Shown: in pieces, positions 1 through 64,000 of the stretch | Numbering within the stretch: position 1 is the first letter of the stretch | How the letters are laid out: every line of letters starts with the position of its first letter | NCBI GenBank assembly: GCA_027315105.1 | Contig: DAHUYP010000090.1 | Span: forward strand, 1-64,000 | Direction of reading: 5' to 3' | Length of the DNA: 64,000 nucleotides | DNA from: Gammaproteobacteria bacterium | Lineage (GTDB): Bacteria; Pseudomonadota; Gammaproteobacteria; Steroidobacterales; Steroidobacteraceae | Position numbers and translations under genes: made by a program | The notes under the pieces: generated by a model | The model's input: the letters and a program-made list of their open reading frames with translations, nothing else | Databases searched by the model: none | Told to the model about the DNA's origin: nothing

Positions 1-88
1 TGGTACCCTGAATCCAGGCGGGAGCGGCGCGCCCGGCCGGGGCCATGCCGAGCAGCAGCAGTAGCAGGGGCAGGAATCGCGTTCGCAT
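1..88 (-). CDS. N-terminus of an unidentified exported protein (cut by window edge)
   Basis: Reading leftwards from an ATG at 88, about 29 codons stay open to the window edge. They encode a classic signal peptide: a short basic start (MRTRF), a run of seven near-continuous leucines, then an Ala/Gly-rich cleavage region before PAWIQG. Only the leader is visible, so the mature function cannot be named. It lies just downstream of apbE on the same strand and has its own TATACT box 15 bases upstream. It is probably a periplasmic or outer-membrane protein. Confidence 0.6.
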   Translation of the reverse strand, partial: MRTRFLPLLLLLLGMAPAGRAAPAWIQGT

Positions 89-103
89 AGGCGCTACTCG
101 GGC

Positions 104-109
104 AGTATA
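104..109 (-). promoter_or_regulatory. possible -10 box for the partial exported gene
   Basis: TATACT on the minus strand, 15 bases upstream of the ATG at 88. Only poor -35 matches (such as CTGCAA at 128-133) lie at the right distance, so this is a weak call. It would give a very short leader. The 148 bases between apbE and this gene hold nothing else that I recognise. Confidence 0.3.
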
Positions 110-236
110 GCGAAATCGCCCCTGCGCTTGCAGGTTCGGCCGCTGACGGCGCAATGCCGGCCGCCGATGCGCGGCCGGTAGTCGTACCGCGCGCTCGAAT
201 TCTCGATCGCTTCGTTCACGATGGCGAGCGGCCGCT

Positions 237-1304
237 CTAATGCGCGCCGGATGCGGCTGCGCTGCCGTCCGGCGCCGCGGCGCCGGCACCCGCTGCGCCT
301 GCCGTCGCCGGCGGCGGCGGCGTCGTGTTGCCGGGCTCCAGGCCCTTCGAATACAGAATGCGTCCGTCGGGCGTCACCAGCACCGCATCCACGTCGTCGA
401 GTCGATTGTAGATCCGCATCGCCTCCTCGGGTCCGAGCACGAATGCCGTCTTCGACAGACCGTCCGTGCGCGTCGCGGTCGGCGCGATGATGGTGGCACT
501 GCGGACCTTGCTGGCCGAATGACCGGTGTGCGGATCGATGATGTGGTGGTAGCGCACGCCGTCTTCGTCGAAATAGCGCTCGTAGTCCCCGGAGGTGGAG
601 AACGCGGCATCGATGAGCGGGATGCGGGTGATTGCCTGATCGGGGTGGTCCGGATGCCGAATGCCGATCACCCACGGCCGGCCGAAGCGATCGCCGATCA
701 CGCGGCTGTCGCCGCCGGCGTTGACCAGCGCATGCGTGTAGCCGCGCTGGCGCAGGATTTCGATGCCGCGGTCGACGGAATAGCCCTTGGCGATGCCGCC
801 CAGATCGATGCGCACGCCGGGTTGCGAGAAGCGCACGGTACGCGCCGCCGCGTCGAGCAGCACGTGCCGATAGTTGACCGCCGGCAGCGCCGCCTGGATC
901 TGGCCCTCGGTGGGCCTCTTGTGCGCGTGGAAGTCGTACATGTAGCCGACGCTGGCATAGGTGATGTCGAACGCGCCCTCGGTGATGCGTGAGTAGTCCA
1001 GCGCGGTGGTCAGCAGGTCGAACAGCTCGCGGCTGATCGGCACCGGCTGCTGGGCCGCCAGCGCATTGACCCTGGAGACCTCGCTGGTGGGCTTGTAGGT
1101 GCTCATCGAATCGTCGATGCGCCGCATCTCGTCCAGCACGGCGTCGATCGCGGCCTCGCCCCTGGCATCGTCGTCGGCCCAGAGCTCGACGTAGATGCGT
1201 GTGCCCATGATGCCGTCGACCGAGCGCTTGAGCCACGCGGCATTCGCCGGCGCGGCGGCCAGCAGCGCCAGTACCAGTGGCGCGGCGAATCGCGGGATCT
1301 TCAT
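237..1304 (-). CDS. apbE: FAD:protein FMN transferase (ApbE family)
   Basis: This exported enzyme moves FMN from FAD onto Thr/Ser of periplasm-facing redox proteins such as the NqrB/C and RnfG/D types. About 355 residues, with an N-terminal signal peptide (hydrophobic run, then ANAAW). Family signatures are visible: GTRIYVEL near the start, the segment RIDLGGIAKGYSVDRG, VNAGGDSRV, and the metal-binding end region HHIIDPHTGHSA followed by ATRTDGLSKTAFVLG. The ATG at 1304 was chosen because the reading frame upstream is a GC-rich extension with no signal peptide. It sits 80 bases after cysM and may be read through from the cys operon. In many genomes apbE lies with TlpA/DUF4266/DUF3570 genes; here that set is 38 kb away (39578-41543). 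Confidence 0.93.
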   Translation of the reverse strand: MKIPRFAAPLVLALLAAAPANAAWLKRSVDGIMGTRIYVELWADDDARGEAAIDAVLDEMRRIDDSMSTYKPTSEVSRVNALAAQQPVPISRELFDLLTTALDYSRITEGAFDITYASVGYMYDFHAHKRPTEGQIQAALPAVNYRHVLLDAAARTVRFSQPGVRIDLGGIAKGYSVDRGIEILRQRGYTHALVNAGGDSRVIGDRFGRPWVIGIRHPDHPDQAITRIPLIDAAFSTSGDYERYFDEDGVRYHHIIDPHTGHSASKVRSATIIAPTATRTDGLSKTAFVLGPEEAMRIYNRLDDVDAVLVTPDGRILYSKGLEPGNTTPPPPATAGAAGAGAAAPDGSAAASGAH

Positions 1305-1384
1305 GCCCCGGGACTGTACCGGCGCCGGCCTCGGGGGTCCAGCCGCTGGATGCACGGGCGCCGCGCACGACGCCGCCGGGTGCG

Positions 1385-2386
1385 TCAACCGGCGGCCGCC
1401 TGCGGGCTGGCCGCCTCGAGCAGTCCCTTCTGCGCCAGCCAGTCGCGATTGAACAGGCGCGACAGATACTTCGCGCCGCCGTCGCACAGCACGGTGACCA
1501 CCGTGCGGCCCGGCCCGATCTCGCGCGCGACCTGCACCGCCGCCGCGACATTGATGCCGCTGGTACTGCCGAGAAACAGCCCTTCCTCGCGCGCCAGCCG
1601 ATGCACGTAGCGTACGGTCTCGGAATCCTCGATATGCACCGCATCGTCGATCGGCGCATCCAGCATGTTGGCGGTCACGCGGCCGATGCCGATGCCTTCG
1701 GTGATCGATCCGCTGCCGGTGATCTTGACCACGCCATGGCGGATGTATTCGTACAATCCGCTGCCGGGTGGATCGGCCAGCACGGTGCGCACGCTGCGGC
1801 TGCGCGACTTGAGATACTCGGACACCCCGGCCACGGTGCCGCCGGTGCCGCTGGCCGCCACGAATGCATCGATGCGCCCGCCGGTCTGCTCCCAGATCTC
1901 CGGGCCAGTGGTCTGTACGTGGGCGCGCCGATTGGCCGTATTGTCGAACTGATTGCTCCAGATCGCGTTCACCAGTTCCTGCGCCAGCCGCGCGGCGACC
2001 CTTTGGTAATGGTTCGGGTCGCTGTAGGGTACGGCCTTGACGCGCCGCACATCGGCCCCGAGGGCCTCGATCAGCGCATACTTCTCGGGTGATTGATTGT
2101 CGGGCATGACGATCACGCAGCGATAGCCGCGCGCGTTGCAGACATGCGCCAGGCCGATGCCGGTGTTGCCGGCGGTGCCTTCCACCACGGTGCCGCCCGG
2201 CACCAGCAGGCCGCGCTGCTCGGCGTCGAGCACGATCGCCCGGGCGGCGCGATCCTTGACCGAACCGCCCGGATTCATGAACTCGGCTTTGCCGAGGATC
2301 TCGCAGCCGGTCTCCTCGCTCGCACGCCGCAGCCGGATCAATGGCGTGCGGCCGACGGCCTCGACGAAGTCCTTCACGATGTTCAT
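1385..2386 (-). CDS. cysM: cysteine synthase B-type (O-acetylserine sulfhydrylase)
   Basis: This PLP enzyme makes cysteine from O-acetylserine and sulfide (or thiosulfate) in the cytoplasm, the last step of the sulfate block here. 333 residues. The PLP lysine sits in NPGGSVKDRAA near residue 45, the substrate loop is EGTAGNTGIGLA, and the phosphate-binding glycine loop is ASGTGGTVAG. An insert with an aromatic/His region (WSNQFDNTANRRAH) is typical of fold-type II cysteine synthases. The start ATG overlaps the cysG stop by four bases (2383-2386), indicating translational coupling. The CysM versus CysK label is uncertain. The extended C-terminus (DWLAQKGLL) also resembles cystathionine beta-synthase-like members, but no CBS domain is present. 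Confidence 0.9.
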   Translation of the reverse strand: MNIVKDFVEAVGRTPLIRLRRASEETGCEILGKAEFMNPGGSVKDRAARAIVLDAEQRGLLVPGGTVVEGTAGNTGIGLAHVCNARGYRCVIVMPDNQSPEKYALIEALGADVRRVKAVPYSDPNHYQRVAARLAQELVNAIWSNQFDNTANRRAHVQTTGPEIWEQTGGRIDAFVAASGTGGTVAGVSEYLKSRSRSVRTVLADPPGSGLYEYIRHGVVKITGSGSITEGIGIGRVTANMLDAPIDDAVHIEDSETVRYVHRLAREEGLFLGSTSGINVAAAVQVAREIGPGRTVVTVLCDGGAKYLSRLFNRDWLAQKGLLEAASPQAAAG

Positions 2387-3804
2387 GCCTTGGTGCTTCC
2401 TGTCGGAACCAACGAACCTATGAATTGCTGCCCATGCGCGTGTGCCGCGCGGGCCGCCACGTCGCCGACGATCAGCAGCGCCGGGGCCTGCACCTGCGCG
2501 CCCTGCGCGCGCTGCACGATGTCGTCCAGACAGCCGGCGATCACGCGCTGTTCCGGCAGGGTGGCGCGCTCCACGATCGCCGCCGGCCGCGTCGCCGGCG
2601 CATCGTGCGCCCGCAGGTGCGCGACGATGCGCGGCAGCTGCGCTACGCCCATGTAGAACACGACCGTCTGCAGCGGCGCGGCGAGCGATCGCCAGTCGAG
2701 CGCCTGGGCGCCCTCGCCGGTGGCGGTCACGAACGTCACCGATTGCGCCTGCCCGCGCTGCGTCAGCGGCAGCACCGCCGCTGCCGCCGCGCCGAGCGCG
2801 GCCGTGATGCCCGGTACCACGATGACGGTGATGCCGGCGCGCGCCAGCACGTCGATCTCCTCCCCGCCGCGCCCGAATATGAACGGATCGCCGCCCTTGA
2901 GGCGAGCCACGCGCATTCCGCGGCCGGCATGCTCGAGCAGCAGCGCATGGATACGCTCCTGGGTCACCCGATGGCGGCCCGATTCCTTGCCGACGAACAC
3001 GCGTTCGGCGTCGCGGCGCGCGCGCGCCAGCACCGCCGCGCTCACCAGCCGGTCGTACAGCACCACGTCGCACTGCTGCAGCAACTGCTGCGCCCGCAGC
3101 GTGAGCAGATCCGGATCGCCGGGGCCCGCCCCGATCAGATAGACCTCGCCGCGCGCGCCGGGAGCGCCGGACGCGGCCGCCTGCAGGGCATCGTCCAGCA
3201 GCCGCTGCGCCTCCTGCGCGCGGCCGGCCAGCGCCTGGCTCGCCACGCTGCCTGCCAGCAGGCGCTCCCAGAAGCGGCGCCGCTGGTCGATGTCCGGCAG
3301 CAGCAGCCGGGCGCGTTCGCGCGCGCGGCCGGCCAGCCGCGCCAGCTCTCCGAGCCGCTCGGGTAGCAATGCCTCGAGTTGCGCGCGCACCCGGCGCGCC
3401 AGCACCGGTGAATGCCCGCCCGTGCCGACGGCGACGATCAGCGGTGAACGGTCGACGATGGCCGGCATCAGCGCCGACGAGGCGCCGACGTCATCCACGA
3501 CGTTGACGAATACGGCGCGCGCGGCGCCCGCCGCGGCCACCGCATGATTGATCTCGCGCTGATCCGTGGCCGCGATCGCGAACGCCGCGCCCTGGAGCTG
3601 CTGCGGCTCGAATTCGCCGCCGTGGTGCTCGATGCGGCCGGCATCGCGATGGCGCACGAGCTCCGGATGCAGCTGCGGCGCGACCACGCGCACGCGCGCC
3701 TGCGCCTGCAGCAGCAGCTCCACCTTGCGGCTCGCCACCGCGCCGCCGCCGACCACGAGCACCAGCCGCCCGCGCAGGTCGAGGAATACCGGCAGATAGT
3801 CCAT
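2383..3804 (-). CDS. cysG: siroheme synthase (CysG, trifunctional)
   Basis: 473 residues. It makes siroheme, the cofactor of the sulfite reductase encoded at 12280-13950. The N-terminal half (about 1-210) is the precorrin-2 dehydrogenase/ferrochelatase. It opens with DYLPVFLDLRGR, has the NAD-binding loop VVGGGAVASRK, and carries the central FVNVVDD and GTGGHSPVLAR motifs. The C-terminal half (about 215-473) is uroporphyrinogen-III methyltransferase, with YLIGAGPGDPDLLTLRA, YDRLVS, RLKGGDPFIFGRGGEE and VVPGITAALGAAA. The fused length matches E. coli CysG (457). The start was chosen at MDYLP, the conserved N-terminus. It lies between cysH (56-base gap) and cysM (4-base overlap), forming one cys operon. 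Confidence 0.96.
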   Translation of the reverse strand: MDYLPVFLDLRGRLVLVVGGGAVASRKVELLLQAQARVRVVAPQLHPELVRHRDAGRIEHHGGEFEPQQLQGAAFAIAATDQREINHAVAAAGAARAVFVNVVDDVGASSALMPAIVDRSPLIVAVGTGGHSPVLARRVRAQLEALLPERLGELARLAGRARERARLLLPDIDQRRRFWERLLAGSVASQALAGRAQEAQRLLDDALQAAASGAPGARGEVYLIGAGPGDPDLLTLRAQQLLQQCDVVLYDRLVSAAVLARARRDAERVFVGKESGRHRVTQERIHALLLEHAGRGMRVARLKGGDPFIFGRGGEEIDVLARAGITVIVVPGITAALGAAAAAVLPLTQRGQAQSVTFVTATGEGAQALDWRSLAAPLQTVVFYMGVAQLPRIVAHLRAHDAPATRPAAIVERATLPEQRVIAGCLDDIVQRAQGAQVQAPALLIVGDVAARAAHAHGQQFIGSLVPTGSTKA

Positions 3805-3860
3805 AACCCGGACCTTAGCGAAACGGCCGCGCACTGTCCCGCGGCGCGGCGGGCAGGCGC

Positions 3861-4604
3861 CTAGCCGGCGGCCGCGGGCCGGCGGCGCGGATGCAACCCG
3901 CATTCACGCGAATCCGGGTGCTCCCACCACCAGCGGCCGGCACGATGATCCTGCCCCGGTGCGATCGCGCGCGTACAGGGCGCACAACCGATGCTCGGAT
4001 AGCCGCGCTCGTGCAGCGGGCTGTAATGGAGCTGCCGCGTGCGGATGAAGCTCCAGACCTCCGCTTCGGTCCACTCGAGCAGCGTACTGATCTTCTGCAG
4101 CTCGTACTGCTCGTCATAGGCGATCGGCACTGCCCCGGAACGCAGATCCGACTGCTCGCGGCGTACGCCGGTGACCCAGGCCGCGTAGCCGGCCACGGCG
4201 CGCTTGAACGGCTCGATCTTGCGGATCTGGCAGCAGCCGACGCGTTCACCGAGGCTGTTGTAGAAACCATTGATGCCGTGCTCGCGCACATAGTGCTCGA
4301 CCGCCTGCGCGTCGGGGTAGAAGACCCGAATGCGCCGATTGTAGCGGTGCTCCAGACGCTCGAGCAGCGCCAGGGTCTCCTCCGGCAACCGGCCGGTGTC
4401 GATGCTGACGATGTCGATCTCGGGCACGTGGGTGCAGATCAGGTCGGTCAGGACCATGGCCTCGGCACCCAGGCTGTTGCTATAGACCAGGCGGCCATAC
4501 TCGGCGACCGCCCGCTGCAGCAGCGCCACGCTGGCTTCGGCCTTTGCCGTCGGGGTCGGATCCACGGCGCGGTTCGGGGCGCTGACTGCTATCATGAGGG
4601 CCAT
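3861..4604 (-). CDS. cysH: assimilatory (phospho)adenylyl-sulfate reductase
   Basis: This enzyme reduces activated sulfate (APS or PAPS) to sulfite using thioredoxin or glutathione. About 247 residues. Visible features are SNSLGAEAMVLTDLI (PP-loop-like nucleotide site), DTGRLPEET, the pair CCQIRK and a second pair CAPC, and the C-terminal catalytic motif RECGLH. The CC...CxxC set is the mark of iron-sulfur APS-type reductases, so APS is the likely substrate rather than PAPS. Possible starts are ATG 4625, 4607, 4604 and 4595. I prefer 4604 because a promoter-like pair (-35 4646-4651, -10 4622-4627) would start transcription inside the longest version. It heads the cysH-cysG-cysM operon. Confidence 0.92.
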   Translation of the reverse strand: MALMIAVSAPNRAVDPTPTAKAEASVALLQRAVAEYGRLVYSNSLGAEAMVLTDLICTHVPEIDIVSIDTGRLPEETLALLERLEHRYNRRIRVFYPDAQAVEHYVREHGINGFYNSLGERVGCCQIRKIEPFKRAVAGYAAWVTGVRREQSDLRSGAVPIAYDEQYELQKISTLLEWTEAEVWSFIRTRQLHYSPLHERGYPSIGCAPCTRAIAPGQDHRAGRWWWEHPDSRECGLHPRRRPAAAG

Positions 4605-4621
4605 CATTCTGCGCGACGGCC

Positions 4622-4651
4622 TCATAACTTTGGCACATAAGTTCAGGGCAA
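4622..4651 (-). promoter_or_regulatory. candidate promoter of the cysHGM operon
   Basis: On the minus strand TTGCCC (4646-4651) is followed after 18 bases by TTATGA (4622-4627), a fair sigma-70 pair. Transcription would begin near 4615, just upstream of the ATGs at 4607, 4604 and 4595. Control by a CysB-type regulator is expected from family knowledge, but I see no defined operator. Confidence 0.4.
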
Positions 4652-4685
4652 CCGGACGCTATGCCGCCATCGCGCGCAGCGGCGC

Positions 4686-4701
4686 GCGCCCCCGGGGGCG
4701 C
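4686..4701. repeat. 16-bp perfect palindrome in the cysH-hemB divergent region
   Basis: GCGCCCCCGGGGGCGC reads the same on both strands. It lies in the roughly 260-base divergent spacer between cysH and hemB, about 80 bases upstream of the cysH start region and 160 bases upstream of hemB. It could be a GC-rich operator or simply compositional. The rest of this spacer holds no gene that I can support. Confidence 0.5.
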
Positions 4702-4863
4702 CCCGCCGCACCCCCCGCGGGACCGCCTCGGCGCGACCGTGCGCCGCATGTGACAATGCGTGACTGCGGGGCCGGCGCATCGCGGCACACTCTCGGGAGC
4801 GGCGATCGAGCTTGATTCGCATCCACTAGCCATCGACATCCATCCGCCATCGCACGAGATCAC

Positions 4864-5841
4864 ATGAGCCCTCTGAATCTGCGGCGCCTGCGCCAGAACG
4901 AGCATGTCCGGAGCCTGACGCGCGAGGTGCACGTCGGCCTCGATCAGCTCATCCAGCCGCTGTTCGTCGCCGAAGGCGGCGCGCATCCGGCGCCGATACC
5001 CGGGCTCACCGGCGTGCACCAGGACAACGCCGAGTCCCTGCTGCGGCAGGTCGAGCGCGACCTGGGCGCCGGGGTGCGCAAGTTCCTGCTGTTCGGCGTA
5101 CCTCAGGCGCGCAGCGAGCGGCAGATCGACTGGTCGTTCACGGCCGGGCAGGTCCGGGCGCTGAAGGCGCGCTTTGGCCGCGACCTGTGGCTCGCGACCG
5201 ACGTCTGCCTGTGCTCCTCGACCCCGCACGGACACTGCGGCGTGCTCAATGCGGAAGGGGATCACCTGGACAATGACGCCAGCGTCGGCGAATTGGTCCG
5301 GGCAGCCCTGGCCTACGCCCATGCCGGTGCCGACTGCGTCGCACCGAGCGACATGATGGACGGGCGCATCGCGGCGATTCGCCAGGCGCTGGACGGAGCC
5401 GGCCTCGAGCGCACGATACTGATGAGCTACGCGGTCAAGTTTCATTCCACCCTCTATGGGCCGTTTCGGGTAGCGGCCGATTCGGCGCCCAAGTCCGGCG
5501 CGGCGCTCCGGGACCGCGCGACCTATCAGCTCGACCCGGCACGCCCCAGCGACGCGTGGCTGTGTGCCGAGCGCGATGCCGCCGAGGGCGCCGACATCCT
5601 CATGGTCAAGCCCGGACTGCCCTACCTGGATCTGCTGCGCGAGCTGTCGCGTGCGATCCGCAAACCCTGGGCCGTGTATCACGTGAGCGGCGAATTCGCG
5701 GCGCTCGAGGCGCTGGCGGCGCAGGGCCTGGCCAATCGGGCCGCATTGCACCGCGAGATCCTGACCGCCTTTCGGCGTGCAGGCGCCAGCATGATCATCA
5801 CCTACGGCGCGCGCTACGCGCGCGACTGGCTGGCCGCATGA
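4864..5841 (+). CDS. hemB: delta-aminolevulinic acid dehydratase (porphobilinogen synthase)
   Basis: It condenses two 5-aminolevulinate molecules to porphobilinogen in tetrapyrrole synthesis. 325 residues, the usual length. The zinc-type cysteine cluster is present (DVCLCSSTPHGHCG, about residues 118-131). The two Schiff-base lysines sit in SYAVKFHSTLYGPFR (about 190-204) and MVKPGLPYLD (about 244-253). An SPHD-like metal segment APSDMMDGRI is also present. Its stop overlaps the start of hemL by four bases, so the two steps that supply and use 5-aminolevulinate are co-translated. This fits the nearby demand for siroheme (CysG, CysI) and c-type heme proteins. Confidence 0.97.
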   Translation: MSPLNLRRLRQNEHVRSLTREVHVGLDQLIQPLFVAEGGAHPAPIPGLTGVHQDNAESLLRQVERDLGAGVRKFLLFGVPQARSERQIDWSFTAGQVRALKARFGRDLWLATDVCLCSSTPHGHCGVLNAEGDHLDNDASVGELVRAALAYAHAGADCVAPSDMMDGRIAAIRQALDGAGLERTILMSYAVKFHSTLYGPFRVAADSAPKSGAALRDRATYQLDPARPSDAWLCAERDAAEGADILMVKPGLPYLDLLRELSRAIRKPWAVYHVSGEFAALEALAAQGLANRAALHREILTAFRRAGASMIITYGARYARDWLAA

Positions 5842-7133
5842 GCCGTGCCGCGAGCCGCTCCGATGAGCTGTTTACGCGCGCCCGGCGCGTCTCGCCCGGC
5901 GGCGTGCATTCGCCGGTACGCGCCTTTCGCGGCGTGGGCGGCACGCCGGTTTTCATGACCGGCGGCGCGGGCGCGTGCCTGCGCGATGTCGACGGCCGTG
6001 AGTACCTGGATTTCTGCATGGCCTTCGGGCCGCTGATCCTCGGTCACGCCGACCCCCGGGTGCGTGCCGCGGCCGAGGCCGCGCTGGCGCGCGGTTGGAG
6101 CCTCGGCACGGCCGAGCCGTACAGCCTCGAGCTCGCCGAGCTGATCACGGCCCGCATCCCGTGGGTGCAGAGCATCCGCTTCGTCAATTCGGGCACCGAG
6201 GCCGTCATGTCCGCGTTGCGCGTGGCACGCGGCGCGACCGGCCGCTCGAAGATCCTGAAGTTCGAGGGCTGCTACCATGGCCACACCGATTCCATGCTGC
6301 TGCGCGCCGGCTCCGGCCTGGCCGAAGCGCCAGTGCCCGACAGCGCCGGCCTGGCACCCGACGTGGTGCACGAGACGCTGATCGCGCCGCTGGATGACAC
6401 CGCGGCGCTGGCGGCCATGTTCGAGCGTCACGGCCGCGAGCTCGCCGCGGCCATCATCGAGCCGCTGCCGGCGAATTACGGTCTGCTGCCGCAGCGAACG
6501 GAGTTCCTGCAGACACTCGAGCGCCTCGTGCACGCCCACGGCGCGCTGCTGATCTTCGACGAAGTGATCTCGGTCTTCAGGCTCGGGTTTCAGGGCTACG
6601 CGGGCGTGAGCGCGATCCAGCCGGACCTCGTGACCTACGGCAAGGTCATCGGCGGTGGCTTCCCGGTCGGCGCCTACGGCGGACGCCGCGAGCTCATGGA
6701 GCTGGTCGCGCCGGCCGGCCCCGTCTACCAGGCCGGCACCTTGAGCGCCAATCCGCTGGCAATGTGCGCCGGACTCGCGACCCTGCAGCAGCTGGAGGAT
6801 GGCCGGCTGTACGAGCGCCTCGAGGCGCTCGGCGCACGGCTGGAGCGCGCACTCAGTCGCGCACCGACCATCGCGCTGCAGCGCGTCGGCTCGATCTTCT
6901 GGCTCTGCGGCTCCGCGGGCGGGCGGCCGGCCACGCCGATGCGCACGCCGCAGAGCTTCCCGCCCGATGCGGGCAAGCGCTTTGCGGCGCTGTTCCATCC
7001 GCTGCTCGAGCGCGGCATCTACCTGGCCCCCAGCGCCTTCGAGGTCGGCTTCCTGTCGGCCGCGCACAGCGAAGAGCACGTCGATGCCCTGGCCGCGGCG
7101 CTGATCGAGCTCGACGCGCGCGCGTCGGCTTAG
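5838..7133 (+). CDS. hemL: glutamate-1-semialdehyde 2,1-aminomutase
   Basis: This PLP enzyme converts glutamate-1-semialdehyde to 5-aminolevulinate, the C5 route precursor used by HemB. 431 residues. Characteristic sequence is seen throughout: VSPGGVHSPVRAF at the N-terminus, FVNSGTEAVMSALR, the phosphate-site YHGHTD, the PLP aspartate in LIFDEVIS, the Schiff-base lysine in TYGKVIGGGFPVGAYGG (about residue 270), and QAGTLSANPLAM. The ATG lies in the ATGA overlap with hemB. Its stop is 20 bases from the convergent glgX stop. Confidence 0.95.
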   Translation: MSRAASRSDELFTRARRVSPGGVHSPVRAFRGVGGTPVFMTGGAGACLRDVDGREYLDFCMAFGPLILGHADPRVRAAAEAALARGWSLGTAEPYSLELAELITARIPWVQSIRFVNSGTEAVMSALRVARGATGRSKILKFEGCYHGHTDSMLLRAGSGLAEAPVPDSAGLAPDVVHETLIAPLDDTAALAAMFERHGRELAAAIIEPLPANYGLLPQRTEFLQTLERLVHAHGALLIFDEVISVFRLGFQGYAGVSAIQPDLVTYGKVIGGGFPVGAYGGRRELMELVAPAGPVYQAGTLSANPLAMCAGLATLQQLEDGRLYERLEALGARLERALSRAPTIALQRVGSIFWLCGSAGGRPATPMRTPQSFPPDAGKRFAALFHPLLERGIYLAPSAFEVGFLSAAHSEEHVDALAAALIELDARASA

Positions 7134-7153
7134 CGACCGCCCGCGGCGCCGCC

Positions 7154-9367
7154 TCAGGCCGCCGTGGGCGGCACCGGCTCGAGCTTCGCCGCCGGCGCCG
7201 ACGGCTGCACGCGCTCGCTGCCGGCCGCGCGCTCACCGGTTGCCGCACCGATGGCATCCACGGCGTTCGAGGCTGCGATCGCCGTCAGCAGCTGCACGCT
7301 GTGCGCCGCCACCTCCACGCTCGAGTGATCCAATTCCCGCTCGGCCGTCTGCGCCTCGGCACTGTCCAGGCGCAGCCACCAGCGGAAGGTCGGATCGGGC
7401 AGCTGGAACACGTGCGCATCCGCGGTGTTGTTGGTCAGCAGCAGGGTGAGTTCGACCTGCGACTCGTCCAACCGCGCGGCCCGGCGTACGCACAGCAACC
7501 GGCCTTCGGTGAACTGCCAGTCCTCGCTGCGCATGGTATCGCCGCTTTCATCGAACCACTCGATGTCACGCACCTGCGGCAGGGGCTCGAGCTGTCCATG
7601 CTGGAAGTAGCCGCTGCGCAGCGTGCAGTACTGTCGGCGCAGGCGGATCAACTGCGCCACGAACGCCTGCTGCTCGCAGCCGGCGCCCGAGCGCGCCGCG
7701 GCCCAATCGAACCAGGACAGCTCGGAGTCCTGGGCATAGGCGTTGTTGTTGCCGCGCTGCGTGCGGCCGCATTCGTCGCCGCCCAGCAGCATCGGCGTGC
7801 CGTGCGAGAACAGCAGCGTCGCCAGCATCGCGCGCTTGACGCGCCCGCGCGTGAGCAGCACCGCGGGGTCGTCGCTCGGGCCCTCGACGCCCCAGTTGTT
7901 GCTGAGATTGTTGTCGGTGCCGTCGCGGTTGTCCTCGCCGTTGTCCTCGTTGTGCTTGTCGTTGTAGCAGACCCAGTCCTGCAGCGTGAAGCCATCGTGC
8001 GAGGTGATCATGTTCACCGACGCCCAGGGCCGGCGGCCGTGATGATCGAACAGATCGGCCGAGCCCTGCAGCCGCGCCGCCAGTGCGCCGCGCAGGCCGG
8101 AATCGCCGCGCCAGAATTTGCGCACCTCGTCGCGGAACCTGTCGTTCCATTCGGCCATGCCGGCGGGATGATTGCCGACCTGATAGCCTCCCGGGCCGAT
8201 GTCCCAGGGCTCGGCGATCAGCTTGACGCGCGCCAGCACCGGATCCTGCAGCAGCGCGTCGAAGAAGCCGGCGCCCGGATCGAAGCCGTTGGATTCGCGC
8301 CCCAGGGTGCTGCACAGGTCGAATCGGAAGCCGTCGACGTGAAATTCCTCGACCCAGTAGCGCAGCGAGTCGAGCGCCAGCTGAATCACGCGCGAATGCG
8401 AGAAGTTGACGGTATTGCCGACGCCGGTGTCATTGACGCTGTGGCGCGGGTTGTCGGCCTGCAGCCGATAGTAGGCCGCATTGTCCAGGCCGCGCAGGCT
8501 CAGGGTCGGACCCAGTTCGCTGCCCTCGCAGGTGTGGTTGTAGACCACGTCGAGCAGCACTTCGATGCCGGCGCGGTGCAGCGCCCGGATCGACGTCTTG
8601 AGCTCCGCCAGCGTGCCATCCGACAGGTAGCGCGACTCGGGGGCGAAGTAGGCCAGCGTGTTGTAGCCCCAGTAGTTCACCAGCTTGTGCTCGACCAGTG
8701 CGCGATCGTCGACGAAGGCGTGAATCGGCAGCAGCTCGATCGCCGTGATGCCCAGGCGCTGGAGGTGGCCGATCGTGAGATCGTGGCCGAGTGCGGCGGC
8801 AGTGCCGCGCGCGCGCGGCGGTATGCCGTCGAGCCCCATGGTCAGTCCACGCAGATGCGTCTCGTAGATGACCGTGTCGGTCCAGGCAATGCGCGGCGGC
8901 CGATCATCCCCCCAGTCGAAGAGTTCGGCCGTCACGACTGCCTTGGGAACCGCGGCTGCGCTGTCGCGGCGGTCGAACGACAGGTCGGCGCGCGGCGAGC
9001 TGGTACGGTAACCGTACAGCGCATCGCACCACTGCAGGCGGCCGGCCAGGCGCCGCGCGTACGGATCGAGCAGCAGCTTGTTCACGTTGTAGCGATGACC
9101 CAGTTCCGGCCGGTAAGGCCCGTGCGCGCGATAGCCGTACAGCTGCCCGGGGACGAGCCCCGGCAGGTAACCGTGCCAGACGCCGTCGGTGCATTCACGC
9201 AGCGGCAGTCGCCGCAGCTCCTGCCGGCCGGCCGCGTCGAACAGGCACAGATCGACCCGTTCGGCGTTGCCGGCGAACACGGCAAAGTTCGTGCCCTGCC
9301 CATCCCAGCTCGCACCCAGCGGATACGGCGTGCCCGGTAGTGCGCGGGTCGGTAGATCGGAAGCCAT
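7154..9367 (-). CDS. glgX: glycogen debranching enzyme GlgX (isoamylase type)
   Basis: It hydrolyses alpha-1,6 branch points of glycogen or limit dextrin in the cytoplasm. 737 residues. An N-terminal CBM48 domain (about 12-100, GTPYPLGASWDGQGTNF) leads into a GH13 barrel. The four GH13 regions are present: DVVYNHTCEG, FRFDLCSTLGRE (nucleophile Asp about 350), LIAEPWDIG (acid Glu about 386) and ITSHDGFTLQDWV. The C-terminus ends in a low-complexity Ala/Pro tail. It follows glgB by 31 bases on the same strand, so branching and debranching enzymes share a transcript. No glgA, glgC or glgP is in the window. Confidence 0.96.
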   Translation of the reverse strand: MASDLPTRALPGTPYPLGASWDGQGTNFAVFAGNAERVDLCLFDAAGRQELRRLPLRECTDGVWHGYLPGLVPGQLYGYRAHGPYRPELGHRYNVNKLLLDPYARRLAGRLQWCDALYGYRTSSPRADLSFDRRDSAAAVPKAVVTAELFDWGDDRPPRIAWTDTVIYETHLRGLTMGLDGIPPRARGTAAALGHDLTIGHLQRLGITAIELLPIHAFVDDRALVEHKLVNYWGYNTLAYFAPESRYLSDGTLAELKTSIRALHRAGIEVLLDVVYNHTCEGSELGPTLSLRGLDNAAYYRLQADNPRHSVNDTGVGNTVNFSHSRVIQLALDSLRYWVEEFHVDGFRFDLCSTLGRESNGFDPGAGFFDALLQDPVLARVKLIAEPWDIGPGGYQVGNHPAGMAEWNDRFRDEVRKFWRGDSGLRGALAARLQGSADLFDHHGRRPWASVNMITSHDGFTLQDWVCYNDKHNEDNGEDNRDGTDNNLSNNWGVEGPSDDPAVLLTRGRVKRAMLATLLFSHGTPMLLGGDECGRTQRGNNNAYAQDSELSWFDWAAARSGAGCEQQAFVAQLIRLRRQYCTLRSGYFQHGQLEPLPQVRDIEWFDESGDTMRSEDWQFTEGRLLCVRRAARLDESQVELTLLLTNNTADAHVFQLPDPTFRWWLRLDSAEAQTAERELDHSSVEVAAHSVQLLTAIAASNAVDAIGAATGERAAGSERVQPSAPAAKLEPVPPTAA

Positions 9368-9398
9368 GCCCGGTGGTCCTCCTGGCGAGATCAGGCGA

Positions 9399-11654
9399 TC
9401 AGCCCCCGAAGCGCAACAATACCGTTGCCAGCGGCGGCAGCGTCAATTCCAGAGAAAAGGCCTGGCCGTGCAGCGGCGTGGTTGCCGCGTGCACCCATCC
9501 GGCATTTCCCATGTTCGAGCCGCCGTAGATGTGCGCGTCGGTATTGAGGATCTCGCGCCAATTGCCGGCGCGCGGCACCCCGACGCGGTAGTGCAGGCGC
9601 GGCACCGGCGTGAAGTTGCAGACCGCGATCACGGGTGGGGTGTCGTCGCGGCCGAAGCGGCAGAAGGCGTACACGCTGTGGCTGCTGTCGTCCGCCATCA
9701 GCCAGCGAAAGCCCATGCCGTCGCTGTCGAACACATGCAGCGCGGCCGCCTCGCGATACACGCGGTTCAGGTCGCCGATCAGCCGCTGCATGCCCGCATG
9801 CAGCGGGTGCTCCAGCGCGGCCCAGTCGACCTCGGCCTCGTGATTCCATTCCCAGTCCTGGGCGATCTCCCCGCCCATGAACAGCAGCTTCTTGCCCGGG
9901 TGCGTCCACATGAAGGCGAAATAGGCGCGCAGATTGGCGAAGCGCTGCCAGGTATCGCCCGGCATGCGCCCGATCAGCGATCCCTTGCCGTGCACCACCT
10001 CATCGTGCGACAGCGGCAACACGAAGCGCTCGGAGAACGCGTACAGCAGGCCAAAGGTCATGTCGTGATGAGCGTACGAGCGGTGCACCGGGTCGTGCTG
10101 CATGTAGCGCAGCGTGTCGTGCATCCAGCCCATGTTCCATTTGTACGAGAAGCCGAGCCCCCAATCCCGCGTGGCCTGCGTCACGCCGGGCCAGGCCGTG
10201 GATTCTTCGGCGATCATCAGCGCGCCGGGACAGCGCTTGTTCACGGCGTCGTTCAAATGCCGCAGGAAGTCGATCGCCTCGAGGTTCTCGCGCCCGCCGT
10301 ATTGGTTCGGTATCCATTCACCTTCGCGGCGCGCATAGTCCCGATACAGCAGCGAGGCGACCGCGTCCACGCGCAGGCCGTCGACGTGATAGCGCTCGAG
10401 CCAGTGCAGTGCGCTGGAGATCAGGAACGCATGCACCTCCCGCCGTCCGAGGTTGTAGATCGCGGTATTCCACTCCTGATGGAATCCCCCGCGCGGATCG
10501 GCGTGCTCGTACAGCGCAGTGCCGTCGAAGTGCGCCAGGCCGTGCGCGTCGGTCGGAAAGTGTCCCGGCACCCAGTCCAGGATCACTCCCAGGCCGGCGT
10601 CGTGGCAGCGATCGACGAAACGCGCGAATGCCGGCGGATCGCCCAGCATCGGCTGCGGCGCATATTGACTGAGTACCTGGTATCCCCAGGAGCCGCTGAA
10701 CGGATGGCCCATGACTGGCAGCAGCTCGAGATGGGTGAAGCCCAATCCGGTCACGTACGGGATCAGCTGGTCGCCGAGCTCGTGCCAGTTGAGCGCGCGC
10801 CAGCCGGGCTCGGCGACGCGCCGCCAGGATCCCGCATGCACTTCGTAGATCGACAGCGGCGCGTGCACCAGCGCGCCGTCGCGCGCGCGCCGCTCGAGCC
10901 AGCGCGCATCGCTCCATTGGAACGGCGCCGGATCGGCGACCACGGAGGCGGTGCGCGGTGCGGCCTCGGACTGCAGTGCGACCGGATCGGCCTTGAGCGG
11001 CAGCAAGCCGTGCGCACCCAGGATCTCGTACTTGTAGACGCTGCCGATCGGCAGGCGCGGCACGAACAGCTCCCACACCCCCGCCTCGACGCGCTTGCGC
11101 ATCGCATGGCGGCGTCCGTCCCAGCCGTTGAAATCGCCCACCACGGACACGCGCAGCGCGTTCGGCGCCCACACCGCGAAGCGCACGCCGTCGACGCCGC
11201 CGATGCTCATCGGCTGCGCGCCGAGGCAGCGTCCGAGCTCGAGATGGTTGCCCTCCGCGAGCAGGTAGATATCGAGCTCCCCGAGCAGCAGCCCGAATGC
11301 GTACGGATCCTCGACTTCCTGCAGCACGCCGCCCGGCCAATGGATGCGCAGCCGATAGCCGGTGCTCGCCGCCAACCTGCCGGCGAACAGTCCCGGGGGC
11401 GGCAGCGGCTGCAGGTTCGCGAGCACCGTACCGTCGGCGCCGATCAGCTCGACCGCCTGGGCGGGCGGCACATAGGCGCGCACGACGATGCCTTCGCGCA
11501 CCGGATGCGGCCCCAGGATCGAGAACGGGTCGCCGATCCGGCCCGCCGCCAGGGCCCGCGCCGCGGCCGGATCGATCGACAGTTCAGCATCGATGGGCGG
11601 TTCGGACTCGAGCGCTCGCGTCAGATCGTCAGCCGGCGGCGATTCTTCTTGCAC
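9399..11654 (-). CDS. glgB: 1,4-alpha-glucan branching enzyme GlgB
   Basis: It forms alpha-1,6 branches in glycogen. 751 residues. The order is a GlgB N-terminal domain (about 45-130), CBM48 (about 140-230, [22 protein letters not shown]), the GH13 catalytic barrel and a C-terminal all-beta domain. Catalytic regions are [25 protein letters not shown] (Asp about 430), [12 protein letters not shown] (Glu about 483) and [15 protein letters not shown]. The start is GTG at 11654, preceded by a GAGG ribosome-binding site five bases away. glgX lies directly downstream. The first 35 residues are variable and Glu/Asp-rich. Confidence 0.96.
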
Positions 11655-11760
11655 CTTGACCTCGACAACGGCATTGCGCGCTTCCCATCGACTGGCGGGT
11701 CCGAGCGGTCTTTGAAGTCGACAACGGCTCGGCGCCGGGCCATGCCGCAGACTACCACGG

Positions 11761-11797
11761 CCGCCGGCTTCGCTGCCGCCGGCGCGTGCCGCCGGCT
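11761..11797. repeat. three copies of GCCGCCGGC between glgB and the DUF934 gene
   Basis: The 9-mer occurs at 11761-11769, 11776-11784 and 11789-11797 and is followed by the DUF934 stop codon. Copies can fold against one another on the minus-strand transcript, so this may act as a weak terminator after the cysI-DUF934 pair. There is no T-tract. Confidence 0.3.
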
Positions 11798-11807
11798 GCG
11801 TGGGGGC

Positions 11808-12305
11808 TCAACCGCTGGCGCGGGTCGGATGCGATCGGCGGCCCAGCTGCAGCAGCGCGTCGCTGCCATCCTGGTAGGCGACGCTGAAGCTGCGGAACGC
11901 CGCGAGCGCGGCGTGCAGGTCTTCTGCCGGATCGAGATCGAAACTGTCGAAGCCGCAGCGCGCGAGGAAGAACAGCTGATCGCGCCGCAGGGCGCCGCGC
12001 GCGCGCAGCTCCCCCGTATAGCCATGCCGCTGGCGCAACAGGCGCGCCTGCGAGAATCCGCGGCCCTCGCCGATGCTGGGAAACTCCACCACGATCAGGC
12101 TCAACCCGCCCAGCAGCGCGGCGAGCGGCTCCAGCCGGTCGGCGGGCGCGAGCAGCACGGCATCGGCGCCTCCCGCCTGCCCGGCCTGCGCGGCCGCGAT
12201 CCATTGCGCCGCGGGCAGCACCGTGCGCGCGCCGGCCGCCGGCTCCTCGCCGCAGTAGCGCACGTCGTCCTCGACCACCTCAAGCCGGCGTATGATGCGT
12301 CTCAT
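11808..12305 (-). CDS. DUF934 domain protein associated with sulfite reductase
   Basis: 165 residues, start ATG at 12305, reading MRRIIRRLEVVEDDVRY. The family (DUF934) almost always follows a cysI-type hemoprotein gene in proteobacteria and is presumed to help assimilatory sulfite reduction. Its biochemical role is not established. Visible features are EFPSIGEGRGFSQARLLR in the middle, then LRARGALRRDQLFFLARCGFD and SVAYQDG, which are conserved in the family. It overlaps the end of cysI by 26 bases, implying tight coupling. No signal peptide or membrane segment is seen, so it is cytoplasmic. Confidence 0.85.
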   Translation of the reverse strand: MRRIIRRLEVVEDDVRYCGEEPAAGARTVLPAAQWIAAAQAGQAGGADAVLLAPADRLEPLAALLGGLSLIVVEFPSIGEGRGFSQARLLRQRHGYTGELRARGALRRDQLFFLARCGFDSFDLDPAEDLHAALAAFRSFSVAYQDGSDALLQLGRRSHPTRASG

Positions 12306-13950
12306 AGACGCGCTCCTGGAACGGTTCGATGCCGATACGCCGTACGGTCTGCAGGAAGCGCTCATCCTCGCCGTCACGCTCGCGCACGTAGACTTCGAGG
12401 ATCCTGGCGATCGTCTCGGCCACCTCCTCCTTCGCGACCGATGGGCCGATGACTTCCCCGAGCGCCGCGGGCGCAGCCGATGAGCCGCCGAGCGTGATCT
12501 GATACCACTCCTTGCCGTGCTTATCGACGCCCAGGATGCCGATGTGGCCGATGTGATGATGGCCGCAGGCATTCATGCAGCCCGACATCTTGATCTCGAT
12601 GGGACCGAGGTCGTACAGGTAGTCCAGGTCGTCGAAGCGCGCGTGTATCTGCCTGGCGATCGGTATCGAGCCCGCATTGGCCAGGCCGCAGAAATCGAGC
12701 CCGGGGCAGCAGATCATGTCGGTCAGGGTGCCGATGTTCGGCGTCGCCAGCCCCAGGGCCTCGAGCTCCTGCCATAGCTGCCGCAGCTGCCGCTGCGGCA
12801 CGTCGGCGAGCACCAGGTTCTGGTCGTGGGTGCTGCGGATGGTACCGAAGCTGAATCGATCGGCCAGCTCCGCCAGCCCATCCATCTGCGGCGCACTGAT
12901 GTCGCCCGGGGCTTCGCCGTGCTTCTTCAGCGATACGATTACCACGCGATAGCCGGCGACCTTGTGGCGCCGGGTGTTGTAGCGCAACCAGGCGTCATGC
13001 GCCGGATCGCCGGAGCCGTCACTGCCGGCTTCGGGGCTGCAGTCCCCGAGTGCCTGGTACGGCGGCGGCGCGAAGAACCGGCTCATGCGCTCGACCGCCG
13101 CGGCCTGCAGCCGCGGCGCAAATGCGCGATTGGCCTCGAACTCGTGCTCGACCTGGCGCGTGAACTCTTCCACGCCCAGCGCACGCACCAGGATCTTGAT
13201 GCGCGCCTTGTGGAGGTTGTCGCGCCGCCCGTGGCCGTTGTAGACGCGCAGCACCGCCTCGAGGTAGGCCAGCAGATCGGGTTGCGGCAGGAATGACCGG
13301 ATCACCTTGCCGATGATCGGCGTCCGGCCCAGGCCGCCGCCGGCCAGGATCTCGAATCCGGGCTCGCCGTCCGGGCCGCGCTTGAGGCGCACGCCCACAT
13401 CGTGCACTTCGGCTGCGGCGCGATCGGCCGCCGATGCGGTCACCGCGATCTTGAACTTGCGCGGCAGGTAGCTGAATTCGGGATGCAGTGTGGCCCACTG
13501 GCGGATGATCTCGCAGTATGGCCGCGGGTCGGTGAGCTCGTCGGCGGCCACGCCGGCCAGGTGGTCGGCGGTGATGTTGCGGATGCAGTTGCCGCTGGTC
13601 TGCATCGCGTGCATTTCCACCTGCGCCAGTTCCGCGAGGATGTCGGGCACCTGCGCCAATGCCGGCCAGTTGAACTGGATGTTCTGGCGCGTCGTGAAGT
13701 GGCCGTAGCCGCGATCGTAGGTGCGGGCGATGTGCGCCAGCGTGCGCAGCTGCGTGCTCGAGAGCAGCCCGTACGGAATCGCGACCCGCAGCATCGGTGC
13801 GTAGCGCTGGATGTACAGGCCGTTGCGCAGGCGCAGCGGCCGGAACTCATCCTCGGTCAGCTCGCCGGCCAGGAAGCGCCGGGTCTGATCGCGAAATTGC
13901 ACCACCCGCTCGCGCACCAGCGTCTGGTCGATTTGGTCGTATCGGTACAC
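12280..13950 (-). CDS. cysI: sulfite (or nitrite) reductase hemoprotein subunit
   Basis: This siroheme/[4Fe-4S] enzyme catalyses the six-electron reduction of sulfite to sulfide for cysteine synthesis. 556 residues with two ferredoxin-like/sulfite-reductase repeats. The siroheme-cluster cysteines sit in DMICCPGLDFCGLA and KMSGCMNACGHHHIGHIG. Other conserved parts are GHFTTRQNIQFNW, MQTSGNCIRNITADHLAG and ILAGGGLGRTP. Neither a CysJ flavoprotein nor a nitrite transporter is adjacent. The DUF934 partner and the CysG, CysH and CysM genes in this window favour assimilatory sulfite reduction. The start is ATG at 13950, the natural N-terminus MYRYDQIDQ. Confidence 0.93.
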   Translation of the reverse strand: MYRYDQIDQTLVRERVVQFRDQTRRFLAGELTEDEFRPLRLRNGLYIQRYAPMLRVAIPYGLLSSTQLRTLAHIARTYDRGYGHFTTRQNIQFNWPALAQVPDILAELAQVEMHAMQTSGNCIRNITADHLAGVAADELTDPRPYCEIIRQWATLHPEFSYLPRKFKIAVTASAADRAAAEVHDVGVRLKRGPDGEPGFEILAGGGLGRTPIIGKVIRSFLPQPDLLAYLEAVLRVYNGHGRRDNLHKARIKILVRALGVEEFTRQVEHEFEANRAFAPRLQAAAVERMSRFFAPPPYQALGDCSPEAGSDGSGDPAHDAWLRYNTRRHKVAGYRVVIVSLKKHGEAPGDISAPQMDGLAELADRFSFGTIRSTHDQNLVLADVPQRQLRQLWQELEALGLATPNIGTLTDMICCPGLDFCGLANAGSIPIARQIHARFDDLDYLYDLGPIEIKMSGCMNACGHHHIGHIGILGVDKHGKEWYQITLGGSSAAPAALGEVIGPSVAKEEVAETIARILEVYVRERDGEDERFLQTVRRIGIEPFQERVYETHHTPA

Positions 13951-13998
13951 GTGCGCGCCCCGCTGACTAGGGCCGGTACTCTAAGGTCGCGCGGCAGC

Positions 13999-14027
13999 CC
14001 GATAAACGGGAAAGCGGTTATGACCAA
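13999..14027 (-). promoter_or_regulatory. candidate promoter of cysI-DUF934
   Basis: On the minus strand TTGGTC (14022-14027) and TATCGG (13999-14004) are separated by 17 bases, ending about 49 bases before the cysI ATG. The elements are moderate matches to sigma-70. The gap to the ppc-like gene is about 100 bases and holds nothing else. Confidence 0.4.
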
Positions 14028-14054
14028 CGTGCGGCGTTGTTATATCGCCCGGCC

Positions 14055-16796
14055 TCAGCCGGTGGTCTGAAGGCCGCGTGCGATGCCGCTGACGCTGGCC
14101 TGCAGCGCCTCGAACAGCTCGCGGTTCTGGCGGCCGCTGGCGCGCCAGCGCTCGAGCATATCGACCTGGATGAAATGCAGCGGATCGAGGTAGGGATTGC
14201 GCAACGCCACGCCCCGCTGCAGCGTCCGGTCGGTGTCCAGCAGCGCCGTGGATTCCTTGATCTCCAGCACCGCCGCACAGCCGAGCTCGTACTCGCTGTG
14301 CAGCACGGCGCTGAAGTGACGCAGGTCGGGCGCCGCCAGCCGGTCATATTGGGCCCCGATGTTCAGGTCGGCGCGCGCCAGCATGGCCTCGACGTCGTCG
14401 ATCAGGTTGCGGAAGAACGGCCAGCCGCGGTAGCAGAGCCGCAGCACGTCGATGCCGCGCTCGGCGCGTGCGAACGCCAGGCCGCTGCCGGCCCCATACC
14501 AGCCCGGCAGCATGTGGCGCGATTGCGACCAGGCGAAGGTCCAGAGCGCGGGCCGTACCGCGTCGATCCCCTGATCCGCGCTGCGCTGCGATTGGTTGGA
14601 GCCGATCTGCATGCGCTCGATGACGTCGATCGGCGTCACGGCGCGGAAGAAATCGACGAACTGCGGCTGCTGGTACATCAGCTCATGCCATACCTGCGCA
14701 CTGCGGCCGGCGACCAGGCCCACGCATTCGGCGAGCGCCGCGCCTTCGCGCACCGCCACCCCGCGCCGGACCGCGAGCGTCGCGAGCGCCAGGGTGCTGA
14801 AGGCGCGTTCCAGCGTGCGCATGGCGTTCGGGCGCAGGCCGTAGTTCTGGCTGATGCTCTCGCCCTGCTCGGTGAAGCGCAGCACGCCGCTGACCGATTC
14901 GGCCGGCGAGGCGCGCAGCAGCGCGTCGATGCGCCCGCCGCCGCGCGGTATGCCGCCGCCACGGCTGTAGAACAGCACGTGCTGCTTGTGCGCCTGGCGC
15001 AACGCCTGCGTCAACAGCCGCTGCGCCCGGTACGCGGCCAGCCGCGAGGCGACGATGCCGCTCTGCTGGGCGCTCTCGGAGTAGCCGATCAGTACGGTCT
15101 GTGGCCGGCCGCGCGCCTCCAGGTGGCGCTTGTAGACGCCGTCCTCGAGCAGCGAGCTCATCACGTCGCCGCAACTCTCCAAGGTGCCGACGCTGTCGAA
15201 CTGCGGTGCGACATCGAGCGCCACCTCGCCGCTGCCCTTGTCGTAGGCGCCGGCCCAGCGCGCCAGCACCAGCGGCGCCAGCACGTCATCGGCCTGGGCG
15301 GCGCCGCTGACGATGTACAGGCCGATCGAGTCGGCACCGTAGCGATGACGGCTCTGCGTGATCGCGTCGAACACCGCCAGCGTGCGCTTGCCGAGCGCAT
15401 CGAAGGCGCCGATCGGGCCGACGTCGCGCTGCAGGACGTCGATCAGCCGCGCGTGGCGCTCGGCCGCACTGCGGCTGCGCCAGGACGGGTCGTCGAGGCC
15501 CTGGGCGAGCACCGCGTGATGCACCGAGGTGTGCGCGCGCAGATCCAGCGTTGCCAGGTGAAAGCCGAAGGTATCGATCCGGTACAGCAGTCGCCGCACC
15601 TGGAAATACCCGGCGTGCACGCCGCGGTTGGCGAGCAGGCTGTCCGTGATCAGCGCGACGTCGGCGCGGAACTGCGAGGGCTGCTGATAGCCGCTGGAGC
15701 GCCCATCGTAGGTCGCGTGCAGTCGTTCGGCGATCTGCGTCAGCAGCACGCGATACGGCATGCGGTCGTGCCGCGACGGGGTCATCGCCTGTGCGCCGGG
15801 CAGCAGCGTGCGGTATTCCTCGACGCGGCGCATGACCGCGCTCGACACCGCGATGCGACTCGCGCTCTGCGACAAAGTCTGCGCCAGCTCCAGGCACTCG
15901 TCGTAGTAGGTGTTGATGATGACCTGTTGCGAGCGCGCCAGCGTGTCGCGGATGCTCTTGCCGTGCACCTCGGCGGAGCTCTCCATGTCACCGCCAACCC
16001 AGCTGCCGAAGCGCACCAGCAGCGGCAACTCGAGGGTCTCGGGCGAGACGCCATGCAGTCGGCCCAATGCCGCAGCGATCTCCTGGTAGAACGCCGGAAT
16101 GATGCGATAGAGGATCTCGGCGAAGTAGAAAATGGCATGCTCGCGCTCGTCGACGACCGTCAGGCGGTCGCGCGGGTGCTCCTCGGTCTGCCAATCGGCG
16201 CTGATCTCGACGCGAATTCGCTCCAGCAGCGCGCGCCGTTCGTGCGGCGCGAGCGTGGCATTGTCGCGCTCCAGCAGCAGCGCGGCCATGCGCTGCTGGC
16301 GGCGCAGCGTCGTGCGCCGCGTCGACTCCATCGGATGCGCCAGCATCACCGGCTCGATCGACAGCTGCGACAGCAGCTCGAGCGTATCCTTCAGATCCAG
16401 GCCGGAGGATTTCAATTCCGACAGCGCATCCTCGACGCCGCCGGGCTGCGGCCGGTCGCTGTCGCGCTGAAAGTACTCGCGCCGGCGGCGCATGCGATGC
16501 ACCTTCTCGGCCACGTTCGCAAGCTGGAACCAGGCCGACAGGGCCCGGACCAGCTCGCCTGCCACGCGCGGCGGGCGCCCGCGAATGCGCACCGCCAGCG
16601 CCTCGGCCGCGCCCGCCACCCCCTCGCGCCAGCGCATCGCCGTCAGCCGGTCCTGCTCGACCAGTTGCCAGAGCTCCTCGCCGCCCTGCTCGCGCAGCAC
16701 CTCGTCCATGAGCTGGCCGAGCGCCGCGAGGTCGTCGCGCAGCGGGTGGTGGCGCGTCGGAAAAGGGATGTCTTCGCGCTTCATGGGGGGCGGCAT
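14055..16796 (-). CDS. ppc: phosphoenolpyruvate carboxylase family protein with altered catalytic residues
   Basis: 913 residues, full PEPC length, and alignable end to end with the family (RLHATYDGRSSGYQQ, TLDLRAHTSVHHAVL, SQRS...RPALWTFAWSQSRHMLPGWYGAGSG). PEPC makes oxaloacetate from PEP and bicarbonate. Several hallmark positions differ. The AHPTE motif reads AHPMESTRR (His154 kept, Thr to Met156). The SDSxKD loop reads GYSESAQQSG (the E. coli Lys546 equivalent is Gln577). FHGRGG reads FYSRGGG (His579 equivalent is Tyr610, following Arg kept). GSRPAKR reads GSNQSQR (Arg699 equivalent is Asn734). Activity is therefore uncertain. The start ATG at 16796 has AGG five bases upstream; ATG 16784 is an alternative. 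There is no frameshift. Confidence 0.85.
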   Translation of the reverse strand: MPPPMKREDIPFPTRHHPLRDDLAALGQLMDEVLREQGGEELWQLVEQDRLTAMRWREGVAGAAEALAVRIRGRPPRVAGELVRALSAWFQLANVAEKVHRMRRRREYFQRDSDRPQPGGVEDALSELKSSGLDLKDTLELLSQLSIEPVMLAHPMESTRRTTLRRQQRMAALLLERDNATLAPHERRALLERIRVEISADWQTEEHPRDRLTVVDEREHAIFYFAEILYRIIPAFYQEIAAALGRLHGVSPETLELPLLVRFGSWVGGDMESSAEVHGKSIRDTLARSQQVIINTYYDECLELAQTLSQSASRIAVSSAVMRRVEEYRTLLPGAQAMTPSRHDRMPYRVLLTQIAERLHATYDGRSSGYQQPSQFRADVALITDSLLANRGVHAGYFQVRRLLYRIDTFGFHLATLDLRAHTSVHHAVLAQGLDDPSWRSRSAAERHARLIDVLQRDVGPIGAFDALGKRTLAVFDAITQSRHRYGADSIGLYIVSGAAQADDVLAPLVLARWAGAYDKGSGEVALDVAPQFDSVGTLESCGDVMSSLLEDGVYKRHLEARGRPQTVLIGYSESAQQSGIVASRLAAYRAQRLLTQALRQAHKQHVLFYSRGGGIPRGGGRIDALLRASPAESVSGVLRFTEQGESISQNYGLRPNAMRTLERAFSTLALATLAVRRGVAVREGAALAECVGLVAGRSAQVWHELMYQQPQFVDFFRAVTPIDVIERMQIGSNQSQRSADQGIDAVRPALWTFAWSQSRHMLPGWYGAGSGLAFARAERGIDVLRLCYRGWPFFRNLIDDVEAMLARADLNIGAQYDRLAAPDLRHFSAVLHSEYELGCAAVLEIKESTALLDTDRTLQRGVALRNPYLDPLHFIQVDMLERWRASGRQNRELFEALQASVSGIARGLQTTG

Positions 16797-16837
16797 TCTA
16801 CCTGCAAGCAGAGCCGGCGTCGGCGCCTGCCCGGACA

Positions 16838-18811
16838 TCAGCCGGCCAGCAGCACCGCCTCGGCGCGCTCGAGCGCCTCGAGGGCGCCGTAGATCACGAC
16901 CACGTCGCCTTCGCGCAGCTCGGTGTCGCCCGCCGGCTCGTGCCCGGTGATGCCCTGGCGCCGGATCGCGGCAAACGCGACCTCGACGCGGCGCGCGCGC
17001 ACCTCCTCGAGCCGCCGGCCGACCGCCCAGGCGCCCGGCGACAGTACCACCGAGCGCAGCTCCTCGTCCGATCCGCCCTTGCGCTCCCGCGCCGACGCAG
17101 CGCCCAGGGTGCGCAGCGTTGCATAGCGCTGCCTGCGCAGCGTGTCCACGATCCGTGCCACCTGCGGTGCCGGCAGCTGCAGCAAGGTGAGGGCCTGCGA
17201 CACCAGAGTCAGGCTCGCCTCGAAGGTCTCCGGCACGACCTCGGTCGCACCGGCCGCCGACAGCTCCGCCAGCCGCGAGTCATCCTGGGTGCGCACCAGC
17301 ACCGGAACGTCCTGGCGCATGCGCCGCACCGCGCGCACGATACCGAGCGCGGCCGCGGGATCGGAAAAGGTGACGATGACCACGCTCGCCCGATTGAGCC
17401 CCAGGTGGCGCAGCAGGCCCTCGTCGGCGCTGTCGCCCCAGACCACCGGCACACCGGCCTGGCGCGCGGCGCGCACGTTGTCCGGATCCAGGTCGATGGC
17501 CAGATATTCGAAGCCCTGCGACTCGAGCACGTGCGCCAGGTGACGCCCGACGCGCCCGAAGCCGACCAGGATGACGTGCTCGCGCTGGGCCAGTTCCGTG
17601 GTGATCGTCTCGGCGCGCGCGATCGGCGAGGCGGGCGGACCTTGCTCCCGCAGCAGCACGCGCGCGATGCGCTTGTTGTAGCGGATGATCACCGGACTCA
17701 CGATCATGCCGAGCACCACGGCGGCCAGCAGCGGCTGCGTCACAGGGCCCGGAATCGGCTCCAGGCCCGGCGCCAGTATCGTCAGCAGCGCCACGCCGAA
17801 TTCGCCGCCGCCGGCCAGCACCAGCCCGGTACGCAGCGCCTTGAAGCGACTGACGCCGAAGGCGCGGGTGGTCAGGGCGGTGAGCAGCGCCTTGGCCACG
17901 ATCAGCAGCGCCAGCAGCGCCACGATGTCCAGCAGGTCCGCGTACAGCACCCGCAAATCGAGCAGCATGCCGACTGAGATGAAGAACAGACCCAGCAGCA
18001 GCTCGCGAAACGGACGGATGACGGCCTCGACCTGGTGCCGGTATTCGGTCTCGGCGAGCATCATGCCGGCCAGGAAGGCGCCGAGCGCCATCGACAGCCC
18101 GAGCCGCTGCGTGACCCAGGCGGCGGCCAGCACGATCAGCAGCGCCGTGAGGGTGAACAATTCGCGCAACCGGCTGTGCGCGATCTCGCGCAGCAATGGC
18201 CGCAGCGCCCAGCGCCCGATCGCCAGCACCGCAACCAGCGCCAGCAGGCCGAGCACCACCAGGCGCAGCAGCAGCTCGGGGCCGAAACCCGGTTCGCCTT
18301 GCGCCTGCGCGGTCGCCAGCGCCAGCAATGGTACGAACGCCAGATCCTGGAACAGCAGCACGCCGAAGGACAGGCGGCCGTGCGAGCGGTTGAGCTCGTC
18401 CTGATCGCCCAGCTGCTGCAGCACGATCGCGGTCGAGCACATCGCCAGCGCGCCGCCGACCACTATCGCGCTCGGCCAGGCGATGCCGAGCGCATGCGCC
18501 GCCGCGGCACCGGCGCCGCCGACCACGAGCGTCTGCGCCGAGCCGAGTCCGAACACTTCACGCCTCAGCGCCACCATGCGCGGAAACGAGAACTCGAGTC
18601 CCAGCGTGAACAGCAGGAACACCACGCCGATCTCGGCGATCGCATGCGTCTGCGCGCTCTCGGGCAGCACCGCGAACGCGGACGGCCCCAGGACGATGCC
18701 GACCAGCAGGTAGCCGAGGATGGTCGGCAGGCCGACGCGGCGTGCCAGTGCGATCACCAGCACCGACGCGAGCAGCAGGATCAGGACTTGGCTGAGTGAC
18801 TGCACAGGCAC
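16838..18811 (-). CDS. CPA2-family monovalent cation/proton antiporter with RCK domain (Kef/YbaL type)
   Basis: 657 residues. The N-terminal part (about 1-385) holds roughly 12 membrane segments of the Na+/H+ exchanger fold, with GYLLVGIVLGPSAF, FLLFTLGLEFSFPRM and GVLLFQDLAFVPLL. A cytoplasmic TrkA-N/RCK nucleotide-binding domain follows (about 410-530; HVILVGFGRVGRHLA with the GxGxxG loop and an acidic residue in LAIDLDPDN). A TrkA-C domain (about 575-655, GAWAVGRRLEEVRARRVEV) ends it. It probably effluxes K+ or Na+ in exchange for H+. The substrate and any glutathione control cannot be read from sequence, so I give no symbol. No KefG/KefF-type ancillary gene is adjacent. Confidence 0.9.
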   Translation of the reverse strand: MPVQSLSQVLILLLASVLVIALARRVGLPTILGYLLVGIVLGPSAFAVLPESAQTHAIAEIGVVFLLFTLGLEFSFPRMVALRREVFGLGSAQTLVVGGAGAAAAHALGIAWPSAIVVGGALAMCSTAIVLQQLGDQDELNRSHGRLSFGVLLFQDLAFVPLLALATAQAQGEPGFGPELLLRLVVLGLLALVAVLAIGRWALRPLLREIAHSRLRELFTLTALLIVLAAAWVTQRLGLSMALGAFLAGMMLAETEYRHQVEAVIRPFRELLLGLFFISVGMLLDLRVLYADLLDIVALLALLIVAKALLTALTTRAFGVSRFKALRTGLVLAGGGEFGVALLTILAPGLEPIPGPVTQPLLAAVVLGMIVSPVIIRYNKRIARVLLREQGPPASPIARAETITTELAQREHVILVGFGRVGRHLAHVLESQGFEYLAIDLDPDNVRAARQAGVPVVWGDSADEGLLRHLGLNRASVVIVTFSDPAAALGIVRAVRRMRQDVPVLVRTQDDSRLAELSAAGATEVVPETFEASLTLVSQALTLLQLPAPQVARIVDTLRRQRYATLRTLGAASARERKGGSDEELRSVVLSPGAWAVGRRLEEVRARRVEVAFAAIRRQGITGHEPAGDTELREGDVVVIYGALEALERAEAVLLAG

Positions 18812-18836
18812 ACCGTGACGTTACGGTGCGCGAGCG

Positions 18837-19196
18837 TCAGTTGTCCATCGCCACCGTGGTGTCGTAGCGGTCGAAGCCGTGGATCGCGCGGTGGTAGGCA
18901 TTGAGCAGCAGCCGCTCGGCGGCTTTGTCGGCGCGCGGCGAGAGCAGCATGCGCATGACCACGTCGTCGGCCGGGCGCGTATGATCGTCCGCCAGCAGCT
19001 GCTCCATGAAGCGCGCCAGACGGCAGACGATTTCGTTGACGAAGCGCAGCCGCGCCCCGTCGTGCACCTGGTCGACGCTCGGACCGTAGGTAGTGCGGCC
19101 CTCGACCGTCAATTCGTGCAGGAACAGCGCCATCAGCCGCGCCTGATCCAATGGCGGCAGCTCCGAGAAGTATGCGATTTCCGACTGCAGGTTCAC
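18837..19196 (-). CDS. hypothetical protein at the 3' end of the Exb/AgmX operon
   Basis: 119 residues, GTG start at 19196 inside a GTGA overlap with the stop of the AgmX-like gene, so it is translationally coupled to the operon. No signal peptide or membrane helix is seen. The sequence is helical and charged, with LPPLDQARLMALFLHEL, VNEIVCRLARFMEQLL and LLLNAYHRAIHGFDRYDTT. I do not recognise the family. Position suggests a cytoplasmic accessory of the energised envelope machine. It could equally be an unlinked small protein. Its stop is 25 bases from the start of the antiporter gene. Confidence 0.75.
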   Translation of the reverse strand: MNLQSEIAYFSELPPLDQARLMALFLHELTVEGRTTYGPSVDQVHDGARLRFVNEIVCRLARFMEQLLADDHTRPADDVVMRMLLSPRADKAAERLLLNAYHRAIHGFDRYDTTVAMDN

Positions 19197-20113
19197 GAGG
19201 CTGAGCTGGCGGGAAAGAACACCAGGGGTTTGGTGGTGGTGATCGTCGCAACATCCTTGGCTTCGAATCGAAACAGTCTGACGCGCGCCGCGATCTTGCG
19301 TTCGAGCTCAGCATCCCCGAGTTCGCTCGAAACTACGCGGCATTCTGTCACTTCGCCCGACGGGGAAATTGTGAACTCGAGCACAAGTTTGCCCTGCAGG
19401 TCCGGCAGATCGCGCAAGGCGCGCTGGTACAGGGCGTCGATCGCGCCGTGATTGCGGTCGAATACCAGTTCGATCTCTTCGCGGCTGCGTCCCGGCTTGC
19501 CGTTGCTGGCGGTGCGCGTGGCGTTGCTGCCGTCGCCGGCGGCGGCGATGCGCGAATTCACGACCGTGGTTGCATGGCCGGTCAGCGCCCCGGCGCCGGT
19601 ACCGAAGCCGCGGCTGGCATTGGCGGTGGTGATGCCCGCCGAGCCGCTACCGGCCTTGGAAGCGATCAGCGAGCGCTCCGCGTGGCTGTCCTGCCCGACC
19701 GCGCCCTGCAGGTTCTTGGTCTGGCTGAGCGGTGCCAGATCGACGTTCTGGCGCAGGTCGGCCAGCTGGTCCTGGAACTTCAACAGCCCGGACTGCTGCG
19801 CCTTCTTGCGCGCATCGGCTGCCCGGTCCACCGGCTTGGGCGGTTCGATCGGCTTGGCCTCCGGCTTCGGCTTGGGCTGCTCCACCGGCGGCGGCGGCTT
19901 GGGCTTCGCCTGCACCATGAGCCGCGCCAGACGCTCCGGGACCGCCTGCTCCGGCGCCTCGGACGGCGCGGGCAGATGCAGCAACGGCAGCACCAGGCCG
20001 AACAGCGCCAGCAGCAGCAGCCCGATCGTGAGCAGCCGCCGCAAGCGGCGCTGCTCCTCGGGATCCGCCTCCCAGGGCAGCCGGTAGCTACGGTAGTACT
20101 CGGTGAGTTGCAT
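19193..20113 (-). CDS. TonB-like energy transducer with AgmX/PglI C-terminal domain
   Basis: 306 residues. Short cytoplasmic N-terminus, one membrane helix (about 27-47, LLTIGLLLLALFGLVLPLLH), then a stiff Pro/Lys linker (about 68-95, KPKPPPP and PKPKPEAKP). A low-complexity Gly/Ser/Ala region follows, then a C-terminal domain (about 205-306) with REEIELVFDRNHGAIDALYQRAL and GKLVLEFTISPSGEVTECRVVSSELGD. That last domain is the AgmX/PglI type found in Myxococcus motility and Nfs proteins, related to TonB C-termini. It should link the ExbB/ExbD proton channel to periplasmic or outer-membrane partners. It lies 17 bases after the second exbD-like gene. Confidence 0.88.
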   Translation of the reverse strand: MQLTEYYRSYRLPWEADPEEQRRLRRLLTIGLLLLALFGLVLPLLHLPAPSEAPEQAVPERLARLMVQAKPKPPPPVEQPKPKPEAKPIEPPKPVDRAADARKKAQQSGLLKFQDQLADLRQNVDLAPLSQTKNLQGAVGQDSHAERSLIASKAGSGSAGITTANASRGFGTGAGALTGHATTVVNSRIAAAGDGSNATRTASNGKPGRSREEIELVFDRNHGAIDALYQRALRDLPDLQGKLVLEFTISPSGEVTECRVVSSELGDAELERKIAARVRLFRFEAKDVATITTTKPLVFFPASSAS

Positions 20114-20130
20114 CCGTCTGTCCCAGCCCT

Positions 20131-20655
20131 TCAGGAGGTACGCACCGAGCCGGCGGGCACGGCCTTGTCTTTCTGCATGACCGCGAGCGAAATGCGGCCG
20201 TAGTCGGCATCGGTGCAGGTCGCCATGACCTTCTTGAGTACGTCGTAGGGCAGCGATTTGTCGCCCATCACGGTGATCTCGCGCTCGGCGAGATCCTTTT
20301 CCGACATCGCCTGGCCGACCAGCGTCGGGCGCTTCAGCGCCGCGCGCAACGGCGCGATGATGGCGCCGTCGGACGAACGGATCTCGGCCACCGTCGCGAT
20401 CGGCTCGCCCTGAACGTACAGCTCGTCCTTGGTCAGCATCACCACCACGGTCACGCGCGGCTGGCGTTCCGAGACCGATTGCGGAATCTCGATGGCCTTG
20501 GTGTTCTGCAGCACCTCGACGTTGGTCGAATACACCAGCAGGAACGACACCATGACGCTCAGGATGTCGATCATCGGGATCAGGTTCAGCTCGGCATCGG
20601 CGCGATGCCGCAGCTGGTGCTGCAGCATGCGTCGGGCGCGGTTGGACATGCTCAT
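20131..20655 (-). CDS. ExbD/TolR-family protein (second copy)
   Basis: 174 residues. N-terminal amphipathic/basic stretch, one membrane helix with the key acidic residue in LNLIPMIDILSVMVSFLLVYS (the Asp of MID is the proton-binding site in ExbD/TolR), then a periplasmic domain (about 65-174). It partners an ExbB/TolQ pentamer to form a proton-driven motor. ATG at 20655 was chosen because GGAG lies seven bases upstream; an in-frame ATG at 20649 is an alternative. It lies 13 bases downstream of a second, different exbD-like gene, the arrangement seen with AglQ and AglS in myxobacteria. Confidence 0.9.
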   Translation of the reverse strand: MSMSNRARRMLQHQLRHRADAELNLIPMIDILSVMVSFLLVYSTNVEVLQNTKAIEIPQSVSERQPRVTVVVMLTKDELYVQGEPIATVAEIRSSDGAIIAPLRAALKRPTLVGQAMSEKDLAEREITVMGDKSLPYDVLKKVMATCTDADYGRISLAVMQKDKAVPAGSVRTS

Positions 20656-20668
20656 GCGGCGGCTCCGG

Positions 20669-21235
20669 TCATCGCTTGGCAGCGCCGGCCGGCGCAGCAC
20701 CGTTGGCTGGTGCGCTGGCAGCGCCGTTCTGGGCCACGATCGGAGCGTCGCCGATCGAGATATCGGGGAACAGTTCGTATTGCACCACGTTGAGCCCGGC
20801 GTTGACTTCGAGCACCCGGATGCGGTCCATGACCTGGACGACCGTGTCGTACGGGGTTTGCGGCTCGAGCAGGATCGTCGCTTCGGTCTTTTCCGGGAAC
20901 CTGGCCTTCACCTGCTGCAGGTATTGCGACAGCCCATCGAGGTCGTAGGCGCCGTCCTTGCTCGCAAACGTCTTCAGCGGCCCGGAGTTCCGGTCCCCGA
21001 CCTGCAGCGAGTCATTGCGCACGGTTATTTCCAGCTGCAAGCCCGGCGGCGGCTCCTTGAACTCGGTATTGGCCGGCGGCAGCTTCAGCTCCAGGATGAC
21101 GGTGCGGGAGAACACGGCGGTCATCAGCAGGAACGTCACGAGCACCGTGAAGATGTCGATCATCGACACCAGCTGCAGCTCCGACGGCCGGCGCTGGTGG
21201 CGCAGCATTCTTCGGACGCTTTGGGAGCGGCGCAT
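20669..21235 (-). CDS. ExbD/TolR-family protein (first copy)
   Basis: 188 residues. Arg-rich cytoplasmic N-terminus, a membrane helix with the conserved acidic residue in LQLVSMIDIFTVLVTFLLMT, then a periplasmic domain with PDISIGDAPIV and an Ala/Pro-rich tail. It differs clearly from the neighbouring copy, so the pair is not a recent duplication. The two would form a heteromeric TolR-type dimer with the ExbB-like channel encoded just upstream (36-base gap). The start at 21235 gives MRRSQSVRRML, the usual short basic leader. Confidence 0.9.
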   Translation of the reverse strand: MRRSQSVRRMLRHQRRPSELQLVSMIDIFTVLVTFLLMTAVFSRTVILELKLPPANTEFKEPPPGLQLEITVRNDSLQVGDRNSGPLKTFASKDGAYDLDGLSQYLQQVKARFPEKTEATILLEPQTPYDTVVQVMDRIRVLEVNAGLNVVQYELFPDISIGDAPIVAQNGAASAPANGAAPAGAAKR

Positions 21236-21271
21236 GCGCGAACTCTGGTTTCAGCGGGCGGCGGCCGCCGC

Positions 21272-21928
21272 TCAGGCCGCGGCCGGCGCCGGCTGCGGCT
21301 GCCGCTCGGTCACGGCGTTGAGGAACTTCACCGACGCCATCTCCAGGCTGTCGATCAACTCCGTGGTCTTGGTCTGCAGCACGGCGTGAATCAGCAGCAG
21401 CGGCACGGCCGTCATGAGGCCGAAGGCCGTGCAATTCATCGCCACCGAGATGCTGGCCGACAGCAGGTTCGCCTTCTCCGCCGGATTGACGGTGGCTACC
21501 GCCGCGAAGGCGTTGATCAGGCCGATCACGGTGCCCAGCAGTCCCAGCAGCGTCGCCAGGTTCGCAAACGTGGCAATGTAGTGCGTGCGCTTCTCGAGCC
21601 GCGGCACGATATCCATCAGGCTCTCTTCCATGGCCTTCTCGATATCGTCGCGCCGGCGGGCCGACGCAATTCGCGCCAGCCCGTAGCTCAGGATCTGGGC
21701 GATCGCAGCCTTGGACTTGCCAGTCAGCTGCACCGCCTGGCGAAAGTTGCCTTGCGCCAGCAGGGGTGCGATCTCGTTCCAGAGGCCGCGATTGCGCAGC
21801 GCGGTGTGAGTCAGGACGAGCCAGCGCTCGAGGGCGATGGCCGCCCCCACCACCAGCACCGCGGCGATCGGGTACATCATGTATCCGCCGCCTTGGAAGA
21901 ATCCGACTATGTGACTGAAGATGCTCAT
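21272..21928 (-). CDS. MotA/TolQ/ExbB proton channel protein
   Basis: 218 residues with three membrane segments: about 17-37 (YMMYPIAAVLVVGAAIALERW), about 122-142 (ATFANLATLLGLLGTVIGLI) and about 165-190. The loop TLLGLLGTVIGLINAF is the family signature in helix 2. It forms the channel of an inner-membrane proton-motive-force motor with the two ExbD-like proteins. ATG 21928 is preceded by GGGAG eight bases away. It is the first gene of the motor sub-block. A gap of 80 bases separates it from the gene at 22009. Confidence 0.93.
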   Translation of the reverse strand: MSIFSHIVGFFQGGGYMMYPIAAVLVVGAAIALERWLVLTHTALRNRGLWNEIAPLLAQGNFRQAVQLTGKSKAAIAQILSYGLARIASARRRDDIEKAMEESLMDIVPRLEKRTHYIATFANLATLLGLLGTVIGLINAFAAVATVNPAEKANLLSASISVAMNCTAFGLMTAVPLLLIHAVLQTKTTELIDSLEMASVKFLNAVTERQPQPAPAAA

Positions 21929-22008
21929 CGTGCTGACTCCCATGCCTTGCCGCTATGCACTACTGGAAATGCTCAAACTAAAGGCGCTCAGACGCTCAAT
22001 TCCGCGAT

Positions 22009-22575
22009 CTACTTCTCATCCTCGGGTCTTGGCGGCGCCACGCCCGCGCCGGGGCTGCCGGCCCGCGGCGCGGCCGAGGCGGCCTGCCCCGCCAGCTGCG
22101 CGTAGTAGTCGTTCTGTCGCCGAAAGACGTCACGATCGACCGGCGCCAGCGCCTCCTCGAGCAGGCTGTTGGGCGGCCGGCCAGCGAGTTCCCCGAGATC
22201 GGCCCTGCGCCACGGCACGACGTACATGACCTTCGGCAACTCGCGGTTGCCGCTGATCTGCGTCGTGTCGAGCTCGAGATGATCGGTCGCCTTGTCGCGC
22301 TTCGGCGCTGCTCCGGCCGCGGCCGCGGCCGCGGCCGCGGCGGTGGCGGTGGCGGTGGCGGTGGCGGTGGCGGTGGCGGCAGTGACGGCGGCTTTAGGCT
22401 TCACGGGCGCCGGCGGCACAGGCGCCGCCGGCGCGCGGCTCGATGCCTCGGCCGGAGCGTTCACCGGCGCCGCAGCGCTCGAGGTCCGCACCCCGGGCTC
22501 TGGTTCCTGCGCGCCGGCCGTCGCAGCCAGCAGCAGCAGGCATGGCACCGCCCGGCGGCACTTACGGCTTGTCAT
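22009..22575 (-). CDS. exported low-complexity protein of the envelope-machine operon
   Basis: 188 residues. GGAGG six bases upstream supports ATG 22575. A signal peptide ends at about residue 22 (LLLLAATAGA, then QEPEP). The middle is Ala/Pro-rich and contains a Thr-Ala repeat passing into poly-Ala, encoded by a hexanucleotide microsatellite. The C-terminal 90 residues look folded (DHLELDTTQISGNRELPKVMYVVPWRRADLGEL and APVDRDVFRRQNDYYAQL). I do not recognise the domain. Its ATG overlaps the stop of the large TPR gene, so it is made in step with it and probably joins the periplasmic part of the complex. Confidence 0.75.
   Translation of the reverse strand: MTSRKCRRAVPCLLLLAATAGAQEPEPGVRTSSAAAPVNAPAEASSRAPAAPVPPAPVKPKAAVTAATATATATATATAAAAAAAAAGAAPKRDKATDHLELDTTQISGNRELPKVMYVVPWRRADLGELAGRPPNSLLEEALAPVDRDVFRRQNDYYAQLAGQAASAAPRAGSPGAGVAPPRPEDEK
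22315..22380. repeat. hexanucleotide microsatellite, 11 units, in frame
   Basis: Four units of GGCCGC are followed by six of GGCGGT and one GGCGGC, with no interruption. Read on the minus strand they encode a Thr-Ala run and a poly-Ala run inside the exported protein at 22009-22575. Because the unit is six bases, slippage would change linker length without breaking the frame. Confidence 0.95.
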
Positions 22576-25500
22576 GTCGAACCTCCGTTTTCGGCGCTCG
22601 CCGCCGTGCGCGGCGCATTGACATCGACCGGACCGGTCTGGGGCACCGCCGCCGGCGACGGGGCCTTGATACCGGTCCTCGCGCGCAGCTCGGCGATCCA
22701 CGTGCTGACCGGCTTGTCTTCGGCGGTCAAGATCTTGTAGCGCTCGAGTTCCGGCAGCGCCGCCGCCGGCTCCCCGAGATAAAGGTCGAGCAGCACACCC
22801 AGATTGCGATGCGCCGCCCCGTAAGCCGGATCGGCGACCAGCGCGTGCTCATAGGCGGCGCGCGCGTCCTGGAATTTGCCTTGCTGCCGCAACGTCAGTC
22901 CGAGCTCGTTCCAGGCGATGGCATCGGCGCCGTCCAGGGCGACCGCGCTTTGCAGCGCGGCGGCCGAATCGGCGAGCCGGCCGGCTTTGCGCTCGAGCAG
23001 CCCCAGATCGATCGCGCTAGCCGCGAATCCCGGATACTGCAGCTCGAACTGCTTGAGCTCGAGCTCGGCATCGGTGTCCTTGCCGGCGGTCGCAAGATCG
23101 GTCGCTCGCTGGAACTCGGTCACGGCCGCGGCGCTCGGCACCGCCGTCACCACCACCGGCGCCGCCGGCACGGCCGGCGCAGGCGGGGTCGCAGGCGGCT
23201 TCGCGGCCGCTGCCGGGGCCGGCGCCGTGGACACGGGCAAAGCGACGGCCGGCGCGCCGTTGCCTTGCGCACTCGCGCCGGCGGCGACCGGCGGCGCGGC
23301 GAGCGAGGCAACCCAGCCCACGCTGAGCTCGGTCTTGCCGTAGCGGGCGGGTTTCAGCTCCGCCAGGGCCTGGAAGCTCTTGCGCACCCAGTCGTCATAG
23401 ATGCCCTCCTGGGTGCGTTTGGCGTTGAGCTCGTGGATCGCAATGGCCTGCTCCTCGAACGGGTAAGCCTGTTCCTCGAGCAGCGAATCGTACTGTTCGC
23501 GTTCGTCCGCCGAGAGCTTCTTCGGGCGCTCCGAGCTCAGCAGGTCATGGGCCAGGGTTCGATACAGCTCGGCGGTCTCGTAGGTGGCAGCGGTCGTGGT
23601 CTCGGCCACCTGATACTCGGCGACCTGCTTATAGGCCCGGACCGCGCTCTCCATGGCTTTCTTCTTCGCGGCCAGGCTCTGTTTGAGCGGCGCCACGAGC
23701 TTGATGCTGCGGAACTCATCGCGCACCGGTGTCGCCAGCGCCAGCTGCGCCTCGGCCGCCAGATACCGCGTACGATCGGTGCGCGCGGGACCGGCCGCGG
23801 CGTCGGCGTTGATGATCTCGCGCTGCCAATAGCTCGCGCGCGCAGCATCGCCGCTCCTGGCGGCGATCTGCGCCAGCCGCTCGCGCATCTCGATCGCATC
23901 GGCCACGGGCGTCGGATACTGCTTGACCAGCCGTTCCAGCATCGCGACGCAGCGCGCTGTGTCGCCGGATTGCTGGTACAGGTCGGCGGCCTTGCTGAGC
24001 GCCTCGCGCACCACCCCCGGATCTTCCTGCGGATTCGCGGCGATGCGCTCGAATTCGGCCGCCGCCTGCGCCGAGCGGCCTGCGGCGACATAGGCGACCG
24101 CCAGCTTCTGGCCGACATCGGCGCGGTACGGGCTGTTCGGATAATCGCGCCGGTACGCCTCCAGCACCTGGATGGCGCGGTCCCATTGCTGCGCGTTGAT
24201 CAAGGCCGCGGCCGCATCGTACTGCGAGGTGGCGACCACCTTCGACGTCGGCGCGACGCGTGCCACGCGCAGGAAATCCGCCGCCGCGCCGGCCTGGTCA
24301 CCGGCGCTGCGCTTGCTTTCGCCTTGCTTGTACACCGCCGCCGCCAGGCGCTCGGTGATGTCGGCCCGCTCCGGATCGTTCGGCGCCGAGACCGCGAGCG
24401 CGCGTGTGAAGGCGTTCTCCGCCTGGGTGTAGTCGCCCTGGTTGAAGCTCACCTGGCCGACGATGGTCCAGCCGATGCGCTGCTTGGCGGCGTCGACCGG
24501 CGGCACGCGCGCCAGCAGCGCCTGCGCGCTCTGCGCCGCGCGCGCCTGATCGCCGGCGGCGTACAGGTCCTGCGCCGCGCGCGTCAGTACCGCCGCGCTC
24601 TCGGGATGGTCCGGAAATGCCTGCGCGAATCTCAGGCCCAGGGCGATGGCGCGCAGATGCGCAGCGGCGCGCGCCTCGGCCGGCAGGCCCTCCTCATACT
24701 TCTGATACGCCACCAGTGCGGCGTAGCCGGCCTCGGCCGAGCGGGCGTTCTTTGGATAATCGTAGGCCGTGTGCTCGTATTCCGCCGCGGCGTCCTGGTA
24801 CTGCTTGCTCTCGAACAGCGCATCGGCGAGCAGGTAATCGGTGGCGGCGGATTCCGGGTCGTCCGGGAACGAGGTCAGGTACGCGCGGTACCAGCGCGCC
24901 GCGGCCGCGTAGTCCGCGGGACTCTTATCTCTCTGCGCGTTGGCGTGATAATACTGCGCCACGTCCTTGAGGTTGGTCTTGAGCTCCTGCACCACCTGCG
25001 GATAGGCGCTGTGCTCGCGCCCTTGCCAGAAGGGTGCGCCGAAGCCGTAGCGCTGCACGTATTCCAGCTTGCCGTCGAGCATCAGGTCGGCGAATCCGCC
25101 CTTGCGGTAGGCCTCGATGGCGGCGTTGGTCAGCATCGGCGCGTGCTCGTCCACCGGATCACGGCTCACGAAGGCCCGATACGTCGCGGCCGCATCCTGA
25201 TAGCGCTGCTTCTCGACGTACAGATCCCCGAGACGCGAGTACAGCAGCCAGGTGTAGGGCGGATTGCCCCGGTGCGCGATGAATGCATCCAGCGATTTGG
25301 CGCCGTCCAGATACGAGAACGTGATGCTCATGACGCGCAGCGTATCCTCCACCAGCTCGCGGTCGGCACGGCTCAGCTTGTCCCAGCGGAGCTGGTGGGC
25401 GCCGTCCTTGCGATCGAGCAGCATCAGGTCGAGCAGGTTGCAGAACGGCGTCAGGCTCTCCTCGTTCGACCCCTGCTTGAACTGCGCCCAGCCGAGCTTG

Positions 25501-26126
25501 TACAGGCTCTGCGGATAGAATTTCGAGCCGCTGCGGCCGCGTGCCAGCACCGCCTCATAGGCATGCTGCGCTTCGGCATAACGCCGGGCGGAGAACAGCA
25601 GCTCGCCGCGGCGGAACTGCACCTCGGCGTAGTCGCGGCTCTGCGGATAGCGCGCGACGATGGTGTCGAGCGTGGCCAGCGCCTGCTCATTCTGACCAGT
25701 GCTCTCGTAGGCTCGCGCGAGCTGATAGAGCACTTCGTCATTGCGGGCATAGTTGGGGTAGGCCTTGAGCAACGTGCTGTAAAGCCGGATGGCCTCGGCG
25801 CCCTGCGTGTCGATCTGGGTCAGCTCACTGGCCATGCGGTCGAGCTCGCCGGACTCGAGATTGAGGTCGCCGAGCCGGCGCAGCGCTTCGGCGCGCAACT
25901 TGGGGTCGGCATTCTGCAGGTTGAGGAACTGCCGATAGTTCTCCATCGCCTTGGAGGGGCCGCCGCTGGGTATGCCATCGCTCTGCACCTGCACCGATTG
26001 CGGGTCCAGGTCGCCGACGGTCGCCGCCGCCTTGTGCGGTTGCGCCGCCTGCGCGCTCGAGAGCACCAGCGCGCACGGCAGTGCCGCGAGCCGCAGTACT
26101 AATCGTGGCGGCGGGCTCGGCATCAT
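22572..26126 (-). CDS. large periplasmic TPR protein of the envelope machine
   Basis: 1184 residues. It has a signal peptide (VLRLAALPCALVLSSAQA) and then tetratricopeptide/Tol-Pal-YbgF-like repeats through most of the length. Examples are NDEVLYQLARAYESTGQNEQAL, YPQSRDYAEVQFRRGELLFSARRYAEAQ, ESAATDYLLADALFESKQYQDA and SPYRADVGQKLAVAYVAAGRSAQA. An Ala/Pro/Val linker at about 965-1020 precedes a second TPR group (AIAWNELGLTLRQQGKFQDARAAYEHAL). Size and layout recall the large TPR proteins of the Myxococcus gliding machine (GltD/AgmU, GltE/AglT). That is similarity of type, not a tested homology. ATG 26126 overlaps the previous stop. Confidence 0.85.
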   Translation of the reverse strand: MMPSPPPRLVLRLAALPCALVLSSAQAAQPHKAAATVGDLDPQSVQVQSDGIPSGGPSKAMENYRQFLNLQNADPKLRAEALRRLGDLNLESGELDRMASELTQIDTQGAEAIRLYSTLLKAYPNYARNDEVLYQLARAYESTGQNEQALATLDTIVARYPQSRDYAEVQFRRGELLFSARRYAEAQHAYEAVLARGRSGSKFYPQSLYKLGWAQFKQGSNEESLTPFCNLLDLMLLDRKDGAHQLRWDKLSRADRELVEDTLRVMSITFSYLDGAKSLDAFIAHRGNPPYTWLLYSRLGDLYVEKQRYQDAAATYRAFVSRDPVDEHAPMLTNAAIEAYRKGGFADLMLDGKLEYVQRYGFGAPFWQGREHSAYPQVVQELKTNLKDVAQYYHANAQRDKSPADYAAAARWYRAYLTSFPDDPESAATDYLLADALFESKQYQDAAAEYEHTAYDYPKNARSAEAGYAALVAYQKYEEGLPAEARAAAHLRAIALGLRFAQAFPDHPESAAVLTRAAQDLYAAGDQARAAQSAQALLARVPPVDAAKQRIGWTIVGQVSFNQGDYTQAENAFTRALAVSAPNDPERADITERLAAAVYKQGESKRSAGDQAGAAADFLRVARVAPTSKVVATSQYDAAAALINAQQWDRAIQVLEAYRRDYPNSPYRADVGQKLAVAYVAAGRSAQAAAEFERIAANPQEDPGVVREALSKAADLYQQSGDTARCVAMLERLVKQYPTPVADAIEMRERLAQIAARSGDAARASYWQREIINADAAAGPARTDRTRYLAAEAQLALATPVRDEFRSIKLVAPLKQSLAAKKKAMESAVRAYKQVAEYQVAETTTAATYETAELYRTLAHDLLSSERPKKLSADEREQYDSLLEEQAYPFEEQAIAIHELNAKRTQEGIYDDWVRKSFQALAELKPARYGKTELSVGWVASLAAPPVAAGASAQGNGAPAVALPVSTAPAPAAAAKPPATPPAPAVPAAPVVVTAVPSAAAVTEFQRATDLATAGKDTDAELELKQFELQYPGFAASAIDLGLLERKAGRLADSAAALQSAVALDGADAIAWNELGLTLRQQGKFQDARAAYEHALVADPAYGAAHRNLGVLLDLYLGEPAAALPELERYKILTAEDKPVSTWIAELRARTGIKAPSPAAVPQTGPVDVNAPRTAASAENGGST

Positions 26127-28102
26127 CGCGGATCCGGCGCCGAGGGGGCCGGCGGGGCGGATTCCGGCGGCACGCCGCCCGGCGGCGACGGTGCGCCGGG
26201 GCCGTCGCCGGGTGCCTCGGCCGGGCGGTCGCTGCGGCTGGCCGCGCGGTCGTAGATGTCGGCCAGCTGGAAGCGCGCCTGCACGGCATAGGTGGCCAAC
26301 CGGTCCTTCTGCGACTGCAGCTCCGCCTCGGCCAGATTCGCCAGGTACTGGCTCTGCTCCTCGGCGGCGAGATCGAGCTGCTCGCGCAGGCCCTTGATGC
26401 GATCGGCCAGCAGCGCGACGCGTGCCGCGAACTCGCCGTTGTTGGTGGGCACGGTGGCGCGGGCGCGCTGCACCCGCACCCAGCGATTCTGCAATTCCTG
26501 CAGCGCGGCATCGAGTTCGCGCAGCGAGCGGTGCTCCTTGTAGCTGCGCTCCTTGAAGGCGGCATCGAGCCGCCACAGCAGCACGCCCCTGATCAGGTGC
26601 AGCTTGTCGGCGGCGTCGGCACGCTCCAGGCTCGGCGGCAACACCGCGATGCGCTCCTCGAGATGTGCGATGCGCGCCCATTGGTCGCGCTCCTCGGGGG
26701 TACCGAGCGCGGCCACGTCATCGCCGGTCTCGATGGCGTTGAGTCGCGACTCCATCTCGGCGCGCGCCGCCCGCAGCCGCGCCGGCGCATCGGTCGCCAG
26801 CAGCGCATCGGTGCGCGGCAATCGTTCGGCGTAGGCGCGCTCGCGCGTATCGATCATCGCCGCGAAGGCATCCATCTTCGCGTCCCAGGCGAGCAGTCCG
26901 ACCTGCCAGTAGTTCAGATCGCGGAAATTCTTCAGGCCCTCCTGAAAATCATTGTCGGCCAGCAGCGAATACAGGTAGCGCGATTGCGGCGCATCGGGCA
27001 GCGTCTTGAGCTGCCAGAACCAGCCGTGGTGCGCATCCAGGTCGTCGCCCAGGATGTCCTGCAGCATGTGCCCGCCGCGAATGTGCTCGATCGCCGCGTC
27101 GAGATTGTCCGACTCGGCTGCAAACGACTTGAGGGCCTCTTCGTAGTATTGCGCCGACTGCGCAGGGGCATGGAGCTGACTGAAGGCGAACGGGACGGCG
27201 AGATAGGATTCCTGCACCGCCGCGTCCAGCAGACTGCGGCGCCGCAGTTCGAGCCACGGCGCGAGCGCCGCCCGGTACTCCTGCAGGTCGGCGTGCGCCC
27301 AGCCGGCGCCGAGCAGCGCGCGGCTCGAATACGGTCCATCGAGCCGCACGCGTCCGAGCGGCACCAGCGCCCGCGCCGGATTCTGCGCCTGCAGATAGGC
27401 GAAGCCGAGCGCCAGGTTCGCCTTGTCGCGCAGTTCGAGCAGTTCGGCGCTGGTGGAGTCCATGGTGCCGACCGCCGCCAGGATCGGATCGGCCTCGGGC
27501 AAGCGCCCGGCGCGCACCAGCGCGACGCCGAGATTGAAGCGCGCAAAGGCCATCCAGTCGGGCGCGCCCTGCCAGCTCTTGAGTCGCGCTATGGCCTCGT
27601 CGTAGCGCTGCTGCCGCATCAGCACGTTGACCAGCAGGTTCATGCGCTCGGCTTCGAGACCCGCCGGCAGCGCGCCCTCGATACGGTCCAGCGCGAGCTC
27701 GCTACGATCGTAGTAACCGCGCTCGTACCAGATCTTGGCCAGGTAGAACCAGGCCTTGTTGCGCACGCGCGGCGGAACGCCGTTGCCGAGCAGCGTTTCG
27801 AAGCGGCGGCCGGCTTCGTTGTGCATGCCAAGCTGCAGGTACAGGCCGGCCGCGAGCAACTGCGCGTCCAGCTCGTGATGCGGCATGCGCTGCCACTGGC
27901 TGTAGGCCTCCAGCAGCGTAAGCGCCTGGAGGCCCGAGTCCCGATCGGCCCAGAAATGGAACAGCACGTCGCCGTAATACAGATCCTGCACCTTGACGCT
28001 GGGCAGCTTGTCCGGATCGGACTTGCGCGCCGACCAGGCGGCCGGCGCCGCCGCGGCCAGCAGCGCGCACCCCATTCCGAGCCATGGACGCGCCGGTCTC
28101 AT
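26123..28102 (-). CDS. second periplasmic TPR/coiled-coil protein of the envelope machine
   Basis: 659 residues. Signal peptide (MGCALLAAAAPAAWSA), then TPR-like helices (LDAQLLAAGLYLQLGMHNEAGRRF, RNKAWFYLAKIWYERGYYDRSE, ERMNLLVNVLMRQQRYDEAIARL). A helical middle and a coiled-coil-prone region follow (about 505-605; ELDAALQELQNRWVRV, ALLADRIKGLREQLDLAAEEQ). The C-terminal tail is Pro/Ala/Ser-rich and probably disordered. It is likely a periplasmic scaffold for the ExbB/ExbD/AgmX motor. The gene lies 7 bases after the 28110 gene and overlaps the next TPR gene by four bases. Confidence 0.85.
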   Translation of the reverse strand: MRPARPWLGMGCALLAAAAPAAWSARKSDPDKLPSVKVQDLYYGDVLFHFWADRDSGLQALTLLEAYSQWQRMPHHELDAQLLAAGLYLQLGMHNEAGRRFETLLGNGVPPRVRNKAWFYLAKIWYERGYYDRSELALDRIEGALPAGLEAERMNLLVNVLMRQQRYDEAIARLKSWQGAPDWMAFARFNLGVALVRAGRLPEADPILAAVGTMDSTSAELLELRDKANLALGFAYLQAQNPARALVPLGRVRLDGPYSSRALLGAGWAHADLQEYRAALAPWLELRRRSLLDAAVQESYLAVPFAFSQLHAPAQSAQYYEEALKSFAAESDNLDAAIEHIRGGHMLQDILGDDLDAHHGWFWQLKTLPDAPQSRYLYSLLADNDFQEGLKNFRDLNYWQVGLLAWDAKMDAFAAMIDTRERAYAERLPRTDALLATDAPARLRAARAEMESRLNAIETGDDVAALGTPEERDQWARIAHLEERIAVLPPSLERADAADKLHLIRGVLLWRLDAAFKERSYKEHRSLRELDAALQELQNRWVRVQRARATVPTNNGEFAARVALLADRIKGLREQLDLAAEEQSQYLANLAEAELQSQKDRLATYAVQARFQLADIYDRAASRSDRPAEAPGDGPGAPSPPGGVPPESAPPAPSAPDPR

Positions 28103-28109
28103 GCGTGCG

Positions 28110-28841
28110 CTATTCCCAATCCTTGATCTCGAACTCGGGTTGCTCGGCCCGCTGGTGATCGGTGACCTTGAGCTCGAGATACTTTGCGCCTACGCCTTTT
28201 TCGAACTTCAGGCTGGCGCCGCGGCGGTAATAGCGGTCGTGCGGACCCTTGCCGTCGAAGAATGCCACCAGCTCGTGGGCACCAGCCTTCAGATTGCCGA
28301 CATAGAGGCGCTGCACGCCGCCTTTGGCGAGCGCGGCGACTTCACGCGGGGTGTAGAGATAATTCTGCACGTCGCGGTTGTCGATCTTGAGCGTGATCGA
28401 ATCGAGCGCGAAGAAATCGCCCACATCCATCGATACGAATACCGCCACCTGCGTGTTGGCCGGGAACAGCAGCTCTTCCTCGAGCACGAACAGGTCGCGA
28501 TTGAGATCGACCACGTTCTTCTTGAGGTCCTGAATCTGCTGATCGAGGGCGCGGGTGCCGCCGGTGGCGCCCGCGGCAGCCGTGGCGGCCACGGTATTGT
28601 CGCCGGCAGGATTCTGCGCCGTGGCGGCGGCGGTGCCGGCCGGAGCCGCGGAGCCGGCTGCGGCGGGTGCCGCGGGCGCGGCCCCCACGGCGCCGGCTGC
28701 CTGGACCGCGGCGGCGGCGAAGCTCAACGCCGCGAGCAGCAGCGATGGCGCCAGCCGGCGCGCGTGCCGACGCGAGATGCCCAGCGGGCGGGAGGGAAGC
28801 GATGTATTCATGGGTCTCGGGCCGATCAGGTGGAGATTCAT
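28110..28841 (-). CDS. exported protein, coiled coil plus beta domain, unrecognised
   Basis: 243 residues from ATG 28841, which sits in an ATGA overlap with the thioredoxin-like gene. ATG 28811 is the alternative and leaves the signal peptide intact (LAPSLLLAALSFAAAAVQA). A long Ala/Gly/Pro linker follows, then a short coiled coil (ALDQQIQDLKKNVVDLNRDLFVLEEELL) and a C-terminal beta-rich domain (TQVAVFVSMDVGDFFALDSI, VQRLYVGNLKAGAHELVAFF, EFEIKDWE). It is periplasmic by prediction. Family unknown to me. Its place in the operon suggests a structural part of the same complex. Confidence 0.78.
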   Translation of the reverse strand: MNLHLIGPRPMNTSLPSRPLGISRRHARRLAPSLLLAALSFAAAAVQAAGAVGAAPAAPAAAGSAAPAGTAAATAQNPAGDNTVAATAAAGATGGTRALDQQIQDLKKNVVDLNRDLFVLEEELLFPANTQVAVFVSMDVGDFFALDSITLKIDNRDVQNYLYTPREVAALAKGGVQRLYVGNLKAGAHELVAFFDGKGPHDRYYRRGASLKFEKGVGAKYLELKVTDHQRAEQPEFEIKDWE

Positions 28842-29389
28842 GGTGCCGTCACGTTGTCGTCCAGCAGCGCGCGGATCTGCGTCACGTAGGTGCCCTCGTC
28901 GGCACGGTCGTCGTCGTGCAGATAGCGCACGACTCCGGAGCGATCGATCAGCACGCTTGCCGGCAGGCGCTCGATCGTGAATGCACGGCTGACCGACTTG
29001 CTGGAGTCGATCAGCAGCGGGAACGCCTGGGCATGAGCGCGCGCGTATTGCTGTGCGCGCTGCGCGTCGTCATCGACACTGATGGCCAGCACGATCAAAC
29101 CCGAGGAGCGATAGGTGTTATAGAGTCGGTCCAGCGTCGCGAGCTGCTTGGCGCAGGTGCTGCAGCGGCTGCTCCAGAACGAGACGACGACCGGCTGGCC
29201 GCGATATTCCGACAACCGCACGTTGCTGCCGGCGAAGGCCGGCAGCGCAAAGTCGGGCGCCGTCTGCCCGATCAGGCGGTTCGCAGCCGCTACGCTGATG
29301 CGGCCTGCCGGGGTGAGGGTGGCCAGCAGGGCCGCAATGGCAAGCCCGGCCCCGAACCAAAACCTGCGGGATGGAGTGCGCGCTGTCAT
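28838..29389 (-). CDS. exported thioredoxin-like (redoxin/TlpA-type) protein
   Basis: 183 residues. N-terminal membrane anchor or signal peptide (FWFGAGLAIAALLATL), then an AhpC/TSA-redoxin fold: APDFALPAFAGSNVRLSEYRGQPVVVSFW, the CxxC site RCSTCAKQ (about residues 78-85), and the cis-Pro loop RLPASVLIDRSG. It would act as a periplasmic thiol-disulfide reductase, perhaps for cytochrome c maturation or for Cys in neighbouring proteins. ATG 29389 was chosen; ATG 29446 is possible but gives a long charged leader. It heads the operon that runs to 18837. Confidence 0.85.
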   Translation of the reverse strand: MTARTPSRRFWFGAGLAIAALLATLTPAGRISVAAANRLIGQTAPDFALPAFAGSNVRLSEYRGQPVVVSFWSSRCSTCAKQLATLDRLYNTYRSSGLIVLAISVDDDAQRAQQYARAHAQAFPLLIDSSKSVSRAFTIERLPASVLIDRSGVVRYLHDDDRADEGTYVTQIRALLDDNVTAP

Positions 29390-29722
29390 CGATCCCAATT
29401 TGACATCATTCGCCGGCGCGCGGCGACTATCGAAGCGCAAATACATGACTTTGCTCGCATTCAGGTTCTCGGGGCGCACACTTCTGTCCGCACGGTCCGG
29501 ATCGCTGGCACCGGACGATTGCGGCCGCAGCACCGCGCGGTTGGCTCGCGCCTGCACCGCGCGCGGTGGTGCGCCTCGCGCATTCAATGCTCGACGGCGC
29601 GCACCGCGGCTCCGGCCGCTCATGCAGACAGGCTCAGTGCGATGTTGCGGCAGACCGCGCTTTCCTGGAATGGCCGCCAGCGTCGGTAAAGCGCGACAAA
29701 TCAATGGCGTGCACGGCGAGCG
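29390..29722. other. non-coding spacer upstream of the thioredoxin/TPR/Exb operon
   Basis: About 330 bases separate the DUF1501-like gene's hairpin from the thioredoxin-like start. The open frames here look like GC artefacts with no start-site support. The region should contain the promoter of the long minus-strand operon, but I do not see a convincing -35/-10 pair. Confidence 0.5.
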
Positions 29723-29746
29723 CGGCGGCGCTCGGCCGCGCCGCCG
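29723..29746 (-). terminator. 9-bp hairpin directly after the DUF1501-like stop codon
   Basis: CGGCGGCGC (29723-29731) pairs perfectly with GCGCCGCCG (29738-29746) around a six-base loop. It begins at the base next to the stop codon at 29747. No T-run follows on either strand, so it would be a pause/stabilising hairpin or an atypical terminator separating the cytochrome cassette from the TPR/Exb operon. Confidence 0.45.
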
Positions 29747-31339
29747 TCAGGCGATCACGCCGTTGACCACCGAGGGCAGCTGGCCGAACGCAATCAGATT
29801 GTCGTAGTTCGCGGCCGCCCCCAGACCTTCCGCCAGCCCAGAGTTCCAGCGCACCGATTGGAACGCGCCGGCCTGTCCGTGCAGCGCCATGTAATTGAGC
29901 ACCACGGTCTCGGCCAGCAGGTTGACCGCGTTGGCCGCAATGCTGCCGGTCGCGTTGACGGTGCCATCGGCATTGTAACTGCCGATCTGCTGCATCGTGG
30001 CGGTCGGCCGTGCCTTGGGATCGAACACCAGCATCAGCGAGGCCGCGGTGGCCGTGTTGTCCGCGATCCACATGCCCTTGCCGCGGCCGTTCACGGAGTT
30101 GTCGGGCATGCCGTTGGAGATCAGCGAGCCGTCGCTGAACACATAGATCATCAGCGGCACCCCGACGCGCGCCGCGTATTCCAGGCAGGCGCCGATGCAT
30201 TGGCCGGCCTTGAAGTCGCGCTGTTCGCCGGTGGCGCGGGTGCTGTCGTGATAATCGTAGCCGCCCATCTCGATCGTGCCCGCACCGGCATAGCCATTGA
30301 TGACCATCTTCATGACCGAGGCCGTGGCCAGGAACTCCGGGTCCTGCATGTCGGTGGGACTGAAGATGCCGCTGCTGCCGGTGATATTGGTGTCCTGCAT
30401 CGGATCGAGGGCCGACAGGGCGTTGCCGTATTTGTCCACCAGGTAGGCCGCATCGACGTAGCTGCACTGCACCAGGTTCTTGATCGCCGCGTCCTGGGTG
30501 GCCGCCAGGCCGGTGCTCACCTGCCCGAGCTTGGCGGCGCTGATGCGCTCCACCGACTCGAGCACCGACACCGCATCGGCCTGGTCGAGCAGCCCCACCA
30601 GCGATCCGGTGTTGACCAGCCCGGTCACATCCGAGGGCTGCGTCACGACGGTCGGGTTCACGGTCGGATCGATCATGTAGGCCGGCGCCATGGAATTGCC
30701 GCCGGAGGCGGTCGCCTCGGTGCCGATGAGCACCAGCAACGAGCCGGCGGCGCCGGCCGTGTGAATTCCATACATCGGATTATGGGGATTCAGATTGGTG
30801 TCGGTCTGGCTGATGGCCGGAATGACGGCACCGTTGACGCGGCCGATCGTGGTCGATGCGGCGCGCTGCGTGATGCCGCGCAAATACGCGCTGTCGCTGT
30901 GCATTGCCAGTCCGAGCGTCGTGTTGACGAAGTTGCCCGTGCCGACGGACGAGTTGGGGATCATGTTGCCGGGCAACCCGAGCTTGTTGTAGCCGGCCGT
31001 GGTCAGGAAATCGAGCTGCCCGCCGGCACCGCCGACCAGCGCGTTCGAGCCGGCGATGTTGCCGCCGCCCGCCAGATCGAAGGCGATGAAGGGCACCTTG
31101 CCCGCGCCGGGCCGGATGTTGCACGGCGTCGTCACCAGTGCCTGTATGTCGGGCGCAAGCGTCGCGTAGGCCTTGCGCGGTTCGGCGAACAGGCTGAAAA
31201 ACGAGCCCATGCCGACCACGGTCGCACCGCCGCCGATCAGGCCGCGGCCCAGGAACTCGCGGCGGCTCACTGGTGGCCGATGGTCGAGGTTTCGCAGCGC
31301 ATGCGGGCTCGGCGGGCGTCGCGGCGGCGGCTTCTTCAT
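29747..31339 (-). CDS. Tat-exported DUF1501-like protein
   Basis: 530 residues. ATG 31339 has AGAGG eight bases upstream. A twin-arginine signal, SRREFLGRG (about residues 25-33), precedes a hydrophobic GGGATVVGMGSFF stretch, so a folded protein is exported by Tat. The mature part carries FIAFDLAGGGNIAGSN, GLAMHSDSAYLRGI, MGGYDYHDSTRATGEQRD and VPLMIYVFSDGSL, which resemble the DUF1501 (sulfatase/alkaline-phosphatase-like) proteins that pair with planctomycete-type cytochromes. Enzymatic activity is unknown. It is the last gene of a three-gene minus-strand cassette with two CxxCH proteins. Confidence 0.75.
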   Translation of the reverse strand: MKKPPPRRPPSPHALRNLDHRPPVSRREFLGRGLIGGGATVVGMGSFFSLFAEPRKAYATLAPDIQALVTTPCNIRPGAGKVPFIAFDLAGGGNIAGSNALVGGAGGQLDFLTTAGYNKLGLPGNMIPNSSVGTGNFVNTTLGLAMHSDSAYLRGITQRAASTTIGRVNGAVIPAISQTDTNLNPHNPMYGIHTAGAAGSLLVLIGTEATASGGNSMAPAYMIDPTVNPTVVTQPSDVTGLVNTGSLVGLLDQADAVSVLESVERISAAKLGQVSTGLAATQDAAIKNLVQCSYVDAAYLVDKYGNALSALDPMQDTNITGSSGIFSPTDMQDPEFLATASVMKMVINGYAGAGTIEMGGYDYHDSTRATGEQRDFKAGQCIGACLEYAARVGVPLMIYVFSDGSLISNGMPDNSVNGRGKGMWIADNTATAASLMLVFDPKARPTATMQQIGSYNADGTVNATGSIAANAVNLLAETVVLNYMALHGQAGAFQSVRWNSGLAEGLGAAANYDNLIAFGQLPSVVNGVIA

Positions 31340-31382
31340 GGCATCGGCCTCTGGCTGGTCGTCGGGTGGCGTAACAACATGG

Positions 31383-33863
31383 CTATTTGATCGAGGTCGT
31401 GGCACTCGACAGCACCGCGGCGCACGCTGCCATCGTGATGACCTGCGTGCGCCCAGCCGGGCACGTGCTGCCGCCGCACGTGGATAGGTTCGAGATCAGG
31501 TTGTAGAGCTCATTGCTGACCACGCTCGCGCTCGGCTGGGTCGCGATGTTCTGCCCGATCAGGTTGTTGATGAGCGGCTGGACGATCTGATCCATGGCGC
31601 TGGTGGAGCCGAAGGCCGTGCCCGGCGCCGCGGCGAAGTTGAAGCCCGGGAAGAACGCCGGCCCGAGCGTCGGGTCGTTGACCAGCGCCTGGCAGTACTG
31701 CATCGCCAGCTGCGTACCGGCGATCTGTGCCCCCGAGCTGATGCTCTGGATGTCGAACACCGTCGGCAGCTGCTGCTGGACGGTCAGGTAGGTCACATTC
31801 ACGGCCGGGACCGTCGGCGAGACGGTCGACAGCTTCGACATCGTGGCGTTGACCTCGTCGAATACGCGCACGCCGATTTCCGAGGACGCGACCAGATCGA
31901 CCGGCGTCGGCGGCGTCGGCGTCGCGTCGGTATAAGTGTGGCTGCTGGTCCCGATCTGCGCGAAGGTCAGGAAGAACTGGTCGGCGCCGGGTCCGTTCTG
32001 CAGCGGAATCACGGTGCCGATCGGCGACAGCAGCTGACCGCTGGTCGGCGAGTAGTCGTTGGCGTTCACGTTCACGCTCAGCGGGATGTACGCCTGATCG
32101 ACCGGTACTTCCACGCCGTTCAGGCCGATGCGAATGCCGGCGATCGGGATGTTGCTGCTCGGCTTGAAGGTCGGATCGAGGTTGATGAAGGTCGGCCGGT
32201 CGAACAGGTAGCTGTAGCTGTCGTACTGACTGGCCGTGAACATGATGTACGACTGCGGGATGCTGACCAGGCCGCTGATGTCGAACAGCAGGTAATAGCT
32301 CGCACCGACGCCGGCGGCATAATTCTGCTGGATCTGCTGCAGCGTCAGGGCCACGTCGTGCACGGCCGCGAAGCGCACCACGCCCTGCCACGGATGATCG
32401 CCCGAGGTCTCGTTGCCGAGCAGGAAGGCGAAGCTGGAGTCCCAGTTATTGAGCGTGCCCCCGGTCGAGCCGTCGATGTCGCCGGTGAACACGCCGTTCA
32501 CGTAGAGGCGGCGCCCGTGGGTCGGATCGTAGGTCAGCACCACATGCTGCAGCGCAGCCTGCGCCAGTTGATTGCTGGCATTGGTCAGCAGGGTCGGCGC
32601 ACCGTTGAGGTCGCTGTTGCTGTTGCGGTTGAAGATGTTGTACTGGAAGGCGTTCTGGGCCACGGTGAAATTGCGCAGCGTGTCGCCGCCCGAATAGCTG
32701 GCCACGTACGCCTTGGTCTGCGTGACGTTGGCCGCATTCACCCACAGTTCGACGCTGTACTGGCCGGCGGCGGTCAGCTTGTTGTAGAGCTTGGAGCTGG
32801 TGGCGGTGCTCGCCTGGGCCCGCCCGTTGGTGGTGAAGCTGATGCCCCAGCCCCCGACCCAGGCGGCATCGCCCGAGAGCGTCAGGTCCATGGAGGGATC
32901 CACACCGCTGGTGTCGTAGGCCGTCAGGCCGGTGCCTTCCTTGAACTGCCACTTGGCGATGTCGTGGGCGTCGTAGCGGTTGGCGCCGGAGGCCACGGTG
33001 CCCTGCGTGAGCGTGAGCGCTTTCGACACGATCAGCGACGGATCGACCGGCGTGACGGTGATGCCGTTGGCGAAGGCCTGGATCGCGGCCAGCATGGTCG
33101 CGGCGCTCGCCGGGCAGTTCACCGGGTTGCCCCAGCAGTTGTGCGACTGTTGCGCCAGGCGAATGTAGAAATTCGAGCTCGGCGGCGAATTGAGCGAGAT
33201 CTCCGGCTGTGCGGCCGCGTAGGCCGTGGCGATGTTGTCGCTGGCGAAATACGGCGACTGTGGCGTCGCCGCGGTATCGGAGTGGCAGCGCGAGCACCAT
33301 TGCTGCACCACCGGATAGACGGTGGACTGGAACAGCGTGGTATCGGTCGGAAACACCTTGGTGGCACCGACGGTCTGCGAAGGCGGCGCCGTCAGCTGGA
33401 TCTGCGTGCCGCCCGACGTGCCGGCGCCGCCGCCGGCCCAGTTGCTGATCCAGGTGGTCAGGATGTCGGCGCAGGCCTGCGTGCTCGCGAGCCAGCAGTT
33501 GTGGCCGCTGCCCACCTTCTGCACCATCAGCGAGGTCTCGGGCTGTGACAGGTTGACGACCGTGAGCGCCGCGCTGTAGGCCTGATTGATGTCGTCCGAG
33601 CGGGCGAACATCGGGCTCTGCCCGCCGGCCTTGTGGCAGGCGCCGCAACGATTGCTCGGCGAGATATTGACCCAGAGGTTGGCTTCGAACGCCTGCACGT
33701 CCGCGCTGCCCGGCGCGGGGCCGCTGTAGGCCGCCGCCGCCGCCGCCAGCTGGATGTTCGGGTTCTGTGTCGTCGGTGCGCCGCCCGAGCAGGCGCCGAG
33801 CGCCAGTGCCGCGAGGCCCAGCAGCAGGCGCGAGAGCGTCATGGGTTGCAACTGGGCTTTCAC
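31383..33863 (-). CDS. LamG-domain lipoprotein with two CxxCH heme-type motifs
   Basis: 826 residues. Lipoprotein signal with lipobox ALGAC (Cys about 25). Two c-type heme motifs lie in the N-terminal third: CGACH at about 73-77 and CSRCH at about 190-194. A LamG/concanavalin-like module follows at about 305-505 (WQFKEGTGLTAYDTSG, YSVELWVNAANVTQTK, LQHVVLTYDPTHGRRLYVNG, FLLGNETSGDHPWQGVVRFAAVHD). The C-terminal 300 residues are unrecognised. The architecture fits a surface or periplasmic cytochrome-like protein that may bind a polysaccharide. Heme attachment is predicted from motifs only. It lies 11 bases after the 33875 gene. Confidence 0.82.
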   Translation of the reverse strand: MKAQLQPMTLSRLLLGLAALALGACSGGAPTTQNPNIQLAAAAAAYSGPAPGSADVQAFEANLWVNISPSNRCGACHKAGGQSPMFARSDDINQAYSAALTVVNLSQPETSLMVQKVGSGHNCWLASTQACADILTTWISNWAGGGAGTSGGTQIQLTAPPSQTVGATKVFPTDTTLFQSTVYPVVQQWCSRCHSDTAATPQSPYFASDNIATAYAAAQPEISLNSPPSSNFYIRLAQQSHNCWGNPVNCPASAATMLAAIQAFANGITVTPVDPSLIVSKALTLTQGTVASGANRYDAHDIAKWQFKEGTGLTAYDTSGVDPSMDLTLSGDAAWVGGWGISFTTNGRAQASTATSSKLYNKLTAAGQYSVELWVNAANVTQTKAYVASYSGGDTLRNFTVAQNAFQYNIFNRNSNSDLNGAPTLLTNASNQLAQAALQHVVLTYDPTHGRRLYVNGVFTGDIDGSTGGTLNNWDSSFAFLLGNETSGDHPWQGVVRFAAVHDVALTLQQIQQNYAAGVGASYYLLFDISGLVSIPQSYIMFTASQYDSYSYLFDRPTFINLDPTFKPSSNIPIAGIRIGLNGVEVPVDQAYIPLSVNVNANDYSPTSGQLLSPIGTVIPLQNGPGADQFFLTFAQIGTSSHTYTDATPTPPTPVDLVASSEIGVRVFDEVNATMSKLSTVSPTVPAVNVTYLTVQQQLPTVFDIQSISSGAQIAGTQLAMQYCQALVNDPTLGPAFFPGFNFAAAPGTAFGSTSAMDQIVQPLINNLIGQNIATQPSASVVSNELYNLISNLSTCGGSTCPAGRTQVITMAACAAVLSSATTSIK

Positions 33864-33874
33864 GACCGCGCCTC

Positions 33875-35053
33875 CTACTGGCCCATGCAGTAGACGGCGG
33901 ATTCAGCGAACGCCGTCTTCATGTTGTAGTTCGAGGAGATGAAGTCGGAGGTGATCTGAGCCGCCTGGGCGCGATCGGCGGCATTGCTCGGCAGGCGCAG
34001 GCACATCGCCTGGAACGCCTTCTGCACCTGGCAGGCCGCGAACTGCCTGGAGCCCTCGATCTCCTGTCCGAACGACTTGGCGCCGTTGCCGCGGCCGGGC
34101 AGTGAGCTGCTCCAGCCGAGCAGCGCATTCGGGCCGCTGCGCCAGTAGTTGATCCAGCTGTCGTCGGTCGTAATGTGACCGTACGGGAAATTGCCGGTGT
34201 TGATGCCGTACTTGGCCTGTACCTGGCCCGCCGTGTAGACCATCCGGCCGCTGACGGTGTCGAAATTGTAGTAGGCAAACGCGCCCGCGAGCGCGTCCAT
34301 GCCCGAATGGCAGCCGATGCAGACGTTCAGGAACGTACGGCTGTCGCCGCCCGGGGAGCGCGACGGATCCTGGCGGATGCGATCCGGCGGGCGCGTGGTA
34401 TCCATGATCGTCGGCAGGTCGTCGCACATGTAGTTGATCATCGTGAATCGCACCATGGCGCGATTCGTGCCCAGGTAGAAGAAGGCCGAGGCGCCGCCGT
34501 AGGTGGTCATGACGCCGGCGGTGGCCGCGGACGCTATCCCGGTCAGTGACGACTGCGTCTGCGCCTGCAGCACCTTCGACAGATCGGCGCCGTTGTCGTC
34601 CAGGTACTGGTAGTGATTGTTGTTGGCGGGCGAATAGCCCGGCACACCCGACATGTTGCCGGTGTAGACCAGGTCGGCCGACAGCACGGTGTTGTACGGC
34701 ACGTTGTCGCGCACCATGCCGATGATGGTCGCGGTGTAGTCGTTCAGCGGCACGAACACGCTCTGCGCCTTGTTGGTCATCGGCGCCGCGAAGTTGCGCA
34801 CCGTGACGTTGTAGAAGCTCGGATCCTGCATCGCGAGTTGCGCGGCCGCCGACGCACTGCCCGAGCTGATGTCGTTCGCCATCTGCGACAGCACCGATGG
34901 GCTCGGTTCGGTTCCGGTGATACGGCCGAACAGGCGCTCGGCCTGCTCGGTGGCGCCGGCGAACGCCGGCGCAAACGGCTGCGACACCGGCAGGGCCGCC
35001 AGCAGCGCGGCCAGCGTCCTGCCCACACGCGGGGTGTTTGAGCGGTCGAACAT
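33875..35053 (-). CDS. exported CxxCH protein with DUF1585/DUF1588-like C-terminus
   Basis: 392 residues with a signal peptide (TLAALLAALPVSQPFAPAFA). One heme-type motif occurs in FLNVCIGCHSGMDALAGAFAYYNFD (Cys about 245). That context resembles the planctomycete-cytochrome PSD proteins, where C-x-x-C-H is followed by D-x-L/G-F. The rest is a helical domain (VRFTMINYMCDDLPTIMDTTRPPDRIRQDPS). GGGAG nine bases before ATG 35053 supports the start. It is the first gene of a cassette with the LamG lipoprotein and the DUF1501-like protein, the same family pairing seen in planctomycetes. The substrate is unknown. Confidence 0.72.
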   Translation of the reverse strand: MFDRSNTPRVGRTLAALLAALPVSQPFAPAFAGATEQAERLFGRITGTEPSPSVLSQMANDISSGSASAAAQLAMQDPSFYNVTVRNFAAPMTNKAQSVFVPLNDYTATIIGMVRDNVPYNTVLSADLVYTGNMSGVPGYSPANNNHYQYLDDNGADLSKVLQAQTQSSLTGIASAATAGVMTTYGGASAFFYLGTNRAMVRFTMINYMCDDLPTIMDTTRPPDRIRQDPSRSPGGDSRTFLNVCIGCHSGMDALAGAFAYYNFDTVSGRMVYTAGQVQAKYGINTGNFPYGHITTDDSWINYWRSGPNALLGWSSSLPGRGNGAKSFGQEIEGSRQFAACQVQKAFQAMCLRLPSNAADRAQAAQITSDFISSNYNMKTAFAESAVYCMGQ

Positions 35054-35098
35054 TTCTTGAAGCTCCCTGCACCCGTCGTCGAGTGCACCTTGGCGGCT

Positions 35099-35128
35099 AT
35101 GATAGGCACGTTGATAGACGCTCCGTAA
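35099..35128 (-). promoter_or_regulatory. candidate promoter of the CxxCH/LamG/DUF1501 cassette
   Basis: On the minus strand TTACGG (35123-35128) and TATCAT (35099-35104) are 18 bases apart. This leaves a leader of about 40 bases to ATG 35053. The remainder of the 300-base divergent spacer (35054-35353) shows no convincing plus-strand promoter. A TTGACG at about 35319 lacks a -10 box. Confidence 0.45.
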
Positions 35129-35353
35129 TGTCGCCGAGTGCCGACGATCGCGGCCATTACGTCAATGGCGCTATGCTGCAAACCATGTGAATGCCCGCGA
35201 CGAGCCGCCAGCGCTATGCTGAACACGACACAACGCACGGATTTGGGCAGCGTGCGTCTGTTCTCATGGCGCTGCGGCGCAAGCGGACTCGAACGCGATC
35301 GCGCACGGCTGTGATGCAGTTGACGGTGCAATGAGGCGAGGAAGGTACAGAAA

Positions 35354-38053
35354 GTGTCAATGCGTCATATTTCGGCAATCGCTGCGCTGCTCGGCATCGG
35401 GCTGATCGGCGGCTGCAGCACCAGTGGCGGCTCGGGCGGATCGGTGACGATCGCCAATTCGCAGCCGCCGGACTCGCAGACCACGGATTTCGGCATCGCC
35501 TACGTGAAGCGCGCCGTGCCGACCACGCAGGACGACATGCGCCTGCGCCGCACGTTCTTCACCTCGGCCGACCTGTACCTGCTCAACCCGACCAATGCCG
35601 GCGGCGCGGAGCAGAACGTCACCGCGCGTGTGACCCGCACTGCGCCCACCGGCACGTTCTACGACATCAAGGACGTCGACGTCTCCAGCGATGGCACCAG
35701 GATCATCTTCGCGATGCGCGGCCCGGTGACGCCGACGCAGCAGGATCTGGATCCGCCGAACTGGAACATCTGGGAGTACGTGGTCGCGACCGACAATCTG
35801 CATACCGTCCTGCCGACCTCCGATCCGGCCGGCACGGGCTCGCAGTACATCTCACCGCACTACCTGCCGGACGGGCGGATTCTGTTCGCGACCACCCGGC
35901 AGGTCGGCTCAGGCGCGGTGCTGCTCAACGAAGGCAAGCCGGAATTCGAGGGACAGACCGAGGACCTGGACGAGTCGGCCTTCGTGCTGCACGTCATGAA
36001 CGCCGACGGCACCGGCATCCACCAGATCACCTACAACCAGAGCCACGATGTCGATGTCACGGTGCTCAACGACGGCCGCATCATGTGGAGCCGCTGGGAC
36101 CACGCCAACGGCAACGACGGCATACACCTCTATACGGCCAACCCGGACGGCACCAATGTTCAATTGCTGTACGGCCGCGGCAGCCACGACACCCTGACCA
36201 CGAACCCGAGCCAGGCCGCCGCCTGCCCCGCGGGCGAGGACTGCACCGTGCAATTCGCCCGCACGCGCGAGTTGCCCGACGGCAAGGCGCTGTCGCTCGT
36301 GCGGCCATACACCAACGCCGCATTCGGCGGCAATCTCATGATCATCGACGTGCAGAACTTCCTCGAAAACAACCAGGCCTTCCCCGACGCCCCCGCCAAC
36401 GCCGGCTACTCGACCTCGCTGCTCGCCGAGCAGCCGGCGACGACGAACGACGTGCTGACCGCCTGCGTGGGCTCGTGCATGACCGCCGCGGCGTCGCCTG
36501 CTGCGACCACCAACATTCCGGCGATCTCCCCGGGCGGACGTTTCTCCTCGGCGTTTCCGCTGTGGGACGGCACCGGGCGCATCCTGGTCACCTGGAGCGA
36601 GTGCCGGCTGCAGAACGCCGCCGGCACGCTCCTGGCGTGCACCGGCGCCAATCTCGCCAACGCCGCGCTGACCGCCGCACCGGTGCTGTACAGTGCCTGG
36701 ATGTTCAATCCGGGCGACAACACCTTCAAGCCGCTCATGACACCGGTCGAAGGGGTGATGGTCACCGACATCATCGCCCTGCAGCCGCGCCCCGCGGCGC
36801 CCGCCTACATCGGCGACAGCTACACCGATACCACCTCGGCCGCCGGCATCCTCGACATCCGCAGCGTCTACGACTGGGACGGCGCACCGTGGCTGGGCCT
36901 CGATGCCGCCTCGGTCAATTCCGCCACCGGCAGCACCTGCCCGGCCGCCGGCAGCATCGCCGCCATGGCGCAGACCATCGCCGATTGCCGCCCCGCGCGC
37001 TTCCTGCGGCTGGAGAAGGCGGTCTCCATTCCAAACAAGCAGACTCTCAACTTCGATCGGGCCACGGCGTTCGGCGCGGCCGGCAACTACATGCGCGAGA
37101 TCCTGGGCTACGTGCCGATCGAGCCCGACGGTTCGGTCCGGGTCACGGTGCCGGCGAACGTGGCCTTCCAGATCTCGGTCGTGGACGCCAGCGGCCAGCG
37201 CATCTTCCCGCTGCATCGCGCCTGGCTGCAGCTGCTGCCCGGGGAGGTCCTGAGCTGCAACGGCTGCCACGTGCCGCCGTCGCAGCAGAACCCGCCGGTC
37301 GGCGTGAGCTTCTACTCGCATGGCCGCCAGGGTCTGTTCAGCTCGGTCTGGGCCGGCGCGAGCTCGGCCAGCCCGTTCCCCGGCACCTCCGGCACCTACA
37401 CCCCGTGCATCGGCGAGACCATGGCCGAGGCATTGGTCGGCGAGAACTGCACCATGTCGTCCACGGCCGCCGCCACCCCTAGCCTCAACGTGGTCTTCAA
37501 CGACCCGTGGTTCGGCGGCGGCACCGGCAACGAGCCGATCCTGCTGTCCTATGACGACCCGACGTTCACCACCCCGTACCCGGCCGCCACAGCCTGCATC
37601 CTGGCCGGGGGTTGGAACACCAACTGCCGTACCGTGATCAACTATCCCACGATCATCCAGCCGCTGTGGGACAAGAGCAGACCGCTCAACGGCGTCGCAG
37701 GCGCCGGCACGTGCACCACCTGCCACAACGCCTCGAGCGCGGCCACCGGCAATCTGGACCTGGCGGATGGCGCGTCGGCCAACAATGCCAACCAGGACAA
37801 TGCCTATCAGCAGTTGCTGAATGCCTCTACTGTGTCTACCGTCAATCCGACCACCGGAACGGTCACGACGACCACCGTGCGCGCCGCCGAATTCATTTCC
37901 GGCGATGCGCTCGACTCGCACTTTTTCCAGGTCTTTGCCACCGATGCCACGCATATCGGCCTGCTCTCTCCCGCCGAGCTGCGGCTGCTGACAGAATGGG
38001 TAGACATTGGCGCCCAGTACGACAACAATCCGTTCGACGCTCCGCTTAACTGA
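35354..38053 (+). CDS. HzsA-related PD40 lipoprotein with two CxxCH motifs
   Basis: 899 residues. GTG start at 35354 with AGGAAGG eight bases upstream. A lipobox (GLIGGC) predicts membrane anchoring. The N-terminal half shows WD40/PD40-type beta-propeller repeats (KDVDVSSDGTRIIFAMRGP, SPHYLPDGRILFATTR, VTVLNDGRIMWSRWDHANG). The second half carries the region seen in hydrazine-synthase-alpha-related proteins (RLEKAVSIPNKQTLNFDRA, EPDGSVRVTVPANVAFQISV, WLQLLPGEVLSCNGCH). CxxCH motifs start at about residues 635 and 787. I do not propose hydrazine synthesis, since no HzsB or HzsC is present. It is divergent from the minus-strand cytochrome cassette and probably functions with it. Confidence 0.8.
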   Translation: MSMRHISAIAALLGIGLIGGCSTSGGSGGSVTIANSQPPDSQTTDFGIAYVKRAVPTTQDDMRLRRTFFTSADLYLLNPTNAGGAEQNVTARVTRTAPTGTFYDIKDVDVSSDGTRIIFAMRGPVTPTQQDLDPPNWNIWEYVVATDNLHTVLPTSDPAGTGSQYISPHYLPDGRILFATTRQVGSGAVLLNEGKPEFEGQTEDLDESAFVLHVMNADGTGIHQITYNQSHDVDVTVLNDGRIMWSRWDHANGNDGIHLYTANPDGTNVQLLYGRGSHDTLTTNPSQAAACPAGEDCTVQFARTRELPDGKALSLVRPYTNAAFGGNLMIIDVQNFLENNQAFPDAPANAGYSTSLLAEQPATTNDVLTACVGSCMTAAASPAATTNIPAISPGGRFSSAFPLWDGTGRILVTWSECRLQNAAGTLLACTGANLANAALTAAPVLYSAWMFNPGDNTFKPLMTPVEGVMVTDIIALQPRPAAPAYIGDSYTDTTSAAGILDIRSVYDWDGAPWLGLDAASVNSATGSTCPAAGSIAAMAQTIADCRPARFLRLEKAVSIPNKQTLNFDRATAFGAAGNYMREILGYVPIEPDGSVRVTVPANVAFQISVVDASGQRIFPLHRAWLQLLPGEVLSCNGCHVPPSQQNPPVGVSFYSHGRQGLFSSVWAGASSASPFPGTSGTYTPCIGETMAEALVGENCTMSSTAAATPSLNVVFNDPWFGGGTGNEPILLSYDDPTFTTPYPAATACILAGGWNTNCRTVINYPTIIQPLWDKSRPLNGVAGAGTCTTCHNASSAATGNLDLADGASANNANQDNAYQQLLNASTVSTVNPTTGTVTTTTVRAAEFISGDALDSHFFQVFATDATHIGLLSPAELRLLTEWVDIGAQYDNNPFDAPLN

Positions 38054-38060
38054 GCTGGCG

Positions 38061-38789
38061 ATGATGCTCGCGCTCTGCCTGGCGTTGGTTGCACCGGCGC
38101 CGGCCCGGGCTGCGCGCGCCCTGTTGCAGCTGTTCGTTGCGCAGCCATACCTGTCGCTGCACACGGGCCCTGGACGAGGCTATCCGGTGGCACAGGTCGT
38201 GGCACGCGGGGAGTCCGTCGATGTGCTGTTCCGCCGCACGGATTGGTTCAAGGTCCGCACCGAGCACGGCGTGGAAGGCTGGGCCGCGGCCAGCGAGCTC
38301 AGCCTCGCGACGCTGGCCGATGGCACGCCGTTCCGCGTGAGCATGGGTGACCGCGAGGGCTTCAAGTCCCACGACTTCGAGACCGGGGTATTTGCGGGCG
38401 CCTACGCCGGCGCCACGCTCATCGCGGCCTATTCGGCAGTGTCGGTCACGGACAACCTGAAGGTCGAGCTCGGGCTGTCGCAGTTCCTCGGCAACGTCTC
38501 GGACGGCTACCTGGCACAGATCGGCCTGGCGCACGTCTTCATGCCCGAGTGGCGCTTCTCGCCGCTGGTCACGATGGGCACCGGGCTGGTACGGGTCGAG
38601 CCCAAGGCCAATCTGGCACAACCGGTGGATCGCAACGATCAGATGGCCTACGTCGGCGTCGGCGGGCGTTTCTATCTGACCCGGCGCTTCTTCCTGCGCA
38701 GCGAGTTCCGCAAGGACGTCGTATTCACCAAGACCAATTCCAACGAGGTCAACGAGGAATGGAGACTCGGATTCGGCTTCTTCTATTGA
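38061..38789 (+). CDS. SH3-domain outer-membrane beta-barrel protein
   Basis: 242 residues. Signal peptide (MMLALCLALVAPAPARA), then a bacterial SH3 domain (about 20-80, YLSLHTGPGRGYPVAQVVARGESVDVLFRR...KVRTEHGVEGW). An outer-membrane-type beta barrel follows, with alternating hydrophobic strands and a terminal aromatic (GFGFFY). The SH3 part could bind peptidoglycan. It starts 8 bases after the HzsA-related gene. Its 3' end overlaps the next barrel gene by 31 bases, so the two barrels are made together. It could be an outer-membrane partner of the Exb/AgmX/TPR machine. Confidence 0.8.
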   Translation: MMLALCLALVAPAPARAARALLQLFVAQPYLSLHTGPGRGYPVAQVVARGESVDVLFRRTDWFKVRTEHGVEGWAAASELSLATLADGTPFRVSMGDREGFKSHDFETGVFAGAYAGATLIAAYSAVSVTDNLKVELGLSQFLGNVSDGYLAQIGLAHVFMPEWRFSPLVTMGTGLVRVEPKANLAQPVDRNDQMAYVGVGGRFYLTRRFFLRSEFRKDVVFTKTNSNEVNEEWRLGFGFFY

Positions 38790-39532
38790 GCATCGCGGCG
38801 GCGGTGCTCAGCGGTTGCGCGAGCATGCATTGGCCCTGGCAGCATGGCCAGGCCGCGGCGTCGCCCAGCGAGGCGGCCGCACCCGGCACTGCGGCTGCAC
38901 CGGGCAGTGCGGCGGCGTCCGGCACCGCGCCGGCGTCCGGCACCGCAGCAAGCGCCGACGATGCCACCGCACCGCCGCCATCCGTGATCGAGCCGCAGGT
39001 GGATCGGCGCACGGTCAAGGTGCCGAAGATCGGGGCCAAGAACATCGAACTCGGCGCCTATTATGGCGAGTTGTCGATCCAGGACTTCGGTGCCCAACCG
39101 GTCACCGGGGCGCGACTGGACTACCACATCACCGAGGACTTCTTCTTCGAGGCGGACTACGGCCGCGCCAAGGGCGGCCGCACCAGTTTCGAACAGCTCA
39201 GCGGCGGCATACAGCTACTTTCCGACGCTGAGAGGCGTTTCACGTACTACAACCTGTCCCTGGGCTACAACCTGCTCCCGGGCGAGGTCTTCATAGGTCG
39301 CAACTTCGCCATGCCGAGCGCTTTCTACACGATCGGCGGCATCGGCAGCGTCGATTTCGCGGGTCAGCAGAACTTCACCGTGAACTTCGGCGCCGGCTTT
39401 CGCGTGCTGCCGACCGATTGGCTGGCGCTGCATATCGACGTGCAGGACCTGGTATTCAAGTCCGACGTCACGGGCGTCAATCAGCTGAAGAACAATCTTC
39501 AGGCAACGATCGGCGCGAGTGTGTTCTTCTAG
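38759..39532 (+). CDS. outer-membrane beta-barrel lipoprotein of the myxobacterial 'OMP_myx_plus' type
   Basis: 257 residues. Lipoprotein signal with lipobox VLSGC, a long Ala/Ser/Pro/Gly/Thr linker (about 30-80), then a beta-barrel domain beginning NIELGAYYGELSIQDFG and ending ATIGASVFF, a typical barrel terminus. Strand motifs include YHITEDFFFEADYGRAKG and NFTVNFGAGFRVLPTDWLALHIDVQDLVF. This layout matches the small barrel family (TIGR04565-like) found with Agl/Glt and Nfs gene sets, from memory of that family. ATG 38759 lies inside the preceding gene. Confidence 0.78.
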   Translation: METRIRLLLLSIAAAVLSGCASMHWPWQHGQAAASPSEAAAPGTAAAPGSAAASGTAPASGTAASADDATAPPPSVIEPQVDRRTVKVPKIGAKNIELGAYYGELSIQDFGAQPVTGARLDYHITEDFFFEADYGRAKGGRTSFEQLSGGIQLLSDAERRFTYYNLSLGYNLLPGEVFIGRNFAMPSAFYTIGGIGSVDFAGQQNFTVNFGAGFRVLPTDWLALHIDVQDLVFKSDVTGVNQLKNNLQATIGASVFF

Positions 39533-39577
39533 CGCGCCGGCCAAGCCTGTGCGCCAACGCCTTGAACGGAGGCCATC

Positions 39578-40093
39578 ATGATACGTAGCAACATCGGATT
39601 TCCCGCCCTCATACTCGGCTTGAGCCTCTCGGCCGCCGTGCCGCTGAGCGCACCGGCAGCCAGCGTGGGCCCGGGCGCTCCGGCACCCGCCTTCCAGTTG
39701 CCGGCCGCCAGCGGCGGCGCGGTGGGCCTGGCAGACCTCAAGGGCCAGGTGGTGTTGATCAACTTCTGGGCCAGCTGGTGCGGTCCGTGCCGTCAGGAAA
39801 TGCCGGTCCTCGAGCAGCTCTATCGCAAGTACAAGCCGGCGGGTTTCACGCTGCTGGGCGTCAACGTCGAGCCCAAGTCGGGCGACGCGGTCAACTTTCT
39901 GAAGTCCACGCCTGTCTCTTTTCCGATACTCTTCGACACCGAGAGCAAGGTCAGTAACCTGTACGAGGTGTCGGGCATGCCCAGTACGGTGATAGTGGAT
40001 CGCCACGGGAACGTGCGCTATATCCACCACGGCTACAAGCCCGGGGACGAAAGCCAATACCTGGACCAGATCCGTGCATTGACGCGGGAGTGA
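39578..40093 (+). CDS. TlpA-family thiol-disulfide reductase
   Basis: 171 residues. Signal peptide, then a thioredoxin fold with the catalytic site WASWCGPCRQEMP (Cys about 67 and 70) and the cis-Pro loop GMPSTVIVDRHG. A GGAGG ribosome site precedes the ATG. In the periplasm it would reduce disulfides. Its place in front of DUF4266 and DUF3570 genes is the usual gene order for that set, where a thioredoxin and ApbE commonly co-occur. It is distinct in sequence from the redoxin at 28838-29389, which has RCSTC instead of WCGPC. Confidence 0.92.
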   Translation: MIRSNIGFPALILGLSLSAAVPLSAPAASVGPGAPAPAFQLPAASGGAVGLADLKGQVVLINFWASWCGPCRQEMPVLEQLYRKYKPAGFTLLGVNVEPKSGDAVNFLKSTPVSFPILFDTESKVSNLYEVSGMPSTVIVDRHGNVRYIHHGYKPGDESQYLDQIRALTRE

Positions 40094-40112
40094 GCCCGGG
40101 GCGGGAGCGATG

Positions 40113-40349
40113 ATGTCGAATATTCAAGCCTGGAAGATCGGTCCGGCGCTGCTGCTGGCCGGCCTGCTGGCCGGCTGCGGCTCGATCGAGCCATGGGTCA
40201 AGCCCTACGAGCGCGAGCACCTGGCCGACCCGATCATGTCCTTCGATCGCAATCCGATCTCGGCCAGCTACCTCGACCACGTCTTCGAGACGCGGGAAGG
40301 CGCCCGCGGCGCGACCGGGAACGTCGGCGGCGGCTGCGGCTGCAACTAG
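40113..40349 (+). CDS. DUF4266 small lipoprotein
   Basis: 78 residues from ATG 40113, with GGGAG five bases upstream; ATG 40110 would leave only a two-base spacer. Lipobox LLAGC is followed by the family core WVKPYEREHLADPIMSF and SYLDHVFETREGARGA, ending in the Gly/Cys tail GGGCGCN that marks the family. It is membrane-anchored in the periplasm. Function is unknown. It always accompanies DUF3570 and often ApbE, which hints at a flavinylated or cofactor-carrying envelope complex. The terminal Cys residues could bind metal or form thioethers; this is inference. Confidence 0.9.
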   Translation: MSNIQAWKIGPALLLAGLLAGCGSIEPWVKPYEREHLADPIMSFDRNPISASYLDHVFETREGARGATGNVGGGCGCN

Positions 40350-40391
40350 CGGCGCACGGCGCCGGAACCAGACGAGCACGGGCCTGACGCG

Positions 40392-41543
40392 ATGCGGACG
40401 CTGAACATGCGCGCGCGCTGGCTGGCTGCGGCCGCGTTCGCGCTCGGCGCCGTCGGGCGGGCGGACGTATTGCCGGATGATCGCACCGACCTCATGTACC
40501 ACCGCTACGAGGGCGGCGGCGTCACCGTTCAGGGCCCCTCGGTGCTGGTACGCAAGAAATTCGGCGACTCCGTCTCCTTTTCCTATCAGTACTACGAGGA
40601 TCTGATTTCCAGCGCATCCATCGACGTCGTCACGCAGGCCAGCCCCTACAAGGAGCGGCGCGTGCAGCACAACTTCGGCGTGGACTATCTGCACGGCAAC
40701 ACGCTCTACAGCGCCGGCTTCATCAGCAGCATCGAGCCGGATTACAACGCCAAGACCGCTTTCCTCAACATCAGCCAGAGCATGTTCGGCGACCTGACGA
40801 CCGTCTCGTTCGGCTTCTCGCAGGGCTGGGACGTGGTCGGCGAGGTCGACCGCGGCATAGTCCAGCCGTTCAGGGCCGACGCTCAGCACCGCAACTATTC
40901 GGTCGCTCTGTCGCAGGTGTTGACGCGCAACCTGCTGCTGGGCCTGAATTTCGAGACCGACGAGAACGACGGCTACCTGCAGAACCCGTACCGCGAGGTA
41001 CGCTTCCTCGACGCCAACGCCCGCGGTTACAGCTACGGGCCGGCGCACGATCCGAACACCCGCACCGGCAACGCCGTGTCGGCGCAGCTCAAGTACTACC
41101 TCCCCTATCGTGCCGCAGTGGACGGCAGCTACCGCTTCTACACCGACACCTGGGGCATCCTGGCCAACACGCTGCAGCTGGGCTACACGCAACCGGTAGC
41201 GACGTCCTGGACCCTCGACGCCACGGCCCGTTACTACTGGCAGACCCATGCCACGTTCTACAGCGACCTGTTCCCCTACCAGAATTCGCAGAATTTCATG
41301 TCGCGCGATCGCGAACTGGCGCAGTTCCACAGCATGACGCTGGGGCTGGGCGCGAGTTGGCAGTTCCAGCCGCCGTGGCCGCGGTGGATCGACAAGGGTT
41401 CGCTCAATTTCAACATCAACCGGATGCTGATCGACTACGCGGATTTCAGGAACGTGCTGGACAGCGGTTTCGCGCCCGGCACCGAGCCGCTCTACACGCT
41501 CGATGCCACCGTCATGCAGTTCTTTATTTCCTTCTGGTACTGA
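40392..41543 (+). CDS. DUF3570 outer-membrane protein
   Basis: 383 residues, signal peptide at the N-terminus (WLAAAAFALGAVGRA). The family opening is clear: DVLPDDRTDLMYHRYEGGGVTVQGPSVLVRKKF, then YYEDLISSASIDVVTQASPY. The remainder is made of alternating strands with aromatic girdles and ends in FFISFWY, typical of a C-terminal outer-membrane strand. It is probably a barrel that works with the DUF4266 lipoprotein 42 bases upstream. ATG 40392 is used; ATG 40407 would also give a good signal peptide. Confidence 0.9.
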   Translation: MRTLNMRARWLAAAAFALGAVGRADVLPDDRTDLMYHRYEGGGVTVQGPSVLVRKKFGDSVSFSYQYYEDLISSASIDVVTQASPYKERRVQHNFGVDYLHGNTLYSAGFISSIEPDYNAKTAFLNISQSMFGDLTTVSFGFSQGWDVVGEVDRGIVQPFRADAQHRNYSVALSQVLTRNLLLGLNFETDENDGYLQNPYREVRFLDANARGYSYGPAHDPNTRTGNAVSAQLKYYLPYRAAVDGSYRFYTDTWGILANTLQLGYTQPVATSWTLDATARYYWQTHATFYSDLFPYQNSQNFMSRDRELAQFHSMTLGLGASWQFQPPWPRWIDKGSLNFNINRMLIDYADFRNVLDSGFAPGTEPLYTLDATVMQFFISFWY

Positions 41544-41585
41544 ACGATCATGCGCGCTCAGGCTCCAATGCCTCGGAGGCGACAC

Positions 41586-42443
41586 ATGAACCGACTCTCT
41601 TTCTCATCCGCCCTGCTCGCCCTGTCGACGCTGTTGCTGCCGCCGGGCAGCGCGTTCGCGCAGACCAGCAACCCCTCACGCCAGGAAGTGCGCCTGATCA
41701 CGGCCACGGAAGTGCTCGAAGAGCTGCGCGCCACGCCGGACCAGAACGTGCCGGACTGGCTCATGCAGCGCGCCTACGGCGTGGCGGTGATCCCCGAAGT
41801 TCTCAAGGGCGCCTTCATTTTCGGCGGCCGCTACGGCAATGGCGTGCTGACCGTGCGCGACGCGCAGGGCCGCTTCAGCAACCCGGTATTCATCACCCTC
41901 GTGGGGGGCAGCTTCGGTTGGCAGATCGGCGCCACGTCGACCGACGTGGTGCTGGTGTTCGTCACCCCGCGCAGCGTGCAGAACTTTGCGCGCGGCAAGC
42001 TGACGCTCGGCGCCGACGCCTCTGTCGCGGCCGGCCCGGTCGGCCGCCAGGGCGAAGCGCAGGCGGGCATCAACGCCGAGATCTACTCCTACTCGCGCGC
42101 GCGCGGACTGTTCGCCGGCGTGGCGCTCGACGGCACCGTGATCGCCTTCGATACCCGCGCCAATCGCGCCTTCTACGACAAGTCCGATGTGACCACGGAC
42201 ATGATCACGAGCGGCCAGGTCACGACGCACTCCGACGCGGCGCGCCGCTTTCTGGCCTCGGTGGCCAAGAGTGCCAATGCCGACGCTGCGAGCACCCCGA
42301 CCACCGGCGCAACGCCGCCACCGCCGCCGCCGGCAGCGCAGTCGCAGCCGCCGCCAGGCAAGGCTTCGCCCGGTAGCAGCGGCGCGAGCGGCGCGAGCGC
42401 CTATCCGATGGAAGACACCCATCCGGGCGGCGAGCCGAAGTAG
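41586..42443 (+). CDS. YSC84/SYLF-domain exported protein
   Basis: 285 residues. GGAGG six bases before ATG 41586, a signal peptide ending in GSAFA, then the SYLF (Ysc84) domain at about 35-220. Motifs include VPDWLMQRAYGVAVIPEVLKGAFIFGGRYGNGVLTVRD, VFITLVGGSFGWQIGATSTDVVLVF and YSRARGLFAGVALDGTVI. SYLF domains bind lipids; bacterial roles are poorly known. The C-terminal 65 residues are a Pro/Ser/Ala/Gly-rich tail. It may be transcribed with the DUF3570 gene 42 bases upstream. Confidence 0.9.
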   Translation: MNRLSFSSALLALSTLLLPPGSAFAQTSNPSRQEVRLITATEVLEELRATPDQNVPDWLMQRAYGVAVIPEVLKGAFIFGGRYGNGVLTVRDAQGRFSNPVFITLVGGSFGWQIGATSTDVVLVFVTPRSVQNFARGKLTLGADASVAAGPVGRQGEAQAGINAEIYSYSRARGLFAGVALDGTVIAFDTRANRAFYDKSDVTTDMITSGQVTTHSDAARRFLASVAKSANADAASTPTTGATPPPPPPAAQSQPPPGKASPGSSGASGASAYPMEDTHPGGEPK

Positions 42444-42480
42444 CGCACCGCCGCCCCCGGTCGCGATCTCATCCTCGAGC

Positions 42481-43284
42481 ATGAGTGCGCCGGGCGCGGC
42501 CACCGCGGCCACCGATTACGCCCTGCAAGTCCGGGCCCTGCGCAAGCAGTATGGCGACACGGTCGCGGTCGACGGCATCTCCTTCGGCGTGCGCCGCAGC
42601 GAGATCGTGGGTCTGCTCGGACCCAACGGCGCCGGCAAGACCACGACCATCAACATGGTCCTGGGGGTGCTGCAACCGAGTGCCGGCAGCATACTGATCG
42701 AAGGCATCGAACTGTCGCGCCACCGCTCGCAGGCGCTGGCGCATACCAACTTTGCCGCGGTGTACGCGCCGCTGCCCGGCAACCTGACCGTCCAGCAGAA
42801 CCTGCGCTTCTTCAGCCTCGTTTACGACGTCCCCGCCGCCGCCGCGCGCATCGAGTCGCTGCTGACCGAGTACGATCTGCGGCGGCTGCGCAAGGTCCGT
42901 TGCGGCCTGCTGTCCTCGGGCGAGCAGACCCGGCTGTCGCTCGCCAAGGCGGTACTGAATCAGCCGCGGCTGCTGCTGCTCGATGAGCCCACGGCTTCGC
43001 TCGATCCTTCGGCGGCCGCTCTGGTCCGCTCGCGCATCCGCCAGATGGCCCAGCGCAGCGGCTGCGGCATCCTCTGGACCTCGCACAACATGTACGAGGT
43101 CCAGGAGACCTGCGACCGCGTCCTGTTCCTCTCGCATGGCCGCATTCTGCTGGAGGGTGATCCGAAGACGCTGCCGCACGAACACGGCGCCGCGACGCTC
43201 GAAGAATTGTTCATCCGCCTGGCGCGCGAGCCCCAGGCCGATCACCCGCAGATGCCGGCCGCCGACCCGGGGCTCGCGCCATGA
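42481..43284 (+). CDS. ABC-2-type exporter ATP-binding protein
   Basis: 267 residues. Walker A GPNGAGKTT (about residues 43-51), signature LLSSGEQTRLSLAKA (a variant of LSGGQ), Walker B LLLLDEPTASLD and the H-loop TSHNM are all present. It should power the permease encoded next to it, with which it overlaps by four bases. The early Q-loop region reads FAAVYAPLPGNLTVQQN. The export substrate cannot be told; antibiotics, lipids or polysaccharide are usual for this class. ATG 42481 gives the natural N-terminus before YALQVRALRKQYGD. Confidence 0.93.
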   Translation: MSAPGAATAATDYALQVRALRKQYGDTVAVDGISFGVRRSEIVGLLGPNGAGKTTTINMVLGVLQPSAGSILIEGIELSRHRSQALAHTNFAAVYAPLPGNLTVQQNLRFFSLVYDVPAAAARIESLLTEYDLRRLRKVRCGLLSSGEQTRLSLAKAVLNQPRLLLLDEPTASLDPSAAALVRSRIRQMAQRSGCGILWTSHNMYEVQETCDRVLFLSHGRILLEGDPKTLPHEHGAATLEELFIRLAREPQADHPQMPAADPGLAP

Positions 43285-44084
43285 AGTGGCGCCCGATCGC
43301 GGCCATCGTGCTGCGCCAGTTCTACCTGATGCGCAGCAGTCCGACCCGGGTGTTGCCGATGGTCGCCTGGGTCGCCGTGGACATCATTCTGTGGGGCTTC
43401 ATCTCGCGCTACCTCGACAGCGTCGCCTCCACGGGCGTCAACTTCATCTCGAGCCTGCTGGGCGCGGTCCTGTTCTGGGATTTCTTCACGCGCGTCATGC
43501 AGGGCGTCACCATGGCATTCTTCGAGGACGTCTGGTCGCGCAACTTCATCAATATGTTCGCCACCCCGCTGCTCATTTCCGAATACCTGACCGGACTGGT
43601 GCTGACTGCGATCATCACCAGCCTCGTCGGCCTGCTGGTCATGCTGGTGCTCGCCACCTGGCTGTTCGGACTGCCGTTCTTCTCCCTGGGATTGCTGCTG
43701 CTGCCGTTCCTGCTGGTGCTGTTCCTGTTCGGCATCGCGCTCGGGGTGCTGGCGAGCGCCATGGTGCTGCGGTTCGGTCCGGCCTCGGAGTGGCTGGTAT
43801 GGCCGATTCCGGCGCTGCTGTCGCCATTCGTGGGCGTCTTCTATCCGCTGTCGACATTGCCGGCCTGGATGCGCGCCGTCGGCCATCTGCTGCCGCCGTC
43901 CTATGTGTTCGAGAGCATGCGCGCGGTGCTCGGCGGCCATGGCTATTCGCCCGGCGGGCTGCTGACCGGCGTCGGCCTCGCGACGCTCGACATTCTGCTG
44001 GCCGCCTGGCTATTCACCTGCGTCTACCGCTACGTGGTGCGCAGCGGGCTGCTGGCGCGCTATAGCGCCGAGAGCGCCGGCTGA
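43281..44084 (+). CDS. ABC-2-type transporter permease
   Basis: 267 residues with six predicted membrane segments, for example VAWVAVDIILWGFIS, FISSLLGAVLFWDFFTRV, LVGLLVMLVLATWLFGL, LLLLPFLLVLFLFGIALG and ILLAAWLFTCVYRY. The ABC-2 core region WPIPALLSPFVGVFYPLSTLPAWMRAVGHLLPPSYVFE is typical of the family (the conserved segment just before the last helices). ATG overlaps the ATPase stop. With one ATPase and one permease, the exporter would be a dimer of each. Substrate unknown. Confidence 0.92.
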   Translation: MKWRPIAAIVLRQFYLMRSSPTRVLPMVAWVAVDIILWGFISRYLDSVASTGVNFISSLLGAVLFWDFFTRVMQGVTMAFFEDVWSRNFINMFATPLLISEYLTGLVLTAIITSLVGLLVMLVLATWLFGLPFFSLGLLLLPFLLVLFLFGIALGVLASAMVLRFGPASEWLVWPIPALLSPFVGVFYPLSTLPAWMRAVGHLLPPSYVFESMRAVLGGHGYSPGGLLTGVGLATLDILLAAWLFTCVYRYVVRSGLLARYSAESAG

Positions 44085-44097
44085 GTTCGCGCCGCCC

Positions 44098-44973
44098 ATG
44101 AGCAACCTGGGTCTGTACGGCGTCGCGGTGCTCATCTGGGGCTCGACCTGGCTGGTGATCAAGTTTCAGCTCGGCGTCGTGCCGCCGGCGATCTCGGTGC
44201 TCTGGCGCTTCGCACTCGCGGGCCTGCTGCTGCTCGGCTACTCGCTCTGGCAGCGCCGGTCGCTGGTGTTCAGCGCCCGCGACCATGGCTGGATCGCCCT
44301 GCAGGGGGTGCTGCTGTTCGGCGTCAATTACCTCGGCATCTACCTCTCCGAGCAATACCTGGCCTCGGGGCTGGTCGCGATCGTATTCTCGCTCGTGATC
44401 GTCATGAACACGCTCGGCATGCGACTGTTCTTCGCGGTGCCGATCCGCCCCGCGATACTGCTGGCGGCCACGGTCGGCATCGCGGGCGTGATCCTGGTCT
44501 TCCGGCCGCAGATGCTCGGCTTCTCGAATTCGCGCGACCAACTCATCGGACTCGCGTTCGCCCTGGGCTCCACCGTGGTGGCGTCGCTCGGCAACATGGT
44601 CGCCACGCACATCCATCGGCGCGCGCTGCCGGTCATGCAGGTCAACGCCTGGTCCATGCTCTACGGCGCGGCCTGCGTCGGCGTCGTTGCACTGGCGTCG
44701 GGGCAGCGATTCGCGTTCGATTTCTCCTGGCCCTACGTGGCCTCGCTCGTCTATCTGGCGCTGTTCGGCTCGGCACTGGCCTTCGGCGCCTATCTGACGC
44801 TAATGCGCCGAATCGGCGCCGATCGTGCGTCCTATACCGCCGTCGCCATCCCGATCGTGGCCCTGCTGCTGTCCACCGCGTTCGAGAACCTGCATTGGCA
44901 GCGCGAAACCACGCTCGGCATCGCACTGTGCGTGGCCGGCAATGCGCTGGCGCTGCGGCATCGCCGGGCCTAG
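44098..44973 (+). CDS. EamA/DMT-family transporter
   Basis: 291 residues with ten predicted membrane helices in two EamA repeats. The first begins YGVAVLIWGSTWLVIKFQLG and contains ISVLWRFALAGLLLL. The second contains LVYLALFGSALAFGAYLTLMRRIGADRASYTAVAIPIVALLLS, the typical end of the family. It exports small metabolites such as amino acids or purines; the substrate cannot be read. It lies 13 bases after the ABC permease and 12 bases before the rhomboid gene, so all four probably share a transcript. Confidence 0.9.
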   Translation: MSNLGLYGVAVLIWGSTWLVIKFQLGVVPPAISVLWRFALAGLLLLGYSLWQRRSLVFSARDHGWIALQGVLLFGVNYLGIYLSEQYLASGLVAIVFSLVIVMNTLGMRLFFAVPIRPAILLAATVGIAGVILVFRPQMLGFSNSRDQLIGLAFALGSTVVASLGNMVATHIHRRALPVMQVNAWSMLYGAACVGVVALASGQRFAFDFSWPYVASLVYLALFGSALAFGAYLTLMRRIGADRASYTAVAIPIVALLLSTAFENLHWQRETTLGIALCVAGNALALRHRRA

Positions 44974-44985
44974 GATCCGGACCCC

Positions 44986-45576
44986 ATGGGCGCCATCATC
45001 ATTCTCGCAGCCACGGTGGCGATCAGCCTGCTCGGGCTCTGGGCCTCGCCGGCGCTCATCGAGCGCAGCCTGTTTCGCCCGTACTGGTTCCTGCGGCGCC
45101 GCGAGTACTGGACCGCCCTGGCCAACGGCTTCGTCCACGCCGACCTGGGTCACCTGCTGTTCAACGCCCTCACCTACTGGTTCTTCGCTTTTGGTCTGCA
45201 GCGCGTGATCGGCACGCCGCGTTTCGTGGCGCTCTATCTGCTCGGACTCGTGGCCAGCAATACCGGCACCTATTTCAAGCACCGGCGCGATCCGGACTAC
45301 GCCTGCCTGGGCGCCTCGGGCGCCATCCTGGCGGTGCTGTTCGCCTCGATCGTCTATTTCCCCCGGCAGTCGATCATGATCATGCCGATCCCGCTGCCGA
45401 TTCCGGCGCCGCTGTTCGCGGTCGGCTACCTTTTCTACACGTTCTATGCGGCGCGCGCGCAGCGCGGACGGATCAATCATGACGCGCACCTGGACGGCGC
45501 GCTGGCGGGTCTGATCTTCGTTGCCGTCACCGACCCATCGGCCTGGGAGCGCGCCTGGCGAATGGTCGTGGGCTGA
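44986..45576 (+). CDS. rhomboid-family intramembrane serine protease
   Basis: 196 residues with about six membrane segments. Rhomboid hallmarks are present: the HxxxN motif in DLGHLLFNALTYWFF, the catalytic serine in CLGASGAILAVLF (GASGA, about residue 107) and the catalytic histidine in DAHLDGALAGLIF (about residue 168). It cleaves membrane proteins within the bilayer. The loop between the Ser and His helices is Ile/Pro-rich (MIMPIPLPIPAPLFAVG). The plus-strand block ends here, facing a minus-strand operon. Confidence 0.9.
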   Translation: MGAIIILAATVAISLLGLWASPALIERSLFRPYWFLRRREYWTALANGFVHADLGHLLFNALTYWFFAFGLQRVIGTPRFVALYLLGLVASNTGTYFKHRRDPDYACLGASGAILAVLFASIVYFPRQSIMIMPIPLPIPAPLFAVGYLFYTFYAARAQRGRINHDAHLDGALAGLIFVAVTDPSAWERAWRMVVG

Positions 45577-45903
45577 GGCGCATGCCGATGAGCGGCCCTG
45601 CCGGTCCGGCGCAAGACCGGGCGGCACCGTCGCCGAAGTGTTCCCTCGTCGACGATGCCGCGCCGCTTCCCCCCGCATTCCGCCATCGGCCAGCGCCCGT
45701 GGCGTCGGTCCGCTCACCGGGACCGGCGCATGACCGACCAGTCGAGTCCCGGCAACACTCCTGGCGCCTGTTTAGCCTGCACTTTATTCGTATGTGTTGT
45801 CAAATTGCCGCGCCCGGCGCCAGGCTGCGATCGCCAACGGCGGGCCGGGCGCCACGGTCGACGCTCGAGCACGAAAAGGAATACTTCATAACCAATCCGC
45901 GCC
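45577..45903. other. convergent spacer without a supported gene
   Basis: About 330 bases between the rhomboid stop and the hairpin after ridA. Several short open frames cross it but none has a ribosome site or recognisable sequence. A small A/T-richer patch near 45780-45810 is the only compositional change. Confidence 0.5.
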
Positions 45904-45930
45904 GCGCGCCGGCCCGCCGCCGCGGCGCGC
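45904..45930. terminator. hairpin one base after the ridA-like stop
   Basis: GCGCGCCG (45904-45911) pairs with CGGCGCGC (45923-45930) around an 11-base loop, immediately beyond the stop of the minus-strand RidA gene. There is no T-run, so it is an atypical or bidirectional terminator candidate for the convergent region. Confidence 0.4.
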
Positions 45931-45931
45931 A

Positions 45932-46447
45932 CTATTTCGCGGCGTTCTTCGGCCTCGCCAGAATCACCTCGACCTCGACCAGCATTCCGGGCGCCGCCAG
46001 GTTCGCCACCTGCACCGCCGAGCGCGCCGGCAGATTCGGTTGCGCCGGAGTGCCGAAGAACTGCGTATAGGCTTCCATGAAGCCCTGGAAATCCATGCGG
46101 CCGTCCTTGCTGGCCGGATCGGCGACCAGAAACACGGTCATCTTGACCACGTCGCCAAAGCCCAGGCCCATCTGGTCGAGTGACGCCTTGATGTTGTTGA
46201 AGGCGCTCAGCGCCTGCGTCTCGGTATCGCCCCAGTATTGCGCCGTGCCCTTCGGCGCACTCGGATCCTTCGGCGATGGCGTCATGCCGCTGTGGAATAT
46301 CAACTCCGTGCCCGCGGGCACCTCCACCGCGCGCGCGATCGGGAACTTGCTGCCACCGAGCAGCGGATAGCGCACCACATCGTCGGCGTACACCGACGCT
46401 GCCGGCAGCAGCGCCAGCAACAGAGCGGCCCGGACCAGTGTTTTCAT
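45932..46447 (-). CDS. exported RidA-family protein
   Basis: 171 residues. ATG 46447 has GGGGAG seven bases upstream. A signal peptide (LVRAALLLALLPAASVYA) is clear, which is unusual because most RidA proteins are cytosolic. The RidA/YjgF fold carries the key arginine in LPARSAVQVANLAAPGMLVEVEVILA, the position that binds the substrate carboxylate, and FHSGMT near the start. RidA hydrolyses reactive enamines/imines released from PLP or flavin enzymes. The two genes upstream encode a flavin amine oxidase and a cytochrome c, so it likely removes imine products in the periplasm. Confidence 0.9.
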   Translation of the reverse strand: MKTLVRAALLLALLPAASVYADDVVRYPLLGGSKFPIARAVEVPAGTELIFHSGMTPSPKDPSAPKGTAQYWGDTETQALSAFNNIKASLDQMGLGFGDVVKMTVFLVADPASKDGRMDFQGFMEAYTQFFGTPAQPNLPARSAVQVANLAAPGMLVEVEVILARPKNAAK

Positions 46448-46494
46448 CGACGTTCTCCCCAAGCAGTAGGTTGTGACTTCGGACTCGCGCCGCA

Positions 46495-47094
46495 TCAGCG
46501 CAGCGTATCGATAAAGGCTACGACGTCATTCACGGCCGCGTCATCGGGCAGCGCCGCCGCCACGGCGTGCATCTGCTGGCCGTTCGGGTCGTCCGCATGG
46601 GCGCCGCGCAGGCCGGCGCGATAGTCGCGCAGCTGGGTCGCCAGATACCAATCGGTGCGCATGGCCAGCGCCGGCGCATGCAGCGATTCATTGCCTTGAC
46701 CGGCGGCACCATGGCAGCTCGCACACGCGGCATAGAGCTGCTGGCCGCGCGCGACATCGCCTTTGACCGTGATCGGTGGCGGCTTGGGCGAGAAGCTGCC
46801 GACATAGGAGATCGCGCGATCGATCTGCGGCTCGCTCAACGCCACCGCGACCGGCCGCATCTCGTTGCCGGGCGCGTCGTCCGCGTGCGCACCGCGCCAA
46901 CCGGCCCTGAAGGCGGCAAACTGGCTCTTGAGGTACCAGGGCTCGAGGCCGGCGATCCGCGGTGCGCGGATGGCAAGATTGCCGTTGCCGTTGGCGCCGT
47001 GACAGACGGTGCAATACTCGAAGCTCGTCTCGGCGGCCAGCGCCGGCCGCGTGCTCAGGCTGATGAGTGCCAGCACACTCCATCGGATTGACAT
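46495..47094 (-). CDS. periplasmic diheme cytochrome c (c4-like)
   Basis: 199 residues from ATG 47094 (AGGAG eight bases upstream). ATG 47118 overlaps the previous stop and is a second choice. Signal peptide, then two cytochrome c domains. The heme motifs are CTVCH (28-32) and CASCH (124-128). Met ligand candidates are GNEMRP and GQQMHAV, each in the repeated GAHADD...M pattern typical of cytochrome c4/c5-type subunits. It probably accepts electrons from the flavin oxidase encoded upstream and passes them to a terminal oxidase. Confidence 0.92.
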   Translation of the reverse strand: MSIRWSVLALISLSTRPALAAETSFEYCTVCHGANGNGNLAIRAPRIAGLEPWYLKSQFAAFRAGWRGAHADDAPGNEMRPVAVALSEPQIDRAISYVGSFSPKPPPITVKGDVARGQQLYAACASCHGAAGQGNESLHAPALAMRTDWYLATQLRDYRAGLRGAHADDPNGQQMHAVAAALPDDAAVNDVVAFIDTLR

Positions 47095-47114
47095 GTTGAT
47101 TGCTCCTGCCGTGC

Positions 47115-48695
47115 TCATGCGGCCGCGGGCTGGGAATTCTGGCGTTCGCGCCGGTCGATGTCGGCCAGCGCGTGCCAGGCCGAATAGATGGCGCCCTCCT
47201 GCCAGCCGGGGAGGTAGCTCATCTGGTCTCCAATGTTGTAGTAATTGCCGACCGGCGAGCGCAGCAGGTCGAACCATTGCTGGCGCAGCTCATCGGTCCA
47301 TGCCGCCGCACATCCCAGCATGTTGTTCATGCGTACCCAGGGAATGCTGACGCCGTGCTCGACGTAGCCGCGATAGCCGGGATGCAGCTGCTCGCCTTGC
47401 CGGATCGCCAGCTCCAGGCGCTGCTCGTTGCTCAGGCGTGCGAACATCTCGCCCGTCCGCGGGCCGAAGGTATAGGCCCCGAGAATCACGCCCTTCTGCC
47501 GGTGGATGCCGTGCGCCGGATACCACAGCTGCTGGATGTCCTGCGAGGTCCAGGAAATGCCGCCGTAGATGTTCTCGCGCTCCCAGAACCGCTCCTTCAT
47601 CTGGAAGCCGATCTTGAACAACTTGCCGCGCGGGACCGCCGCCAGGCCGGCCGCGAAGTCGGCCGGAAAGTTGTTGTCGATGCCGCTCAGCAGATGAACC
47701 GGTATGCAGCTCAGGCAGTAGTCGGCGTCGATCACCGTGCGCACACCCTGGGCGTGGTAGACGATGCGCACGCCGCGCTCCTTGACCTGCACGGACTCCA
47801 CCATGGCATGCAGCCGCACATGCTGATCGACCTTGCGCAGAAATCCGGCGACCACCTGATCCATGCCGCCGATCGGCTCCATCATCATCGCCGCCTGATC
47901 GTCGCCCTCGCCGAAGGTCATGATGTTCATCATGAAGTTCGACTGCAGCAGCTCATGGATATCGAGCGGCTGCTTGAGCACGTCGGGCGCCGACGGGTCG
48001 TGCAAGGCCATGCCGGCGCGCAGCGAGCCCCGGTACTTGAAGCTCTGGTCCAGGTCGCCGAGGCTGCGCAGGTAGGCGAGCACGTGCTCGTAGTCGCCGC
48101 GCGTGAGCGGTGCCGCGAGATCCTCCGGCTTGATCGACTTCGCCGCCAGCTCGGCGATGAAGCCGCGCGTATCGGTGATGTATTCGCGATTCCGGATCCG
48201 GCGGCCGCCGAACATGGCTTCGTCCTGCACCCAGGCATTGCGGTTGTCGTTGATGAACGGCTCGAGCCCGACTCCGAGCTCGCGGCAATAGCCCAGCAAC
48301 GCGGTATGGTGCCCCGGGATTCGCGCTGGACCGGCATTCATGTAGAGGTCCGGGTCAGGGTCGAACTCACAGCGCCGCGGATTGCCGATCTCGTCGATCA
48401 GGTCGCCATGGCGCAGCGTCAGATTGCGGCCGCCGGCGCGGTGCGAGGCCTCGAGGACGATGACCTCATAGCCCTTTCGGCCCAGCTCATAGGCCGAGGT
48501 CAGGCCGGAAATGCCCGCGCCGAGAATGACCACCCTGCGCCGCCGCCTGGCCCCGAGCGGCGCCAGGTCGGGACGATCGGCCCGCGCCGCCGCGGGTATG
48601 AGCCCCAGACCGAGTGCCATCTGATAGATGGCCGCCGAGCCGCCCGCAGCGCCGGCGAGGTCGAGGAAGCGCCGCCGCGTGAATAGAGGAATCAT
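47115..48695 (-). CDS. Tat-exported flavin amine oxidase (FAD)
   Basis: 526 residues. ATG 48695, with AAAGGAG ten bases upstream. A twin-arginine signal (LFTRRRFLDLAG) shows export of the folded flavoprotein. The FAD-binding Rossmann motif is VVILGAGISGLTSAYELGRKGYEVIVLEA (about 55-83), followed by the amine-oxidase motif RAGGRNLTL. The C-terminal FAD end is LPGWQEGAIYSAWHAL. It would oxidise an amine or amino acid to an imine, with electrons going to the cytochrome c gene 20 bases downstream rather than only to oxygen. The exact substrate is not readable. Confidence 0.9.
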   Translation of the reverse strand: MIPLFTRRRFLDLAGAAGGSAAIYQMALGLGLIPAAARADRPDLAPLGARRRRRVVILGAGISGLTSAYELGRKGYEVIVLEASHRAGGRNLTLRHGDLIDEIGNPRRCEFDPDPDLYMNAGPARIPGHHTALLGYCRELGVGLEPFINDNRNAWVQDEAMFGGRRIRNREYITDTRGFIAELAAKSIKPEDLAAPLTRGDYEHVLAYLRSLGDLDQSFKYRGSLRAGMALHDPSAPDVLKQPLDIHELLQSNFMMNIMTFGEGDDQAAMMMEPIGGMDQVVAGFLRKVDQHVRLHAMVESVQVKERGVRIVYHAQGVRTVIDADYCLSCIPVHLLSGIDNNFPADFAAGLAAVPRGKLFKIGFQMKERFWERENIYGGISWTSQDIQQLWYPAHGIHRQKGVILGAYTFGPRTGEMFARLSNEQRLELAIRQGEQLHPGYRGYVEHGVSIPWVRMNNMLGCAAAWTDELRQQWFDLLRSPVGNYYNIGDQMSYLPGWQEGAIYSAWHALADIDRRERQNSQPAAA

Positions 48696-48830
48696 GGACA
48701 CGAAGCTCCTTTCCTTGAACGACGGCAATCCGCAGATCCGATCGGGTACCTTACCGTGGACCCCGGCACGAGCCGAATCCGCGGTTCATTCGAGGTGCGT
48801 GCCAGACCGCCATCATCGCTCACCCTGGTT

Positions 48831-48859
48831 TTCACGGGGAATTTCGAGCCTGCTATACT
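48831..48859 (+). promoter_or_regulatory. sigma-70 promoter of the GNAT gene
   Basis: TTCACG (48831-48836) and TATACT (48854-48859) are 17 bases apart, and TATACT is preceded by TGC. Transcription would start near 48866, about 42 bases before the ATG at 48908. This is one of the best promoter matches in the window. Confidence 0.6.
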
Positions 48860-48907
48860 GGCCCTGCCCTGCAATCGCACGCGCCCCTCAGTTCGCACAT
48901 CGGAATA

Positions 48908-49438
48908 ATGCAATACCGGCTTCGTCCGGCGACGCACGCCGACCGAGACACCCTCAAGCTTCTGATCGAGCGCTCTGCGCGCAAGCTCGGGGCCGGTGAC
49001 TATCGGCCGGAACAGATCGAGGGCGCATTGCAAGGCGCCTTTGGAGTCGACACGCAACTGATCGACGATGGCACCTACTTCGTGGTCGAAATCGCGGGCA
49101 AGATCGTCGGCTGCGGCGGCTGGAGTCGCCGGCGCACGCTGTTTGGCGGCGACCGGCATGCCGAACGCGACGCCGGGGAACTCGACCCGAGGACCGACGC
49201 CGCCAGGATCCGCGCCTTCTTCGTCGATCCCGACCACGCCCGCCGCGGCATCGGCAGGGCACTGCTCGAGCGCTGCGAGAGCGAAGCGCGTGCACGCGGC
49301 TTCACGCGCATGGAACTCATGGGTACGCTGTCGGGCGTCCGGCTCTATCAGGCGCTCGGCTATGCTCCCGGCGAGGCGGTGCATTATCCGGTGGCGCCTG
49401 GCGTGACGATCGAATTCGTACGCATGCGCAAAGCCTGA
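48908..49438 (+). CDS. GNAT-family N-acetyltransferase
   Basis: 176 residues. The acetyl-CoA pyrophosphate-binding loop is HARRGIGRALLERCESEARARGF (R/Q-x-x-G-x-G/A pattern), preceded by the beta-4 strand IRAFFVDPD and followed by MELMGTLSGVRLYQALGY. N-terminus YRLRPATHADRDTLKLLIERSARKL is typical. It acetylates an unknown amine. A monocistronic unit, with its own promoter upstream and a convergent dehydrogenase gene 37 bases downstream. Confidence 0.9.
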   Translation: MQYRLRPATHADRDTLKLLIERSARKLGAGDYRPEQIEGALQGAFGVDTQLIDDGTYFVVEIAGKIVGCGGWSRRRTLFGGDRHAERDAGELDPRTDAARIRAFFVDPDHARRGIGRALLERCESEARARGFTRMELMGTLSGVRLYQALGYAPGEAVHYPVAPGVTIEFVRMRKA

Positions 49439-49475
49439 CGCGGCTCATCGGCCGCATCGATGCCGGCACCGGTGG

Positions 49476-50369
49476 TCACTGTGACCCAGCGCGCCCCTGC
49501 CCGGCATCGCTGGCCGCCAGCCGCGCGATGGCGGACCAGTCGAGCGCCTCACCTCCCTGCGCCAGCAACGCCAGGAAGCGGTCGCGCAGCAGACTTGCCA
49601 GCGGCAGCGGCACGCGCAGCGCGTCCCCCGCGGCCAGTGCGAGTCGAATGTCCTTCAATCCCAGTGCGGCCGCAAAGCCGGCGGGCTCATACTGCTGCTC
49701 CACGATGAGCGCCCCATAATTCCTGTACACCGGCGCATTGAACAACGTCGAGGTCAGCAGTTCCAGATAGGCACGCTGATCGATGCCCGCCTTGCCGATC
49801 AGAGCCAGCGCCTCCGCCAGTGATTCGATCACCGAGGCGATCAGGAAATTGCCGCTGAGCTTCACGAGGTTGGCCGCCGCAGGCTCGGCGCCGAGATAGA
49901 ACGTCCTCTGCCCCAAGTTGCTGAATAGTGGCTCGCACCGGTCCACCGCTGCGCGCGTGCCTGCGGCGACGATGAACAGCTTGGCGGCGGCGGCCGCATC
50001 CGGCCGGCCGAACACCGGGGCCGCTACGAACTGCTGCTGCGCGGCCACGTGCGCCGCCGTCAGGCGAGCCGAAAGCTCGATGCTGATCGTGCTCATCGAT
50101 ACGTGCGTGCATTCCGGCCGGCAGTGCGCGATCAGGCCGCCGCCACCGAACGCGATGCCGCTCAGGGCGTCGTCGTTAGCCACCATCGTGATCACGACGT
50201 CGCCGCGGCAGGCCTCGGCGATGGTCGAGGCAACCTGGGCTCCCCGGGCCGACAGCGAAGCTGCCTTCCCGGGCGTACGGTTGTAGACGATGAGCTCATG
50301 CCCTGCTGCGAGCAGGTTGGCCGCCATGCCGGCGCCCATGCGGCCGAGCCCGATGAAACCCACTCTCAT
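49476..50369 (-). CDS. NAD(P)-dependent beta-hydroxyacid dehydrogenase (3-HIBADH family)
   Basis: 297 residues from ATG 50369, with GAGGAG eight bases upstream; a GTG at 50378 lies too close to that site. The N-terminal Rossmann domain has GFIGLGRMGAGMAANLLAAGHELIVYNRTP. The family serine loop is THVSMSTIS; the catalytic lysine is in NLVKLSGNFLIAS. Substrates for such enzymes include 3-hydroxyisobutyrate, tartronate semialdehyde, glyoxylate and succinic semialdehyde, and the choice is not visible. No operon partners are obvious; the next gene on the strand is 67 bases upstream. Confidence 0.9.
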   Translation of the reverse strand: MRVGFIGLGRMGAGMAANLLAAGHELIVYNRTPGKAASLSARGAQVASTIAEACRGDVVITMVANDDALSGIAFGGGGLIAHCRPECTHVSMSTISIELSARLTAAHVAAQQQFVAAPVFGRPDAAAAAKLFIVAAGTRAAVDRCEPLFSNLGQRTFYLGAEPAAANLVKLSGNFLIASVIESLAEALALIGKAGIDQRAYLELLTSTLFNAPVYRNYGALIVEQQYEPAGFAAALGLKDIRLALAAGDALRVPLPLASLLRDRFLALLAQGGEALDWSAIARLAASDAGQGRAGSQ

Positions 50370-50436
50370 GTTCGCCACTCCTCAATGCGATGCGCGCGTC
50401 GGCGCGTGTCGGCCCATGTCGATGGCGCCTGCGTGG

Positions 50437-50916
50437 TCAGCCCAATGCCGCCAGCACGTCGGCCTCGATCGAATCCGGCTTGTCCCTCGAACCGTAGCGT
50501 CGCAGCACCTGTCCCTGGCGGCTCACCAGAAACTTGGTGAAGTTCCATTTGATGCCCTCGCTGCCGAGGATGCCCGGTTGCTGCTGCTTGAGGTATCGAT
50601 AGAGTGGATGCGCGCCCGGTCCGTTGACTTCGATCTTCGCAAACATCGGAAACGTGACGTCGTACGTCAGGCTGCAGAATCGCTTGATCTGCGCCTCATC
50701 GCCCGGCTCCTGATGCCCGAACTGATCGCAGGGGAAGCCGAGCACCGAAAATCCGCGGCTATTGAACTTGCGATAGAGGGCTTCCAATCCCGCGTATTGC
50801 GCCGTGAAGCCGCACTTGCTGGCGACGTTGACGATCAGCAGCACCTGGCCGCGGTAAGCCGCGAGCGTTTGCTCCACGCCGTCGATGGTCCGGACGCCGC
50901 AGTCGAGAATGTCCAT
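50437..50916 (-). CDS. glutathione peroxidase (thiol type)
   Basis: 159 residues. The active-site motif reads NVASKCGFTAQYAGLEALYRKF, with cysteine rather than selenocysteine. The family core continues VLGFPCDQFGHQEPG and the catalytic Trp/Asn motif is KWNFTKFLVSRQG. It detoxifies peroxides using glutathione or thioredoxin (BtuE-like). ATG 50916 gives the natural N-terminus; the upstream extension is Arg-rich and has no support. Confidence 0.93.
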   Translation of the reverse strand: MDILDCGVRTIDGVEQTLAAYRGQVLLIVNVASKCGFTAQYAGLEALYRKFNSRGFSVLGFPCDQFGHQEPGDEAQIKRFCSLTYDVTFPMFAKIEVNGPGAHPLYRYLKQQQPGILGSEGIKWNFTKFLVSRQGQVLRRYGSRDKPDSIEADVLAALG

Positions 50917-51304
50917 GCCAGCCTCGCAGTATCGGTCCCGCGCCGCCCGCCGATCATAGGGCTCTGCAGCGCCGGCGCCAACGCGCCGCCGGCGCCTCCG
51001 GCCTCGCACGCCGGCGGCTGCCTGAATTCCGACTCACGGCCGCCAGATATGCCAGAATCCCGGCCGGCGCGCCGCGCTGCCAGGGATTGGGCTGCGCAGA
51101 CGGCTACGGATCGGATCGGAGCATCGGCGAGGATTCTGATTTCGTTCCCGCGCCTCACCTGGCGTACGGGATACCCGCGATTGTCGTTTGGTTACAGGCG
51201 CACACCGAATGCCTTCGTGGTTGCGTGCTCGAGCATCCGCCTCTGCGAACCCTGGCGCGGCATTGTCCGATGTCCGCGGGGGGCATCGCATAAAATGACC
51301 GTTT
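50917..51304. other. spacer between glutathione peroxidase and the BamA/TamA-like gene
   Basis: About 390 bases. A GC-rich part near 50940-51010 is followed by ordinary sequence. I see no gene with a ribosome site. A TAAAAT (51290-51295) that could be a -10 box lies just upstream of the 34-codon frame and the barrel gene, without a well-placed -35. Confidence 0.45.
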
Positions 51305-51409
51305 ATGCCCACGTTCGTTGAAATCGCACTGCTCGGCCTCGCGCTTGCCGCGGCACCCGGCAGCCCATTGCACCGCACGCCGGCCAATCGAGACGCGGTT
51401 CTCGGATGA
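51305..51409 (+). CDS. possible 34-residue leader peptide overlapping the barrel gene
   Basis: ATG at 51305, stop at 51407-51409, overlapping the start of the next gene by the ATGA arrangement used throughout this window. The peptide begins MPTFVEIALLGLALAAAPGS, which looks like a short hydrophobic leader. There is no homology that I recognise. It may be a coupled leader ORF, a mis-set start of the barrel gene in another frame, or chance. Confidence 0.35.
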   Translation: MPTFVEIALLGLALAAAPGSPLHRTPANRDAVLG

Positions 51410-52968
51410 GCCGCATCGCGTGCCTGGCCGCGCTCACGCTGCTCGGTGCCGCACTCGCGGCGCAGGCGGACGACTTCGCGGCTGCTGGCCCGGTGAGCGC
51501 CGCGGCCCCGCCCGCCCCGGCCGAGACTGCGACCCCGCCCGCCCCGGCCGAGACTGCGACCCCGCCTGTCCCGGCCGAGACTGCGACCCCGCCTGTCCCG
51601 GCCGAGACTGCGACCCCGCCTGTCCCGGCCGAGACTGCGACCCCGCCCGTCCCGGCCGAGACTGCGCCTTCGCCCGTGCCCGGGAGCACCGGCGGCCCGC
51701 GTCGGTCGGCCGGCTCCACCTATCCGTCCGATTCTGCCGGCTCGACCGGCTCAGCGCGTTCGGCAGCGTCCGCGTTCTCGACCAGTCTGACCAATTCGGC
51801 TGGCTGGGGACGCTGGTTCGATCCGGCGACGGCACCGTTCATCCCGGTACCGGAAGTGAATATCGACCCGGACAGCGGCACCACCGTCGGCATCATTCCG
51901 GTGCTGCTCGATACCGACGAGAACGGCGACATCCGCACGATCTTTGCGCCGGACATCTATCGTTCGCAATACTTCGGCTACGGCGCTCACGCGCGCGTGT
52001 TCGCCTATCCGTCCGTGGACACGCAGTGGTCGCTGGTCGCCGGCGGCGAGCAGCGGGTCGAGAGTACCTTCGATGCCGAGTACCAGAACGATCGCACCCG
52101 CCACAGCCGCTGGTCGCTGAGCTTCAGCGCCGTCTACGATCGGAATGGCACGCCGCGCTTTTACGGCATCGGCAACGAATCACCGATCTACGACATCGCC
52201 GGCTACACCATCCAGCAGAAGTACGCGCAGGCGAATTTCGGCTTCAACATCAATCCGCAATGGCAACTGACATACTCCACGCGGTTGCGTGCCGTGGAGG
52301 TGCTGCCGGGCACGATCACCGGCCTGCCGTCGCTGCAGCGCCGATTCGGCCTGCTCAACGGCATCGGCAACAACCACGAGATGCTGCACCGCGGATCGAT
52401 CACCTACGACACGCGCGACGACCTGACCGTGCCGACCAGCGGCGGACAGTTCATCGTCTACGGCGGGGCGGCGAGCCGGCAGGGGTTCGTCAACGACTCG
52501 CTCTACGTCGAAGCCGGGACCGACGATCGCTACTACTGGCCGCTGGCGCACGATACGGTACTGGCCTCGCATTTCGCTTTGCGATACCTGCCGGAAACGC
52601 ACCAGGTGCCGTTCTGGGCCTTGAGCGAGCTCGGCGGCGACAGCAGCATCATCGGCGGCGGGCAGCCGCTGCGCGGCTTCGGCGAGGGGCGCTTCTACGA
52701 CCGCAATTCCGTCTCCGCCAGTGTCGAATTGCGCCGCCGCGTGATGTCCTTCAATGCGGTCTCCACGCACATCGACCTCGAGCTGGCGCCATTCATCGAC
52801 GCCGGTCGCGTCTTTTCCAATGCGACCACCCTGCCGCTCTACCAGCTCCATCGCGTGTACGGCCTGGGCATCCGCGGCATCGCCAAACCGTACATCGTCG
52901 GTTTCATCGACGTGGGCTACGGCAGCGAGGGCGCCGCCGCCTTCACCGGGATCAACTATCCGTTCTGA
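51406..52968 (+). CDS. BamA/TamA-family (surface antigen D15-like) outer-membrane protein
   Basis: 520 residues. Signal peptide (LTLLGAALAAQA), then a repetitive Pro/Ala/Glu/Thr linker of six 9-residue units (about 38-92), then a beta barrel without POTRA domains. The barrel shows FIPVPEVNIDPDSGTTVGIIPVLL, DTRDDLTVPTSGGQF (the D15 strand pattern after RGSITYD) and GGGQPLRGFGEGRF, where PLRGF resembles the VRGF motif of the Omp85 superfamily. It ends AAFTGINYPF with the terminal Phe expected of a barrel. The role (secretion or lipid transfer) is unknown. Confidence 0.88.
   Translation: MSRIACLAALTLLGAALAAQADDFAAAGPVSAAAPPAPAETATPPAPAETATPPVPAETATPPVPAETATPPVPAETATPPVPAETAPSPVPGSTGGPRRSAGSTYPSDSAGSTGSARSAASAFSTSLTNSAGWGRWFDPATAPFIPVPEVNIDPDSGTTVGIIPVLLDTDENGDIRTIFAPDIYRSQYFGYGAHARVFAYPSVDTQWSLVAGGEQRVESTFDAEYQNDRTRHSRWSLSFSAVYDRNGTPRFYGIGNESPIYDIAGYTIQQKYAQANFGFNINPQWQLTYSTRLRAVEVLPGTITGLPSLQRRFGLLNGIGNNHEMLHRGSITYDTRDDLTVPTSGGQFIVYGGAASRQGFVNDSLYVEAGTDDRYYWPLAHDTVLASHFALRYLPETHQVPFWALSELGGDSSIIGGGQPLRGFGEGRFYDRNSVSASVELRRRVMSFNAVSTHIDLELAPFIDAGRVFSNATTLPLYQLHRVYGLGIRGIAKPYIVGFIDVGYGSEGAAAFTGINYPF
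51517..51678 (+). repeat. six tandem 27-bp units in the barrel-protein linker
   Basis: Unit starts at 51517, 51544, 51571, 51598, 51625 and 51652, each beginning CCGGCCGAGACTGCG. Units 1-5 are nearly identical at the DNA level, while the last diverges at its end. Each encodes nine residues of the form PAETATPPV. The near-identity suggests recent expansion and possible length variation without loss of frame. Confidence 0.95.
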
Positions 52969-53087
52969 GCCCGCCGCAACGGCGTGCTAGAGTGCCCGCA
53001 TCCTCGACCGATGATCGAAATCGGCCAGGCTTGAGTACCTTCCGAGAGATCCGCCGTCGGCCAGGCCGCGATGCAAGGGGGTTGCAC

Positions 53088-53831
53088 ATGAATAGGCTCG
53101 AGGGGCGTAACGCATTGGTGACCGGCGCCGCGCGCGGCATCGGCCGGGCGATCGCCGAGGCGCTTGCCGCCGAGGGCGCCGATGTCGCGATCAATTACCA
53201 GTCCAGCGAGGCGGATGCGGTTTCGCTGGCGCAGGAGATCGGCACGCTGGGTCGCCGGACGCTGCTGTTCAAGGGCGACGTCGGTCAGCGCTCGACCTGG
53301 ACCTCGATGATCGGGAAGATCAGGCAGGACTGGGGACGGCTGGACATTCTGGTCAATAACGCCGGCATCACGCGCGACAAGACCCTGCGGAAGATGACGG
53401 ATGAGGACTGGCTGGCGGTGCTGCAGACCAACCTCAATGCCTGCTATTTCGGCGTCTCGGCGGTCATGAACATGATGATCGAGCAGAAGTTCGGTCGCAT
53501 CGTCAATATCAGCTCGTTCGTCGGCCAGGCAGGCAATTTCGGGCAGGCCAACTATGCGGCGAGCAAGGGTGGCATCATCGCCTTCACCAAGACCGCCGCC
53601 ATGGAGCTCGCGAAGTACAACGTGACCTGCAACGCGCTCGCTCCCGGATTTACCGAGACCGGCATGCTCGCCAAGGTTCCCGAGCAGGTGCGGGCGCAGA
53701 TCCTGACGCGCATACCGATGGGACGCTTCGGCAAGCCCGAGGAGATCGCCAAAGCGGTGCTGTTCCTCGCGGCCGATGCCGACTACGTCACCGGCCAGCA
53801 GATCAACGTCAATGGCGGCGTGTACATGTAG
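53088..53831 (+). CDS. phaB: acetoacetyl-CoA reductase / 3-oxoacyl reductase (PhaB/FabG type SDR)
   Basis: 247 residues. It reduces acetoacetyl-CoA to 3-hydroxybutyryl-CoA with NADPH for PHA synthesis, judged from neighbours and family. Cofactor loop TGAARGIGRAIA, NNAGITRD, catalytic Ser in NISSFVGQ, and YAASKGG with the Tyr/Lys pair are all present. The C-terminus GQQINVNGGVYM matches PhaB proteins. AAGGGGG precedes ATG 53088. FabG in fatty-acid synthesis is the main alternative. It is convergent with phaC and near phaR, phasin and two synthases. Confidence 0.85.
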   Translation: MNRLEGRNALVTGAARGIGRAIAEALAAEGADVAINYQSSEADAVSLAQEIGTLGRRTLLFKGDVGQRSTWTSMIGKIRQDWGRLDILVNNAGITRDKTLRKMTDEDWLAVLQTNLNACYFGVSAVMNMMIEQKFGRIVNISSFVGQAGNFGQANYAASKGGIIAFTKTAAMELAKYNVTCNALAPGFTETGMLAKVPEQVRAQILTRIPMGRFGKPEEIAKAVLFLAADADYVTGQQINVNGGVYM

Positions 53832-53869
53832 CGCGCGGGGCCGGGCGCAGGCGGCACTGCGAGCCCGTC

Positions 53870-54871
53870 TCAGCGCGCCGCGAGCCAGGTGGCGATGGCC
53901 CGGGGCACTTCGCGCTGGGCGCGCGCGCTGATGTACATGCCGATGTGCCCAAGGTCGAACTCGAGCGCGGTGTAGTCGGCGCCGCCGAGCTGGCCGCGCA
54001 GGGCGGCGGAGGCTGCGGGAGGCACCAGGTGATCGCGCGTGCCGATCAGATTCAGGACCGGCTGCGCGATGGCGTGCAATTCGACCTTCCGGCCCGCGAT
54101 CTGCATCCGGTTCTGCACCAGCCGGTTCTCCTGGTAGCACCACTGCACGAATTGCCGAAACGCGCACCCGGCCTGATCCGGGCTGTCGAAGATCCAGCGC
54201 TCGACCCGCATGAAATTCTCCAGGCGCGCGCGATCGGGCTCCGCCGTGAGCAGCTGCACGTATTTCTGCTGCGTGAGGCGAAACGGCATCAGCGCCAGGA
54301 ATATCTGATTCAGGACGTCGCCGGAGACGTTGCCCTCGCCGAGCCAGCTCTGCAGATCGATCTTGCGCACCCACTTCGACAGCAGGTCCGCCGGCGTCTG
54401 GAAATCCACCGGCGTGACCATCGTGATCAGATTGCGCACCTGCCGTGCGTTCAGCGCCGTATAGCACAGGCTCAGCACGCCGCCCTGGCAGACGCCGAGC
54501 ACGTTGAGCGCGGCCAGCCCGTGCGCCTGCAGAATGTGGCTCACGCAGCCGGCGAGATAGCCGTCGATGTAGTCGGCCAGGCTCGTGAAGCGGTCCGCGC
54601 CGTCCGGATATCCCCAGTCGATGAGGTAGACGTCGAGGCCTGCGGACAGCAGCCCTCGGATCAGCGAACGATCCGGCTGCAGATCCAGCATATAGGGGCG
54701 ATTGATCAGCGCGTAGACGATGAGCAGCGGCGCCTGGCCGGCCGGCCGCGCGATCGGCCGGTAGCGATAGAGCTCGAGCTTGCCGGACTGCCACACCAGG
54801 TCCTTCGGCGAGCAGCCCACTGCGCCATGGCCGGCGCCCGCCAGCGCCTCGTACAGGCCGCCGCTGCTCAC
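53870..54871 (-). CDS. phaC: class III PHA synthase catalytic subunit PhaC
   Basis: 333 residues, GTG start at 54871 forming a GTGA overlap with the phaE stop. The lipase-like box GVCQGG places the catalytic Cys near residue 128. The remaining triad positions are in GTRDHLVPP (Asp) and DLGHIGMY (His). The length suits class III synthases (about 350), which work with PhaE. It polymerises 3-hydroxyacyl-CoA to polyhydroxyalkanoate at granule surfaces. Other family segments: LIVYALINRPYMLDLQPDRSLIRGLL and VYLIDWGYPD. Confidence 0.93.
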   Translation of the reverse strand: MSSGGLYEALAGAGHGAVGCSPKDLVWQSGKLELYRYRPIARPAGQAPLLIVYALINRPYMLDLQPDRSLIRGLLSAGLDVYLIDWGYPDGADRFTSLADYIDGYLAGCVSHILQAHGLAALNVLGVCQGGVLSLCYTALNARQVRNLITMVTPVDFQTPADLLSKWVRKIDLQSWLGEGNVSGDVLNQIFLALMPFRLTQQKYVQLLTAEPDRARLENFMRVERWIFDSPDQAGCAFRQFVQWCYQENRLVQNRMQIAGRKVELHAIAQPVLNLIGTRDHLVPPAASAALRGQLGGADYTALEFDLGHIGMYISARAQREVPRAIATWLAAR

Positions 54872-55740
54872 GGCTTTGCCCGACGGCGTGACCGCGGTGC
54901 GCCGCGGCGCTTCGCGTGCGTCGTGTTCTGCGCCGACTCGGCCCGGGTGCGCTGCGCGGCACCCGGGGCGCGCTGCACGGCCGGCGCCGCTGCGCGCAGG
55001 TGTTCTTCCACCGACTTCAAACGCCGCGACAGCGTATTGATCTCGCTGCGCGTCGGCAGGTCGAGCAGCTTCGCCGATTGCTCGATGAGCGCCTGCAGCT
55101 CCTGGCGCCACTGGCCGGACGCGTTCACGAATTCGGCCTGCGCGCTGCAGAATGCCTCCCCGTGCGCCATGCGCGCGTAGGCCGCTTCCGCGCAGTCGAT
55201 CCAGGCATCGTACAGCTCGGGCGGCGCCGTCGGGCCCGGCATCTGCACCGGCTGCCCGGGCACCGGCTGCCCCAGCCATTGCGCCGTGAATGCCGCCGCG
55301 GCCTCGCGCAACGCATCCGACCACAATCGCTGCAGGTGCCGCTGCGCGCCGTCGATGCGCCGCCAGGCCTCGCTCATGCGCTGCCAGCGCAGCTGGTACT
55401 CTCGGGTGGCGCCGAGCGCCGGCCCGTCGAACCCGCTGCCCGGGGGCACGGTGCCGGAGCCGGCCGGCCCGGGGCCGGCGCCCCATGGCGGCGGCGTGCC
55501 GCCGAACTGCTCTCGCAGGAACTCACCGAAGCGCTCGGCCGCCTGTCCCGCCACCGCCGCCGAACCGCCGGCAGCGCCGTCGATGAACGACTGTGCCGCG
55601 GCCTTGAATCGCTCCGCGCCCTCGGCCAACGCGGCCAGGCCGGGCGCGCCCGGCCACTCATGGGCAGTGGGTGAAGCCGGATTCGGAGCCATCCACGACG
55701 CCGCCAGCGCCTGCCACTGCCGCCACAGCTCATCCGCCAT
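54868..55740 (-). CDS. phaE: class III PHA synthase subunit PhaE
   Basis: 290 residues from ATG 55740; GTG 55815 is an alternative. Helix-rich sequence of low conservation, starting ADELWRQWQALAASW, with a middle segment WQRMSEAWRRIDGAQRHLQRLW and the typical PhaE end region LLDLPTRSEINTLSRRLKSVEEHLRA. A basic Ala/Arg-rich tail follows. It forms the PhaEC complex with PhaC and is needed for activity in class III systems. The gene pair is transcribed away from phaR. Confidence 0.9.
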   Translation of the reverse strand: MADELWRQWQALAASWMAPNPASPTAHEWPGAPGLAALAEGAERFKAAAQSFIDGAAGGSAAVAGQAAERFGEFLREQFGGTPPPWGAGPGPAGSGTVPPGSGFDGPALGATREYQLRWQRMSEAWRRIDGAQRHLQRLWSDALREAAAAFTAQWLGQPVPGQPVQMPGPTAPPELYDAWIDCAEAAYARMAHGEAFCSAQAEFVNASGQWRQELQALIEQSAKLLDLPTRSEINTLSRRLKSVEEHLRAAAPAVQRAPGAAQRTRAESAQNTTHAKRRGAPRSRRRAKP

Positions 55741-55827
55741 GGCGCCGTCCGCGGTATGCAGCGCAACAAGCCTTCCCGCCTGATTTGACAGGGCCTGCGG
55801 ACCGACCAAATGCACCGTAAGACATTG

Positions 55828-55856
55828 TTAATACACAGCTATCGTCATCGAATGAA
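55828..55856 (-). promoter_or_regulatory. candidate promoter of phaEC
   Basis: On the minus strand TTCATT (55851-55856) and TATTAA (55828-55833) are 17 bases apart, in the unusually A/T-rich divergent region between phaE and phaR. Transcription would begin near 55821, upstream of both possible phaE starts. Confidence 0.45.
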
Positions 55857-55871
55857 TGGATCTGGACGGAT

Positions 55872-55894
55872 TTGCACGAAGATTGGTTGTGCAA
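55872..55894 (+). promoter_or_regulatory. inverted repeat TTGCAC-N11-GTGCAA, candidate PhaR operator
   Basis: TTGCAC (55872-55877) and GTGCAA (55889-55894) form a perfect six-base inverted repeat between phaE and phaR. The right half overlaps the -35 of the proposed phaR promoter. PhaR repressors recognise TGCA-containing sites, so self-repression is the likely role; binding itself is inferred. Confidence 0.55.
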
Positions 55895-55915
55895 TGCGAA
55901 AAGTTGACCTAGCAT
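55887..55915 (+). promoter_or_regulatory. candidate promoter of phaR
   Basis: TTGTGC (55887-55892) and TAGCAT (55910-55915) are 17 bases apart, about 24 bases upstream of the phaR ATG. The -35 box lies inside the inverted repeat at 55872-55894, so bound PhaR would block polymerase. Confidence 0.5.
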
Positions 55916-55939
55916 GCGCGCGTTGGAACGGAATCGACC

Positions 55940-56437
55940 ATGCCCCAGGAACGCCTGATACGAAAATACGCGAATCGCCGGCTCTACGACACCGGCGCGA
56001 GCCGCCACGTGACGCTCGACGATCTGCGCGGACTCATCGTCGCGGGCGAGAAGATCAAGGTGGTGGACGAAAAGTCGGGCGAAGACCTCACGCGTTCCGT
56101 GCTGTTGCAGATCATCGCCGAACAGGAGCAGTTCGGCTCGCCGGTGCTCAACTCGGAGCTGCTGGAAATGATCATCCGCTTCTATGGGCGGCCCATGCAA
56201 GCGATGCTCAGCAGCTATCTCGAACAGGCCTTCACCGCCATGCTGCGCCAGCAGGAGACCATCCAGAGCGAGATGGCCAAGGCCCTGCAATCGCCGTTTG
56301 CGCCGTTCGCGGAGCTGGCGCGCAAGAACATGGAGGTATGGGAACAGATGCAGGCCGCGACCCGCGAGGCCTTTGCCGGCCGTGCCGCCGAAGCAGCCAA
56401 GCCGGCGGAGCAGTCCGACTCGAAGAAAGGCAAGTGA
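55940..56437 (+). CDS. phaR: PHA synthesis repressor PhaR
   Basis: 165 residues. The N-terminal PHB accumulation regulatory (DNA-binding) domain is unmistakable: LIRKYANRRLYDTGASRHVTLDDLRGLI (about 5-32), followed by VVDEKSGEDLTRSVLLQIIAEQE. The second part (about 70-120) is the PHB_acc domain, with RFYGRPMQAMLSSYLEQAFTAMLRQQ. PhaR binds PHA granules and DNA, and represses phasin and its own gene until PHA accumulates. The tail is short and Lys-rich. Its stop overlaps the following SDR gene by four bases. Confidence 0.95.
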   Translation: MPQERLIRKYANRRLYDTGASRHVTLDDLRGLIVAGEKIKVVDEKSGEDLTRSVLLQIIAEQEQFGSPVLNSELLEMIIRFYGRPMQAMLSSYLEQAFTAMLRQQETIQSEMAKALQSPFAPFAELARKNMEVWEQMQAATREAFAGRAAEAAKPAEQSDSKKGK

Positions 56438-57204
56438 AGCGGGTGGACGTACGCGGCAAGACAGTGGTCGTGACCGGCGCCGGACGCGGAATCGGCCGAT
56501 CGATCGCCCTGCAGCTCGCACGGCGCGGCGCCAACCTGGCGCTGTTCGATCTGCACGACGAGGATCTCGCACAGACCGGTGCGCAGTGCGCCGCCGAATC
56601 GGTCCAGGCGCGCAGCTACCACGTCAACGTCGCCGATGAAGCGGACGTCACCGCGAACATGACGCGCGTGGTGGCCGACTTCGGCCGCCTGGACGGTCTG
56701 GTGAACAATGCCGGCATCGTGCGCGACGCGCTGCTGGTGAAGGTGAAGGACGGCGCGGTGGCGGGCCGGATGTCGCTGGAGCAGTGGAACGCCGTGATGG
56801 CCGTGAACCTTACCGGCGTGTTCCTGTGCGCGCGCGAAGCCGCCGCGCACATGATCGAGCGCGGCAACGGCGGCGTGATCGTCAATATCTCGAGCATCTC
56901 GCGAACCGGCAACGCCGGCCAAAGCAACTACAGCGCCGCCAAGGCGGGCGTGGAGTCCATGGGCGTGGTGTGGGCCAAGGAGCTCGCGCGCCATGGCATC
57001 CGCGTCGGCAGCGTCGCGCCCGGGTTCACGCAGACGGAGATCCTCGCCGCGATGCGTCCCGACGTGCTCGAAAAACTCACCGCACCGGTGCCGCTGAAGC
57101 GGCTCGGACGCCCGGAAGAAATCGCACATGCCGTGCTGTTCATATTCGAGAACGACTTCTTCACCGGACGCTGCCTGGACGTGGATGGAGGCCTGCGGCT
57201 CTAG
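56434..57204 (+). CDS. 3-oxoacyl-(ACP or CoA) reductase, SDR family
   Basis: 256 residues, GTG start at 56434 in a GTGA overlap with phaR. Cofactor loop TGAGRGIGRSIA, NNAGIVRD, Ser in NISSISRTG, and the active-site YSAAKAGVE (Tyr-x-x-x-Lys) are present. An insert KVKDGAVAGRMSLEQWNAV is longer than in typical FabG and resembles a subgroup of beta-ketoacyl reductases. Co-translation with PhaR implies a role in supplying 3-hydroxyacyl-CoA for PHA. It is a different protein from the reductase at 53088. Confidence 0.88.
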   Translation: MKRVDVRGKTVVVTGAGRGIGRSIALQLARRGANLALFDLHDEDLAQTGAQCAAESVQARSYHVNVADEADVTANMTRVVADFGRLDGLVNNAGIVRDALLVKVKDGAVAGRMSLEQWNAVMAVNLTGVFLCAREAAAHMIERGNGGVIVNISSISRTGNAGQSNYSAAKAGVESMGVVWAKELARHGIRVGSVAPGFTQTEILAAMRPDVLEKLTAPVPLKRLGRPEEIAHAVLFIFENDFFTGRCLDVDGGLRL

Positions 57205-57368
57205 GCCGCGGGCGTGCGCGGAAGGCCGAACGGGTGCCGGGCGAACCCTTTTGCGTCGCAAATATATCCGATACAGGCACGTTATTGGTACGTATTGCTC
57301 TCACTTGATTCTTTAAATATCAATATACTAGAGTCATTCAGCCCCTCGCGGCTCTCCTCCGGATTATC

Positions 57369-57396
57369 TTGCACTGCATACAAATCGCGCTATAAT
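57369..57396 (+). promoter_or_regulatory. strong promoter of the phasin gene with TGCA boxes
   Basis: TTGCAC (57369-57374) and TATAAT (57391-57396), a perfect -10, are 16 bases apart and 43 bases upstream of the phasin ATG. The -35 region reads TTGCACTGCATACAA, containing two TGCA cores like the phaR operator. Repression by PhaR is a reasonable inference. Confidence 0.7.
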
Positions 57397-57439
57397 GGCG
57401 CCGTACCGACCCCCGGACACCGCGAGCAGGAGAGCCGCC

Positions 57440-57799
57440 ATGAATGATTCAACCTTCGACCCGAAAACGATTTTCGAGGCCTACCGCAATGCCTTCGCGC
57501 CGACATTGAAGGCCCAGCAGGAAGGCCTCAAGACGATCGACCGCGCCGGCCATTACCACTACGCCGTCGCCGGCGACTACCTGGAGTGGAGCCTGGCCCA
57601 GGCCAAGGCCGCGCTCGCCGCACAGACGCCGGCGGAGTTCGTCTCCAAGCAGATCGAGCTTGCCACGGCGCTGAGCGAGAAGCTGCGGGGCCGCGTACAG
57701 GAATTCGTCACCCTGGCAACCGACGCGCAGAACAGCTTCACGCAAGTGATGACCGAAGCGACCGCCAAGGTTGCCGAAGTGACGAAGAAAGCGGCCTGA
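57440..57799 (+). CDS. phasin family protein (PHA granule coat)
   Basis: 119 residues. GGAG lies seven bases before ATG 57440. The sequence is a helical, amphipathic phasin (Phasin_2 type): TIFEAYRNAFAPTLKAQQEGLKTIDRAGHYHYAVAGDYLEWSLAQAK, then TPAEFVSKQIELATALSEKLRGRVQEFVTLATDAQNSFTQVMTEATAKVAEV. Phasins cover PHA granules and are usually very abundant, which fits the near-consensus promoter upstream and the strong hairpin downstream. PhaR control is expected from the family. Confidence 0.93.
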   Translation: MNDSTFDPKTIFEAYRNAFAPTLKAQQEGLKTIDRAGHYHYAVAGDYLEWSLAQAKAALAAQTPAEFVSKQIELATALSEKLRGRVQEFVTLATDAQNSFTQVMTEATAKVAEVTKKAA

Positions 57800-57862
57800 G
57801 GCCGCGGGCCGGATCCGCGACCGGCCCGGACGAGATGACCCCATAAGACCCCCCGCAGCGGC

Positions 57863-57894
57863 GGGCGAGGGGTGCCGCAAGGCACCCCTCGCCC
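57863..57894 (+). terminator. 14-bp perfect hairpin with GCAA tetraloop after the phasin gene
   Basis: GGGCGAGGGGTGCC (57863-57876) and GGCACCCCTCGCCC (57881-57894) pair fully around GCAA, a GNRA-type loop. It sits 63 bases after the phasin stop and 47 bases before the class I synthase start. No T-tract follows (AAAGCTGTATATT). It may stop or slow transcription, or protect phasin mRNA from 3' decay. Confidence 0.75.
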
Positions 57895-57941
57895 AAAGCT
57901 GTATATTGATTGCCGCCAGTCAGAACACCAGCGGGACGACC

Positions 57942-59714
57942 GTGGCGAAATCCTCCAGTCCGAGCCCGAACGCGCCCACCGGCGCAGCCGAGGAACCCCC
58001 CGCGGCGGCGGCGGCGGAACTGGCGCAGGCATTGCGTGCCCAGCTGGCGGCGGTCACCGGCGGGCTGGCTCCCGACGTGTACGTGAATGCGTGGTGGGAC
58101 TGGTATCTCAACCTCGCCAAGGAGCCGCCCAAGCAGGTCGAGTTGCTGCAGGATGCGTTGGCCAAGGCGGCGGACACCTGGAGCTTCGCGCTGCAGGCCG
58201 CGAGCGGCAAGCCGCTGCCGCCGGCCGCCGACGATGCGCGCTACGGCAGCGCGGCCTGGGCGCAATGGCCGTTCAACATCTACGCCCGCGGCTACCGCAA
58301 TTACGTCGACTGGTGGCAGAAGGCGCTGTCGAGCGTGCCGGGCGTGGCGCCGGCCACGGAGCGCACCCTGGACTTCGTTGGCCGCAATGCGCTCGAGGCG
58401 ATCTCGCCGTCGAACTACCTGGCGACCAATCCCGAGCTGCTCGCGACCACCCGTGCCGAGGCCGGCCGGAACCTCGTGCGCGGCTTCCAGAACTGGCTCG
58501 ACGACGTCGAACGCACCCTCGAGGCGAAGGGGCCGAGCGGCAGCGACAGGTTCGTCGTCGGACGCGACGTGGCGGCGACGCCCGGCAAGGTCGTGTTGCG
58601 CAACGATCTGATCGAATTGATCCAGTATGCACCCGCCACCGAGCGCGTGTTCGCCGAGCCGGTACTGATCGTGCCGGCGTGGATCATGAAGTACTACATC
58701 CTCGATCTCTCCGCCGGCAATTCACTGGTGAGGTACCTGGTGTCGCAGGGGCACACGGTCTTCATGGTGTCGTGGAGGAATCCCGATGCCGGCGACCGCG
58801 GCCTCGGCATGGACGACTACCTGCGGCTGGGCGTACGCGCGGCACTCGACGCCGTCTCGAGCATCGTTCCCGAGCGCAGGATTCACGCGGTGGGCTATTG
58901 CATCGGCGGCACGCTGCTGTCGATTGCCGCGGCGGCGCTCGCCGCGCAAGGCGATGAGCGGCTCGGCACGATGACGCTGCTGGCGGCGCAGATGGATTTC
59001 AGCGAGCCGGGCGAGCTGTCGGTGTTCATCAGCCCGAGTCAGCTGGCCATGCTGGAGGCGGTCATGCAGCGCACCGGCGTTCTGAAGAGCGAACAGATGG
59101 CGGCCGCCTTCACGCTGCTGCGTTCGCGCGACCTGCTGTGGACCCCGGCCGTCGATTCCTACCTGCGTGGCACGCGCGAGTCGCCCAACGACCTCATGGC
59201 GTGGAACGCCGACGGCACGCGCATGCCTTGCCGCATGCACACCGAGTATCTGCGCGGGCTCTATCTCGACAATGCGCTGGCGCGCGGCGAGTTCCGGGCC
59301 GAGGGGCGCCGGGTGCATCTGGCCGCCATCCAGCTGCCGATGTTCGTCGTCGGCACCGAGACCGACCATGTGGCGCCCTGGCGCTCGGTCTACAAGGCGC
59401 GCGGCTTGACGCGCTCGAGCGATTACACGTTTCTGTTGACCTCGGGCGGACACAATGCCGGCATCGTCAGCGGTCCGGTGCACCCCCGGCGGCGCCATCG
59501 CGTCCGTACCTGGTCGGACGCCGAGCGGACCCTGCCGCCGCAGGAGTGGCTGCAAAGCACCGAGCCGCATGCCGGATCGTGGTGGCCGGTCTGGCAGCAG
59601 TGGCTGACGCAGCATTCGACGCCGCAACCGGTTGCGCCGCCGCCGCTCGGGCGCGCCGCGGCCGGCTACGCGCCGATCGGCGACGCGCCCGGGCGCTACG
59701 TGCTGCAGAGATAG
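57942..59714 (+). CDS. phaC: class I PHA synthase
   Basis: 590 residues from GTG 57942 (GGGA about six bases upstream); TTG 57906 is another possibility. The N-terminal PhaC domain (NVWWDWYLNLA-type segment, then ARGYRNYVDWWQKAL) leads to the alpha/beta-hydrolase core. The catalytic Cys is in AVGYCIGGTLLS (about residue 320), with Asp in GTETDHVAPW and His in TSGGHNAGIVS. Length matches class I enzymes (about 590), so the genome carries two unrelated synthase classes within 3 kb. It lies downstream of the phasin hairpin. Confidence 0.92.
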   Translation: MAKSSSPSPNAPTGAAEEPPAAAAAELAQALRAQLAAVTGGLAPDVYVNAWWDWYLNLAKEPPKQVELLQDALAKAADTWSFALQAASGKPLPPAADDARYGSAAWAQWPFNIYARGYRNYVDWWQKALSSVPGVAPATERTLDFVGRNALEAISPSNYLATNPELLATTRAEAGRNLVRGFQNWLDDVERTLEAKGPSGSDRFVVGRDVAATPGKVVLRNDLIELIQYAPATERVFAEPVLIVPAWIMKYYILDLSAGNSLVRYLVSQGHTVFMVSWRNPDAGDRGLGMDDYLRLGVRAALDAVSSIVPERRIHAVGYCIGGTLLSIAAAALAAQGDERLGTMTLLAAQMDFSEPGELSVFISPSQLAMLEAVMQRTGVLKSEQMAAAFTLLRSRDLLWTPAVDSYLRGTRESPNDLMAWNADGTRMPCRMHTEYLRGLYLDNALARGEFRAEGRRVHLAAIQLPMFVVGTETDHVAPWRSVYKARGLTRSSDYTFLLTSGGHNAGIVSGPVHPRRRHRVRTWSDAERTLPPQEWLQSTEPHAGSWWPVWQQWLTQHSTPQPVAPPPLGRAAAGYAPIGDAPGRYVLQR

Positions 59715-59772
59715 TCCGCACCGCCGCCGGCAGGCGCGCACCGGGCCGCAGGTCCTGAAGTAGAATGACGTC

Positions 59773-60192
59773 ATGAAATACCTGCACACCATGGTCCGGG
59801 TGACCGATCTCGAGGCTTCCTGCAGGTTCTACTGCGACGCGCTGGGATTGCGCGAGCTGCGGCGCATGGAGAACGAGAAAGGCCGGTACACACTGGTCTT
59901 CCTGGCTGCTCCGGGCGACGACGCGGCACAGGTCGAGCTCACCTACAACTGGGACCCGGAGGCCTACTCCGGCGGCCGCAATTTCGGTCACCTGGCGTAC
60001 GAGGTCGACGACATCTATGCCGCCTGCCGGCGCCTGATGGAACGCGGCGTGACCATCCACCGCCCGCCGCGCGACGGCCGCATGGCCTTCGTGCGATCCC
60101 CGGATCAGATCTCGGTGGAGCTGCTGCAGAAAGGTCACGCCCTGGCGCCGCAGGAACCGTGGCTGTCGATGCCAAACGTGGGCGTGTGGTAG
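59773..60192 (+). CDS. gloA: glyoxalase I-type VOC protein
   Basis: 139 residues. Two beta-alpha-beta-beta-beta modules with metal ligands in the expected order: His in KYLHTMVRV, Glu in QVELTYNWD, His in NFGHLAYEV and Glu in ISVELLQKG. The order and the length match lactoylglutathione lyase, which detoxifies methylglyoxal with glutathione. The C-terminus is slightly extended ([12 protein letters not shown]). It has its own ATG with a modest ribosome site and is probably independent of the PHA genes. Confidence 0.9.
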
Positions 60193-60268
60193 GCGCCCGC
60201 GACGGCCGCGCGCATACGGGCTTGGCGCGCCTGTGCACGAACCTGGGCTCACACGTGGGGGTGGCGAC

Positions 60269-60961
60269 ATGAACAGATACGGCGCGGAATTCGTCGGCAC
60301 ATTCTGGCTGGTGCTCGGCGGCTGCGGCAGCGCGGTGCTGTCCGCGGCATTCCCGCATCTGGGAATCGGCCTGCTCGGGGTTGCACTGGCCTTCGGCCTC
60401 ACCGTGTTGACCATGGCCTTCGCGATCGGACACATCTCCGGCTGTCATCTCAATCCGGCGGTCTCCATCGGCCTGTGGGCGGGCGGGCGCTTCCCCGCTG
60501 GCCAGGTCCTGCCCTACGTCGTCGCGCAAGTGCTCGGTGGCATCGCCGCCGGCGGGGTGCTGTATCTGATCGCCAGCGGCAAGAGCGGCTTCGACGTCAC
60601 CGCGGGTTTTGCCAGCAATGGCTACGGCGCCCATTCCCCCGGCGGCTATTCGCTGGGCTCGGCGCTCGTCTCCGAGCTGGTCATGACCATGATGTTCCTG
60701 CTGGTCATCATGGGGGCGACCGACCGGCGCGCGCCGCAGGGCATGGCACCGATCGCCATCGGTCTGTGCCTCACGTTGATTCATCTGATCAGCATTCCGG
60801 TCACCAACACCTCGGTGAACCCGGCGCGCAGCACCGGCGTCGCGCTGTATGCCGGCGGTTGGGCGATCTCCCAGCTGTGGCTCTTCTGGCTGGCACCGAT
60901 CGCGGGCGGCATCCTCGGCGCGCTGCTGTATCGGCTCATCGGCACCGCGCCGCGCGACTGA
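60269..60961 (+). CDS. aqpZ: aquaporin Z
   Basis: 230 residues, almost the same as E. coli AqpZ (231). Six membrane helices; the two NPA motifs are present in [13 protein letters not shown] and [15 protein letters not shown]. The selectivity Arg follows the second NPA (NPARS). Further family features are [21 protein letters not shown] at the N-terminus and [20 protein letters not shown] at the end. It conducts water. A GGGGGTGG stretch precedes ATG 60269. Confidence 0.95.
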
Positions 60962-60996
60962 CGCGCCGCGTTCGGGCGCCCGCCGACTCAGCGACC

Positions 60997-61551
60997 TTGG
61001 AGAAGGATTTCATCAGCGCCCAGTCGCTGCTGCGCGACTCGATGGAGCTCGCGCTGCGCATCGTGCGCAGCGGCTTTCGGCCCACGTTTCTGGTCGCGAT
61101 CTGGCGCGGCGGCGCCCCGATCGGTATCACGGTGCAGGAAGTGCTCGAATATCACGGCATCCCGGTCGATCACATCGCGATTCGAACCTCCTCGTACTGC
61201 GGCATCGGGCAGCAGGCCAGGACCGTTCAGGTGCACGCGCTGGATTACCTCGTGTCGCGTCTGTCGGCGCAGGACGAGCTGCTGCTGGTGGACGATGTGT
61301 TCGACAGCGGCCGCAGCATCGCGGCGGTCCTGGGCGAGCTCGAGCGCCGCTGCCGGCGCAATCTGCCGGGCAGGATTCGGATTGCGACCGTGTATTACAA
61401 GCCGGCGCGCAACGTCACGGCGCTGCGGCCGGATTACTTCGTGCGCGAGACCGATCGCTGGCTGGTGTTTCCGCACGAGATACGGGGTCTGACCCGCCAG
61501 GAGATCCTGGAGCACAAGCCGGTCGACGCCAGCTTCTTCGCGCCCGAGTAG
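60997..61551 (+). CDS. phosphoribosyltransferase family protein
   Basis: 184 residues if the TTG at 60997 is used, giving MEKDFISAQSLL, the N-terminus I expect for this family; ATG 61042 is a shorter alternative. The PRPP-binding loop is LLLVDDVFDSGRSIAAVL. Other parts are FLVAIWRGGAPIGITVQEVLEYHG and HIAIRTSSYCGI. It resembles hypoxanthine-type transferases, but the base specificity is unknown. The 35-base gap after aqpZ suggests co-transcription. Confidence 0.82.
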   Translation: MEKDFISAQSLLRDSMELALRIVRSGFRPTFLVAIWRGGAPIGITVQEVLEYHGIPVDHIAIRTSSYCGIGQQARTVQVHALDYLVSRLSAQDELLLVDDVFDSGRSIAAVLGELERRCRRNLPGRIRIATVYYKPARNVTALRPDYFVRETDRWLVFPHEIRGLTRQEILEHKPVDASFFAPE

Positions 61552-61600
61552 CGCCGCCGCCTGGCGCGCGTGCTTGCCGGCACCGCTTGCCGCGGCGGGC

Positions 61601-62383
61601 TCACCGACCGTCGCTCGGCGGGGCAGCGCCCTTGCGCGCCATGAATGCCTGCAGGATGGCCTGTGCTTCGGCGCTCGCCAGCCGATCCGCGAACACATGG
61701 CATTCGGACTCGATCGCCGCCAGCAGCCGCCCCTGCTCCCGCATCAGCCTCTTGGTCGCCTGTACGGCCTGTGCCGGCTTGGCCGCCAGTGCGAGCGCGG
61801 CGCCGCGCGCACGCGCCGTCACCGCCGCGGCCGGCAGCGCGGCGTTGGCCAGGCCCCAAGCGGCCGCCGTGCGGCCGTCGAGCGACTCGCCCAGTGCAAA
61901 CAGCGCAAACGCCCGCACGTGGCCGATCCGCAGCGGCAGCAGCAGGCTCGAGGCTGCCTCGGGCACCAATGCCAGGTCCGCAAACGGCGCCGATAACGTC
62001 GCGTCCTCGGCAACGTACACCAGGTCACAGTGCAGCAGCAGGGTGGTGCCGATGCCGACCGCACGGCCGCGGACCGCCGCCACCAGCGGCTTGTCGAGCG
62101 CCGCGAGCGCGCGCAGGAACCGCAAGACGGCGGAGCCCGCCGGCTCCGCCTTCGAGCGCGCCATCGCCAGAAAATCGGCGATGTCATTGCCCGCACAGAA
62201 ATCGCTGCCGTCGGCATCCAGCAGCACCGCCCGCACGGACGGCTCGGCGCTCGCGTGCTCGAGGGCCTCTGCCAGCGCCTGGTACATCTGGCCGGTGAGC
62301 GCGTTCTTCTTCTCCGCCCGCGCCAGCGTGAGCGACAGCAGCCCGCAGGCGGCGTCGACCCGAACGTGTTGCGAAGTCTGCAT
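61601..62383 (-). CDS. enoyl-CoA hydratase/isomerase family protein
   Basis: 260 residues with a crotonase fold. N-terminal LSLTLARAEKKNALTGQMYQAL and the oxyanion-hole segment DFCAGNDIADFL are typical. The second oxyanion region is AVRGRAVGIGTTLLLHCDLVYVAEDATLSAPFADLALVPEAAS. The hydratase Glu pair is not complete in the usual positions: the second is in VPEAASS and the first is replaced by GIGTT, which is nearer to isomerases. The fatty-acid or other CoA substrate is unclear. It is divergent from the SDR gene at 62642. Confidence 0.88.
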   Translation of the reverse strand: MQTSQHVRVDAACGLLSLTLARAEKKNALTGQMYQALAEALEHASAEPSVRAVLLDADGSDFCAGNDIADFLAMARSKAEPAGSAVLRFLRALAALDKPLVAAVRGRAVGIGTTLLLHCDLVYVAEDATLSAPFADLALVPEAASSLLLPLRIGHVRAFALFALGESLDGRTAAAWGLANAALPAAAVTARARGAALALAAKPAQAVQATKRLMREQGRLLAAIESECHVFADRLASAEAQAILQAFMARKGAAPPSDGR

Positions 62384-62641
62384 GGCCGATCCTCTTGCCG
62401 CCTACCGCATGGCGCGCGGGCGTGCAGCCGTGCACGCCGGCCGGCGCATGCTAGCGCGTCGGCCTGCATCGGCGCACGCGATCCTGCGGTCGGCCGGCAC
62501 GGCCGTCGGACGGCGCAGCTGCCGCCGTGTATGCCGCCCGCGCCGGCCGTGCGCGCGCGGCCATTGACACGCTCGACGGCGCGCCGCAGATTCCGGACGC
62601 GATATCCGCTCTGCCGCCCGATCCTCACGCTGGAGCACGCC

Positions 62642-63499
62642 ATGACGACCTTAGCGGGCAGGACCCTGTTCATATCGGGAGCCTCGCGCGGCATCGGGCT
62701 GGCGATCGCGCTGCGCGCCGCGCGCGACGGCGCCAACGTCGCCATCGCCGCCAAGACCAGTACCCCCCATCCGAAGCTTCCGGGAACCATACACAGCGCG
62801 GCCGAGCTGGTCCGCCAGGCCGGCGGCCGCGCACTGGCGCTCGAATGCGACATTCGTTCCGAGCCGCAGATCGAGGCGGCCGTCGCCAGCACGGCCGAGA
62901 CCTTCGGGGGTATCGATATCTGCGTCAACAACGCGAGCGCGATCAGCCTCACGCCGACGCTGCAGACCGACTCCAGGCGCTACGATCTGATGTACCAGAT
63001 CAACGTGCGCGGCACCTTCCTGGTCTCCCGGGCCTGCGTTCCCCACCTGCGGCGCTCGAGCAACCCACATGTGTTGACGCTGTCGCCGCCGCTGCGGCTC
63101 GATCCCGAGTGGTTCGCGCCCTACCCGGCGTATGCGCTGTCCAAATACTCCATGAGCATCTACGCGATGGCCATGGCGCATGAATTTCGTGCCGAGGGCA
63201 TCGCTTTCAACACCCTGTGGCCCCGAACCATCATCGCCACGGCAGCGGTGCGCAACCTGCTCGGCGGCGAACAGGCGATCAGCCGCAGCCGCACCCCGGA
63301 AATCGTCGCCGACGCCGCCCATGCCATTCTCACCAGGAACAGCCGTGAATTCACGGGCCAGCATTGCATCGACGAGGACGTCCTGATGGCCGGCGGTGTC
63401 ACGGACTTTCGCGGCTATCGCGCCGCGCCCGGTTCCGGGCCCCTGGCTCCGGACCTGTTCGTGTCCGAGGGCCCGCGGCCGCCTGCCGTTCAGGTCTAG
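62642..63499 (+). CDS. HSDL2-like short-chain dehydrogenase
   Basis: 285 residues. ATG 62642 with GGAG six bases upstream. Cofactor loop SGASRGIGLAIALRAA, the HSDL2-specific KTSTPHPKLPGTIHSAAEL segment, NNASAIS, Ser in LTLSPPLRL, and Tyr-x-x-x-Lys in YALSKYSMS. The C-terminus ends in a Pro-rich tail, without the SCP2 domain of eukaryotic HSDL2. Its metabolic role is unknown; fatty-acid or PHA-monomer metabolism would fit the crotonase next door. Confidence 0.9.
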   Translation: MTTLAGRTLFISGASRGIGLAIALRAARDGANVAIAAKTSTPHPKLPGTIHSAAELVRQAGGRALALECDIRSEPQIEAAVASTAETFGGIDICVNNASAISLTPTLQTDSRRYDLMYQINVRGTFLVSRACVPHLRRSSNPHVLTLSPPLRLDPEWFAPYPAYALSKYSMSIYAMAMAHEFRAEGIAFNTLWPRTIIATAAVRNLLGGEQAISRSRTPEIVADAAHAILTRNSREFTGQHCIDEDVLMAGGVTDFRGYRAAPGSGPLAPDLFVSEGPRPPAVQV

Positions 63500-63594
63500 G
63501 GACGCGGCTGCGGGCCGATGGTCCTGGGCTGCCCTGGCACTCTACAATGCCTTCCCTGCGGCCAACCCTGGCGGCCTTCAGTGGCGGGTGAGTC

Positions 63595-64000
63595 ATGACG
63601 CAATTCAACTGGCATAACCCCTACGCGACCACCCGCCTGCCCGTGTTCGCCCGCAACGTGGTCGCGACTTCACATCCGCAGGCGGCGCAGGCCGGATTGC
63701 GCATGCTCTGGAAGGGAGGCAATGCCGTCGACGCTGCGATCGCCGCGGCCGCCGTGCTGACGGTGGTCGAACCGGTATCGTGCGGTCTCGGCGGTGACGC
63801 GTTTGCGCTCGTCTGGGACGGCTCGCAGCTGCACGGACTCAATGCCTCCGGCACCGCGCCGGCGGCGTGGGATTGCGAATACTTCAGGCGAAAATACGGC
63901 ACCGCAGGCGCGCTCGCGCGCCAGCCGCAGCGCGGATGGGATACGGTGACGGTGCCCGGGGTGATCGCCGGCTGGGAAGCGCTGCACCGCCGGTTCGGTA
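63595..64000 (+). CDS. gamma-glutamyltransferase family protein (N-terminal part, cut by window edge)
   Basis: ATG 63595; 135 codons are visible. The start reads MTQFNWHNPYATTRLPVFARNVVATSHPQA, followed by the GGT pattern GNAVDAAIAAAAVLTVVEPVSCGLGGDAFALVWDG and the PGVIAGWEALHRRFG region. No signal peptide is seen, so it belongs with cytoplasmic GGT-like acylases/hydrolases rather than the periplasmic enzyme. The catalytic Thr lies beyond the window. The substrate is unknown. Confidence 0.9.
   Translation, partial: MTQFNWHNPYATTRLPVFARNVVATSHPQAAQAGLRMLWKGGNAVDAAIAAAAVLTVVEPVSCGLGGDAFALVWDGSQLHGLNASGTAPAAWDCEYFRRKYGTAGALARQPQRGWDTVTVPGVIAGWEALHRRFG

Follow-up and report, generated by a model that had tools for sequence, protein, structure and literature searches.

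The ten-gene minus-strand operon in the window, the 64,000-nucleotide stretch of contig DAHUYP010000090.1 analyzed here, almost certainly encodes a machine of the Agl/Glt/Nfs class, judging from its sequence. It is the Agl/Glt core complex that Luciano et al. (2011; PMC3169522, excerpted text) described in gammaproteobacteria (Marinobacter, Saccharophagus, and Teredinibacter among those named), Geobacter, and Fibrobacter, where its function was unknown; the machine was therefore already on record, and it was its job that the preliminary description of this DNA called undescribed. New here, on sequence grounds, are the predicted fusion of GltD and GltE in the 1184-residue TPR protein, the conserved orphan gene at 28110–28841 (cc) with its myxobacterial homologue, and the linked TIGR04565 barrel with its company of HzsA-like, LamG, twin-arginine, redoxin, DUF4266, and DUF3570 proteins.

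A nine-gene unit (the 28110 gene, TPR, TPR N part, TPR C part, the 22009 gene, ExbB, ExbD, ExbD, TonB-like) was whole and in a single order in 54 of the 64 loci examined. Thus, the association of these genes is not due to chance, and the neighborhood check proposed earlier showed that the core genes are kept together. Among the other ten loci, two were cut at contig ends and eight lacked some genes despite sufficient room. In the loci L228, L232, L240, and L244, the redox genes were accompanied by some of the core genes, and no motor genes were adjacent.

Open frames and start positions gave ten minus-strand genes (Table 1) instead of the nine counted in the preliminary description, whose own list sums to ten. 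The four 4-base overlaps within the operon (three ATGA, one GTGA) were recovered as described, and the family scans agreed with its naming of an ExbB-like channel (MotA_ExbB, 98.8 bits), two ExbD proteins (ExbD family, 64.5 and 62.3 bits), a TonB-like protein with an AgmX/PglI domain, and a redoxin. TPR models were many on the 1184-residue protein and few on the 659-residue protein, both of which had been called TPR proteins, and the three unrecognised proteins had zero family matches at E 0.1. The preliminary description had stopped too early at 29389: on the minus strand, linked genes extend further upstream as far as 35053, and divergent ones on the plus strand reach approximately 41543. 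A redoxin of the same cluster as the first operon gene was present in the upstream flank of 28/64 loci, and in 8 of the 23 relative loci (L032–L034, L036–L040) the TonB-like gene had a homologue of the 119-aa protein next to it.

Table 1. Genes of the operon and its linked neighbors, with the evidence for each assignment
Feature	Coordinates	Strand	Evidence
119-aa protein, outside the nine-gene core	18837..19196	-	no family
GltG-like TonB-type protein, AgmX/PglI tail, without FHA domain	19193..20113	-	NF033768 (tail) 69 bits, cut-off 40
AglS-type ExbD	20131..20655	-	ExbD family, profile pairing
AglQ-type ExbD	20669..21235	-	ExbD family, profile pairing
AglR-type ExbB/MotA channel protein	21272..21943	-	MotA_ExbB family, tree
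Small exported protein, 188 aa, motif GNxELPKVLYIVPWK, probable GltF counterpart	22009..22575	-	weak profile match
Fused GltD-GltE-like exported TPR protein, 1184 aa	22572..26126	-	profiles, split genes elsewhere
GltC-like exported TPR protein, 659 aa	26123..28102	-	profile match at Myxococcus GltC position
cc protein, core gene without family	28110..28841	-	myxobacterial homologue after mglA
ResA/TlpA-like redoxin, first operon gene	28838..29389	-	AhpC-TSA 98 bits
Twin-arginine-signal protein (signal by eye), no family	29747..31405	-	in 50/369 class genomes
LamG lipoprotein, two CxxCH motifs (lipobox by eye)	31383..33863	-	Laminin_G_3 66 bits
PSD2-like protein, one CxxCH motif	33875..35053	-	PSD2/DUF1585 13.5 bits, sub-cut-off; relative 20.4 bits, also sub-cut-off
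Hydrazine-synthase-alpha-like (HzsA-like) lipoprotein, two CxxCH motifs	35354..38053	+	HZS_alpha 55.3 bits
SH3 domain and C-terminal barrel-like part (start uncertain)	38061..38789	+	SH3_3 42.7 bits; TIGR04565 25.5 bits, sub-cut-off
Outer-membrane barrel, TIGR04565 (family of Myxococcus GltA/GltB/NfsA/NfsB-type barrels)	38759..39532	+	161.7 bits, cut-off 60
TlpA-like redoxin	39578..40093	+	AhpC-TSA 101.7 bits
DUF4266 lipoprotein, C-terminal CxC	40110..40349	+	PF14086 79.5 bits, cut-off 27
DUF3570 protein	40392..41543	+	PF12094 153.8 bits

In a quick tree that carried long-branch warnings, the window ExbB fell inside a 25-row AglR clade (SH-aLRT 99) including seven Myxococcota AglR-type rows, and the three other copies in its own genome fell outside this clade. 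The two ExbDs paired one-to-one with AglQ and AglS, as each profile preferred a different gene in four Myxococcus/Hyalangium operons (76.7 vs 25.3 and 103.7 vs 22.8 bits in L181, for example). The resemblance of the TonB-like protein to GltG was confined to the tail, with 51 bits for the GltG model NF033760 against an equivalog cut-off of 650, and the family scan found no FHA domain on it.

The profile of the 659-residue TPR protein had a single match in the Myxococcus genome, which lay at the GltC position (E 3e-9), and matches in Myxococcus locus L165 fell on GltD (4e-50) and GltE (8e-32). The 1184-residue protein comprises a GltD-like N part of about 930 residues, whose likeness to GltD extends to the non-TPR C-terminal part, and a GltE-like C part; the two parts are encoded by separate genes in 47 loci but share one reading frame in the window, as they do in 10 further loci. 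The GltE assignment leans on position, because the GltE profile also matches generic TPR proteins. Homologues of GltC, GltD, and GltE cluster with motor genes. The PDB relatives of the 659-residue and cc proteins were designed TPRs and MamA, or chance matches. The preliminary description had allowed that the match might be to generic TonB/TPR proteins only; this was not so, as the TPR proteins matched GltC, GltD, and GltE positionally, and GltD beyond the TPR region. Compared with named Myxococcota, the proposed Agl/Glt/Nfs resemblance was borne out by the AglR clade, the AglQ/AglS pairing, and the matches to GltC, GltD, GltE, and the tail of GltG, whose genes follow one order in the window, Myxococcus, and Hyalangium.

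A homologue of cc lies directly after mglA in myxobacteria (hhalign 96.8%, E 3e-10). An AlphaFold2 model of the cc domain from a single sequence had a pLDDT of 41, and a scan of IMG/VR for cc relatives confirmed none. The 188-residue protein is probably the counterpart of GltF: profile–profile comparison gave 4.8%, rising to 24.9% with more sequences, and the best two of 2655 ORFs sat at the GltF position, with E-values of 0.0019 and 0.17, of which the first alone was significant and which an earlier profile had ranked differently.

Among the linked neighbors, the window barrel aligned with Myxococcota barrels at 97.1% (hhalign), and the window thus holds one GltA/GltB-type barrel above the TIGR04565 cut-off and a second, in the SH3 gene, under it. 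The HzsA-like profile matched PDB 5c2v (E 5.8e-24); assignment as a true hydrazine synthase alpha was rejected at 52.2 bits for NF052339 (cut-off 800). The twin-arginine protein could not be placed in a known family, with two chance-level Pfam matches among 13 members, none of them for the window protein, and a single PDB match at E 0.72. Since the HzsA–barrel cassette is divergent in the window, it is not co-transcribed with the motor.

The co-occurrence of these genes with the core was counted in 369 class genomes using cc as the core marker (80 with cc, 289 without), with Fisher tests that ignore relatedness. The TIGR04565 barrel exceeded its cut-off in 56/80 genomes with cc (missing in 24) and in 0/289 without. 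In 42 of these 56 genomes it was no more than 15 kb away from cc, and 55 further genomes had matches under the cut-off. A strong HzsA-like match was found in 51/80 genomes with cc (29 had none) vs 1/289 without, at a 150-bit cut chosen after the table was viewed; all 63 genomes at E 1e-3 gave 55/80 vs 8/289. The twin-arginine protein occurred in 48/80 vs 2/289 genomes, and one genome without cc (G079) carried both the HzsA-like and twin-arginine genes. A ten-row core subclade had none of these barrel and redox neighbors, and eight of its loci had 7–10 kb of upstream sequence.

The GltA/B-type barrels are very probably working parts of the machine; in M. xanthus, GltA and GltB bind GltC (PMC4488436, excerpted text). 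The redox module, defined as the HzsA-like, LamG, and PSD2-like CxxCH proteins together with the twin-arginine protein, the redoxins, and DUF4266/DUF3570, may be the client of the machine, although this is rather doubtful. Taken as a whole, we tentatively favor, with somewhat less than even confidence, an envelope-spanning motor of the Agl/Glt class that serves a surface redox module. Proton flow via AglR/AglQ/AglS would move the ExbD pair, and the GltG-like arm would pass the force across the peptidoglycan to a GltC/D/E scaffold docked beneath the barrels, by which it would reach the outer membrane. The task would be the export, assembly, or movement of the surface redox module, and not gliding. 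The fuller proposal, in which the gammaproteobacterial Agl/Glt machine acts as an outer-membrane device powered by protons and devoted to electron-transfer proteins of the surface, and exports, assembles, or moves heme-binding lipoproteins with GltA/B-type barrels, is on the unlikely side.

The same force-transmitting machine might instead move a surface polysaccharide, as in Nfs, its closest functionally studied relative (PMC3858216, excerpted text), with the redox genes as neighbors with a separate task. The lectin-like fold of LamG and the envelope work suggested by the SH3 gene agree with such a cargo, but the recurrent neighbors scanned included no polysaccharide gene, and genomes that have the barrel or HzsA-like genes while lacking the core are extremely rare, so that we consider it improbable. 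Of the earlier guess of a polysaccharide or lipoprotein cargo, the gene neighborhood examined supports the second half, with lipoproteins of a redox kind, and gives no support to the first. A gliding motor that moves surface adhesins along the cell is highly improbable: the motor, the scaffold, and the barrels have homologues in gliding machinery, but no MglA homologue was found in 40 genomes (its own, 87% complete, and 39 relatives) by a query that does recover MglA from three myxobacteria, the GltG-like protein has no FHA domain, and Luciano et al. argue against motility being driven by the core on its own (PMC3169522, excerpted text). The ExbB/ExbD/TonB architecture and a TonB_C match of 25.7 bits, barely above the cut-off, would also fit a specialized Ton/Tol-like energizer for envelope integrity or powered uptake without cargo movement. 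However, this is distinctly improbable, since the TolQ, ExbB, TolR, ExbD, and TonB equivalog scores were far under their cut-offs, the window ExbB lay outside the TolQ/ExbB groups of the quick tree, and the motor is accompanied by GltC/GltD and barrels; the equivalog scores and the tree likewise disfavor a generic Ton/Tol system.

The core complex has been on record since 2011 with no job, and searches of the open-licence literature showed no later work assigning one. Its link to a family of outer-membrane barrels and a recurrent set of redox-type surface proteins provides concrete, testable candidate clients. If the redox reading is true, myxobacterial gliding and spore-coat formation would be further roles of a machine that is widespread in its redox-linked form. 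According to the excerpted text of Luciano et al. (PMC3169522), the extra gene of the complex has no myxobacterial homologue, and gltA/gltB are limited to Myxococcales and Bdellovibrionales; if cc is that gene, a homologue exists beside mglA, and the system described here includes barrels from the GltA/GltB family.

The window operon shares with the core complex of Luciano et al. the genes gltC, gltD, gltE, aglR, aglQ, and aglS in one region plus an extra gene (PMC3169522, excerpted text), and at the place of gltG it has a gene for a protein like GltG in its tail. It differs in the fusion of GltD and GltE, in a unit that includes not one but two additional conserved genes (cc and the gene of the 188-aa protein), and in its linked barrels and redox module, of which the excerpted text makes no mention. 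Geomonas Red32 and Geobacter AOG1 had no AgmX tail, and the regions examined gave TPR-type matches only, so these two genomes did not show the Geobacter cases on record.

The row of DUF4266, DUF3570, and thioredoxin-like genes is common to the window and the DUF3570/DUF4266/thioredoxin/ApbE flavinylation cassette (PMC8238504, excerpted text). In contrast to that cassette, the window DUF3570 protein lacks the [ST]GA[ST] flavinylation motif, ApbE lies about 39 kb off, and an HzsA-like gene and barrels lie upstream. The ApbE gene of the window is at 336–1211, and the DUF3570 protein of the relative L211 has SGAS.

The mglBA-side cluster of Hyalangium (L170) has a cc homologue, GltC, GltD, GltE, a small gene, and GltG in the same order as the window. 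In Hyalangium, however, MglA/MglB adjoin the cluster and the motor is elsewhere, whereas no MglA was found for the window genome, and in the GltD tree the Hyalangium protein grouped with other Myxococcota, apart from the window group. This cluster is probably M. xanthus G4, a label based in part on mglA, which we take to be MXAN_1925. Its other basis is MXAN_1922 (PMC3169522, excerpted text). Finally, the Myxococcus loci (L165, L169) of the Nfs spore-coat machine (PMC3858216, excerpted text) share the order GltC-D-E-F-G and have two TIGR04565 barrels upstream. In comparison with Nfs, the window has its motor genes inside the cluster, a GltG-like protein without FHA, and redox neighbors in place of the exo genes.

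The preliminary description counted nine genes in the operon; the sequence, and that description's own list, hold ten, and the four 4-base overlaps it reported were exact on checking. Its ExbB, two ExbDs, AgmX/PglI tail, TPR repeats and redoxin were all borne out by Pfam and NCBIfam, the tail of the TonB-like protein scoring 69 bits (cut-off 40), and three operon products matched no family in either collection. A 16S fragment from this genome shared 85% identity with E. coli, and its top matches in a plasmid database were Methylomagnum, Caballeronia, Cupriavidus and others (84-86%), consistent with Gammaproteobacteria broadly defined. Across 64 loci, nine core genes were complete in a single order in 54, two loci were truncated by contig ends, and eight missed some core genes despite room. 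Also part of the unit are a conserved core gene, here called cc, and the small gene that separates GltE from AglR.

Features of the window and of related loci (window positions unless a locus is named)
Feature	Position	Strand	Detail
ApbE-like protein	336-1211	-	289.5 bits; 17.6 kb from operon end
Na/H-exchanger plus TrkA (Kef-type) gene and another large gene, after operon	14055-18811	-	both recur there in related loci L034, L037
Operon, ten genes	29389 down to 18837	-	open frames
cc	28110-28841	-	
Overlap redoxin/28110 gene			ATGA
Overlap 659-aa/1184-aa genes			ATGA
Overlap 1184-aa/188-aa genes			ATGA
Overlap TonB-like/119-aa genes			GTGA
Tat, LamG, PSD2-like genes	reaching 35053	-	
Ysc84/SYLF lipid-binding-type protein	41550-42443	+	128.6 bits; immediately 3' of DUF3570 gene
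cc counterpart after mglA, Hyalangium	L170:7011-9111		
HzsA-like (in pieces) and Tat genes	G079:C1:1998599-2005796		one-contig genome; no cc match

Profiles built from related loci were run on the open frames of 14 regions in six genomes (E-values for 10000 sequences); the named relatives behind these runs came from an MglA scan. In Myxococcus sp. CA023 (L165), GltC, GltD, GltE, a small gene and GltG stood in an order identical to that of the window, with profile matches at E 3e-9 for GltC, 4e-50 for GltD, 8e-32 for GltE and 1e-11 for GltG. The GltD match extended into the non-TPR C-terminal part, and generic TPR proteins were also matched by the GltE profile. Searched against whole genomes, the GltC profile gave a single match in Myxococcus, at the L165 cluster, and five in Hyalangium, some of which were other TPR genes. 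The window ExbB fell into a 25-row clade with seven Myxococcota rows (SH-aLRT 99; quick tree with long-branch warnings), and three other ExbB copies of its own genome lay outside that clade in the same quick tree. In AglRQS-type operons, the second gene and the third were the counterparts of the two ExbDs, each of which retains an Asp within its membrane helix (MIDI).

GltD and GltE are fused in the 1184-aa protein. GltD-like and GltE-like parts shared one frame in the window and ten other loci, with one more only at 12.7 bits, and occupied separate frames in 47 of the 64; the pair was not obtained in five. The GltG-like protein had a single hydrophobic stretch (23-51), and an FHA domain was not found on it. 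Judged by position, the small GltE-AglR protein is probably GltF, the sequence match being weak.

Many myxobacteria carry a conserved gene after mglA that is the counterpart of cc (Hyalangium L170, L056, L064, L066 and other MglA loci). The Hyalangium order was mglB-like, mglA, cc homologue, GltC, GltD, GltE, small gene and GltG. By phmmer, the cc homologue directly followed mglA in 19 of 80 MglA loci (query's own locus included; flanks of at most 1 kb), Myxococcus L056 among them. The window-type cc profile gave at least 13 matches, those listed being at E 2e-8 to 9e-6, and profile-profile comparison of cc with the post-mglA gene gave 96.8% (E 3e-10). The L057 record, which bears the title Comamonas sp. 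KCTC 72670, has a cc homologue after an MglA that shares 99% identity with the Myxococcus protein; this assembly is probably mislabelled or contaminated. In the consulted portion of Luciano et al. (PMC3169522), MXAN_1922 is the gltD homologue of the G4 cluster, which we infer to be the mglBA-linked cluster.

Recurrent upstream neighbours, counted over the 64 loci in stretches of limited length, were HzsA-like (hydrazine-synthase-alpha-like; 29), redoxin (28), SH3-barrel (25), LamG, PSD2-like and ApbE (21 each), barrel (19), and Tat protein and DUF3570 (17 each). The window's divergent plus-strand cassette comprised, in this order, HzsA-like, SH3-barrel, barrel, redoxin, DUF4266 and DUF3570 genes. 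Its barrel scored 161.7 bits (cut-off 60) against TIGR04565, the GltA/GltB/NfsA/NfsB-type outer-membrane family, and five of six Myxococcus/Hyalangium barrels adjoining GltC or GltG exceeded the cut-off, the sixth reaching 56.9 bits. Gamma and Myxococcota barrel profiles aligned at 97.1% (E 7.5e-11). Jakobczak et al. 2015 (PMC4488436) demonstrated GltA and GltB to be outer-membrane barrels binding GltC. Redox genes with part of the core, without adjacent motor genes within the stretch examined, were seen in L228, L232, L240 and L244.

Each marker was sought in 369 class genomes, 80 of which carried cc. TIGR04565 exceeded its cut-off in 56 genomes, all with cc (56/80 versus 0/289; Fisher 1.7e-47, relatedness uncorrected), and in 44 of these the barrel shared a contig with the best cc match, within 15 kb of it in 42. 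Of the 43 family groups with cc, 30 had the barrel. HzsA-like matches of at least 150 bits occurred in 52 genomes (51 with cc) and the Tat protein in 50 (48 with cc). Redox-linked loci were widely scattered in the GltD tree, where a ten-row subclade had none of the redox/barrel neighbours, two of its ten loci having <1 kb upstream. This separate core subclade (L050-L054, L221, L223, L229, L233, L246), a second copy in some genomes, was without redox neighbours in the stretches examined; its function probably differs.

Beyond the observed parts, order, homology and co-occurrence, proton flow would move the ExbD pair, the GltG-like arm would transmit force to GltC/D/E beneath the barrels, and surface redox lipoproteins may be the clients. 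The two redoxins are consistent with c-type cytochrome handling, as are the CxxCH motifs, of which the HzsA-like and LamG proteins have two each and the PSD2-like protein has one. MglA was not found in the window's own genome or in 39 relatives in a search whose control worked; therefore, a gliding role is unlikely.

The relation to the Agl/Glt/Nfs machines proposed in the preliminary description was sound, but the machine itself is already known. The literature searches turned up no description of this variant, with its GltD-GltE fusion, barrels, redox module and a homologue of the orphan gene cc linked to mglA. A core complex whose genes gltC, gltD, gltE, gltG, aglR, aglQ and aglS cluster in a single region was reported for gammaproteobacteria, Geobacter and Fibrobacter by Luciano et al. 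2011 (PMC3169522), its function given as unknown. Wartel et al. 2013 (PMC3858216) restate that many gammaproteobacteria have this core by itself and that it could be a basal machine for transport. The 2011 complex had one additional gene, said there to be without homologues in Myxococcales and Bdellovibrionales, whereas the window unit has two, cc and the small GltE-AglR gene.
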